From assembly GCA_027485575.1 (NCBI GenBank), contig JAIXQU010000085.1:1-39721 (forward strand): DNA of 39,721 nt, in the 5' to 3' direction. Numbering within the stretch: the first letter of the stretch is position 1; each line of letters begins with the position of its first letter. Source of the stretch: Cytophagaceae bacterium. GTDB taxonomy: Bacteria; Bacteroidota; Bacteroidia; Cytophagales; Flexibacteraceae. The notes beneath the pieces were generated by a model that did not search any database, was not told the DNA's origin, and saw only the letters and a program-made list of their open reading frames with translations. Positions 1 to 39,721 of this stretch are shown one piece after another. A program made the translations under genes and the position numbers.

Positions 1-924
1 AAAGTTTTAAAAGAAAATAATTTACCAGAGGGTATTTTTTCATTGGTTATTGGGGGTGCAAACATTGGCCAGGCCATGGCCGGACACCATGATGTTGCCT
101 TGGTTTCGGCAACCGGTTCTACAAGAATGGGAAAAGCCGTTGCAGTTACTGTAGCCCAAAGGCTTGGAAAATCCTTATTGGAATTGGGTGGAAACAATGC
201 AGTTATTATTGCCAAGGATTCAAATCTGGACATGGCAATCAGAAGTACTGTCTTTGGGTCTGTGGGAACTTGCGGCCAACGGTGCACCAGTACGAGAAGG
301 CTGATTGTTCACGAGGAAAGATATGAGGAAGTAAAATCCAGAATGGTGGCTGCCTATGAAAAATTACCGATTGGTAATCCCCTGGAGGAAAATAACCTTG
401 TAGGACCCCTTGTGGATGAACATGCGGAGAAGGCCTTTTTTAATGCCCTGGAAAATGTTCAAAAAGAAGGAGGTAAATTAATAACCGGTGGTAAAAAAAT
501 AGAGGCTATGTCAGGTGGATACTATGTTTCTCCTGCAATCGTAGAAGCTGAAAATCATTATCATATGGTTCAGGAAGAGACATTTGCACCCATTTTATAT
601 TTAATTAAATATTCTGGTGAGGTGGAAAATGCCATTGCAATTCAAAACAATGTAAAGCAAGGTCTATCTTCTGCCATTTTCACAAACAGACTTCAGGAAG
701 CCGAAAAGTTTCTTTCCTGGCGAGGTTCTGATTGTGGGATATCGAATGTCAATATTGGAACTTCTGGTGCTGAAATTGGCGGTGCATTTGGCGGAGAAAA
801 AGAAACAGGAGGTGGAAGAGAATCTGGTTCAGATGCATGGAGAGCATACATGCGTCGACAAACCAATACTGTAAACTACAGTGCAGAGCTTCCTCTGGCA
901 CAAGGAATTAAATTTGATATTTAG
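1..924 (+). CDS. ALDH7-family aldehyde dehydrogenase (aminoadipate-semialdehyde dehydrogenase type), 5' truncated
   Basis: The reading frame is open from the first base, so the gene starts upstream of the window; 307 C-terminal residues are visible. Family knowledge: ALDH7 (antiquitin) enzymes oxidise alpha-aminoadipic semialdehyde to aminoadipate with NAD+ in lysine breakdown and are soluble. Seen here: the general-base glutamate in LELGGNN (codon 181-183), the catalytic cysteine in GQRCT (codon 283-285), the ETFAPILY segment, and the C-terminal GGAFGGEKETGGGRESGSDAW and LPLAQGIKF signatures typical of the antiquitin subgroup rather than of generic ALDHs. No lysine-pathway neighbour is visible, so the exact substrate is inferred from family only. 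A strong terminator follows 12 bases after the stop. The TTG at 43 is internal and should not be taken as the start. Confidence 0.93.
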   Translation, partial: KVLKENNLPEGIFSLVIGGANIGQAMAGHHDVALVSATGSTRMGKAVAVTVAQRLGKSLLELGGNNAVIIAKDSNLDMAIRSTVFGSVGTCGQRCTSTRRLIVHEERYEEVKSRMVAAYEKLPIGNPLEENNLVGPLVDEHAEKAFFNALENVQKEGGKLITGGKKIEAMSGGYYVSPAIVEAENHYHMVQEETFAPILYLIKYSGEVENAIAIQNNVKQGLSSAIFTNRLQEAEKFLSWRGSDCGISNVNIGTSGAEIGGAFGGEKETGGGRESGSDAWRAYMRRQTNTVNYSAELPLAQGIKFDI

Positions 925-935
925 AAAATCGAATT

Positions 936-973
936 AAAAAAAAGAGGCCAAAATATTTTTGGCCTCTTTTTTT
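936..973. terminator. Bidirectional Rho-independent terminator
   Basis: A perfect 13-base stem (AAAGAGGCCAAAA, 941-953, with its complement at 957-969) and a 3-base loop are flanked by an A-run on the left and a T-run on the right. It can therefore end the aldehyde dehydrogenase transcript on the plus strand and read-through from the HMG-CoA lyase operon on the minus strand. Confidence 0.92.
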
Positions 974-974
974 G

Positions 975-1170
975 TGCCTAACCCGGATTTGTCGTTAGGC
1001 CTTCGTTATGACAAGGCTAAACCCGATGGCAAAGCTGTGCGGGGCAAGCTTACAAAAAAACAGCAACTTTTATTCGAAATTCATAGCAGCGCTACGGATA
1101 GAAAAGATAAGGTGGCAAAGCCTCTGATTTTAAGCAGTTTAGACTCGGAATAAATTTCCTGTTGGCAATT
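975..1170. other. GC-richer non-coding island, possible dispersed repeat
   Basis: The roughly 200 bases between the terminator and the HMG-CoA lyase stop have a different composition from the surroundings: about 50% GC over 975-1068, against a clearly AT-rich background. An open frame of 64 codons crosses it, but its only start (TTG at 959) lies inside the terminator stem and no promoter or ribosome site is visible, so I do not call it a gene. Such islands downstream of terminators are often dispersed repeats or decayed genes; this window has only one copy, so the repeat idea is untested. Confidence 0.4.
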
Positions 1171-1176
1171 CCGGGA

Positions 1177-2040
1177 TCAATGAAAAATTTGCGGCAGAAA
1201 GGCAGAAGCCATCTGCAACTTTTCAAGATTTAGACCTGTTTCCAAATTTTGGTCTTTGGCCCATCCGATAATACTTTCAGTACTTAAATTACCTACCAGA
1301 TCGTCCTCCGCCATTGGGCATCCTCCAAATCCACCAAGTGCCACATCAAATTGCTTACACCCTCCTTCCCAGGCCGCAGCTATTTTTTCAGTTGCCAGGT
1401 AAGGATTAGAATGCAAATGGGCCGTCAAGTTTACGTTTTGCCAAACACCGGACAAAGCCAGAAACAAATCTTTAACAGATTGAGGACTCGCTCTTCCAAC
1501 CGTATCTGAAACAGAAATTTCTTTAACACCAAGATCTATCATGGTTTGGGCTTTTTCCCTAACTAAACCTGGCTCATATCTTTCTCCATACGGATTGCCA
1601 AATGCCATGCTTAAATAAACAACCAATATTTTATTTTTAGCCAGACATAAATCCTGAATTTTGGCCAATTCTTCAATGGCCTCGTTAATCGTCTTATTTG
1701 TATTTCTTTTTTGAAACTCCTCTGAAATGGATAATGGAAAACCAATGAATTGAATCTCCTCAAATTCTACAGCCTGTTCAGCGCCCCTCAGATTTGCAAT
1801 TATGGCCAAAAGTGCAGAATTGGTATTTTCTAATTCGAGCTTTCCAATAACTTCGGCTGTATCCCTTAGTTGGGGTATGGCTTTTGGGCTAACAAAACTT
1901 CCAAAATCAATCCGATTGAATCCGACTTTTAGCAAACTATTGATATAGTTTACTTTTGTTTCGGTTGGCACAAAATGAGCAAGGCCTTGCATGGCATCTC
2001 GAGGGCACTCATTTATGAATAAATCGTTTTTCCTGACCAT
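1177..2040 (-). CDS. Hydroxymethylglutaryl-CoA lyase
   Basis: A 287-residue TIM-barrel aldolase of the HMGL-like family. Family role: splits 3-hydroxy-3-methylglutaryl-CoA into acetoacetate and acetyl-CoA, the last step of leucine degradation. Seen: the N-terminal ECPRDAMQG motif (Arg14, Asp15, matching the substrate/metal residues of EVGPRDGLQ), FGSFVSPKAIPQLRD, metal-type histidines His208 and His210 in HLH, and the C-terminal GGFGGCPMAEDDLVGN with the catalytic cysteine (Cys241) and a metal-type asparagine (Asn251). Length is close to bacterial relatives. It follows the DUF3109 gene by 18 bases in the same direction, so the two are probably cotranscribed from the promoter near 2650. Other HMGL-like lyases or synthases are less likely given GGCP. 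Confidence 0.9.
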   Translation of the reverse strand: MVRKNDLFINECPRDAMQGLAHFVPTETKVNYINSLLKVGFNRIDFGSFVSPKAIPQLRDTAEVIGKLELENTNSALLAIIANLRGAEQAVEFEEIQFIGFPLSISEEFQKRNTNKTINEAIEELAKIQDLCLAKNKILVVYLSMAFGNPYGERYEPGLVREKAQTMIDLGVKEISVSDTVGRASPQSVKDLFLALSGVWQNVNLTAHLHSNPYLATEKIAAAWEGGCKQFDVALGGFGGCPMAEDDLVGNLSTESIIGWAKDQNLETGLNLEKLQMASAFLPQIFH

Positions 2041-2058
2041 AACTTTAAAAAAATATTT

Positions 2059-2637
2059 TCACAATTTACTTGCCAAATAAGCATCAGCAACCAATTCCAG
2101 TTCCTTATACCAATTCTCTCCAAACTTGGTTTTCAAGGCCTCTTTAAGAAATTTATACACAGGAACACCCAGGGTTTGACCTAAGGCACATGCTGGCTGG
2201 CATATATTCCATCTATGGTAATTGACTGCCACAAACTCCTTATGTTCTTTTACCCGAATTGGGTATAAGTGGCAGGAAATCGGTTTGCGAAAATCGACAG
2301 CCCCATTTTCAAAGGCTTGTTCTATTCCACATTTCAAAATGCCTTTATCATCATACACAGAGTAGGCGCATTCTTTACCCAAAATTGTAGGTGTACTCCA
2401 ATCCCCATCTTCATCTAAAATCCATTTTCCTTGAATTTCAATTTCCCTTCTGCCATTTTCACTGAGGTAGGGTTTGATTTGCGAATAAATCGAATCTAGT
2501 TTTATAGTTTCTTCCCTTGTCAAGGGTGCTCCCAAATCTCCCTCAACACAACAAGCTGCTTTACAAGCCTCTATATTGCAGACAAACTTTTCAGTTATTA
2601 TTTCTTCCGAGATAATTGTATTTTCGATTGCTATCAT
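2059..2637 (-). CDS. DUF3109 family cysteine-rich protein
   Basis: A 192-residue soluble protein of the DUF3109 family, widespread in Bacteroidota and of unknown function. It carries a cysteine set resembling YkgJ-type metal or iron-sulphur proteins: CNIEACKAACC near residues 20-30, ECAYS, LKCGIEQ, and a C-terminal part with ISCHLYPIR and ICQPACALG. Metal binding is an inference from this cysteine pattern. The ATG at 2637 sits 8 bases after a perfect TAAATTTG promoter box, which supports this start and suggests an almost leaderless mRNA. It is the first gene of a two-gene unit with HMG-CoA lyase; no functional link between the two is obvious. Confidence 0.88.
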   Translation of the reverse strand: MIAIENTIISEEIITEKFVCNIEACKAACCVEGDLGAPLTREETIKLDSIYSQIKPYLSENGRREIEIQGKWILDEDGDWSTPTILGKECAYSVYDDKGILKCGIEQAFENGAVDFRKPISCHLYPIRVKEHKEFVAVNYHRWNICQPACALGQTLGVPVYKFLKEALKTKFGENWYKELELVADAYLASKL

Positions 2638-2645
2638 TCAGAAGG

Positions 2646-2675
2646 CAAATTTACCTTGAAGATGGCAAAGCCAAA
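2646..2675 (-). promoter_or_regulatory. Bacteroidota-type promoter for the DUF3109-HMG-CoA lyase unit
   Basis: On the minus strand there is TTTG (2672-2675), an 18-base spacer, then TAAATTTG (2646-2653), a perfect match to the Bacteroidota -7 consensus TANNTTTG. A second TTTG at 2676-2679 would give a 22-base spacer. The start codon follows after 8 bases. Confidence 0.65.
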
Positions 2676-2790
2676 CAAAAAATTGAATGCATAAAACCGT
2701 AAGGCTTTCTTTGGAAAGATATTAAACCTACCCAAAAAATAAACATATAGAAATCAATACGATAACCTATTATTCGTTGGAAAATCAAAT

Positions 2791-3177
2791 ATGAAAATTC
2801 AATCCTTTGAGCAATTTTTAGAACAAGTTCCGGATGGCATAGCAGAACAGTTTGTCAAAACCAGACAAGTGATTGAAAGACTTGTTCCCAAGGCAAAATT
2901 AGAAATCAAATACAACACCCCATTTTTCACATACAAAGGGCTATTCATTTATTTTTCATTTTACAAAAAGAAGAATTATGTAGTTGGATTTTGCCAGGGG
3001 TTCAGAATGGAGGATGAGTTGAAAGTTCTGAAAGCCGACTCAGGTCAAAGTCAGGTCAGGCATTGGGTATTAGATTCAGAAACAATTTTAGATATAGATT
3101 TACTTGGCGCTTATATCATTGAAGCTGAAGAAATCCAACGAAATCACAAAGTTTTTTCAAAAAGGAAAGACAATTAA
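2791..3177 (+). CDS. DUF1801 (YdhG-like) domain protein
   Basis: A 128-residue single-domain protein of the DUF1801/YdhG family, small soluble proteins of uncertain function. Family signatures seen are the IKYNTPFFTYKG segment (the usual I-K-W/Y-xx-P-x-F/Y core), the following beta-rich part IYFSFYKKKNYVVGF, and a helical C-terminus. It is a single plus-strand gene between divergently and convergently oriented neighbours, so it is probably monocistronic. I see no convincing promoter box immediately upstream. Function is not predictable from context. Confidence 0.82.
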   Translation: MKIQSFEQFLEQVPDGIAEQFVKTRQVIERLVPKAKLEIKYNTPFFTYKGLFIYFSFYKKKNYVVGFCQGFRMEDELKVLKADSGQSQVRHWVLDSETILDIDLLGAYIIEAEEIQRNHKVFSKRKDN

Positions 3178-3207
3178 AAAATATCTTTCCAAATAAAAGA
3201 TTGGAAA

Positions 3208-4257
3208 TCAATGACCTTTTTCTGCCGGATGCGAATGATTGCAGCAGGTGCCGAACCAAAGGTCTTCTAAAGTCAAACTTGCACTTTCTTCAGGACGGAC
3301 CTCAATTGTCTTCTTTTGCCAAAGTTTTCGTTCCTCCTCCATTTCTTTGATTTGCTCTTCGCTTAACTTATAGTCCATCATGGCATTCAAATCTGGTTGG
3401 CCAGCATCCACCCAGGCTGTGTACCAGAAATCTGCAACCTGTTTAATGCTCGCCCTCATTCTCCTTTCTACTTGATTGCCAAGCATCTGGCTATACGCTT
3501 TGGAGTATTCTCTGCTGTAAACCTGGGTTGTTACATTTCCTCTTTGTTCGTATCCGTATTTTTTATCTTCCGGCCAGCTTGCATTTAAGTCTTTTTCAAA
3601 TCCCAAAACAGAATCTAAAGCCATGTGGGCTGCGATTACTGAGTTCCATGAACGGTCAAGTACTCGTTTTTCATATTCTGCCTGTCCTACAAAAAAGTCA
3701 TATTTATCTGAAAAAAGTTCTGGCAACCGGCTTTCCCAGAATCCATGAATTCCTTTTTGACCTGTTAGTTGCCCATTGTAATTCTCCGTGGTGTGAAGTG
3801 GAACATTGGAATCAGCTATATAATGCCCAAGATCAGATGCAATTCTTAAAATGGAGTTAGGATTTTTGGACTCAAATGCTTTTTGCAAACTGTACTTCAT
3901 CCGGTTCACTTCCCAGGGCACGATTCCGTATTCCATAAGGGTGTCTTCAGAATATTTTGCCACAGCATCATTCCATCTCCGGGGCATTTTCCATAACGCT
4001 GAATCCCCATACACATCAATATCAATAAAATGTTTGGGGGCTTCTCCCTTTACCGCATTTCGCCTTCTGTCCGGATTCACGGCATTTTCAGTTAAATAGA
4101 CTATGTTCCTTTTAAAAAAAGCTGACATAGGTTCGGGTAAACAGAATACTGCCAATCGATTAATCCTCTGGTGGGCATAAAAACCCCAGGAATACGTTTT
4201 CTGGCTGCCTAAAATGAGAAAAACAGAAAACAGGACAAATGGGTACCTTAATTTCAT
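3208..4257 (-). CDS. Secreted zinc-dependent phospholipase C / S1-P1 nuclease-like protein
   Basis: A 349-residue exported protein resembling the all-helical zinc phospholipase C/S1-P1 nuclease fold. A signal peptide (residues 1-23, hydrophobic core VLFSVFLILG) ends just before Trp24; in this fold the N-terminal Trp of the mature protein ligates zinc, so the WG after TYS fits. Other candidate zinc ligands: His29 in YAHQ, HFIDID, and DLGHYIADSNVPLHTTENY followed by HGFWE. The tail is odd: a charged helix, then WFGTCC and a His-containing end. The start is set at ATG 4257, not the in-frame TTG at 4272, because that TTG lies inside a perfect TAAATTTG promoter box. Whether the substrate is phospholipid or nucleic acid cannot be decided from the sequence. 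Confidence 0.8.
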   Translation of the reverse strand: MKLRYPFVLFSVFLILGSQKTYSWGFYAHQRINRLAVFCLPEPMSAFFKRNIVYLTENAVNPDRRRNAVKGEAPKHFIDIDVYGDSALWKMPRRWNDAVAKYSEDTLMEYGIVPWEVNRMKYSLQKAFESKNPNSILRIASDLGHYIADSNVPLHTTENYNGQLTGQKGIHGFWESRLPELFSDKYDFFVGQAEYEKRVLDRSWNSVIAAHMALDSVLGFEKDLNASWPEDKKYGYEQRGNVTTQVYSREYSKAYSQMLGNQVERRMRASIKQVADFWYTAWVDAGQPDLNAMMDYKLSEEQIKEMEEERKLWQKKTIEVRPEESASLTLEDLWFGTCCNHSHPAEKGH

Positions 4258-4269
4258 AAAATCAGGCCT

Positions 4270-4277
4270 CAAATTTA
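4270..4277 (-). promoter_or_regulatory. Promoter -7 box of the PLC-like gene
   Basis: TAAATTTG on the minus strand matches TANNTTTG exactly and lies 12 bases before the ATG at 4257, directly downstream of the infB terminator. A T-rich -33 region (the terminator T-run) is present but its TTTG spacing (15 bases) is short. Confidence 0.5.
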
Positions 4278-4292
4278 GGATTTATCATGAAA

Positions 4293-4320
4293 CAAAAAAG
4301 TCCCTGATTAAAGGGACTTT
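4293..4320 (-). terminator. Rho-independent terminator of the rimP-nusA-infB operon
   Basis: On the minus strand AAAGTCCCT pairs with AGGGACTTT around a 6-base loop, followed by a run of T. It begins about 20 bases after the infB stop. On the plus strand there is no comparable T-run, so it works in one direction. Confidence 0.9.
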
Positions 4321-4339
4321 CATATAAACTACATTATTT

Positions 4340-7300
4340 TTATAATGTTCTTTTTGTCTCTCTTTCTTCAAAAGATTCAATGGTATCACCAACTTCAATG
4401 TTGTTAAAGTTCTTGATCTTGACACCGCACTCATAGCCGAATTTAACTTCAGATGCATCATCCTTAAATCTTTTAAGTGCCTCCAGCTCACCTGTATGGA
4501 TTACAATTCCATCTCTGATGATTCTAATTCCATTGTTTCGCTTTATATAACCTTCGGTCACATAGCAACCAGCGATATTACCGAGTTTACTGATTTTGAA
4601 CACCTCACGGATTTCCACATTTCCAACAATAATCTCTTCAACCTTAGGAGCTAATAAGCCTTCCATTGCATCTTTAATATCATTGATGGCATCGTAAATG
4701 ATAGAATATAGCTTGATTTCAATCTCCTCATTTTCTGCTTGTCTTCTGGCCTGGGCAGAAGGTCTAACCTGAAAACCAAGAATAATGGCATCAGATGCGG
4801 ATGCCAACATCACGTCAGCCTCAGAAATCTGACCTACAGCCTTATGAAGGATTCTAACTGCTACTTCATCTGTTGATAGTTTCAACAAACTATCCGCCAG
4901 GGCCTCAACCGAACCATCCACATCACCCTTAATGATCAAGTTAAGTTCTTTAAATGTTCCAAGGGCAATTCTTCTTCCAATTTCATCAATTGTGATGTGT
5001 TTCTTGGTTCGAATAGATTGCTCTCTTTGTATCTGTTCTCTTTTGTTGGCTAATTCTTTTGCTTCCCGCTCATTCTCCATTACATTAAACTTATCACCAG
5101 CCTGAGGTGCATTGTTTAATCCTAATACCTGAACGGGAGTTGATGGCCCAGCTTTATCGATTCGAATACCGGTATCATCATACATGGCTTTTACTTTTCC
5201 ATAATAGGCACCGCAAAGCATGAAATCTCCCACCCGTAAAGTACCTGCCTGAACCAAAACAGTAGAAACATAGCCTCTTCCTTTATCAAGAGAGGCCTCA
5301 ATTACAGTACCCTGAGCTAATTTATTTGGATTTGCTTTTAATTCCAGAATATCAGATTCCAAAACTACTTTTTCCAATAGTTCAGAAATACCAATTCCTT
5401 TTTTGGCTGAAATTTCCTGAGATTGGTATTTACCACCCCAATCTTCAACAAGGAGATTTAAATTCGCAAGTTCCTCCTTAATTTTTTCCGGATTGGCTCC
5501 TGCTTTGTCAATTTTGTTTATGGCAATTACAATGGGTACGCCAGCAACCTGCGCATGATTAATGGCCTCTTTTGTTTGAGGCATAACCGAATCATCAGCT
5601 GCAACAACAATGATAACAACATCCGTTACTTTAGCTCCTCTGGCACGCATGGCTGTAAACGCTTCGTGGCCTGGAGTATCTAAAAAGGTAATATTTCTGC
5701 CTGATTCGGTTGTAACATCATATGCTCCAATATGTTGAGTAATTCCACCTGCTTCAGATGCTACTACTTTTGTCTTTCGGATATAATCCAGTAAAGATGT
5801 TTTACCATGATCCACATGGCCCATAATTGTTACAATCGGGGCTCTAACCACCAGGTCTTCTGCCAAATCCGGTTCATCTACTACATTTTCTTCCTCATCT
5901 GCGGAAGAAAAAACCGTTTCAAATCCAAATTCATCTGCAATAATGGTTAAGGCTTCTGCATCCAATCTTTGATTGATAGAAACAAACATTCCCAAGGACA
6001 TACAAGTTCCAATAACCTCATTTACAGACACGTCCATCAATGAAGCCAAATCTGAAACTGATACAAATTCAGTAAGTTTCAAGATTTTTGATGCTCCTTC
6101 GTCTTCCTGGTTATACCGATCGTTTTTATCCCTTGACTTTTTCTTACCGCCTCTTCCACCTCCCCGATTCATTGTGGCCTTTATCTGACCAGAAATTTGT
6201 CTGTTTGAATAACCAGGCCTGTTGTTATTTTGGTTTCCCTGACCTGGAGGTCTATTGGCATTTTGATTTCCCTGACCTGCAGGGCGATTGTTGTTTTGAT
6301 TTCCTTGTCCACCTGGTCGGTTGGTATTTTGACCCGATTGCTGATTGGCTGGATTTGGATTCCTGTTGCCTTGCTGACCTTGAGGGCTGCCTCCTGGTCT
6401 TGGACCTATATTCTGATTTTGACCCTGCTGGCCCTGAGGTGGTTGATTCCCTTTTGGTCCCTGGCCTTGACGATCGTTTTGGTTGCCATGCGAAGGACCT
6501 CCGCCAGAACCACCAACTGCGACAGGACCAGTCTTTAGTCTTTTTCTTTTTCGCTTTTCAGCTTCTGCCCTGCTTTCGCCTTGTTGTTTGGGCTTATTTT
6601 CAAACGCTTTTAAATCTATTTTACCAAGGACCGTTAACCCTTTTAGTTGGTCAGCCTCTGCCTTAATTAGTTCTGTAGGAACTTCTCCAGTCGGAATTTC
6701 AATAGGTACTTCAACTTTGGGAAGTTCTTTTGGCTCACTAACAGTCTCTTTTACAGGCTTTTCAACAAAGGTTTCTGCAACAGGAGGAATTTCAGCTACA
6801 ATCTTTTCAGGGACTTTTGGTGCCATCTCTGGTTCCTTAATTTCCTCTTTTGGCGATGATTTTTCCTCCTTAGGTTCTGCCTTTTCTTCCTTTTTCACAG
6901 GAGGGACTGGCACTACTGATTCTGCCTTTTTTGCCTCCTTTGTGGTCTTTTTCTTTGGATTCAGGTCTATCTTTCCAAGAATCTTTAAACCTTGAACCTG
7001 CCCTTCAGCTTTGATCAACTCAGGTTCTGCGGTAGCTTCAACCGGTGTTGAAACAGGTTCGCTTTTTACAACTTCAGGAGTAACAACTTTAACTTCTTCC
7101 TTTTTTTCTTCTGATTTCTGAACAACAACCGGCTTTTCAGCTTCTTTAACAACTGGTTTTTGTTCCTGAATTACAGGAGTTTTTACTGGAGGGTTAACAG
7201 GTTGTTGAAAGGTTGGCATTGTACGCCTGGCCATTGGAGCCTCATCTATCTCCTCATCATTTGGCCTTCTCCTTTCTTTATGAAGATCCCTGTCGATTAC

Positions 7301-7531
7301 AATTTTTTCGTTATGCTTGTTGCTCATGGGAATTCCAGGAGCCTCTTTCTTCTCCTGGGCCGATGAGGAATACTCTTTACGCAACAACTCAACTTCCCCT
7401 ATTGTTAATTTTGCAACAGGGCTTCGTTCTACTGTTGAACCGGTTTTATGCAAATATTCAATAATGGTATCTAACCCAAGATTGAACTCTTGCATCGCCT
7501 GACGTATTTTAAAGACTCTTTCCTCGGACAT
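4340..7531 (-). CDS. infB: Translation initiation factor IF-2
   Basis: A 1063-residue GTPase that brings initiator fMet-tRNA to the 30S subunit and promotes subunit joining. Order of parts: an N-terminal helical domain ([20 protein letters not shown]), a very long charged Pro/Glu/Lys linker, a Gly/Asn/Gln/Pro-rich segment with three 33-base tandem repeats, the IF2-N domain, then the G domain from about residue 563 with G1 GHVDHGKT (about 570), G2 GGITQHIG, G3 DTPGH, G4 NKID and SAKKG, followed by domains II, III and the C-terminal tRNA-binding domain. The linker contains two copies of an ELIKAE...GL..LGKIDL motif. It is last in the operon after nusA (56-base gap) and ends at a strong terminator. 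Confidence 0.98.
6215..6313 (-). repeat. Three 33-base tandem repeats inside infB
   Basis: Units at 6215-6247, 6248-6280 and 6281-6313, plus a partial fourth, encode 11-residue repeats of the type NRPxGQGNQNx. They fall in the low-complexity linker before the IF2-N domain. The copies differ at several third positions, so they are not a recent expansion. Confidence 0.85.
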
Positions 7532-7587
7532 ACTTTATATTACTGTGAACTACTATATTTTAGCTTTGGATCTGGTGAAAAATACTT

Positions 7588-8841
7588 TTAATCTTCAAAC
7601 TCAAGTTTGAAAATATTAATAACTTCATTAATAGTTTCCTCCTCAAGATCTGTTCTTCTTACGAGATCTTCAACAGGAACAGAGAGGACACTTTTGGCTG
7701 TATCCAATCCAATTTTTCTGAATTCATCCAAAATCCATGAATCAATTTCATCATCAAATTCCTCCAAAGCAATATCATCTATTTCTTCTTCAGAACCATC
7801 AGAATCACGGAAAACATCTATCTCCTTGCCAATAAGACGACCTGCCAACTTAATATTCTGACCACCTTTACCAATTGCCAAAGATACTTGATCTGGTTTT
7901 AAGAAAACAGAAACTCTGTTCGCTTCACTATCGATTTTTATGCTGGTAATCTTTGCAGGACTCAAAGCACGTGAAATATACAATTCCATATTGTCTGTAA
8001 AGTTAATTACGTCAATATTTTCATTTTCCAACTCCCTTACAATATTGTGTATACGGGAGCCTTTCATTCCAACACATGCACCTACAGGATCTATTCTGTC
8101 ATCAAATGACTCAACAGCGACCTTGGCCCTTTCACCAGGTTCCCGTACTATTTTTTTAATGGCAATTACATTGTCATCAATTTCAGGTACTTCCAGTTCA
8201 AATAGTCTTTCAAGGAAAACCGGAGATGTTCTGGATAAAATGATTTTTGGAGTTCCATTTATCATTTCGACCCTATGAACAACGGCTCTGATGTTATCTC
8301 CTTTTCTATATCTGTCTTTCGGAATTTGCTCGCTTTTTGGCATAATGAGTTCATTACCAACTCCGTCAATAAGCAAGACTTCTCTGTTTCCAACCTGATA
8401 AACTTCGCCAATCAACAAATCACCTACTTTATCTTTGTATGCCTGAAACAGATTTTCTTTTTCCAGATCTTTAACCTTCTGAACCAAGGTTTGCTTTGCG
8501 GTTAAGATTCCTCTTCGGCCAAAATCCAGTTCTATATTGATTTCTTCTGCCAATTCCTCTCCAACCTCCAGGTCTTTTTGCAATTTGATTGCATCCGAAT
8601 ATGGAATTTTATCATAATCCCAAATGTCTTCAGATTCATCGTCGACAACTTCACGAAATCTCCATATCTCCAAATCACCCTTGTCGATATTGATGATTAC
8701 ATCAAAATTGGAATCCTCTACATACTTTTTACGGATTATAGAGCGAAAGACCTCCTCCAGGATTTTTATCATGGTAGGCCGGTCTATGTTTTTTAGTTTG
8801 GCGAAGTCTGAAAATGACTCTATGAGCGTTTTGCTATCCAT
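7588..8841 (-). CDS. nusA: Transcription termination/antitermination factor NusA
   Basis: A 417-residue RNA polymerase-binding factor that modulates pausing, intrinsic termination and antitermination. Domains in order: the N-terminal polymerase-binding domain (about 1-125), S1 (GDLLIGEVYQVGNREVLLIDG, about 130-200), KH1 (with VGACVGMKGSRIHNIVREL) and KH2 (VSLAIGKGGQNIKLAGRLIGK), then a short acidic C-terminal helical region containing VPVEDLVRRTDLEEETI. It lacks the two full acidic repeats of the E. coli protein. The start is 2 bases after the rimP stop, and infB follows 56 bases after its own stop, the classic arrangement. The leader hairpin before rimP makes feedback by NusA itself an attractive possibility. 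Confidence 0.97.
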   Translation of the reverse strand: MDSKTLIESFSDFAKLKNIDRPTMIKILEEVFRSIIRKKYVEDSNFDVIINIDKGDLEIWRFREVVDDESEDIWDYDKIPYSDAIKLQKDLEVGEELAEEINIELDFGRRGILTAKQTLVQKVKDLEKENLFQAYKDKVGDLLIGEVYQVGNREVLLIDGVGNELIMPKSEQIPKDRYRKGDNIRAVVHRVEMINGTPKIILSRTSPVFLERLFELEVPEIDDNVIAIKKIVREPGERAKVAVESFDDRIDPVGACVGMKGSRIHNIVRELENENIDVINFTDNMELYISRALSPAKITSIKIDSEANRVSVFLKPDQVSLAIGKGGQNIKLAGRLIGKEIDVFRDSDGSEEEIDDIALEEFDDEIDSWILDEFRKIGLDTAKSVLSVPVEDLVRRTDLEEETINEVINIFKLEFED

Positions 8842-8843
8842 TT

Positions 8844-9329
8844 TTACTTAAACGAAACTGTCACTTTTGCTTTAACAATATTTTCTAACAGAATTTCCAC
8901 AAGTTTTAATTGGGCTTTTTTCCCTTTTAATTTTTCTTCTATTTCCAATTGCAATTCATTTTTTTGAAATGCAATCAACTTTCCTTCCACAATCTGACCT
9001 TTTTCTTTCAATTCAACCAGAAGTTTCCTGTTGATATTTTTTAAAAATTGCCTTTCACTTGAAAGTGGAAAATCTAAACCGGGTGAAGCAACTTCCAGCG
9101 TATAGGCATGTTCAAAAAAATCTGCCTCATCTAGAAATTTGCTCAATTTTCGGCTGTAAACCGCACATTCTTCAATTGTAATTCCAATGTCACTATCCAT
9201 CAAAACCTGAACTTTTCCCTCTTTCACCTTTCCCAAACCAACATTTACTTTAACCAGAAAATGATTTTCCGAGTCTAAATTTTGGTTTAAAAAAAGTTCC
9301 AGGCTCTCCTGTATTTGTGTAGATGTCAT
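8844..9329 (-). CDS. rimP: Ribosome maturation factor RimP
   Basis: A 161-residue two-domain protein needed for 30S subunit assembly. Seen: an N-terminal alpha/beta domain with VKVNVGLGKVKEGKVQVLMDSDIGITIEECAVYSRKL and the family motif YTLEVASPGLDFPL (typical E/DVSSPG.DRPL), then a smaller SH3-like C-terminal domain. Identification also rests on position, first gene of rimP-nusA-infB. The ATG at 9329 lies only one base beyond the T-run of a terminator-like hairpin, with the promoter on the far side of that hairpin. Confidence 0.95.
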   Translation of the reverse strand: MTSTQIQESLELFLNQNLDSENHFLVKVNVGLGKVKEGKVQVLMDSDIGITIEECAVYSRKLSKFLDEADFFEHAYTLEVASPGLDFPLSSERQFLKNINRKLLVELKEKGQIVEGKLIAFQKNELQLEIEEKLKGKKAQLKLVEILLENIVKAKVTVSFK

Positions 9330-9330
9330 T

Positions 9331-9361
9331 AAAAAAACAAGAGGGGACTTTTCGTCCCCTC
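9331..9361 (-). terminator. Terminator-shaped hairpin in the rimP leader (possible attenuator)
   Basis: On the minus strand an 8-base GC-rich stem (GAGGGGAC with GTCCCCTC, 9341-9348 and 9354-9361) and a 5-base loop are followed by TTGTTTTTTT, the full intrinsic terminator form, and then directly by the rimP ATG (9327-9329). It can end transcripts of the upstream asparagine-synthetase-like gene. A well-matched promoter lies upstream of it, so it would also form in the leader of the rimP operon mRNA. Confidence 0.85.
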
Positions 9362-9375
9362 CTTCAAATGCGGTA

Positions 9376-9407
9376 CAAAAGTAATCAGTACTTTGACCAA
9401 AACCAAA
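9376..9407 (-). promoter_or_regulatory. Promoter of the rimP-nusA-infB operon
   Basis: On the minus strand TTTG (9404-9407), a 20-base spacer and TACTTTTG (9376-9383) match the Bacteroidota consensus (TTTG, 19-21 bases, TANNTTTG) completely. It is the best promoter in the window. The expected transcript start falls just upstream of the hairpin at 9341-9361. Confidence 0.75.
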
Positions 9408-9431
9408 GGTCTACATGAAATTGGTATTTTC

Positions 9432-11438
9432 TTACCCAAAAAAAGAGTTTCGCCAAATCCCAAGATTGACAATTCTCCACAGAAAATCATTGTTTTGAGA
9501 ATTTGACATTAATACAAGTCTATCCCAATCCCGTTTTACTTTTCTAGAATCGATAAAATCATCTAAGTCATTGGTAATGAACTCTTTCAAGTCATCTTTC
9601 GCGTCCAATAGCCAATTGAGTTCTAATTTGCTTTCTTTATAAACTCCATTTTTTAATAAAAACTCGGGATAAACACCACGCATCGCTTTTCTTAAAAGAT
9701 TGCCGGAAACACCTGAACGAATTTTATAAACAGCGCTGGACTTAATCATAGATTCTGCCAGTTCCCTATCGGAAACAAAAGGATGTCGGATTTCTATTTT
9801 ATGGTATTGAGAGTTGCGATCCGAAGTTCTTAATTTTTCTTTCACCAAAGAGCCGGAAATTTCTTTTAGAAGCAGTTGATTCAGGCTTATTGGAGAATTG
9901 TTGATATTTTCCTCAAGGTTTTTCGAATACCTATCAACAAAATCCACTTTAATGTATTGAAATTCTTCCTGGTTGGTCTTTATCAGGGTCTCTTTCAGGT
10001 CATTAGCGGTTCCTTTAAAAAGCCATCTTTTACCCAAATTTTGAAGAAGCTTCCACCTGCTTAATTCATTACTTTGGTAGTTAAAAAAATTATCAAAAAA
10101 CATGGAGTACTGCCTCAAGCCAACAAGATCATCCGTAAATTGCTCAAAATGAGAAGAAAGAGTTGAGAACAACTGATTTCCGCCGGTCTCTTCTATAATG
10201 ACTTTAAAGTTGTTCGCCTTGGCAACTTCCAACATTTTAAATTGGGAAAAAACCTCAAGACTTGAAAAGGGAGTATCCTGAAGGTAGCAAACCTTCTTTA
10301 TATTTTCCCTAAAGTCATCATAGCTACAAATTGACCTTACCATTTCTATTTCAAGGTCTTTGGCTATTTTTTTTGATTTCTCAAAGCTTACATTGTTAAC
10401 AGAATCATCAGAAACCAATTCTCTGAAAATACCAGAATAGATTTCAGAGGACATTGGTTTTTCTTTTGATTTAATTTCATGGATGGATTCTTTCAGCAAA
10501 TAGGGAAATGCCAAAGTTTCCAAACTGGAATCAATATGGTAAGCAGTTTTTAAACCCGGAGTTAAATGTTCGTTTACGCTGGAAATTAACGACTTACGGA
10601 GTCTATGAGCCAAGGTTGAAACCTTATTTCTACTATATCTTTCCACCTTGGAATCAGTTGTAAGGTGGAAATAGCTCCAAATTTTTATAGTTCCTTTAGG
10701 CAATAGAATTGAGAATCCTGTTCCAGGCAATAGCTCTGATATTCCCCTAAAAATGGATTGGCTATTGGTTTCGGTCTGGCCTAAAATCAAATAATCATAA
10801 ACAGCTGACTTGCTTATTTTTTTTGATACAAAAGGAAGAGAAATTAATCCCTTTGGCTCAGAAGCAAAGGCAAAATAATTTTCATTTTGACAATAATAAA
10901 ATGGCCTGATGCCAAAGGGATCTCTTGCACCAAAAACCTTATTCTCTGTCCTGTCGTAAATTACAAATGAAAAAGAACCTTCAAGTTTTGACAGGATTTT
11001 TTCTTTCCAGATTTTATAAGCATTCAATACGATTTCTGCATAGTCCTCAGAGTCAAAATCTAAACCCGCATCTCTGATATTTTTTGCCAATTGGTTGGCA
11101 TTCAAAATCTCGCCATCAAAAACAATCCAATAATCGCCATTAGAAATTTGAAAAGGTTGGTGAGAAAAATTATTCTTTGGGTTGATCGTCCCTAACCGGT
11201 GACCCATACCGAACCAGGAATCTGGACTTACGTTGTTCTTTTCCTTTAATTCTAATTTCTGAATAAAATTCCTGTTTGTGGACTCCCTAAAATGGCTTGA
11301 ATTGCCCTGATCGTGGAAAAAAGTATAGCCCTCATCCTGGTCTCCTCTATGTGGCTGCTTATCCAAAATCTGATATACATAATCCGATATTGGGTTATCT
11401 GCTTTTCCCGTTAATAATACTCCACCTAAAGCACTCAT
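9432..11438 (-). CDS. Asparagine-synthetase-like protein with degenerate active sites
   Basis: A 668-residue protein with the full AsnB layout: an N-terminal class II glutamine amidotransferase domain (about 1-200) and a C-terminal synthetase domain (about 270-668). The fold signatures remain (GHRLGTI, FDGEILN, LEGSFSFVIYD, ARDPFGIRPFYY, RHPFVSDREL), but the catalytic residues do not. The N-terminal nucleophile Cys2 is Ser (AGT, one base from Cys), the oxyanion Asn of NGE is Asp108, the SGGLDS pyrophosphate loop reads HIDSS (301-305), and SGEGADE reads EETGGNQ (416-422). I infer a pseudoenzyme or an enzyme with new chemistry. It is 16 bases after the WG-repeat gene in the same direction, and the reading frame is intact, so it is under selection rather than decaying. 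Confidence 0.85.
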   Translation of the reverse strand: MSALGGVLLTGKADNPISDYVYQILDKQPHRGDQDEGYTFFHDQGNSSHFRESTNRNFIQKLELKEKNNVSPDSWFGMGHRLGTINPKNNFSHQPFQISNGDYWIVFDGEILNANQLAKNIRDAGLDFDSEDYAEIVLNAYKIWKEKILSKLEGSFSFVIYDRTENKVFGARDPFGIRPFYYCQNENYFAFASEPKGLISLPFVSKKISKSAVYDYLILGQTETNSQSIFRGISELLPGTGFSILLPKGTIKIWSYFHLTTDSKVERYSRNKVSTLAHRLRKSLISSVNEHLTPGLKTAYHIDSSLETLAFPYLLKESIHEIKSKEKPMSSEIYSGIFRELVSDDSVNNVSFEKSKKIAKDLEIEMVRSICSYDDFRENIKKVCYLQDTPFSSLEVFSQFKMLEVAKANNFKVIIEETGGNQLFSTLSSHFEQFTDDLVGLRQYSMFFDNFFNYQSNELSRWKLLQNLGKRWLFKGTANDLKETLIKTNQEEFQYIKVDFVDRYSKNLEENINNSPISLNQLLLKEISGSLVKEKLRTSDRNSQYHKIEIRHPFVSDRELAESMIKSSAVYKIRSGVSGNLLRKAMRGVYPEFLLKNGVYKESKLELNWLLDAKDDLKEFITNDLDDFIDSRKVKRDWDRLVLMSNSQNNDFLWRIVNLGIWRNSFFG

Positions 11439-11454
11439 AGTTGTGGTAGTTTAT

Positions 11455-12945
11455 TTAAAAGATAAAAAGGTTGAAATTGTGATTGTCAATTTGGATATCT
11501 TCAAAATTCAAATCAAAAAGGGGTTTACCATTCTTATAAAAAATTCCTGTTTTTCCATCCCGGCAAATTTTTAACAGGTTGGTATTGGCCTCAATAATAT
11601 TAAAAAATCGTGGAGTTATGGTAATTTGTGCGTTGGTATTTGCAAAACCTGACCAACTATTTTTTACAATTCTCCACCCTTTTCCTGGCATTTTCAAGAT
11701 GCTGTCATAAACTAAAGGTAATAAAAAATAGCCCGATTTATCGATAAGGCCATATTTCCCATCTTTGGAAACAATGGAAAACCCATTCTGAAAAGAGGTT
11801 ACACTGGAAAAATTCGGCTGAATTTTTATTTTTTCGTCTTTATCGACAAAACCCCAGAAATTACCAAGTTTGATCGCTGCAAGCCCTTCCTCAAAGTTTA
11901 ATGTTGAATCATACCTGCAGGCAATCCGGATATACCCTGACCTATCCACAAAACCATATCTTCTGCCAGCTTTTGAACTTATCAGACCTTCATATACCAT
12001 ACCAAGGGCAGAAACAGAGCCATTGACTTTTGTTTTTTGGCCCGATATACCCACAAATAAATATCCTTTGGATGTTTTTACAGCAAGCATTGTATCCTCA
12101 ATCTGAACAATATTTTCAGGATTTGGAATCCTTATGGATTTACCGCTGGTCGTTATCAAAAATTGGTTTTTTGCTGAAAATAACAAGGCAAAACTTTGAT
12201 TGATGTAAGCCACAGAATCTCCCCTTTTTGAGAATGAAATCGATTGAGACTTAAACTGGATTGAATCTTTATTTTTATCTATTAAAAAGTCCTTGTTCCA
12301 CCAAAAGGCTGATTCAAACTGCTTAATTGCTTTTCCCTGGCCCACTGGGGTCCAATTACTATCAGATTTTACGTAATTTAACCATGGACTTATTTCGATT
12401 TTTTCTCCAGAAACCGGATAATAACTTTGATTTAGATTTGAATCCACACAAACCAAACCTCTCTTTGAATAAAGAAACAATAGCCTTTCAGAAGCTTTGA
12501 TTGAATCGGCAACCATTTCTGTTGGAAGTCCAGGTTGAAAAACCCAAACATTTTCTCTTTTTCCTAAAATCTGGTTTCTCCACAACTCTACTTTTGAAAA
12601 CAAATATCCTTGCAGGGTTTTCAGTGTCAAAAGGTCAAAAATCTGAATTTTTCCATTTAATTTCAGAAAGCATTTTTCTTTGTTTCCAGGTTGAAAACCA
12701 GCATTTTTTTCCCTCCATACGGGTTGAAACGGGCTTTTATTGAATAAAATAGTCTCCCTACCAAGGCTGATACAATAAATATCTTCATTGAGGGCAAAAA
12801 GGGAATCAGCAAAAACCGAAAACTTGAGCTTACCTTCTAAATCAGTACACTTCCAGTTTTTTGGCTGTCCATAGCCTTGATTCAAGTTTAAAATGAAAAT
12901 TAAAACAAAAAAGAATTGTTTTTTGGGAAGACGTTTAAAGGACAT
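11455..12945 (-). CDS. Secreted WG-repeat protein
   Basis: A 496-residue exported protein. The N-terminus has a basic stretch followed by a hydrophobic core (FFFVLIFILNLNQ) and probable cleavage after GYG. The C-terminal half carries WG-type repeats: YGFVDRSGYIRIACRYD, WGFVDKDEKIKIQPNF, YGLIDKSGYFLLPLVYD, then weaker SGFANTNAQITITPRF and TGIFYKNGKPLF copies. The N-terminal half is beta-rich without a domain I recognise. WG repeats are thought to form surface-exposed beta structures for binding; function here is unknown. The ATG at 12945 follows a perfect TAATTTTG box by 7 bases. The asparagine-synthetase-like gene is next in the same operon, 16 bases away; one is exported and the other cytoplasmic, so a direct partnership is not obvious. 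Confidence 0.82.
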   Translation of the reverse strand: MSFKRLPKKQFFFVLIFILNLNQGYGQPKNWKCTDLEGKLKFSVFADSLFALNEDIYCISLGRETILFNKSPFQPVWREKNAGFQPGNKEKCFLKLNGKIQIFDLLTLKTLQGYLFSKVELWRNQILGKRENVWVFQPGLPTEMVADSIKASERLLFLYSKRGLVCVDSNLNQSYYPVSGEKIEISPWLNYVKSDSNWTPVGQGKAIKQFESAFWWNKDFLIDKNKDSIQFKSQSISFSKRGDSVAYINQSFALLFSAKNQFLITTSGKSIRIPNPENIVQIEDTMLAVKTSKGYLFVGISGQKTKVNGSVSALGMVYEGLISSKAGRRYGFVDRSGYIRIACRYDSTLNFEEGLAAIKLGNFWGFVDKDEKIKIQPNFSSVTSFQNGFSIVSKDGKYGLIDKSGYFLLPLVYDSILKMPGKGWRIVKNSWSGFANTNAQITITPRFFNIIEANTNLLKICRDGKTGIFYKNGKPLFDLNFEDIQIDNHNFNLFIF

Positions 12946-12952
12946 AAAGTGT

Positions 12953-12960
12953 CAAAATTA
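12953..12960 (-). promoter_or_regulatory. Promoter -7 box of the WG-repeat/asparagine-synthetase-like unit
   Basis: TAATTTTG on the minus strand matches TANNTTTG exactly, 7 bases before the ATG. The -33 region is T-rich (TTTC at a 19-base spacing) but has no perfect TTTG. Confidence 0.5.
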
Positions 12961-13002
12961 GAAAGGATATTTGCACTCTGAAAAATCCATCCGGGCAACA
13001 AC

Positions 13003-14043
13003 TTGAGAACTTTTTATAATTATTCGGCTAAATGGCGGGAATTCAAAGAGTTATGTTCTACTTTGACCGGAAAGAAACTGTCAAACTATTTTTTACTACT
13101 AGTTGGTTTCTTTCTATCCAAATGGTTTAGAAGGCCTTTTCAGTTTGGCCTACCCTTCAGCATTTCTATAGAACCTACCACAAGTTGCAATCTAAGATGT
13201 CCGGAATGTCCGAGTGGGTTAAGGTCTTTTACCCGACCCACCGGAATGCTGGAAAGTGGCCTGTTCTTAAAAATAAGTGATGAATTGAAGCCTACTCTTT
13301 CCTATTTAACTTTTTACTTTCAAGGAGAGCCTTATTTGAATCCCTCCTTCCTGGACATGGTTAAGCTGGCTTCTGATAGAAAAATATATACCTCAACCTC
13401 TACAAATGCACATTATTTAAAGGATGATATAGCCAGGAAGACCATATTATCTGGACTTCATCGGATCATTATATCTATCGATGGAACCAGCCAGGAAACC
13501 TATGAAAGCTACCGATTGGGAGGAAGCCTTGAAAAAGTGATTGAAGGGACTAAAAACCTTGTGCGGTGGAAGGAAGAACTAAAGTCTGAAACACCGCATA
13601 TAATATTTCAATTTCTTGTTGTAAGGCAAAATGAACATCAGATTGAAGATGTTTACAAGCTTGCTGAAGAACTTGGTGTAGATGAAGTAAAACTAAAAAC
13701 CGCCCAGATTTATGATTTCGAAAATGGGTCAGATTTAATTCCTAACCAGGAAAAATACAGCAGATATAAAAAGCTAACCAGTGGAAAGTTTTCCATAAAA
13801 AACCCATTATTAAACCAATGCTGGCAAATGTGGCAATCCTGTGTAATAACCTGGGATGGAAAAATAGTGCCTTGTTGCTTTGACAAAGATGCAAGTCACA
13901 CTTTAGGCAATTCGCAGTCCACTTCTTTTAGCGAAGTTTGGAAGGGGGAAGAGTACAAAAAATTTAGAAAGTCCATTCTAAAATCCCGAAAGGAAATTGA
14001 CATCTGCACAAACTGCACCGAAGGAATGACTGTCTGGGCTTAA
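13003..14043 (+). CDS. Radical SAM/SPASM domain protein
   Basis: A 346-residue radical SAM enzyme. The [4Fe-4S]/SAM motif is CNLRCPEC (Cys62, Cys66, Cys69), followed by the FQGEP segment that binds SAM and IIISIDG. A C-terminal SPASM-type cysteine set (near residues 273, 280, 291-292 and CTNC close to the end) should hold auxiliary clusters. Residues 27-40 are hydrophobic (NYFLLLVGFFLSK), so membrane association is possible. The start is TTG at 13003: an in-frame stop lies at 12979 and no ATG comes before the catalytic motif. The gene is divergent from the WG-repeat gene with a 57-base shared upstream region. The substrate is unknown; SPASM enzymes modify peptides, proteins or sugars. Confidence 0.88.
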   Translation: MRTFYNYSAKWREFKELCSTLTGKKLSNYFLLLVGFFLSKWFRRPFQFGLPFSISIEPTTSCNLRCPECPSGLRSFTRPTGMLESGLFLKISDELKPTLSYLTFYFQGEPYLNPSFLDMVKLASDRKIYTSTSTNAHYLKDDIARKTILSGLHRIIISIDGTSQETYESYRLGGSLEKVIEGTKNLVRWKEELKSETPHIIFQFLVVRQNEHQIEDVYKLAEELGVDEVKLKTAQIYDFENGSDLIPNQEKYSRYKKLTSGKFSIKNPLLNQCWQMWQSCVITWDGKIVPCCFDKDASHTLGNSQSTSFSEVWKGEEYKKFRKSILKSRKEIDICTNCTEGMTVWA

Positions 14044-14056
14044 GAAAATCTTAAGC
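14038..14056. terminator. Palindrome spanning two convergent stop codons
   Basis: GCTTAAGA (14038-14045) and TCTTAAGC (14049-14056) form a perfect 8-base stem with a 3-base loop. It contains the stop codons of both the radical SAM gene and the opposing small gene. There is no adjacent T-run on either strand, so its role as a terminator is uncertain. Confidence 0.4.
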
Positions 14057-14404
14057 AGCCTCGTTCTTTTTTAAACTGTCTAATTTGTGAAATCTGCTAA
14101 GCAGGGCATCCATCATTTCAGAATCTTGGTATTGGTACTGCTCAAGGATATGAACCATAATACCCACAAGTCTGGTTAAACCGAGAAGTTCATTCTGTTC
14201 TTTTGAACTTAAATGACCTAACTTATCCAGCTTATCCAGTTTTTGGATTTGGGACAAAAGATCAAAGGATTGGTCGGCAATTCTTCTGAGCATGCGGGAC
14301 GCTGTCTCTGGATTATTCTTTGTGTGGGCACTAAAGTCCTGACTTAGAATAAAGTTGTATGTGCCAGAGTCAAAAGAATTCATTTTGGTATGGATATGGT
14401 ACAT
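14051..14404 (-). CDS. Small helical hypothetical protein
   Basis: A 117-residue protein I do not recognise. It looks almost entirely alpha-helical and soluble, with a near-repeat LDKLDKLGHL, many leucines at helix-like spacing, and no signal peptide or membrane segment. A helical bundle or adaptor is possible but is only an inference. The ATG at 14404 is used; Met8 (ATG at 14383) is an equally possible start. It converges on the radical SAM gene, with the two stops 7 bases apart inside one palindrome, and is divergent from guaA. Codon use looks like its neighbours. Confidence 0.65.
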   Translation of the reverse strand: MYHIHTKMNSFDSGTYNFILSQDFSAHTKNNPETASRMLRRIADQSFDLLSQIQKLDKLDKLGHLSSKEQNELLGLTRLVGIMVHILEQYQYQDSEMMDALLSRFHKLDSLKKNEAA

Positions 14405-14533
14405 AAAATTAATAAGGATTAGATTTTAGAACGTGCTTTTTTTTCGGACAGCATGATCTGAGAATCCAAAACTGCTACAATTCGGAGCGCAATTTATTAA
14501 ATTATTATTAATTAAATTACATGGATATTGAAT

Positions 14534-14564
14534 CTTGCCAAAATGAAAGACTATTATACCTTTG
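14534..14564 (+). promoter_or_regulatory. guaA promoter
   Basis: CTTG (14534-14537), a 19-base spacer and TACCTTTG (14557-14564), a perfect TANNTTTG box. The ATG at 14569 follows after 4 bases, so the transcript would begin at or next to the start codon. Confidence 0.6.
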
Positions 14565-14568
14565 GCCC

Positions 14569-16095
14569 ATGCAAGACAAGGTTATTATCCTCGATTTCGG
14601 TTCTCAATATACCCAACTAATTGCCCGCAGAATCAGAGAGTTGGAGGTTTATTGCGAGATTGTTCCTTACCATAGTAAATCGCTCTCTTTCCAGAATATT
14701 AAAGGTGTAATTTTTTCCGGAAGTCCCCGTTCTGTGAGGGAAGAAAATCCCATTGGTCCAGACCTTGACTGGTTGGATAGGGAAATTCCGGTATTGGGAA
14801 TTTGCTATGGTGCCCAATGGCTAGCCCAAAATTTTGGTGGAACAGTATCTCCAAGCAATGTACGGGAATATGGCAGAGCCAAAATCCATATTGAAACCGG
14901 CAGTGTATTAATGGATGGTTTGAAAGACCAGAGTCAGGTTTGGATGTCTCATAGTGACACCATCAGTAAAATTCCGGATGGTTTTGAAATAATAGCCACA
15001 ACAGACTCTATACCTGTGGCAGGATTTGCCCATAAAAACAAACCCATTTTCGGCGTTCAATTTCACCCCGAAGTTATCCACTCTGATTGCGGCATGGACT
15101 TGCTACGGAATTTTCTTTTTGAAATCTGTAAAATAGAACCCGTTTGGACAGCGGGAAACTTCATTTCAGAAACCATCAATGAAATAAAAAACACAGTTGG
15201 AGACGGAAATGTAATCCTGGGGCTTTCCGGTGGAGTTGATTCTTCTGTTGCAGCCTTACTTCTTCATGAAGCGATTGGTAATCAACTCTTTTGCATTTTT
15301 GTGGACAATGGGCTTTTAAGGAAAAATGAGTATAAAGAAGTTTTGCATTCCTACCGCAATATGGGTTTGCAGGTTAAAGGCGTTGATTCATCAGCAAGAT
15401 TTTATGCCGGGCTTGATGGGATTTCAGATCCTGAAAAAAAGAGAAAGACAATCGGAAGAATTTTTATTGAAGTTTTTGAAGAAGAATCTCATAAAATTCC
15501 AAATGCCCAGTTCTTAGGCCAGGGAACTATTTATCCGGATGTAATTGAATCAGTATCCGTCAATGGCCCTTCTGTAACCATAAAATCTCATCATAATGTT
15601 GGTGGACTACCTGATTTTATGAAATTAAAAATTGTGGAGCCACTCAGAAGCCTGTTTAAGGATGAGGTAAGAAGAGTTGGTGCGGCCCTTGGATTAGAAC
15701 CAAAAATATTGAACCGCCATCCTTTTCCAGGACCTGGATTGGCCATTCGGATTCTTGGGGATATCACTCCTCAAAAGGTTCAATTGCTTCAGGAAGCAGA
15801 CTCTATTTTTATCAATCTTCTAAAAGAACATGGGTTTTACGATAAGGTCTGGCAGGCCGGGGTGATTTTACTTCCAATACAAAGTGTTGGAGTAATGGGA
15901 GATGAAAGAACCTATGAACAAGTGGTTTGTTTAAGGGCAGTAAGCAGCCTTGATGGTATGACTGCAGATTGGGTTGATTTGCCTCATTCATTCCTGGCTG
16001 AGGTTTCTAACCAGATTATAAATAACGTAAAAGGAATAAACCGGGTTGTTTATGACATTAGCTCCAAACCACCAGCAACCATTGAATGGGAATAA
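14569..16095 (+). CDS. guaA: GMP synthase (glutamine-hydrolysing)
   Basis: A 508-residue enzyme that makes GMP from XMP, ATP and glutamine, the last step of guanine nucleotide synthesis. N-terminal class I amidotransferase: the start [21 protein letters not shown] is typical, nucleophile Cys79 in GICYGAQ, and the His-Glu pair in FHPEV. C-terminal ATP-pyrophosphatase: LSGGVDSS near residue 220, then the dimerisation domain ending in KPPATIEWE as in orthologues. An in-frame ATG exists at 14521, but the TACCTTTG promoter box lies between the two, so 14569 is preferred and gives the usual family N-terminus. It is a single gene, convergent with the CDP-sugar operon. Confidence 0.97.
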
Positions 16096-16132
16096 AAGCC
16101 TGGCTTTTTTAGGAATCCTGATCGTCAGGGTT
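16094..16132. terminator. Terminator region between guaA and the CDP-sugar operon
   Basis: AAAAGC (16094-16099) pairs with GCTTTT (16103-16108), with TTTTTT ending the element on the plus strand; the stem is short. A second hairpin, CCTGA-TCG-TCAGG (16117-16129), overlaps the 3' end of the opposing DUF6056 gene but lacks a T-run. Plus-strand termination for guaA is plausible and the minus-strand role is weak. Confidence 0.5.
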
Positions 16133-17531
16133 TAGGTAATAAATGGATATACTTTTTACCATGGTATTGGGCATAAAAATTATCGTACCAGGGTTGAGGA
16201 TAAATGCCAATGTCACCGAAGAAAATAGTTTTGGGTTTATGCTCAAGCGGTTTAACCCAAATGCTATCTCCGGGATTATTTTCAACCAATTCAGCCCTCA
16301 TTTTTCTTTCTAAATCAAACTCACGGGCATCTCCGGATTTCAAATCATTGAAAGCTTGAACAAAATTATTGGAGAAGAATAAACTGGTAGCCATCAAAAT
16401 CAATAAGGGAAAAAATAGTTTTTTCCCAAAAGCCGGAAATGGATTAAAATTCTGATTTTCCAAATATTGTTTCCAAAAAGCGACATTGACCATATACAAT
16501 ATCAAAAAATTAAAAATCAGGGCATTGGCCGTTCTTCCTTGAATCATCCCTTCACCTAAAAAAGAGGGTACAAAGCAAAAAAAAGACAAAAACAGGGAAA
16601 TCAAGCTTAAGGCTATCAAATACGGCCTTTCCAATAATGGTACTTTTTTTGAAACGGGGAGCCACCAAACAAAGATCAATAAAAGAAAAAAACCTGGGTT
16701 AGAGAGCCAATCGACCAGGCTATCTAAATATCCTGAAAAAGAATTGTTGATAACTTCACTATAGGTTCTTTTTAAACTGCTGCTGGCCTGCATCCTATAT
16801 TTTGTGGCTGGTGAGAAAAGTACCAAACCTGTAGAAAATGTGGAAGCAAACAAAAGCAAACTCATGCCAAAATGTGGCGTTCTATCTTTAACAAGTAAGT
16901 AAAGCCAAACACTTCCTGTGATTGCTAAACCAAACATCATGGCCATTTCGTTGCTCCCGGCAATGAGGAAAAGCAGAAAACCTTGAGCTAAAATCTGAAA
17001 GAAAGAAACCACCGAAAGATTACTCCATCGGGCAAATGGAATTTTATTGATCCACCAACTAATTAAAACCAACAACATGGCATTGGCTGGTTGATAACAA
17101 ATGGCTCCTCCAAAATAATAAAAGGCCTCCACAACCGAAGGAACAGAACAGACATAGACTGAAAGCGCCATTAAGCAAACCACCCATACATTCCTTAAAG
17201 GAAGCAAGGCGGCTGTCTTAAACCAATAAAAAAAACCAGTACCTAATAAAAACAAAAGCAACCAGGTATTAAGTTGATAGCCAAGCAACCACCTGTAAAC
17301 CAACGGATTTATAGACAAAAGAAAAGCAGCGGTATATCTACTGCTCCAACTGTAATACCAGCCAATTGTGGATGTAATTGGCCCCCATTTCATCGCTGGA
17401 ATTGTACATATATAATCATCTGCCGAGGGATGATTATAAAATGCCAACCATAAAAAAGGAATGATACTAACCGAAAAAAGAGCCCCAATAAACCAAAACA
17501 AAAGCTTTTGAGGTGGTAAAAAATCTTTCAA
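16125..17531 (-). CDS. DUF6056-type polytopic membrane protein, probable GT-C-like glycosyltransferase
   Basis: A 468-residue protein with about ten or more hydrophobic helices. Seen: a first helix (residues about 11-32), then a loop with HPSADDY and WYYSWSSRY, the acidic-pair plus W..R pattern found in DUF6056 proteins and reminiscent of the catalytic first loop of GT-C enzymes. The C-terminal tail after the last helix is soluble and charged. It is the last gene of the operon, 6 bases after the GT2. A lipid-phosphate-sugar-making GT2 next to a polytopic protein matches the logic of GtrB/GtrC-type glycan modification, so I infer transfer of a sugar from the lipid carrier on the outer face of the inner membrane. 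Family assignment is by pattern and not certain. Confidence 0.65.
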   Translation of the reverse strand: MKDFLPPQKLLFWFIGALFSVSIIPFLWLAFYNHPSADDYICTIPAMKWGPITSTIGWYYSWSSRYTAAFLLSINPLVYRWLLGYQLNTWLLLFLLGTGFFYWFKTAALLPLRNVWVVCLMALSVYVCSVPSVVEAFYYFGGAICYQPANAMLLVLISWWINKIPFARWSNLSVVSFFQILAQGFLLFLIAGSNEMAMMFGLAITGSVWLYLLVKDRTPHFGMSLLLFASTFSTGLVLFSPATKYRMQASSSLKRTYSEVINNSFSGYLDSLVDWLSNPGFFLLLIFVWWLPVSKKVPLLERPYLIALSLISLFLSFFCFVPSFLGEGMIQGRTANALIFNFLILYMVNVAFWKQYLENQNFNPFPAFGKKLFFPLLILMATSLFFSNNFVQAFNDLKSGDAREFDLERKMRAELVENNPGDSIWVKPLEHKPKTIFFGDIGIYPQPWYDNFYAQYHGKKYIHLLPKP

Positions 17532-17537
17532 GAACTA

Positions 17538-18476
17538 TTAAAAGTTTATTCTTTCCTTTTCAATGACCAAAGGTCTTTTTAAAACTTGTGTATGAATCGA
17601 ACCAATATATTCTCCAACTATACCAATAAAAAAAAGCTGGACTGAGGAAAAAAAGAACAATCCAATTACAAGAGGTGCCTGACCGGCGCTAAACCAATCC
17701 CATCTTACAAGCTTATAAATAAAATAAATAAAAGCAATGCCCAAACTGCAAAGAGACATAACAAAGCCGATAAAGGTAGCCAATCTTAAGGGCATTTTCG
17801 AATGATTGGTAATCCCTAATATTCCAACATCATATAAGGCGTAAAAGTTCGAAGTTGAGATACCCCTTTTTCTTGTAGGCTGTGTATATGGTATTTTAAA
17901 CACCTCATATCCAATATCTGAAATAAGTCCTCTGAAATAAGGATATGGATCGTCTAATGTTCTTAGAATATCTATTATAACTTTATCATACAAACCATAC
18001 CCAGTATAGTTTTTAATCAACTCAGTATCAGATAGTTTGTTTATCAGGTTGTAATAAGTTGACCGGATTAAAAACATCAGTCTGGATTCTTCCGCCTGTG
18101 CTTTAACACCAATCACAACTTTAAATCCTTCCTCCCATTTCTCTAAAAATCTAAAAATCATTTCCGGAGGATCCTGCAAATCCGCCACTATTAAAATAGT
18201 AGCATCTCCACCGGATTGTAAGAGTGCATAATATGGCGACCGCATCCAACCAAAGTTTCTCGTATTCACAATCAACTTCACATTGACATCACTTTTACAG
18301 ATTTCCTTAAGAATTGAAACAGTGTTATCCTTGGAGCAATTGTCAATAAAAATATGCTCATATCTATATTGCGGAAGGTTTTGAAAAACTTCCTTAACCT
18401 TTGAATATATTAAATTGACATTTAATTCTTCATTGTAACAAGGTGTAACTACGCTTATCAATTTTTGAGTACTCAT
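17538..18476 (-). CDS. Family 2 glycosyltransferase, polyprenyl-phosphate sugar type
   Basis: A 312-residue GT-A enzyme. N-terminal VVTPCYNEELNV, the IDNCSKDNT segment, NFGWMRSPYYALLQSGGDATILIVADLQDPPE with the DxD-like DLQD motif, then two C-terminal membrane helices (about 228-257 and 266-292) and the IVGEYIGSI motif between helix and tail. This layout is that of DPM1/GtrB/ArnC enzymes, which move a sugar from a nucleotide to undecaprenyl phosphate on the cytoplasmic face. It lies 5 bases after the transketolase C half and 6 before the DUF6056 gene. Inference: it loads the sugar made by this operon. Confidence 0.88.
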   Translation of the reverse strand: MSTQKLISVVTPCYNEELNVNLIYSKVKEVFQNLPQYRYEHIFIDNCSKDNTVSILKEICKSDVNVKLIVNTRNFGWMRSPYYALLQSGGDATILIVADLQDPPEMIFRFLEKWEEGFKVVIGVKAQAEESRLMFLIRSTYYNLINKLSDTELIKNYTGYGLYDKVIIDILRTLDDPYPYFRGLISDIGYEVFKIPYTQPTRKRGISTSNFYALYDVGILGITNHSKMPLRLATFIGFVMSLCSLGIAFIYFIYKLVRWDWFSAGQAPLVIGLFFFSSVQLFFIGIVGEYIGSIHTQVLKRPLVIEKERINF

Positions 18477-18481
18477 AAATT

Positions 18482-19384
18482 TTAAGGGACTTTACTCAAT
18501 AATAAACCCGCTTTTTCTCTAATATAATCCTGGGTACCCGCAACAGAAATAAACTCGTCTTCAATACCAATTCTTTTTATTCCTGGAAATTTTTGAATTT
18601 TTCCGGCTTGAAAAAGGTCATTGGCTTTTTCCAAAATAAGAGAACCAAATCCAGCATTAAGTTGGTGTTCTTCAATGGTAATGAAATTTTCAAACTGATT
18701 AAAAACTTCAATAAGGCTTTCATTATGCAGTGGCTTAAGGTATGGAAAACTATATAAAGCCCAATCCTTTTTGTTTGCAGCAATGTAATCCAACGCATAT
18801 TTCACAATTGAACCTGTGGAAAAAACGGCAGTTCCTTTTCCATCCAGGACCTTTACAGGAATGCCTCTTTGAATGTCCGCTTCATCATTATGAATTTGGG
18901 GTTCTCCAGCCTTACCTAATCTTATGTAGGCGGGTCCGGGAATATTACAAAGCTCAGTTGTTAATTTCCTTGCCTCAACGGGATCTGCAGGAGAAACAAT
19001 TGTTAAATTCGGCAACGTTCTTAGCATTCCTATATCCTCAGTTGCGTGGTGTGAAGGGCCAAGAGAAGCATAGGCATATCCAGCACCTACTGCCACAATT
19101 TTTACATCGAGATTGTGGTAACAAACATCATATCGAATTTGCTCCATACACCTCAATGTAGGAAAATTTGCAATGGAATAAGTAAAAACAGTATACCCTT
19201 CCATTGCGAGACCTGCAGCGATTCCAGTCATATTCTGTTCTGCAATTCCTGCATTTAGAAATCTATCCGGAAATTCCTCAGCAAAAGGTTCAACCACAGA
19301 AAAACCCAAATCCCCCACGATGAGAAAGATTTTAGGATTTTGCCTTGCCTCAATTATTAATTGATTAATGAATGCGGTTCTCAT
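18482..19384 (-). CDS. Transketolase C-terminal half (pyrimidine-binding and C domains)
   Basis: A 300-residue subunit with the pyrimidine-binding domain of thiamine-diphosphate enzymes. Seen: VGDLGFSVVEPFAEEFPDRFLNAGIAEQNMTGIAAGLA with the conserved catalytic glutamate of AEQN, the SLGPSHHATEDIGMLRTLPN segment with paired histidines, and PGPAYIRLGK. A C-terminal alpha/beta domain follows. Its ATG overlaps the stop of the N half (ATGA, 19381-19384), so the two subunits are translationally coupled and should form an alpha2beta2 enzyme. Full-length central-metabolism transketolase is about 650 residues and fused; a split pair inside a sugar-nucleotide operon suggests a dedicated C2- or ketol-transferring role. 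Confidence 0.9.
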   Translation of the reverse strand: MRTAFINQLIIEARQNPKIFLIVGDLGFSVVEPFAEEFPDRFLNAGIAEQNMTGIAAGLAMEGYTVFTYSIANFPTLRCMEQIRYDVCYHNLDVKIVAVGAGYAYASLGPSHHATEDIGMLRTLPNLTIVSPADPVEARKLTTELCNIPGPAYIRLGKAGEPQIHNDEADIQRGIPVKVLDGKGTAVFSTGSIVKYALDYIAANKKDWALYSFPYLKPLHNESLIEVFNQFENFITIEEHQLNAGFGSLILEKANDLFQAGKIQKFPGIKRIGIEDEFISVAGTQDYIREKAGLLLSKVP

Positions 19385-20187
19385 CCTTTAATTTCTTTTA
19401 AAGCTAAATTATATTCATCCTGACTTGGAGATTTATAGTGCCAAAGCAGTCGATTTTCCATAAAAGAAACGCCTTTGCCTTTAACTGTATTGGCAACAAT
19501 AACTGTTGGTTTGTCGGCAGAACTTTTTGCCTTTACCAAAGCCAAATAAATTTCTTCATGGTTATGTCCATCTATATCAACAACATTCCACCCAAAGGCT
19601 TCAAATTTTGAAGTTAAGGGATCGAGGTTTAAAACCTCTTCTACTGTCCCAAAACTTTGAATTTTATTGAAATCAACTATTAAAGTCAGGTTATTCAATT
19701 TATGGTGGGGTGCGAAAAGAATTCCTTCCCAATTAGAGCCTTCGTTTAATTCACCGTCACTTACCAGACAGAAAGTGTGAAATGCTTTTCGTTTCCTTTT
19801 TGCTGCCAGGGCAAGGCCACAACTAACAGACAATGCATGACCCAGGCTTCCGGTAGATAACTCTATTCCCGGAACTTTGTGACTGGTATGAGACAACAAC
19901 CTCGACCCATTTGCGGAATAGGTTTTCAATTCGTTTAAATCAAAAAACCCTTTAATCGCAAGAGTAGAATACAGGCTGGTGCAAGCATGACCCTTTGAAA
20001 GTAAAAATCTGTCTCTTTCCGGAGATTGGGGCTGCCTTGGGTCAATTTGTAAAACCTCTTCATATAAAACAGCAAGGATATCCACCATGGATAACGCTCC
20101 TCCGATGTGCGAGGCCTTGGCTTCAAACACCAATTGTAACGTTGTTTCTCTTATTAACCTGCTTAAAGAAACCGAAGAGACACTCAT
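19381..20187 (-). CDS. Transketolase N-terminal half (ThDP pyrophosphate-binding)
   Basis: A 268-residue subunit with the thiamine-diphosphate/Mg-binding domain. Seen: HIGGALSMVDILAVLY, RFLLSKGHACTSLYSTLA, the LSTGSLGHALSVSCGLALAAKR region, and the ThDP motif SDGELNEGSNWE...NKIQ. The canonical first glycine of GDG is Ser here, while the metal-binding Asp and Asn are kept. The C-terminus has the TVKGKG motif followed by HYKSP. It starts 1 base after the FkbM stop and overlaps the C half by 4 bases. Candidate job, by analogy with YerE in yersiniose synthesis (a different ThDP enzyme): adding a two-carbon unit to the 4-keto group of the CDP-sugar made upstream. Confidence 0.9.
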   Translation of the reverse strand: MSVSSVSLSRLIRETTLQLVFEAKASHIGGALSMVDILAVLYEEVLQIDPRQPQSPERDRFLLSKGHACTSLYSTLAIKGFFDLNELKTYSANGSRLLSHTSHKVPGIELSTGSLGHALSVSCGLALAAKRKRKAFHTFCLVSDGELNEGSNWEGILFAPHHKLNNLTLIVDFNKIQSFGTVEEVLNLDPLTSKFEAFGWNVVDIDGHNHEEIYLALVKAKSSADKPTVIVANTVKGKGVSFMENRLLWHYKSPSQDEYNLALKEIKG

Positions 20188-20188
20188 A

Positions 20189-21112
20189 TCAATTTTGACT
20201 AAATTTCTTTATTTTATCTTGATGTGCCTCCTGGTGCAAAAAGAAATAGTTGGTTTCAGTAGTTTCTTCTGTGACCAAATCAAATGGTTTCAAATGTTCT
20301 CCATCAAGACTAAAAGCCTGATAATCAAGCGATTTAAAGTGATTGATTATGTCATTTGGATGATAGTTAAACTTTGATGTCCATTTTCGGAGCATTTCTG
20401 AAAACACAATGGGTTTATCCCTTTTTATGGTTTCAATTGCCCCTTTAAAAACAAGCAATTCAGCACCTTCTACATCGCATTTGATAAAATCTATTTTCTT
20501 TTTATCAGCAGACCAAATATCCAAAGTACTTACTTTACAATTAACTCCTTCTACAGTTTCCTTATCGGTAAGATTTTTCAAACTCGCATTTACTGAAAGT
20601 GAAGGATCATAATAAAAAACAAAACTTCCTTCTGAATCAGAAAGCCCAAAAGGCTGAGCAAGAACATTTTTTACCTCGTTTAAAGATAGGTTTTTAAGTA
20701 AGTGATTATATGTATTAGGGATAGGTTCAAAAGAGTAAATTGTAGATTCTGGAAAACTCTTTGCCATATGAATGGCATACCAACCATAATTTCCGCCAAT
20801 GTCTAAAATATTAAATCCAGCGTCTATGAGATTTTTTTGCATTTGAAGCTCTTCAGCCTCATATCGACCGAAATTTAATGTATCAAAAGGTGCAAGTCTC
20901 TTGTCATTTCTTGTACAAATAAATTTAACTCCGGAATCTCTAAAGGTCATGATTAAATCACCATCAATAATTTCGATTTTTGAAATATTGGTGTTTTTAA
21001 TAAAATCACAATAATCAAATAGAATTTCATGTTGGGAATACATTTCATCAATGTAAGTCCACTTATCTATTTGTTTGTTTTCAAACTTTGTCTTTATGGA
21101 ATTTAAATTCAT
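20189..21112 (-). CDS. FkbM family methyltransferase
   Basis: A 307-residue SAM-dependent methyltransferase. The SAM-binding core begins with ILDIGGNYGWYAIHMAK (about residue 104), an acidic residue follows in YSFEPIP, and the FkbM signature IDFIKCDVEGAELLVFKGA lies near residue 215. Family members usually O-methylate sugars or polyketides, so here a hydroxyl of the operon's sugar is the likely target. The N-terminal 100 residues have no motif I recognise. Its ATG overlaps the epimerase stop by 4 bases (ATGA), and the transketolase N half follows after 1 base. Confidence 0.88.
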   Translation of the reverse strand: MNLNSIKTKFENKQIDKWTYIDEMYSQHEILFDYCDFIKNTNISKIEIIDGDLIMTFRDSGVKFICTRNDKRLAPFDTLNFGRYEAEELQMQKNLIDAGFNILDIGGNYGWYAIHMAKSFPESTIYSFEPIPNTYNHLLKNLSLNEVKNVLAQPFGLSDSEGSFVFYYDPSLSVNASLKNLTDKETVEGVNCKVSTLDIWSADKKKIDFIKCDVEGAELLVFKGAIETIKRDKPIVFSEMLRKWTSKFNYHPNDIINHFKSLDYQAFSLDGEHLKPFDLVTEETTETNYFFLHQEAHQDKIKKFSQN

Positions 21113-22167
21113 TTGTAACTTTTTATGGTACGAGAAAAACCCTTTTCAATATCAACGGTGGGAAACCAATACAGGTTCTTAATTTTGGAAATGTCTGGTG
21201 CATTTCTGGAAACCAAGCTTTTCATATAGTTTGAACCTTGTTCTTCAAATCTTTTTACCTTTAAATTTTTTGACGGCTCCAAGGTAATTAGCTTTTCTGC
21301 CAAATCGATGATACTGGATTCACATTCATCATTTCCAACATTGTAGGCTTGTCCGGCTTCGCCATTTAACAAAACCTTAAAAAATGCTTTGGCAGCGTCA
21401 GAAATATAACAAAAAGCCCGAATGGCTGAACCATCACTTTTCATGGTTATATCTGTGGAATTTACCATGTTGGCTATAAAATCAGCATAAACACGACCGT
21501 CATTTAGATCCATGCCGGGACCATAGGTATGGAAAGGCCTGACTATTACAATAGGTATTTTAAACTGGTGCATCCAACTGACACAAATGGTTTCACCCAT
21601 TCTTTTGGATTCGGCGTAACATGCCCTCACATTGGTTGGATCAATGTACCCGAAATCCGATTCTTTGGTAGGTATTTTATCTGGCGGCAAAGACCCATAC
21701 ACTTCGCTTGAGCTGAAGTATAAAAATCGCTCCACTTTTTTTTCAGAGGCGAGCTGCAGTAAATTTAAAGTTCCTGTCACATTTGCCTTTAAGGTTCCAA
21801 CAGGGTCAATTCCATAAAATTTGGGGCTTGCCTGGCTGGCCGCATGAATTATGTAATGAACGGGCCCAGATACCGATATGGGATCACAGACATCCTGAAC
21901 TAAAATATTAAAGTTAGGATTGGACAAAAAATCAAAAAATCTGTTTTCCCCCTTTTCTTTATTTCTTACAAGAGCTATTACACTGATATTTAAATTCTTA
22001 ACTCTAGAAGCTGATAACATGGAATAAACGAGATAGGCTGGCAAAAAACCATTTGCACCAGAAACCAAAACAGTTTTATCTCTAAAACTCTCCCAATTCA
22101 AATCTGAATCTACAATGTCAGCGATGTCTTCTGAAATGATCTGGTTGGAATGAAATCCTAATCCCAT
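21109..22167 (-). CDS. NAD-dependent sugar epimerase/dehydratase-family protein
   Basis: A 352-residue extended short-chain dehydrogenase. Seen: the Rossmann motif VSGANGFLPAYL near residue 35, where the third glycine of GxxGxxG is replaced by Pro; HAASQASP; the SSSEVYG strand; and the catalytic Tyr and Lys in CYAESKRMGE. The 28-residue N-terminal extension precedes the fold. The exact reaction cannot be read from sequence; candidates are 4-reduction of the CDP-ketosugar, reduction of a side-chain ketone after branching, or epimerisation. It lies 3 bases after rfbH and overlaps the methyltransferase gene by 4 bases. Confidence 0.85.
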   Translation of the reverse strand: MGLGFHSNQIISEDIADIVDSDLNWESFRDKTVLVSGANGFLPAYLVYSMLSASRVKNLNISVIALVRNKEKGENRFFDFLSNPNFNILVQDVCDPISVSGPVHYIIHAASQASPKFYGIDPVGTLKANVTGTLNLLQLASEKKVERFLYFSSSEVYGSLPPDKIPTKESDFGYIDPTNVRACYAESKRMGETICVSWMHQFKIPIVIVRPFHTYGPGMDLNDGRVYADFIANMVNSTDITMKSDGSAIRAFCYISDAAKAFFKVLLNGEAGQAYNVGNDECESSIIDLAEKLITLEPSKNLKVKRFEEQGSNYMKSLVSRNAPDISKIKNLYWFPTVDIEKGFSRTIKSYK

Positions 22168-22170
22168 TAT

Positions 22171-23490
22171 CTATTTTAAAATTTTATGAAAAACATCAAC
22201 CATGTAATCAATCATGGCATCGTCTATCATCGGTGTAACACCTATCCAGAAACTATCATTTAATACAACAGCTGTATTGGGAAGATCTCCTATGGTCCTG
22301 TACGGAACATCCTGAAAATAAGGCTGTTTTCTAAGGTCTCCAGCAAATAGCAATCGGGTGGCTATTTTGTTTTCCTGAAGTTTATCAAGGAAATCTTTTC
22401 TTGATATTCCTGCCTCCGGCTTAAGAGTAATCAAATATCCAAACCATGAAGGCTCAGAATTTGGAGTAGGTACAGGAAGGTGAATTTTGTGACTTAAATC
22501 TTTCAAGCCTTCCGTTATCTTTCTGTAATTGTGCCTTCTATGCTCAATAAAACCTTTCAGTTTGGCCAATTGTGCCAAACCCAAAGCTGCTTGCATATCA
22601 GTGATTTTCAAGTTAAATCCCAATCTTGAATAAATGTATTTGTGGTCATAACCATAAGGTAAATCACCAAGCTGCCATTCAAATCTCTTTTTACAGGTAT
22701 TGTCCTTTCCTGGCTCACAATAACAATCCCGACCCCAATCACGGTAGCTTTCCATGATTGTTTTCAATTTTACATCATTTGTGTAGACAGCTCCACCTTC
22801 ACCCATTGTAATATGATGCGCAGGATAGAAACTTAAAGTAGCCACGTGACCAAAAGTTCCTACATGCTTTCCTTCATAAGTTGCTCCTAACGCATCACAG
22901 CAATCTTCCATAAGCCAATAGCCATATTTATCGCAGAAGTCCTTTACAGTCCGAAGGTCAAAAGGATTTCCCAATGAGTGGGCAATAACCACTGCTTTGG
23001 TTTTTTCGCTTCTGGCTTGTTCAAGATATTGAACATCAATATTATGTGTTTCAGCATCTACATCTACAAAAACGGGAACGGCACCATAACTTAGTAAGGG
23101 ATTGATGGTTGTTGGAAACGATGCCGCTACTGTAATAACTTCATCGCCGGGTTTTATTGCCCTGTCTCCCCATTCAGGGGCACAAAGTCCGGAAATTGCA
23201 ACCAGATTTGCTGATGAACCCGAGTTTACGGTTAGTGCAAATTTTACACCTATAAATTTGGAGAGTTCTCTTTCAAATTTAGAATTGAAACGTCCTGTAG
23301 TAAACCATGCATCGAGTGCAGAGTCCACAATATTTTGCATTTCGGTATGATCAAAAACCTTACCGCTTACGGGTATAAAGTCTTGACCAGCAATATGTTT
23401 TTTTGCACCATGTGTCAGATCATAATACTCCTTCACCAGCTGGTGAATTTCTGCTTTGATCTGCTCTGGTTTGGTAAGTTGTTCCATCAT
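22171..23490 (-). CDS. rfbH: CDP-4-dehydro-6-deoxyglucose 3-dehydrase (E1)
   Basis: A 439-residue PMP-dependent enzyme that removes the 3-hydroxyl of CDP-4-keto-6-deoxyglucose, giving 3,6-dideoxy-4-ketosugars. Diagnostic features seen: the PLP lysine is replaced by histidine (His225 in FYPAHHITMGEGG), and the [2Fe-2S] ligands occur as C-X57-C-X-C-X7-C (Cys198, Cys256, Cys258, Cys266), exactly the E1 spacing. Ordinary DegT aminotransferases lack both. The family needs a reductase partner (E3, AscD/DdhD), and none is in this window. Translationally coupled to rfbG by a 4-base ATGA overlap. Confidence 0.96.
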   Translation of the reverse strand: MMEQLTKPEQIKAEIHQLVKEYYDLTHGAKKHIAGQDFIPVSGKVFDHTEMQNIVDSALDAWFTTGRFNSKFERELSKFIGVKFALTVNSGSSANLVAISGLCAPEWGDRAIKPGDEVITVAASFPTTINPLLSYGAVPVFVDVDAETHNIDVQYLEQARSEKTKAVVIAHSLGNPFDLRTVKDFCDKYGYWLMEDCCDALGATYEGKHVGTFGHVATLSFYPAHHITMGEGGAVYTNDVKLKTIMESYRDWGRDCYCEPGKDNTCKKRFEWQLGDLPYGYDHKYIYSRLGFNLKITDMQAALGLAQLAKLKGFIEHRRHNYRKITEGLKDLSHKIHLPVPTPNSEPSWFGYLITLKPEAGISRKDFLDKLQENKIATRLLFAGDLRKQPYFQDVPYRTIGDLPNTAVVLNDSFWIGVTPMIDDAMIDYMVDVFHKILK

Positions 23491-24581
23491 GCAGAAATAA
23501 AATTGGATACGTTAGAATGTATAAAACTTGTATAGTGTTCGATTTGTCTGATTCTGGCTTCAAAAAGATCTTTTTTCTTTTCGATTTCATCCAGATAACC
23601 TTGAACAGTGAAATCCACTGTTTGTTCAAAATTAAGAAGCGGTCTCCATTTTAGCATGGCAACAGCTTTTGAAATGTCTAATTTAAGAAGATGGGCTTCA
23701 TGGAGTTTTCCATCTAATTCCGGGGAATGAATATTAAGTTGAGGTATATAGTTCTGTACACGGGCTAACAATTCTCCTACTGAATAATTGTTGTTGTCCA
23801 GGGGCCCAAAATTCCAGCCCCCGGTAAACTGACCAGGATTTTGCCACATTTTTTCTGCAAGCTTCATGTAACCATAAACTGGTTCCAGAACAAATTGCCA
23901 GGGTCTGGTGGCAAATGGGTTTCTGACTGAAAGGATTTCTTTTCCGATAAATGCTCTGAAAGCATCAGGGATTATTCTGTTTTCTGCCCAATCTCCACCT
24001 CCAATTACATTACCTGCTCTTCCAGAAGCTATTCCACATTCTGAATTTTGGAAAAAAGAATGTTGATAAGAACTGAAAATCAATTCAGCACAGCCTTTTG
24101 AGGCAGAATAAGGATCCTTTCCTCCCATCGGGTCATTTTCTCTGTAGCCCCAAACCCACTCTTTATTATCATAGCATTTATCGCTGCTGATATTTACCGC
24201 AACTTTTATTCCCGGAGTCGCCTTAACGCATTCAAAAAAATGAACCGTTCCCATTACATTGGTTGAAAACGTTTCAATCGGATCGTTGTAAGACTGCAGG
24301 ACAAGGGGTTGTGCTGCCAAATGAAAAGCAAAATCTGGATTAACCTTTTGAAAAAAGGCCTTCATTGAAGTAAAATCACGAATATCCCCATCCGTATGGT
24401 GGATCTTTTTCGCCAATCCAGTAGTCGCAAAATTATCTCTTTCAGTTTTTACAGGTAAGGAATATCCATAAACATCTGCTCCTAAAGCATTAAGCCAGAT
24501 GCACATCCATGAACCTTTAAAGCCACTATCTCCAATGACAAGAACTTTTTTTCCTTTAAAAATTCCTCCGAAAAGATCCAT
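23487..24581 (-). CDS. rfbG: CDP-glucose 4,6-dehydratase
   Basis: A 364-residue extended SDR that converts CDP-glucose to CDP-4-dehydro-6-deoxyglucose. Seen: the NAD motif VIGDSGFKGSWMCIWL (typical TGHTGFKGSW of this family), HLAAQPLVLQSY, SSDKCYDNKEWVWGYRE, and the catalytic Tyr and Lys in YSASKGCAE. Start: an in-frame GTG at 24602 would overlap rfbF by 19 bases, but the ATG at 24581 lies 2 bases after the rfbF stop and gives the normal family length, so I use it. Second gene of the operon. Confidence 0.96.
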   Translation of the reverse strand: MDLFGGIFKGKKVLVIGDSGFKGSWMCIWLNALGADVYGYSLPVKTERDNFATTGLAKKIHHTDGDIRDFTSMKAFFQKVNPDFAFHLAAQPLVLQSYNDPIETFSTNVMGTVHFFECVKATPGIKVAVNISSDKCYDNKEWVWGYRENDPMGGKDPYSASKGCAELIFSSYQHSFFQNSECGIASGRAGNVIGGGDWAENRIIPDAFRAFIGKEILSVRNPFATRPWQFVLEPVYGYMKLAEKMWQNPGQFTGGWNFGPLDNNNYSVGELLARVQNYIPQLNIHSPELDGKLHEAHLLKLDISKAVAMLKWRPLLNFEQTVDFTVQGYLDEIEKKKDLFEARIRQIEHYTSFIHSNVSNFISA

Positions 24582-24583
24582 TC

Positions 24584-25363
24584 CTAGTCCCAGATTTTCC
24601 ACTTGGCTTTGTTAGAATTCCACAATTCATTAAGGTCTTGTTTGTCTTTTAATGTATCCATCGGACTCCAAAAACCTTCGTGCTTATATCCCATTAACTG
24701 GCCATCAGAAGCTATATTTTGAAGAGGCTCCTGTTCCCAAATGGTAGAATCGCCCTTTTTGATATAGTCGAAGACTTCAGGTTGGCACACAAAATAACCA
24801 CCATTTATCCAAATTCCATCACCCTTAGGCTTTTCATAAAAAGAAGATACCTTTTGGGAACTCTCATCAAACTCTAATGCGCCAAATCTACCTGTTGGCT
24901 GGATGGAGGTAACTGTAAGGAGTTTCCCATGGTTTTGATGAAAACTGACTAGTTTTGAAATATCGACATCAGAAACTCCATCGCCATAAGTCAACATAAA
25001 AGGCTCATTTCCAATGAATGGTTGGATTCTTTTTATCCGGCCACCGGTCATGCTGTCTTTTCCCGTGTCAATTAATGAAATCTTCCAGTTTTCTGATGAC
25101 GATTTATGAAACTCCATGGCATTATTGGCCAGGTCTATCGTTACATCTGTCTGATGAAGAAAATAATTGGCAAAGTATTCCTTGATAAAAAATCCTTTAT
25201 AGCCAAGGCAAACCACAAAATCATTAAAACCAAAAGAAGAATAGGTTTTCATGATATGCCACAGAATTGGTTTCCCCCCAATTTCTACCATGGGTTTGGG
25301 CCTGATGTCTGTTTCTTCGGAGAGTCTGGTACCAAGTCCTCCAGCAAGGATTACTACTTTCAT
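24584..25363 (-). CDS. rfbF: Glucose-1-phosphate cytidylyltransferase
   Basis: A 259-residue nucleotidyltransferase that makes CDP-glucose from CTP and glucose 1-phosphate, the committed step for CDP-dideoxysugars. Seen: the N-terminal signature VILAGGLGTRLSEETDIRPKPMVEIGGKPILWHIM, the metal-binding region TYGDGVSDVD, and the C-terminal EGFWSPMDTLKDK typical of RfbF rather than of RmlA or GalU. First gene of the nine-gene operon. The 77 bases upstream (25364-25440, after dedA) hold no convincing TANNTTTG box, so read-through from dedA is possible. Confidence 0.96.
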   Translation of the reverse strand: MKVVILAGGLGTRLSEETDIRPKPMVEIGGKPILWHIMKTYSSFGFNDFVVCLGYKGFFIKEYFANYFLHQTDVTIDLANNAMEFHKSSSENWKISLIDTGKDSMTGGRIKRIQPFIGNEPFMLTYGDGVSDVDISKLVSFHQNHGKLLTVTSIQPTGRFGALEFDESSQKVSSFYEKPKGDGIWINGGYFVCQPEVFDYIKKGDSTIWEQEPLQNIASDGQLMGYKHEGFWSPMDTLKDKQDLNELWNSNKAKWKIWD

Positions 25364-25440
25364 TTGATTAATATAGAAACCTTAATAATGATATGATAAA
25401 TGAAATCCCTACAATGGAATTGAAAAATTATAAATCTGAT

Positions 25441-26085
25441 TTACTTCTTCCTAAACATTTGAAGCACAATTGGCAAGACCGAAAAACCTATAATTGCAAG
25501 GACAACAATCTCAAAATTGTTCTTTATTATCGGGATATTTCCAAATAGATACCCAAGCATAGTAATTCCGACAACCCAGACGATTGCACCTACGATACAA
25601 AAAAATATGTATTTCCCATAATTCATGCTTCCGGCGCCCGCCACAAATGGGGCAAGGGTTCGAACAATTGGAATAAAACGGGCCATGATAACAGTTTGCC
25701 CTCCGTGTTTGGCATAGAAGGCTTCTGTCTTGGTAAGGTATTCTCTTTTGAAAAATAAGATTTTTTCTTTTTTAGCAATTTGGGCCCCAAAGGTTTTGCC
25801 TACAAAATAATTGACATTATCACCCAATAGTGCCGCAACTATCAGCAGTGGCATCACAAAGGCAATGTTTATTCCTTGTCCCTCTGCGGCCGAAGCTGCC
25901 AATGCTCCAACTGCAAAAAGGAGAGAATCGCCTGGTAATAAGGGCATAACCACAAGTCCTGTTTCAACAAAAACTATTAAAAACAAAATTACATAGGAAA
26001 GGGTACCGTACTCATTTACAATCTCATTCAAATGTTTATCCAAATGAAGAAAAAAATCCAGGGCTTCCTTTAAAAACTCAATCAT
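25441..26085 (-). CDS. DedA family membrane protein
   Basis: A 214-residue inner-membrane protein of the DedA/VTT family, which includes undecaprenyl-phosphate and phospholipid recycling transporters. Seen: an N-terminal re-entrant region with FVETGLVVMPLLPGDSLLFAVGALAA, GDNVNYFVGKTFG, the family motif ARFIPIVRTLAPFVAGAGSM with its essential arginines, and two C-terminal helices. It lies directly upstream of the CDP-sugar operon in the same direction. A role in lipid-carrier recycling would fit glycan synthesis next door, but DedA genes are widespread and this is inference. The start ATG at 26085 follows a CATTTTTG box by 4 bases. Confidence 0.92.
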   Translation of the reverse strand: MIEFLKEALDFFLHLDKHLNEIVNEYGTLSYVILFLIVFVETGLVVMPLLPGDSLLFAVGALAASAAEGQGINIAFVMPLLIVAALLGDNVNYFVGKTFGAQIAKKEKILFFKREYLTKTEAFYAKHGGQTVIMARFIPIVRTLAPFVAGAGSMNYGKYIFFCIVGAIVWVVGITMLGYLFGNIPIIKNNFEIVVLAIIGFSVLPIVLQMFRKK

Positions 26086-26089
26086 GGTG

Positions 26090-26097
26090 CAAAAATG
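26090..26097 (-). promoter_or_regulatory. Probable dedA promoter -7 box
   Basis: CATTTTTG on the minus strand differs from TANNTTTG at one position and lies 4 bases before the dedA ATG. A TTTT at a 20-base spacing could serve as the -33 element. The call rests mainly on resemblance to the same arrangement at other genes in the window. Confidence 0.3.
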
Positions 26098-26237
26098 GTT
26101 CCGGGAGTTGAAATAATAAAATTGAGAACTTTAAGTTTTTAGGTTAAAAGGCTGCAAATGAAAAAAACAATGAATTATGGAACGAAAAAGGGTGAAAAAT
26201 TGGATTTGAAAAATAATATTCTACTAATCTCTAAAAA

Positions 26238-27830
26238 TCAATTGACTGAAAGCGGCCACACCATTTTTATTGATTTTTCTTCCAGCTTATATATTGGTAC
26301 AAATTGATTTTCGGAAGCTTCTCTTGTAAAAATATATTTTCCAAAAAGCTGACTTTCTAATTCCACACCTGAACGAAGTGAAGAAAAATCAATTGAACCT
26401 CCGGAATACCAATGCTTTGCCAATGAAATCCCCAGATCAAATCCTTTCCAGGCAATCCAGCCTGGAGGGCTGCCCCACTTGGATATGTAGCTGCTTTCCC
26501 AGTTTTTATATTGTGGATGTTCGATTTTTGGAAAATCTGGGTCGATAAAAAAAACAGGGTGCTTTTCATATTCATCGTAATCCGCATTGGGGCTTTCCAG
26601 CCATTTCCCGCAAATGAGTATGGGATATTTTGCACTTGTCCATGAGTAAGCTCCTAGCAACTGAAGTTTGACAAGTGACTCGCTGTTGGCAACAAATAAA
26701 TGTGAGGTCGAATCCAAACCAGCTTCAAATAAAAACTTGGTTAGATTGGCCGCAGAATTTTTTCCTACCTTCTTCCACAAAACAACTTCTCTTCCCATTT
26801 TCTTTAAGTAGTCTTTGTAGGATTGAGCAAGCAAAGAGTCGTTTTTTTCTGGCCCATAAATTATTCCGGCTTTTGGCCCAAGTGATATTTTTGAAATAAA
26901 ATCGAAACCCTGTTTAGAAATAGTAGAAAATGAAGGTTGCTGAGAAAATAAAAACTCACTATTTGTTTTCAAAATCTGGCTTGAAAGTGGGTTAATTACC
27001 ACAACCTTATTTTCATTGGCCCACTTTTCTGTGGCGGTGAGCATTGAAAATTTTAACGGACCGATTAACAGATTTAATCCTTTCAGAGACTTATTGGAGA
27101 GTATCTGCTCCATTTTTTGGGCAGAATTTTCATAATCAAAACAATACACTTCTAAGGTAGAATCGAGGGCAGTCATCACTTCTGCAGCAAGAGAAATTCC
27201 CCTGTAAAATTCATTGGAGGGAGATTCACTGTTTTGGTTTGATTTTCGGTTTAGTTCAAAAGGTAAAACCAGGCCCAATTTTAAAGTACCTGAGTTTTTT
27301 GTCTTAATTTGATTCTCAATCTGCTGATTTAAAAGTCTGATAATGAGAGAACTGGCGTATTCTTCTTTCGCTCCGATGACTTTGATACTATCCTTTGGAA
27401 TCTTGACCTTATACCTCCCTATTGTAGACAACATGCTGTTTTCAAATGAATTGGGGAGCTCTTTCCAGTAAAAAACTGCTTTGCTAATTTTTCTTTGATG
27501 CAGCGCAATCTGGCCTAAGAGGAAGTTGGTTTCCTGAATTCCTGACCAGTTTGGATATTCGGTTTTTACTCGTTCACTGGAAACTATGGCAGAAGTAACA
27601 TCACCCGTTTTTAAACTCGCTAAAGCATACAATTGAATCAACCAGGGACTTAGTGTATCATCAGGTGCCGGAAAAATATGTGGCTGGATGTAATCTTTAA
27701 CCTCTGCCCATTTCTGAGATTTTGCTAAATCACTGGCATTTCTCCAGACTTCTATGGGCGTTTGGCCATCTGCCGAGTGGTTAAAAAGTAAAAACCAGAC
27801 GAAAAAAACAGAAAAAACAGTTTTAAGCAT
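26238..27830 (-). CDS. Exported TPR plus type-1 periplasmic-binding-fold protein (LpoA-like layout)
   Basis: A 530-residue exported protein: signal peptide (VFSVFFVWFLLF, probable cleavage near SADGQ, no lipobox cysteine), a helical repeat domain of TPR character (about 25-135), then a domain from about residue 178 resembling the periplasmic-binding fold type 1 of ABC amino-acid receptors (LKLGLVLPFEL, FYRGISLAAEVM, LIGPLKFSM, KVVVINPLSS, GIIYGPEKNDSLLAQSYKDYLKKMG). This order is that of LpoA, the activator of a class A PBP, and a class A PBP is encoded at 35507-37783. The link is inference. Its start overlaps the smpB stop by 8 bases, so the two are coupled. Confidence 0.72.
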   Translation of the reverse strand: MLKTVFSVFFVWFLLFNHSADGQTPIEVWRNASDLAKSQKWAEVKDYIQPHIFPAPDDTLSPWLIQLYALASLKTGDVTSAIVSSERVKTEYPNWSGIQETNFLLGQIALHQRKISKAVFYWKELPNSFENSMLSTIGRYKVKIPKDSIKVIGAKEEYASSLIIRLLNQQIENQIKTKNSGTLKLGLVLPFELNRKSNQNSESPSNEFYRGISLAAEVMTALDSTLEVYCFDYENSAQKMEQILSNKSLKGLNLLIGPLKFSMLTATEKWANENKVVVINPLSSQILKTNSEFLFSQQPSFSTISKQGFDFISKISLGPKAGIIYGPEKNDSLLAQSYKDYLKKMGREVVLWKKVGKNSAANLTKFLFEAGLDSTSHLFVANSESLVKLQLLGAYSWTSAKYPILICGKWLESPNADYDEYEKHPVFFIDPDFPKIEHPQYKNWESSYISKWGSPPGWIAWKGFDLGISLAKHWYSGGSIDFSSLRSGVELESQLFGKYIFTREASENQFVPIYKLEEKSIKMVWPLSVN

Positions 27831-28278
27831 CTCTTCTCAATTCTCTTTCAAGATCTCTTTCTTTGATCGAATCTCTTTTGTCATGCAGCTTTTTACCTTT
27901 TGCCAGGCAAATTTCTGCCTTGCAAAGGCCTGCATCATTAATAAACAACCGGGTAAGCACGATGGTTAAACCCTTTTCTTCCAATTTATTTCTGAGCTTT
28001 TTTAGTTCAGCCTTTTTAAGAAGAAGTTTTCTCTCTCTTTTTATTGGATGATTGTTGTAAGTTCCTTGTGCATAGTGTGATATGTTTAAGTTAATCAAAT
28101 AAAGCTCATCACCTTTAAACTGACAAAAACTATCCTGAGCATTCACTTTTTGCATCCGGATTGATTTAATTTCTGTTCCTGTAAGCACAATACCTGCAGT
28201 ATATTTATCCATCAATTCAAATTCAAAGCTTGCCGCCTTGTTTTTGATATCCACTTTTTTAGCCAGGTCCTGCTTCAT
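27823..28278 (-). CDS. smpB: SsrA-binding protein SmpB
   Basis: A 151-residue RNA-binding protein of the trans-translation system; it delivers tmRNA to stalled ribosomes. Seen: the OB-fold start NKAASFEFELMDKYTAGIVLTGTEIKSIR, the NISHYAQGTYNNHPIKRERKLLL region, GLTIVLTRLFIN, and the basic C-terminal tail with KKLHDKRDSIKERDLERELRR that enters the ribosomal A site. Length matches the family. Upstream on the minus strand, CATTTTTG (one mismatch to the consensus) with a TTG 22 bases further is a possible promoter. The downstream exported protein overlaps by 8 bases. No tmRNA gene is seen in the window. Confidence 0.97.
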   Translation of the reverse strand: MKQDLAKKVDIKNKAASFEFELMDKYTAGIVLTGTEIKSIRMQKVNAQDSFCQFKGDELYLINLNISHYAQGTYNNHPIKRERKLLLKKAELKKLRNKLEEKGLTIVLTRLFINDAGLCKAEICLAKGKKLHDKRDSIKERDLERELRRDA

Positions 28279-28360
28279 TCCAAATTATTTTTCCACCTGC
28301 AAAAATGCATGATGTCTGGTTAATATAGTCAATTTTTCAAAAGAGGTAGATTCTTGTTGT

Positions 28361-28368
28361 TATTTTTG
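28361..28368 (+). promoter_or_regulatory. Promoter -7 box of the SGNH hydrolase unit
   Basis: TATTTTTG matches TANNTTTG exactly and lies 11 bases before the ATG at 28380. No clear TTTG is found at the expected -33 distance, so the call is moderate. Confidence 0.45.
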
Positions 28369-28379
28369 CAAACAATTTA

Positions 28380-29879
28380 ATGAAACCACCGCAGGTCCTT
28401 TCCTTTTTATTTGCCGTTTTGCTTTTGCTATCCGGACTGGAATGGATAGTTCCTGATGATTTTACTATGGCAGGTTTTCCAATAAAAGTTTTTCGATGGG
28501 ATACCTTTTTTGAAAATGATGAGGTAAAGTTGCCAAATAAAATGGCTGGCTCAACTTTACAATCGCTTCAAATTGAGGCTGAAAAACTGGTCTCTTCCGA
28601 TTCAACAGGCGAACAGGACTTTGATTCAACCGCATTCATTGCGGACACCAACCAGGGTCAGTCACTCCCTGAGGTTTCATTTCATATTGATTCGGCCTCA
28701 GGAATCCAGTACCCCTCTGGCGATTCAACTTTGTTTTATAGCCTCTTCAATCAACTAGATAGTTTAAAGTCCAAAAAGGAACTTATCCGGATTTTACATT
28801 TTGGAGATTCTCAAATTGAAGGAGATAGAATTACCGGTTATTTACGGCAGCGATTACAGCAGCAATTTGGAGGCTGCGGGCCCGGGTTAATTCCTTTATA
28901 TGAAGAACAGCCTTCCCGATTTTCAGTAGAAATAAAATCGAGTAAGCCAATGAGCCGATACCTGATTTATGGCAAAACTATACCCGTCGGACACAATAAA
29001 TATTCTGTTTTACATTCTACTTTCAGATTAAAAGCAGACTCTGCATTTCCAAATGAATCCATAAAAAATTCATTTTCATACCGAATGAGAAATTCAGGAT
29101 ACAAGCGTGCTACGTTTTTTGACAAGGCAACTTTTCTTGTTAGAAACCCCCAATCAAAGATTGAATTTAAGGTTTTAAATGCGGGTCCTGAAAAGATTCA
29201 AAAGTCACTATCTGCTGCTGACAGTTTAAAACTAGTTGGCTTCAGGTTTCCACAAAAAAGAAAAGAATTCCAGGTAGAAGTCAGCTCCACTTCAGGAAAT
29301 GATCTCTATTCGGTTTGCCTTGACTGTGATTTTGGAATTGCCGTGGATAATATTCCTCTCAGGGGAAGCTCCGGAATCGACCTTTTGAAAATCAGTCCAT
29401 CATTTCTACAAGACCAAATCAGACAACTAAATGTTAAAATGGTTATCCTTCAATTTGGAGTAAACGTAGTTCCATATGAATCTCCTGGTTTTGGATGGTA
29501 TGAATCAAGTCTGATTAAAGTTATCAAAACGATAAAAAGAGCCAAACCTGGCATACAAGTTTTGGTTGTAGGTGTTTCAGATATAGCCAAAAAAACGGAG
29601 GGTCAGTGGCGAAGCTACCCCAATATCATCCAAATCAGAGATGCCCAGAGAAATGCAGCAGCAAAAACCAATTCTGCCTATTGGGACCTTTTTGAAGTAA
29701 TGGGAGGCGAAAACTCAATTTTAGCCTGGGCCGGAACAAACCCTCCTTTGGCCGGAAAAGACTATATACACCTTACGCCAAAAGGCGCTCAGGTTGTTGG
29801 AGAATTTTTATTTCAAAGCCTCCTCAAAGACTATCGATCTTATTCTAATTCTAAAAACGCAAAAAACAATCCGTTATGA
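28380..29879 (+). CDS. SGNH/GDSL-type hydrolase with N-terminal membrane anchor
   Basis: A 499-residue protein with an N-terminal hydrophobic segment (residues 6-21), a Ser/Asp-rich linker to about residue 100, then an SGNH hydrolase domain. Block I is HFGDSQIEGDR (nucleophile Ser144), a glycine block occurs in RGSSGID, block III is FGVN (Asn near 362) and block V is DYIHLTPKG (Asp and His near 461-464). About 200 residues between blocks I and III form a beta-rich insertion. Such enzymes remove or transfer acyl groups on cell-surface glycans, and the glycan genes around it support that. It overlaps the next gene by 4 bases (ATGA). Confidence 0.85.
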   Translation: MKPPQVLSFLFAVLLLLSGLEWIVPDDFTMAGFPIKVFRWDTFFENDEVKLPNKMAGSTLQSLQIEAEKLVSSDSTGEQDFDSTAFIADTNQGQSLPEVSFHIDSASGIQYPSGDSTLFYSLFNQLDSLKSKKELIRILHFGDSQIEGDRITGYLRQRLQQQFGGCGPGLIPLYEEQPSRFSVEIKSSKPMSRYLIYGKTIPVGHNKYSVLHSTFRLKADSAFPNESIKNSFSYRMRNSGYKRATFFDKATFLVRNPQSKIEFKVLNAGPEKIQKSLSAADSLKLVGFRFPQKRKEFQVEVSSTSGNDLYSVCLDCDFGIAVDNIPLRGSSGIDLLKISPSFLQDQIRQLNVKMVILQFGVNVVPYESPGFGWYESSLIKVIKTIKRAKPGIQVLVVGVSDIAKKTEGQWRSYPNIIQIRDAQRNAAAKTNSAYWDLFEVMGGENSILAWAGTNPPLAGKDYIHLTPKGAQVVGEFLFQSLLKDYRSYSNSKNAKNNPL

Positions 29880-31030
29880 ATAGCCTGGAAAAAACGCTTT
29901 TTTACAAACCTGGGACAAAGGCAATTCATGTCATTTCTGCTGTTCTAAGTTTTGCCCTTTATGCAGTAATCATTTTATATTTCAAAGTCGATAAACCAGA
30001 CCTTTTCCTTCATATTGGAATTTCAAACCGAACCATTGCAAAAGGCGATTTTCCTGTCCACCCAATATTTTTTGGATTAATTCAGGTGCTGTCACTTTTT
30101 AGCCTGAAGTATTCTTTGCAACTATTTGCCGGCTTCCTTATTTTTTCAGTTGCTCAGTATTTTAAAATAGTTCTTTCACTTAAAATTTTGAAAGAGTATT
30201 TTAAAATGGAATACACCATCCTTCTTTTTATTGCCGTTCTGGCGCTTCAGGTGGTAATACCAATTCCGTTTTTTTCAAAATTCTTTATGGTTAACTCCCT
30301 GAGCATGAATTATTTTCACAATGGAACCCTGAATTGCTCCATCCCCTTTTGTCTGGGTTTAATTCTTAACATGATGCGATTTATTAAAACGGATGAGAGG
30401 AAGTACTTTAATTATTCTCTGGGTTTAGGAATCCTCATTTGTCTTACCAAACCTAGTTTTCTTTTTTGTTTTGCCCCCATTTTCCCATTTGTCATTCTTT
30501 ACAAAAATGGCCTTAATCAGGCCTTGTTAAGGACTGTCCAGCTTTCAACATTATTGGTTTTTTTCATTATTGGACAGTCCGTTTATCTCCATTCTACAAC
30601 TGCCACTGCGGCTAGTTTTGAAGTTAAGTTTCAGCCATTTTATTTATTTGGAACTCTTCCAAACCATGGCCGGGTTCTATTCGAAGGCTTTTTTATCGGC
30701 CTGCTTGTTATTGCCTTTTTCTTTAAGTCTATTCTGAAGGACACCTTTTTTCTGGCTTCATTGCTTTTCGTCTTACTGGGCTACTTTATTTCATTTTGTT
30801 TTGTGGATTATACAAATGGCGAAACATCGCCCAATTTTGTGTGGCAATCCTGCATTGTAAATTATGTTTTTGTGTTGCTCTCTTTTGGATATTTCATGCC
30901 AAAACAGAGCTTGAAGGAATTTACGTGGAAAGGCGTCATTTGTTTTACGGCTTTGGCAGCCCATGGAATTTGCGGCCTTTTGTATTTGAAGGATGCCTGC
31001 CTTTTTAGAATTTTTTATTTGAGTATGTAG
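29876..31030 (+). CDS. Polytopic membrane protein of unknown function
   Basis: A 384-residue integral membrane protein with about ten predicted helices. I do not recognise a family. The first loop after helix 1 has VDKPDLFLHIGISNRTIAKGDFPVHPIFFG, whose acidic residue and charged pattern recall the catalytic loop of GT-C-type glycosyltransferases, and helix 4-5 is separated by NYFHNGTLNCSIPF. These are hints only. It is translationally coupled to the SGNH hydrolase upstream and stands 1 base before the RmlD-like gene, so the three act as one unit. It has no MBOAT or flippase signature, which would otherwise be expected beside an SGNH acyl hydrolase. Confidence 0.7.
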   Translation: MNSLEKTLFYKPGTKAIHVISAVLSFALYAVIILYFKVDKPDLFLHIGISNRTIAKGDFPVHPIFFGLIQVLSLFSLKYSLQLFAGFLIFSVAQYFKIVLSLKILKEYFKMEYTILLFIAVLALQVVIPIPFFSKFFMVNSLSMNYFHNGTLNCSIPFCLGLILNMMRFIKTDERKYFNYSLGLGILICLTKPSFLFCFAPIFPFVILYKNGLNQALLRTVQLSTLLVFFIIGQSVYLHSTTATAASFEVKFQPFYLFGTLPNHGRVLFEGFFIGLLVIAFFFKSILKDTFFLASLLFVLLGYFISFCFVDYTNGETSPNFVWQSCIVNYVFVLLSFGYFMPKQSLKEFTWKGVICFTALAAHGICGLLYLKDACLFRIFYLSM

Positions 31031-31031
31031 T

Positions 31032-31931
31032 ATGAAAATATTAATCACTGGATCCAATGGGCTTTTAGGCCAGAAGCTGGTAGCAGCATTATCAACCACC
31101 AAACATTTTGTTTTGGCAACCGGACAAGGCAACTGCCGTATTCTCAATCTGCCTTCGAATGCAACATATGAAACCTGCGACATAAGCATAAAGGAACAGG
31201 TTATCCATTCTTTAGAAAATTTCCAGCCAGATGTTGTGATTCACTCAGCGGCTATGACCAATGTGGATGAATGTGAACTAAATCCAGAGAAATGCCATAT
31301 GATGAATGTTGTAGCCACGCAGAATATAGTAAATGCCTGTAATCAAATCAATTGTCATTTGATTCATCTTTCTACTGACTTTATTTTTGATGGAAAAGAT
31401 GGACCTTACAGTGAAGATGGAATTCCAAATCCGATAAGTATTTATGGACAAAGCAAATTGGATGCAGAAGAAATAGTTCAGTCTTCAACCTGCAAATGGG
31501 CTATTGCCAGAACCGTTTTGGTATATGGCATTTCTCCGGGTCTCAGCCGAACCAACATCATTCTCTGGGTAAAATCCAGCCTGGAACAAGGAAAAACTAT
31601 TCAGGTTGTGGATGACCAGTTTAGAACACCAACTCTTGCAGAAGACCTGGCCCAAGGCTGCATTTTAATTGCAGAAAAAGGAGCAACAGGTATTTTCAAT
31701 ATTTCCGGGAAAGATTTTTTGACACCTTATGCAATGGCCAATCTCACTGCAGAATATTTCAAACTTGACAAAAAACTTATTACCAAAGCATCTGCGGCTA
31801 CTTTTTCACAACCCGCTAAAAGACCACCAAGGACAGGGTTTGATATTTCAAAAGCAATAAACCAACTGGATTATCAACCACACTCCTTTGAAGAGGGGAT
31901 TCAAATCCTGGAAAAGCAACTTTCTTCTTAA
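31032..31931 (+). CDS. RmlD-like sugar-nucleotide reductase (SDR)
   Basis: A 299-residue short-chain reductase of the dTDP-4-dehydrorhamnose reductase type. Seen: the NAD(P) motif ILITGSNGLLGQKL at the N-terminus, HSAAMTNVDECELNPEKCHMMNV, STDFIFDGKDGPYSEDG, and Tyr/Lys in YGQSKLDAEE. The family reduces 4-ketosugars. No rmlA, rmlB or rmlC is in the window, so the substrate could be a dTDP-ketosugar made elsewhere or another nucleotide sugar. Third gene of the SGNH unit. Its stop shares TTAA (31928-31931) with the stop of the convergent aminotransferase. Confidence 0.82.
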   Translation: MKILITGSNGLLGQKLVAALSTTKHFVLATGQGNCRILNLPSNATYETCDISIKEQVIHSLENFQPDVVIHSAAMTNVDECELNPEKCHMMNVVATQNIVNACNQINCHLIHLSTDFIFDGKDGPYSEDGIPNPISIYGQSKLDAEEIVQSSTCKWAIARTVLVYGISPGLSRTNIILWVKSSLEQGKTIQVVDDQFRTPTLAEDLAQGCILIAEKGATGIFNISGKDFLTPYAMANLTAEYFKLDKKLITKASAATFSQPAKRPPRTGFDISKAINQLDYQPHSFEEGIQILEKQLSS

Positions 31932-33082
31932 GACTTACCTTTAAAGAAATTCGAAATGACTTCGGTTATTTGATCTACCTGTGAGAGTTCCAGTTCATAG
32001 AATAGTGGTAATCTTAATAGGCAATCGGTATATCGATCAGATTGATCCAAAGAACGACCATCGTGGTTGGCGATAAAATATGGTGCAGAATGCAAACTCA
32101 AATAATGAAAAACCGAATAGATGCCCTTATTTTTAAGAAACTCCACCAAGGCGGTTCTTTCCTCCAGACTATTGGTTACAATGTAAAACATATGGCCATT
32201 TTGAGAGGAGAATTCAGGGACAAACGGCCTTTTGAAATGACCTTCTTTTTCTAAAGATTCAAGGTTGCTGTTATAGCGGTTCCAGATGGCCTTTCTTTTG
32301 GTTTGAATATCTTCAAGATTTTCAATTTGTGCATATAGAAAAGCAGCAATGATGTCGCTTGGTAAAAAACTTGATCCAATATCTACCCAGCTGTATTTAT
32401 CCACTTCTCCTCTGAAAAAAGAAGAACGGTTGGTTCCTTTTTCTCTTAGAATTTCTGCTCTGCCGTGGTATTTTTCCTGATTTAAGGAAATCATACCCCC
32501 TTCACCTGCCATTATATTTTTGGTTTCATGAAAAGAAAAACAACCTATGTCCCCACAGGCACCCAATGGGGTTTTACCATTTCTTCCAAAATAGTAAGCA
32601 TCAATTGCCTGGGCAGCATCCTCCACTACAGAAAGGTTGTATTTGGCAGCCAAATCATTTACCATATCCATATCTGTGGCAACTCCGGCATAGTGAACCG
32701 GGACTATGGCCTTTGTTTTTTCATTAATCACTTCTTCAATTTTTCCCTCATCCATCCCCGGATGGTCTGGCCGACTGTCAACAAATCGAAGCATTGCACC
32801 TCTGAGTGCAAAGGCATTGGCCGTTGAAACAAAAGTATAGGAAGGCAGAATCACCTCATCACCTGGCTGAATATTTAACAAAAGAGCCGCCAGTTCCAAC
32901 GCATCTGTACAAGAGGTGGTGAGAAGCACTTTTTTAAAACCAAAATTCTTTTCAAAAAACTGATGACACTTTTTGGTAAAAATGCCATCACCACTGATTT
33001 TTCCAGACAAAACAGCCTGATATAAGTAATGTGCTTCTTTACCGGTTAGATATGGTTTGTTAAATGGAATGGAGTAAGACAT
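31928..33082 (-). CDS. WecE-type dTDP-4-amino-4,6-dideoxygalactose transaminase
   Basis: A 384-residue PLP aminotransferase of the DegT/DnrJ/EryC1 family. It aligns along its length with E. coli WecE (RffA), which aminates dTDP-4-keto-6-deoxyglucose to dTDP-Fuc4N: N-terminal IPFNKP, GDGIFTKKC, QPGDEVILPSYTFVSTANAF, IVPVHYAGVA, PLP lysine Lys188 in SFHETKNIMAGEGG, REKGTNRSSFFRGEVDKYSW and DIGSSFLPSD. The lysine separates it from RfbH. It is third in an operon with a GT2 and a GNAT protein and overlaps the latter by one base, so aminated and then acetylated sugar (Fuc4NAc-like) is the likely product. Confidence 0.92.
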   Translation of the reverse strand: MSYSIPFNKPYLTGKEAHYLYQAVLSGKISGDGIFTKKCHQFFEKNFGFKKVLLTTSCTDALELAALLLNIQPGDEVILPSYTFVSTANAFALRGAMLRFVDSRPDHPGMDEGKIEEVINEKTKAIVPVHYAGVATDMDMVNDLAAKYNLSVVEDAAQAIDAYYFGRNGKTPLGACGDIGCFSFHETKNIMAGEGGMISLNQEKYHGRAEILREKGTNRSSFFRGEVDKYSWVDIGSSFLPSDIIAAFLYAQIENLEDIQTKRKAIWNRYNSNLESLEKEGHFKRPFVPEFSSQNGHMFYIVTNSLEERTALVEFLKNKGIYSVFHYLSLHSAPYFIANHDGRSLDQSDRYTDCLLRLPLFYELELSQVDQITEVISNFFKGKS

Positions 33083-33843
33083 CAGAATTTGCTATTTAAT
33101 TTTTGAAGAGAATTTGGAGAAATAAAATGATGAAATGTGTAAAAGGATTGCTCGAGTCCGAAGTTTTCTTTTGTCCAAACCCGCTGCACCCTTTGGTTTG
33201 TAAGTTGTGTTGAAACAATCAATTTAAGGATATTTCTTTCAATTAAAATGTTTTTTAAGGCCCGGATGAGGAAAGAGTATTTCCCCTGTCCTTCGTATTC
33301 TTTTAAAGCACCATTTAAGATAATATCGGCAAAAGACTCATTTTCAACTATTTTGGCTGTTAAAAAAGCACAAGGCACCTCATTGTCATAAATTATCAGG
33401 CAAATTTTATCTTTTTCAATCAGAAAAGGTAAATTCCACTCGAGATAACCTTTGGATAAAAAAAAAAAAAAAAAAAGAGGATTTGAATGGTAATGGTTTT
33501 GATATCCTTTGAAAATTCTTAAAATTAAGCTTTCCAATTCTCCCCTCTTTTCCTCACCTGCAATTTCAATCCTCAACCCGGGAGGCAATTCACTCTTTAC
33601 TTTTTGGTCCAAAATACAAGAATAATAAACCAGGGTATCGGCCAGATAGGAATGTGGAATAATTTGAAAAAGGGGGAATAGTTTGTTTTGCAGTTGTGTG
33701 TCAATTCTTGAAACAACCACATCAACAGAATCTTCAAGAAATTTACTCTTAAAAAAGTCAAGGTCCATTTCAGAAATCTTAGATCTGTAAATATTGAGGT
33801 CGAAAGCCTTTGACTCTGAGGCAGAAAAAGAAAATTCATTCAT
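33082..33843 (-). CDS. GNAT-type acetyltransferase, probably for the 4-amino sugar; contains a 19-base homopolymer
   Basis: A 253-residue protein whose C-terminal half fits the GNAT fold: ICLIIYDNEVPCAFLTAKIVE, then NGALKEYEGQGKYSFLIRALKNIL (the G-x-G/A pyrophosphate loop region) and LIVSTQLTNQRVQRVWTKENFGL. The N-terminal half has no motif I know. Position before a WecE-type transaminase suggests the job of WecD, N-acetylating the 4-amino sugar; sequence similarity to WecD is weak, so this is contextual. Oddity: a T19 run on the coding strand (33458-33476) gives five Phe codons in a row around residue 125; a one-base slip would truncate the protein. Shares one base with each neighbour (TAATG and TGATG junctions). 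Confidence 0.75.
   Translation of the reverse strand: MNEFSFSASESKAFDLNIYRSKISEMDLDFFKSKFLEDSVDVVVSRIDTQLQNKLFPLFQIIPHSYLADTLVYYSCILDQKVKSELPPGLRIEIAGEEKRGELESLILRIFKGYQNHYHSNPLFFFFFLSKGYLEWNLPFLIEKDKICLIIYDNEVPCAFLTAKIVENESFADIILNGALKEYEGQGKYSFLIRALKNILIERNILKLIVSTQLTNQRVQRVWTKENFGLEQSFYTFHHFISPNSLQKLNSKF
33458..33476. repeat. 19-base poly-A/poly-T tract inside a coding region
   Basis: Nineteen A on the plus strand (T on the coding strand) with no interruption. It lies about halfway through the GNAT gene. Homopolymers of this length are unstable by strand slippage, and they are also prone to sequencing and assembly error. At the present length the frame is intact. Confidence 0.95.
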
Positions 33844-34769
33844 TACAATATTTTCTTGATAGAGTGTTGAGGTTTGTCATTCTGGAGGGTGTATAGCCTT
33901 CCGATATATTCTCCTATTACCCCCAAAACCAACAGGGTAATTCCGCCCATGAAAAATATAGAAACAATGATGGATGTGAATCCAACGGGAACATCGAAAA
34001 TAACCTTCCTGAGAATAAAATAAAATCCGACCGAAAAGCTTAAAAATGAAATCAACAACCCCAGGTAAATGAGAGATTTTAAAGGCAAGGTTGTAAAGTT
34101 AAAAAGCATGTTACTGGAGAGTTGAATCAACTTCCAGATATTATAGCCGGACCGGCCCTCTGCTCTTGATTGATGCCTGACCAAAACCTTGGCAATATGA
34201 CTTGTATGCCAGTTAAAGAGGCCATCCAAAAATACAAAACTCTGTTTATGGGTTACAATATTATCACGTAGGTTCTTTGTTATCAACCTGAATGAAGTTA
34301 TACTGCCTGTTGTTCCAAAGGCAAGGTTCAGTGTTTTATTAACGACAAGGCTACCCATATTTCTAAATGCTGCGTGGTTTTTTTCCCCGTAGCTTCCATA
34401 GACCAATTCAGCTCCTGTCTCCCGGTGCTTATTTATTAAAACAGGAATATCCTCAGGGAAAATTTGTAAATCATCGTCAATGGTGACAATTAAATTGCCA
34501 CTTGCATGTTGATATCCACAAATAGTAGCATTGTGCTGGCCAAAATTCCGACTCAGCTTAATTCCAACTATTTCATTGGGATACAACGATTTAAGCCTTT
34601 CAATTTCTTTCCAACTCTGGTCTTTACCACAATCTTCTATAAAAATAACCTCAAATGAATACCCTTCTGAGTCAAGGGTTTTCTTTATCCTTTCAAATAA
34701 TTCAGCTATTGTTTTTTCTCCATTGTAAACAGGGACAACAACACTTATTTCTTTTACTGTATTTTCCAA
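33843..34769 (-). CDS. Family 2 glycosyltransferase, GtrB/DPM1-like
   Basis: A 308-residue GT-A enzyme with SVVVPVYNGEKTI, IFIEDCGKDQSW, LSRNFGQHNATICGYQHASGNLIVTIDDDLQIFPED (metal-binding DDD), then two C-terminal helices (about residues 231-255 and 266-292) and the GVIGEYIGRLY motif. It is the undecaprenyl-phosphate sugar transferase type and differs clearly from the other GT2 at 17538-18476. First gene of a three-gene operon with the GNAT protein and the WecE-type transaminase. It probably charges the lipid carrier with the 4-acetamido sugar or a related one; the onward transferase is not obvious nearby. Confidence 0.87.
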   Translation of the reverse strand: MENTVKEISVVVPVYNGEKTIAELFERIKKTLDSEGYSFEVIFIEDCGKDQSWKEIERLKSLYPNEIVGIKLSRNFGQHNATICGYQHASGNLIVTIDDDLQIFPEDIPVLINKHRETGAELVYGSYGEKNHAAFRNMGSLVVNKTLNLAFGTTGSITSFRLITKNLRDNIVTHKQSFVFLDGLFNWHTSHIAKVLVRHQSRAEGRSGYNIWKLIQLSSNMLFNFTTLPLKSLIYLGLLISFLSFSVGFYFILRKVIFDVPVGFTSIIVSIFFMGGITLLVLGVIGEYIGRLYTLQNDKPQHSIKKIL

Positions 34770-34857
34770 AACAGGTAACGATTCAATATTTTCTTAAAGA
34801 CCAAAGCATACTGACTAATTCCCAGCCGATTGAATTTTAATCAACTCTAACAAAGAA

Positions 34858-34865
34858 CAAAAGTA
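34858..34865 (-). promoter_or_regulatory. Promoter -7 box of the GT2-GNAT-transaminase operon
   Basis: TACTTTTG on the minus strand, identical to the rimP box and a perfect TANNTTTG match, lies in the 139-base gap downstream of the nicotinamidase stop. The -33 region is TTTTC rather than TTTG. The leader would be about 80 bases, with no strong hairpin seen in it. Confidence 0.5.
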
Positions 34866-34908
34866 TCTGGAAAATCCGTATTGAAAATTTCCATTCGATA
34901 TATATCCA

Positions 34909-35514
34909 TTAAATATCTATGGTGCATCCTTTGGATTTGAGTTCCAACATCAGTGAATCCAACATCTCAGGTGATTGATTAACGGGTTTGGTTCCTTTTA
35001 AAAACACTCGTACCTCATAACCCAAATTGAGTGCATCAACCACCGAATTTTTTACACAAAAGTCAGTTGCAAGACCACAAATGGTAATTTTCTTTATCTC
35101 TTTTTGGGTTAGCCATTGGTCGAGCTGCGTTTTGTTTTTTTTATGGTTGTCAAAAAAACAGGAGTAACTATCCACCTCCAAATCTTCCCCTTTCCGAACC
35201 AGAAAGGAATAGTTCAGATCTAAGATTTTTGGATGAATCTCTGCACCATGGGTATTTTGGATGCAATGGTCAGGCCATAAAATTTCTTTCCTGCCTTTCC
35301 AGTTTATGGTTTGAAAAGGCAATTTCCCATTATGGCTGGATGCAAAACTTTTATGACCAGTGGGGTGCCAATCCTGGGTTAAAACAATGTTTTGAAATTT
35401 TTTGGAAAGGTCTAAAACAGGAATAATTATATCGCTGGCGCCAGCAACTTCGAGAGCACCTCCCTCTAAAAAATCAAACTGGACATCCACTATAATAAGT
35501 GCTTCCTTAATCAT
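34909..35514 (-). CDS. pncA: Nicotinamidase
   Basis: A 201-residue isochorismatase-fold hydrolase that turns nicotinamide into nicotinate for NAD salvage. Catalytic triad seen: Asp10 (IIVDVQFDF), Lys108 (VRKGED) and Cys153 (GLATDFCVKNS). Metal ligands of the family: Asp48, His50 and His54 in DWHPTGHKSF. WPDHCIQNTHGAEIHP is also characteristic of PncA rather than of other isochorismatase-like enzymes. Its start overlaps the stop of the PBP gene by 8 bases, so the two are coupled, although no functional relation is known to me. Confidence 0.94.
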   Translation of the reverse strand: MIKEALIIVDVQFDFLEGGALEVAGASDIIIPVLDLSKKFQNIVLTQDWHPTGHKSFASSHNGKLPFQTINWKGRKEILWPDHCIQNTHGAEIHPKILDLNYSFLVRKGEDLEVDSYSCFFDNHKKNKTQLDQWLTQKEIKKITICGLATDFCVKNSVVDALNLGYEVRVFLKGTKPVNQSPEMLDSLMLELKSKGCTIDI

Positions 35515-37783
35515 CTAAATTGTTTCGCCCGGATTCGTTAACTTTTTGAATGCCTGATGAATCTTCAGCTCCTCCCACTGGAGTCCGGCCCATACAACTT
35601 AAATCCACAGACAAATTTTCTGGTTTTTTAAATGGGCCTTTGGTTATCCCAAGCCTTGTATCTGCATATACTTTATCCATATAATAGCTCCAGATAGGCA
35701 ATGCCATTTTAGAACCCTGACCAAGTTGAAAAGACCGAAAATGTATACTTCGATCCTCGCCACCAACCCAGATTCCGGTTACAAGTTGCTTGGTTATACC
35801 AATAAACCAACCATCAGAATAATTTGAAGTAGTACCTGTTTTACCCCCTACCTCATTTCCAACAAGAGTTTTGCCAAGCCTGTGGAGGCCAAGTGCTGTT
35901 CCATTCCTTTCTTTTGTGGCTCCCATAAGCATATGAACCATCATGTATGCTGTTTCTTCTGAAATTACCTCCTTTTTTTCAGGATTAAAGGAGGCAAGCT
36001 GATTGCCATTTTTGTCCTGGATTTTGACAATATAATAGGGTTTCGTCCAGGTGCCACCAGCGACGAAGGTGGAGTAGGCCGAGACTAACTCAAAAACAGA
36101 AACATCGCTTGACCCAAGGCAAAGGGCTGGAACCGGATCCAAGGGACTTTCTATTCCAAGTTTTTTGGCATATTCTACAACCCTCTCTGCCCCCAACTTT
36201 TTCATCACCTGTGCGGCTACAGAATTAATGGACTGGGCCATTGCCTTTCTCAAAGTCATTCTCTCACCTGAATATTTCCCATCGGAGTTTTTTGGTGTCC
36301 AGTAGGTGTTGGTTTCTTCGTTATAAAAAGTGGTCGGCGCATCCACCATTTCGGTACAGGGAGTAAATCCATTGTCCATAGCGGTGGCATATACAATGGG
36401 TTTAAAGGAAGACCCCGGCTGTCTTTTGCCTTGCCTTACATGGTCGTATTTAAAATATTTATAATTTATTCCTCCCACCCAAGCCTTAATATTTCCACTG
36501 AATGGGTCCATACTCATAAGTCCGGTATGGAGGAAATATTTTGTATAAGCAATTGAATCCCAAGGACTAATCAGTGTATCCTTTCCTCCATTCCAGCTAA
36601 AAAGGGATGTTTTAAGGGGTCTTTTAAAAGCAATAATTGCAGAGTCCTCATTTCCATTGTATTGCTCCTTATATGCCTGAAAAAGGGAAGTTCGCTTTGC
36701 CGCTGTTTTAATAAAGTCTTTGATTTCTTCTCCTTTTTCATCAACCCAGGGATTTCTTCCTTTCCAATATTTGAAGAACACAGCTTGCTGATACCGCATG
36801 TGGCTATCAACCGCCATTTCAGCATACATCTGCATTCGTGAATCTATGGTTGTATATATTTTTAATCCATCGGCATACAAATCATAACCTCTTTCTTTAC
36901 AAAACTTTAACAAGTCCTTTTTTAATTCAGCCCTGAAGTATGTCCCAAAACCTTCGTTATGATTCTCAACTTTGTACTTCCCGATGTCAATGGGTCGATT
37001 TTTTAAAGATTCTGCCTCAGCCTCAGTTAGATAATCATATTTCGCCATTTGCTCCAGAACAGTATTTCTTCGAATCAATGCCCTTTTGGGATTATAAATC
37101 GGGGAATACAAAGTCGGGGCCTTCAAAACACCAACTAAAATGGCACTTTGTTCCACGTTGAGGTTCTCCGGAGTTGTATTAAAAAAAGTCCTTGCGGCTG
37201 TCTTTATTCCAAAAGCATTTGAACCAAAGTTGACCGTATTGAGATACATGGTCAGGATTTCCTGTTTTGTATACGTTTTTTCCAAACGGACAGCTGTTAT
37301 CCATTCTTTGGTTTTGATTATCACTGTCCGGATTCCGGGAATTGAAGAAAGGCTGCCTTCATACAATTCACTTCTGGTGGAAAACAGATTTTTTGCCAAC
37401 TGTTGGGTAATTGTACTTGAACCACGTCTATCAAAACGGATCATATACCAGAGAATGGCGAGCGTTCCTTTCATATCAATTCCGCTATGTTGCTCAAACC
37501 GCACATCTTCTGTGGCAAAAAGGGCTTTTAACAAATTGGGCGAAAGCTCATTAAACTGGGTTGGAGAGCGATTTTCTTTAAAATATTTTCCTAAAAGAAC
37601 GCCATCGCTTGTATAAACTTCGGAGGCTAGCTCTGATTTTGGATTGGCCAGATTTTCAGTTCCCGGAATACCACCGAACAAACCAAGCAAATCCACGGAG
37701 ACTGCATAGGTCCAAATGGTAATTGAAATAAAAAAAGTAAAAAGGCATATCCAGATCAGCCGGATTGCATTTGTTTTCATCAT
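35507..37783 (-). CDS. Class A penicillin-binding protein (bifunctional transglycosylase/transpeptidase)
   Basis: A 758-residue PBP1A-type enzyme that polymerises glycan strands from lipid II and crosslinks peptides. Parts: membrane anchor (about 9-34), GT51 domain with catalytic Glu92 in ATEDVRFEQHSGID, GSSTITQQLAKN, and the second Glu region KEWITAVRLEKTYTKQEILTMYLN; transpeptidase domain with SSFK (Ser458-Lys461), SIN (518-520) and KTGTT (from Lys648). No PASTA or other C-terminal add-on is present; the tail is short and polar. It precedes pncA in one transcript. The exported TPR/PBP1-fold protein at 26238-27830 is a candidate activator. Confidence 0.96.
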   Translation of the reverse strand: MMKTNAIRLIWICLFTFFISITIWTYAVSVDLLGLFGGIPGTENLANPKSELASEVYTSDGVLLGKYFKENRSPTQFNELSPNLLKALFATEDVRFEQHSGIDMKGTLAILWYMIRFDRRGSSTITQQLAKNLFSTRSELYEGSLSSIPGIRTVIIKTKEWITAVRLEKTYTKQEILTMYLNTVNFGSNAFGIKTAARTFFNTTPENLNVEQSAILVGVLKAPTLYSPIYNPKRALIRRNTVLEQMAKYDYLTEAEAESLKNRPIDIGKYKVENHNEGFGTYFRAELKKDLLKFCKERGYDLYADGLKIYTTIDSRMQMYAEMAVDSHMRYQQAVFFKYWKGRNPWVDEKGEEIKDFIKTAAKRTSLFQAYKEQYNGNEDSAIIAFKRPLKTSLFSWNGGKDTLISPWDSIAYTKYFLHTGLMSMDPFSGNIKAWVGGINYKYFKYDHVRQGKRQPGSSFKPIVYATAMDNGFTPCTEMVDAPTTFYNEETNTYWTPKNSDGKYSGERMTLRKAMAQSINSVAAQVMKKLGAERVVEYAKKLGIESPLDPVPALCLGSSDVSVFELVSAYSTFVAGGTWTKPYYIVKIQDKNGNQLASFNPEKKEVISEETAYMMVHMLMGATKERNGTALGLHRLGKTLVGNEVGGKTGTTSNYSDGWFIGITKQLVTGIWVGGEDRSIHFRSFQLGQGSKMALPIWSYYMDKVYADTRLGITKGPFKKPENLSVDLSCMGRTPVGGAEDSSGIQKVNESGRNNLDD

Positions 37784-37862
37784 AAATTGAAAAATGGTTT
37801 CCTTATTTTTCGCTACAAATTTGGAGCATATTATAAAAACTATTTAAAAAATTAAAGTGCGT

Positions 37863-37870
37863 TATTTTTG
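37863..37870 (+). promoter_or_regulatory. Possible promoter -7 box upstream of the 37894 gene
   Basis: TATTTTTG matches TANNTTTG exactly, 23 bases before the TTG start, but no TTTG is found 19-21 bases further upstream. Confidence 0.35.
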
Positions 37871-37893
37871 GGTCGATTTTAAATATCATTTTC

Positions 37894-38508
37894 TTGACAA
37901 CTCCTAGCTATATTCCAATTCTTGTGCCCGCATTGGGTCTTCTTGTTCCTTTCTTAATCCGCTGGATTGAAAACAAAAGCAGACTTAAGCAAGCCAGACA
38001 TTTGCTGGATGTAATCCAAACCAGAGATGAAATTGCAAAGCTATTAAAAGATGCAGAAAGCGAGGGATTTACATTGCTGGATAATGAAGAATCTCAGCTT
38101 AGGTACTATGAAAAAGAATTGGAAAAAGAGATTCGAAGAAATGATATTATCGAAATCAGGCTTTATCCGGTATTGATTTCCCTGGAAATCATTTTTTTTG
38201 TTTCTGCCCTGTTTTCTGGCGCCATTTCCTTTTTAGAAAAACTAATTTATGCCCAGGGAAACCAAACCTTGCCCTTTCTTGAAGGGATATTTTCAAACTC
38301 TAATATCAGGATTTCTCTTCTGCTTATCTGTTTGCTCACCAGTCTTTACTTAACCCATTCGGTTCAGAAAAAATTGATTCTTCGGTTTGGATATTCTAAA
38401 GCTACCGAATTGAAAATCTTTGGAATATTTAACCTGTTTTTTCTTAGCTGTATTCTAACACTTGGTTTGGTGTTGTTTATCCTTGACTGGATAATGCCTT
38501 GGTTTTAA
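37894..38508 (+). CDS. Membrane protein of unknown function with coiled-coil segment
   Basis: A 204-residue protein with one short N-terminal hydrophobic segment (about 8-24), a charged helical region likely to form a coiled coil (about 30-85: many Glu/Lys/Arg, including YYEKELEKEIRRNDIIEIR), and three C-terminal helices (about 90-112, 138-155, 175-198). I do not recognise the family. The only usable start is TTG at 37894; no ATG occurs in frame until near the end. It is a single gene, divergent from the PBP gene and convergent with recN, whose stop is 8 bases away. Confidence 0.6.
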   Translation: MTTPSYIPILVPALGLLVPFLIRWIENKSRLKQARHLLDVIQTRDEIAKLLKDAESEGFTLLDNEESQLRYYEKELEKEIRRNDIIEIRLYPVLISLEIIFFVSALFSGAISFLEKLIYAQGNQTLPFLEGIFSNSNIRISLLLICLLTSLYLTHSVQKKLILRFGYSKATELKIFGIFNLFFLSCILTLGLVLFILDWIMPWF

Positions 38509-38515
38509 ACCACTT

Positions 38516-39721
38516 TCATGATTCAATTAGTTCTTTTGCTGCTTTCATGGCAGCCTCGCTGATTTTATTGCCAGATATCATTTTGGCAATTTCTTCCAGC
38601 CTTTCTGAATTCTGAAGTAGCCTGACTCCTGTTTTGGTACTTTCTGCATTTTGCAATTTATAAACAAACCAATGGGAATTTGCCTGACTTGCCATTTGTG
38701 CTGAATGGGTTATTGCAAAAACCTGGTGTCTTGTTGCCAGATCTTTAATGATTTTACCAACCTTGAGAGCTACTTCCCCGGAAATTCCTGTATCAATTTC
38801 ATCAAAAATCAAGGTGGGCATTGACTGACGTCCGGCAAGCATGCATTTTAATGCCAACATCAACCTGGAAAACTCTCCGCCTGAGGCAGCATTTTTTAAT
38901 TCTGCCAAAGCTTGACCCGGATTGGCCGAGAACATAAAACTAACTTTATCAAAACCCGAAGCCTGAGGCTGAATTTCCAAAAATTGTATCTCAAACCTCG
39001 CATTTGCCATACCCATATCAGCCAGCAGAGATTGCATTTTTTCTGAAATAGATTGTATACCTTTTTTCCTTGCCTCAGTCAAAATCAATCCATTGGACTT
39101 CAAATCCTTGTCAAACTCTACCTGATTTTTTTTCAGCACTTCAATTTCATCGTCAAGCTGATTAAAGTTTTCAAGTTCATAGGAAAGAGAATTGGCATAA
39201 TCTAAAAGTTCCTCCTCGGTTTCCTTTCTATGTTTTTTCTGTAAATTATAAATCAGAGATAAGCGTTCCTCAACCGATGCCTGTTTTTCAGGGTTATGTT
39301 GAATGCCCGTTTCTACGTCTTTCACTTCCTCCAAAATATCCTTAATTTCATGGAAAGCACCTTTTGCCCTTTCAGACAATAAAGTAAGGGTGGGCGAATA
39401 CAGACCTAGTTTCTCAAGTTGGGAAGCAGCGGATTTAAGGGCCGAAACAACATCGGTCTGGCCTTCCAAAATATCGATGGTTTGGTTTAGCTTTAGTTTT
39501 ATTCCTTCGGCATTGCGCAGCAAATCTGCTTCTGCTTCCAGTTGGACTTGTTCTCCTTTTTTGATGTCGGCTTTTTGTAATTCATCAAAAACGAATTGCT
39601 TAAATCCCAATTCTGCATTTTCCTTTTCCCGCTTGTCAATCAGGGCATGGAGTGATATTTGATTTGAACGCCAATTCTTAAACGCAATGGCATACTTTTC
39701 TTTGGGACCGGCGGTTGAAGC
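38516..39721 (-). CDS. recN: DNA repair protein RecN, N-terminal part outside the window
   Basis: The frame stays open to the window edge, so 401 C-terminal residues are visible and the Walker A region lies beyond 39721. RecN is an SMC-like ATPase in recombinational repair of double-strand breaks. Seen: the long coiled-coil middle (about residues 40-210 of the visible part), then the C-terminal ATPase lobe with the ABC signature ASGGEFSRLMLALK, Walker B TLIFDEIDTGISGEVA and the H-loop ITHSAQMA. The TTG at 39610 is internal and not the start. It converges on the unknown membrane protein. Confidence 0.96.
   Translation of the reverse strand, partial: ASTAGPKEKYAIAFKNWRSNQISLHALIDKREKENAELGFKQFVFDELQKADIKKGEQVQLEAEADLLRNAEGIKLKLNQTIDILEGQTDVVSALKSAASQLEKLGLYSPTLTLLSERAKGAFHEIKDILEEVKDVETGIQHNPEKQASVEERLSLIYNLQKKHRKETEEELLDYANSLSYELENFNQLDDEIEVLKKNQVEFDKDLKSNGLILTEARKKGIQSISEKMQSLLADMGMANARFEIQFLEIQPQASGFDKVSFMFSANPGQALAELKNAASGGEFSRLMLALKCMLAGRQSMPTLIFDEIDTGISGEVALKVGKIIKDLATRHQVFAITHSAQMASQANSHWFVYKLQNAESTKTGVRLLQNSERLEEIAKMISGNKISEAAMKAAKELIES

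Follow-up and report, generated by a model that had tools for sequence, protein, structure and literature searches.

The rimP-leader was named by Naville and Gautheret (2010; PMC2965389), who proposed NusA as its effector and raised RimP as another possibility. The main text of that work names the element for Firmicutes and Gammaproteobacteria, refers to E. coli work of 1985 and contains no word beginning with 'Bacteroid', the species lists being placed in the supplement. In B. subtilis, according to a 2025 review (PMC12288461), NusA is autoregulated through NusA-stimulated termination in its own 5' leader, and autoregulation by NusA is presented as a reported case in both B. subtilis and E. 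coli (PMC12288461, PMC2965389). A 2021 study of E. coli describes rimP leader fusions that are lower in a Rho mutant (PMC7815308), which suggests that other factors may matter as well. As for Bacteroidota, a structured 5' element upstream of rimP was described in 2021 for Flavobacterium psychrophilum and other Flavobacteriaceae genera, without an Rfam hit (PMC9723704). The main text of the B. thetaiotaomicron map (Theta-Base, PMC7366714) mentions neither rimP nor nusA, and none of the papers found on the rimP-, ylxS- or nusA-leader, judged by title and abstract opening, concerns Bacteroidota.

The rimP leader in the window

The window, i.e., the whole analysed stretch of 39,721 nucleotides from a Cytophagaceae bacterium, carries the rimP-nusA-infB operon on the minus strand, from position 9329 down to 4340. 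Its first gene, rimP (8844..9329, ATG at 9329-9327), was assigned from profile matches, the best of which has an E-value of 8.7e-27; among the 25 RimP models listed all matches are below the curated cut-offs, and the Pfam RimP_N match on the rimP product is above its cut-off. It is followed on the same strand by nusA (7588..8841; TIGR01953, 353.8 bits, above cut-off), the proposed source of the feedback, and by infB, encoding IF-2 (4340..7531; TIGR00487, above cut-off). A terminator-like hairpin detected by the site scan directly 3' of infB (4296..4321, minus strand) is the likely end of the operon. Upstream of rimP lies a co-directional asparagine-synthase-like gene (9432..11438, minus strand; TIGR01536, below cut-off).

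The original prediction described a promoter, an 8-base GC-rich hairpin and a T-run with a single base between it and the rimP ATG. This description proved accurate, the stem in full comprising 10 pairs. Read directly on the minus strand, the order is the TTTG-N20-TACTTTTG promoter (9407-9376), the hairpin (9363-9339), the T-run and the rimP ATG. Promoters of the Bacteroidota type consist of a TTTG element at -33 and a -7 box; here the former is found at 9404..9407 and the latter, TACTTTTG, at 9376..9383, with a spacer of 20 bases, the assignment of the -7 box being based on its sequence and on the recurrence of TANNTTTG in the strict matches of relatives (see below). Given the usual distance to the -7 box, transcription is predicted to start within 9368..9372. 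The putative terminator hairpin (9339..9363) is built of the 5' stem AGGAGGGGAC (9363-9354), the loop GAAAA (9353-9349) and the 3' stem GTCCCCTCTT (9348-9339); six of its 10 pairs are G-C, the inner eight (GAGGGGAC/GTCCCCTC) are formed without a break, and the stem-loop stretch has a folding energy of -18.9 kcal/mol. The U-tract that follows (9331..9338) consists of G 9338 and seven T (9337-9331), separated by the single A 9330 from the ATG, which thus lies 9 nt downstream of the stem end.

The shape of the hairpin alone is no proof of its function, since terminator-like sites in positions 1-20000 are not more numerous than in shuffled sequence (16, the rimP-leader hairpin being top-ranked, vs. 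a mean of 19.2), and the proof must therefore come from relatives. Folding of the 96-base leader stretch yields -24.3 kcal/mol, while shuffles yield -17.1 (sd 3.3); the z-score is -2.2, and 7 of 200 shuffles are as good.

Recurrence of the hairpin in Bacteroidota

The search for RimP was positive for 158 of the 194 order genomes and for 214 of 218 in a phylum sample. Thirty-six genomes of the order have no RimP match at E 0.001; among the 20 of them listed, 18 are small (0.7-1.6 Mb), and RimP may be lost or too diverged in these organisms. The leaders analysed came from 160 genomes. The 90 leaders of the order were chosen from the 158 by rank of the RimP score, genomes G133, G153 and all after G165 being omitted; the rest of the class contributed 37 of its 44 rimP-containing genomes, and other classes of the phylum 33 of 160, the latter spread over families. 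Start codons of relatives were placed by a fixed rule and may in some cases be incorrect.

Two detectors were applied to these leaders. The strict one, requiring an unbroken stem of at least 6 pairs with at least 4 G-C and at least 5 T in 9, found a hairpin in 79 of 90 leaders of the order, 31 of 37 from the rest of the class and 21 of 33 from other classes, against 9/801, 9/325 and 3/297 upstream control windows, respectively (21/1423 in total), and 0.3, 0 and 0.6% of shuffles. With the looser detector, based on RNAfold (hairpin plus T-tract, dG <= -7), 86/90, 37/37 and 32/33 leaders were positive, the background being 38/267, 23/111 and 11/99 in upstream windows and 17/180, 4/74 and 15/66 in base shuffles. 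For the control gene guaA, 3 of 30 leaders were positive (30 loci out of 55 genomes with a guaA match). The comparison of rimP leaders across Bacteroidota, which the original prediction proposed as a check, thus speaks for conservation of the hairpin (86/90, 37/37 and 32/33 by the RNAfold-based detector) and, judged by this recurrence before rimP, the rimP-leader hairpin is beyond chance.

No hairpin with dG <= -7 was found in four of the 90 order leaders (L056, L060, L062 and L065) and in one leader from another class (L142). The upstream gene is divergent in all four of the order loci, which may represent natural losses of the hairpin.

The -7 box was looked for in the 45 nt that precede the stem. 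TANNTTTG is present there in 72 of 79, 31 of 31 and 6 of 21 strict matches from the order, the rest of the class and other classes, the base-shuffled expectation being 3.6, 1.05 and 0.75. Taking the order and the rest of the class together, a -7 box is located upstream of 103 of 110 strict matches, at a median distance of 24 nt; the strict match of L083 is a hairpin upstream of the L083 promoter. Promoter box, hairpin and T-run are all present in the rimP leader of Sphingobacterium psychroaquaticum.

In five leaders from other classes (L141, L146, L155, L156 and L162, belonging to families f36, f43, f57, f47 and f31) inspection by eye revealed two tandem hairpins before rimP, both followed by a T-run; of these leaders, L146, L155 and L162 alone have two sites by the detector. 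In most of them the first hairpin is G-first, and the second is C-first; for Gammaproteobacteria the tandem order given in PMC2965389 is the opposite. Such hairpins could pair mutually, or the first of them could end the upstream gene.

Stem polarity, U-tracts and pairing

The 5' arm is G-rich in 109 of 110 strict matches from the order and the rest of the class, the only tie being L083, with its hairpin before the promoter. Among 30 ordinary 3' terminators in the same loci, at least one of which entered the count from both strands, 9 are G-first, 17 C-first and 4 ties (order: 8, 8 and 4; rest of the class: 1, 9 and 0). Elsewhere in the phylum the G-first polarity of leader stems is lost, with 12 G-first vs. 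10 C-first stems in other classes. The genome of the window itself uses both polarities, as inferred from 16 occurrences of GGGG..CCCCTTTT and 17 of CCCC..GGGGTTTT (2 and 7, respectively, when the patterns are read backwards; strands and overlaps are counted). Since the rows are related, these polarity counts are not to be converted into a probability.

Strongly NusA-dependent terminators have weak U-tracts. The leader U-tracts do not show this weakness: they contain 6.9 T of 9, as compared with 7.1 in the 30 ordinary 3' terminators (p 0.28), and the idea of weak U-tracts in rimP leaders was dropped on these figures.

The stretch from the assumed transcription start to the stem has a median length of 19 nt in leaders of the order and the rest of the class. 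Duplex energies revealed no antiterminator in this stretch in 103 such leaders: its pairing with the 5' arm of the stem (-1.15 kcal/mol) is no better than in shuffles (-1.10) and in 0 of 103 leaders is stronger than the hairpin itself. Scanned with the Rfam covariance models, the window yielded nothing at gathering score. An antiterminator or a riboswitch was set aside on account of the short 5' stretch, the shuffle-level pairing and this Rfam result. The Rfam family of rimP leaders, which is presumably RF01770 and is gammaproteobacterial in scope, was likewise absent from the window at gathering score and from 12 loci searched up to E 1. Four weak matches of any kind were obtained in these 12 loci up to E 1. 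One is L20_leader (24.7 bits at a gathering score of 58.7, E 0.79), located at 9328-9439 of the window (1982-2093 of L001) on the minus strand, i.e., in sense orientation on the rimP leader; another, STnc320, overlaps the L108 hairpin in antisense. Each is absent from the other loci among the 12, and both are probably chance matches.

Covariation was analysed in an alignment (A3) of 103 distinct sequences from the 110 strict matches of the order and the rest of the class, its rows having been chosen for the presence of a stem. Changes on both sides of a pair were found in 61 cells vs. 25 in shuffles, none of 500 shuffles scoring as high. Covariation nevertheless gives the stem weak support, and pair counting does not prove its register, since partners slid by +1 to +3 columns toward the 3' end score about equally (75.0, 80.2 and 78.8% of cells paired vs. 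78.4% for the true partners). In the alignment fitted to the hairpin model R1, the eight pairs are formed in 67, 83, 69, 67, 83, 86, 82 and 50 of 88 rows; the rows represent 86 loci, since L044 and L075 each supply two and L104 supplies none (the model search covered 87 loci). R1 has 35 matches up to E 1 in the genome of the window, other terminators included, and so cannot single out rimP leaders. The exact hairpin GGGGAC-N3-6-GTCCCC occurs in this genome in the rimP leader and at only two other places, both at most about 30 nt after a stop codon and flanked by T-runs for either strand, as is usual for 3' terminators of the ordinary kind. By eye, leaders of other classes have quite different stems followed by the same kind of T-tract, which favours termination as the role of the element.

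Proposed attenuation and its relation to known systems

We suppose, with a probability of roughly two in three, that the hairpin is an intrinsic terminator in the leader of the rimP-nusA-infB operon and that read-through is set by the polymerase machinery, most likely through NusA feedback. The terminator would be located in a leader of about 40 nt, so that RNA polymerase, having started at the promoter just upstream, would have the hairpin formed almost immediately and would then either stop at the U-tract or continue into rimP. It is probably the transcription machinery itself that makes this choice: as neither an aptamer nor an antiterminator is visible, regulation should act directly on the polymerase. 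NusA, the product of the second gene, would most likely stabilise the hairpin in the exit channel and increase termination; surplus NusA would consequently lower the expression of its own operon. The attenuator as such is well supported by the sequence comparison. The start site, the termination at this place, its partial character and the setting of its level by NusA are what we infer, and NusA as the effector would fit the published B. subtilis and E. coli cases together with the lack of a visible antiterminator. Of the attenuator with NusA feedback put forward in the original prediction, the promoter-proximal intrinsic terminator, which recurs across Bacteroidota and does not depend on the neighbouring gene, holds up well, and the part assigned to NusA would follow by analogy.

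The hairpin could also be read as an ordinary 3' terminator of the co-directional asparagine-synthase-like gene, rimP being transcribed by read-through. The stop codon of this gene is 68 bases before the hairpin, and the upstream gene is co-directional in all four sampled genus-mates too, so that in the window and in these genomes the hairpin may additionally end upstream transcripts. In the set as a whole, however, the upstream neighbour (called with a 200-aa reading-frame cut-off) is divergent in 60 of 90 genomes of the order, 19 of 37 from the rest of the class and 9 of 33 from other classes, 88 of 160 altogether, and 84 of these 88 have the hairpin (dG <= -7), which in them is not a neighbour's terminator; co-directional neighbours number 23, 10 and 19 (52 of 160), and 7, 8 and 5 (20) are undecided. 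A looser cut-off of 80 aa gives 61 of 90 divergent neighbours in the order. Moreover, the -7 box lies between the neighbour and the hairpin, and 12 of 18 other R1 matches inspected in the genome start less than 50 nt past a co-directional stop, most of them within 20 nt; as to the remaining ones, four are the same hairpins on the other strand and two (L210, L222) do not fit. For the family this reading is largely refuted by the sequence data, and we regard it as very improbable for the window.

Nearly as improbable is a role mainly in translation, by masking or hindering the rimP start, or in protection of the mRNA 5' end, with termination being incidental. The stem in the window does end 9 nt before the ATG, within the expected ribosome footprint. 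Nevertheless, the start lies 7-56 nt past the outermost G-C pair in the order and 10-69 nt past it in the rest of the class, although some starts may be misassigned (the 86 nt of L083 refers to its hairpin before the promoter), while the stem and the T-tract, the latter needed by neither role, are kept. Control of access to the start codon, also suggested originally, is therefore unsupported as the main role. An attenuator whose effector is not NusA but, e.g., RimP, NusG, Rho, polymerase speed or the level of a nucleotide is less easily dismissed, yet still unlikely in our view. The same recurrence data agree with it, the G-rich 5' arm in 109/110 leaders as compared with 3' terminators (9 G-first, 17 C-first, 4 ties) suggests a factor recognising this arm, and RimP was raised as a possibility by Naville and Gautheret (PMC2965389); the cases reported in B. 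subtilis and E. coli, on the other hand, are those of NusA autoregulation.

With attenuation under NusA feedback, Bacteroidota would join the bacteria in which a basic feedback circuit acts on the transcription machinery. As the leaders seem to allow little beyond the polymerase and the factors bound to it, they could make a clean system for asking whether NusA alone is sufficient to set termination, and they suggest reporter constructs as well as a control point for three core genes. A bolder version, which we consider doubtful, reduces the rimP leader of the class to a minimal switch of promoter, terminator and gene. In it a factor, probably NusA, would keep the stem G-first by reading the 5' arm as an RNA sequence and not solely as part of a hairpin. 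The class would in that case possess a sequence-specific target of NusA, and NusA might be bound and titrated by the terminated RNA of about 40 nt.

Among the described systems, the Flavobacterium psychrophilum element resembles the leader in being a transcribed 5' region of the same gene in the same phylum; the description in PMC9723704, by which rather than by sequence the two were compared, neither calls it a terminator nor ties it to the rimP-leader or NusA. The NusA attenuator of B. subtilis shares with the Bacteroidota leader an intrinsic terminator in the 5' leader of a NusA-encoding operon (PMC12288461). NusA dependence is reported for the former and would be expected by analogy for the latter. 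The closest likeness is to the rimP-leader of Naville and Gautheret, a short hairpin upstream of rimP-nusA-infB, as found in the window. Both have a G-rich 5' arm and a C-rich 3' arm (GAGGGGAC/GTCCCCTC in the window, with the same polarity in the strict matches counted above). In both, a T-stretch follows the stem; the described element is located 4-130 nt from the start, and in the window the stretch is T7 and the stem ends 9 nt before the ATG. The general form of the rimP-leader is without an antiterminator, in line with 0 of 103 leaders here. Its core, GGGc(...)gCCC, compares with GGGGAC/GTCCCC in the window and often in relatives, where GGG and CCC are present and the C and G are placed further in; other relatives have GGGGGC or GGGAAC. 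The leader predicted in the window falls far short of the length of 180 nt stated for that of B. subtilis. The attenuator in the rimP leader is, therefore, already known as a kind, and what we describe is its Bacteroidota version, recurrent and ordinary in kind, the new elements being the census of Bacteroidota, the independence from the neighbouring gene, the short promoter-terminator-gene layout and the G-first stem.
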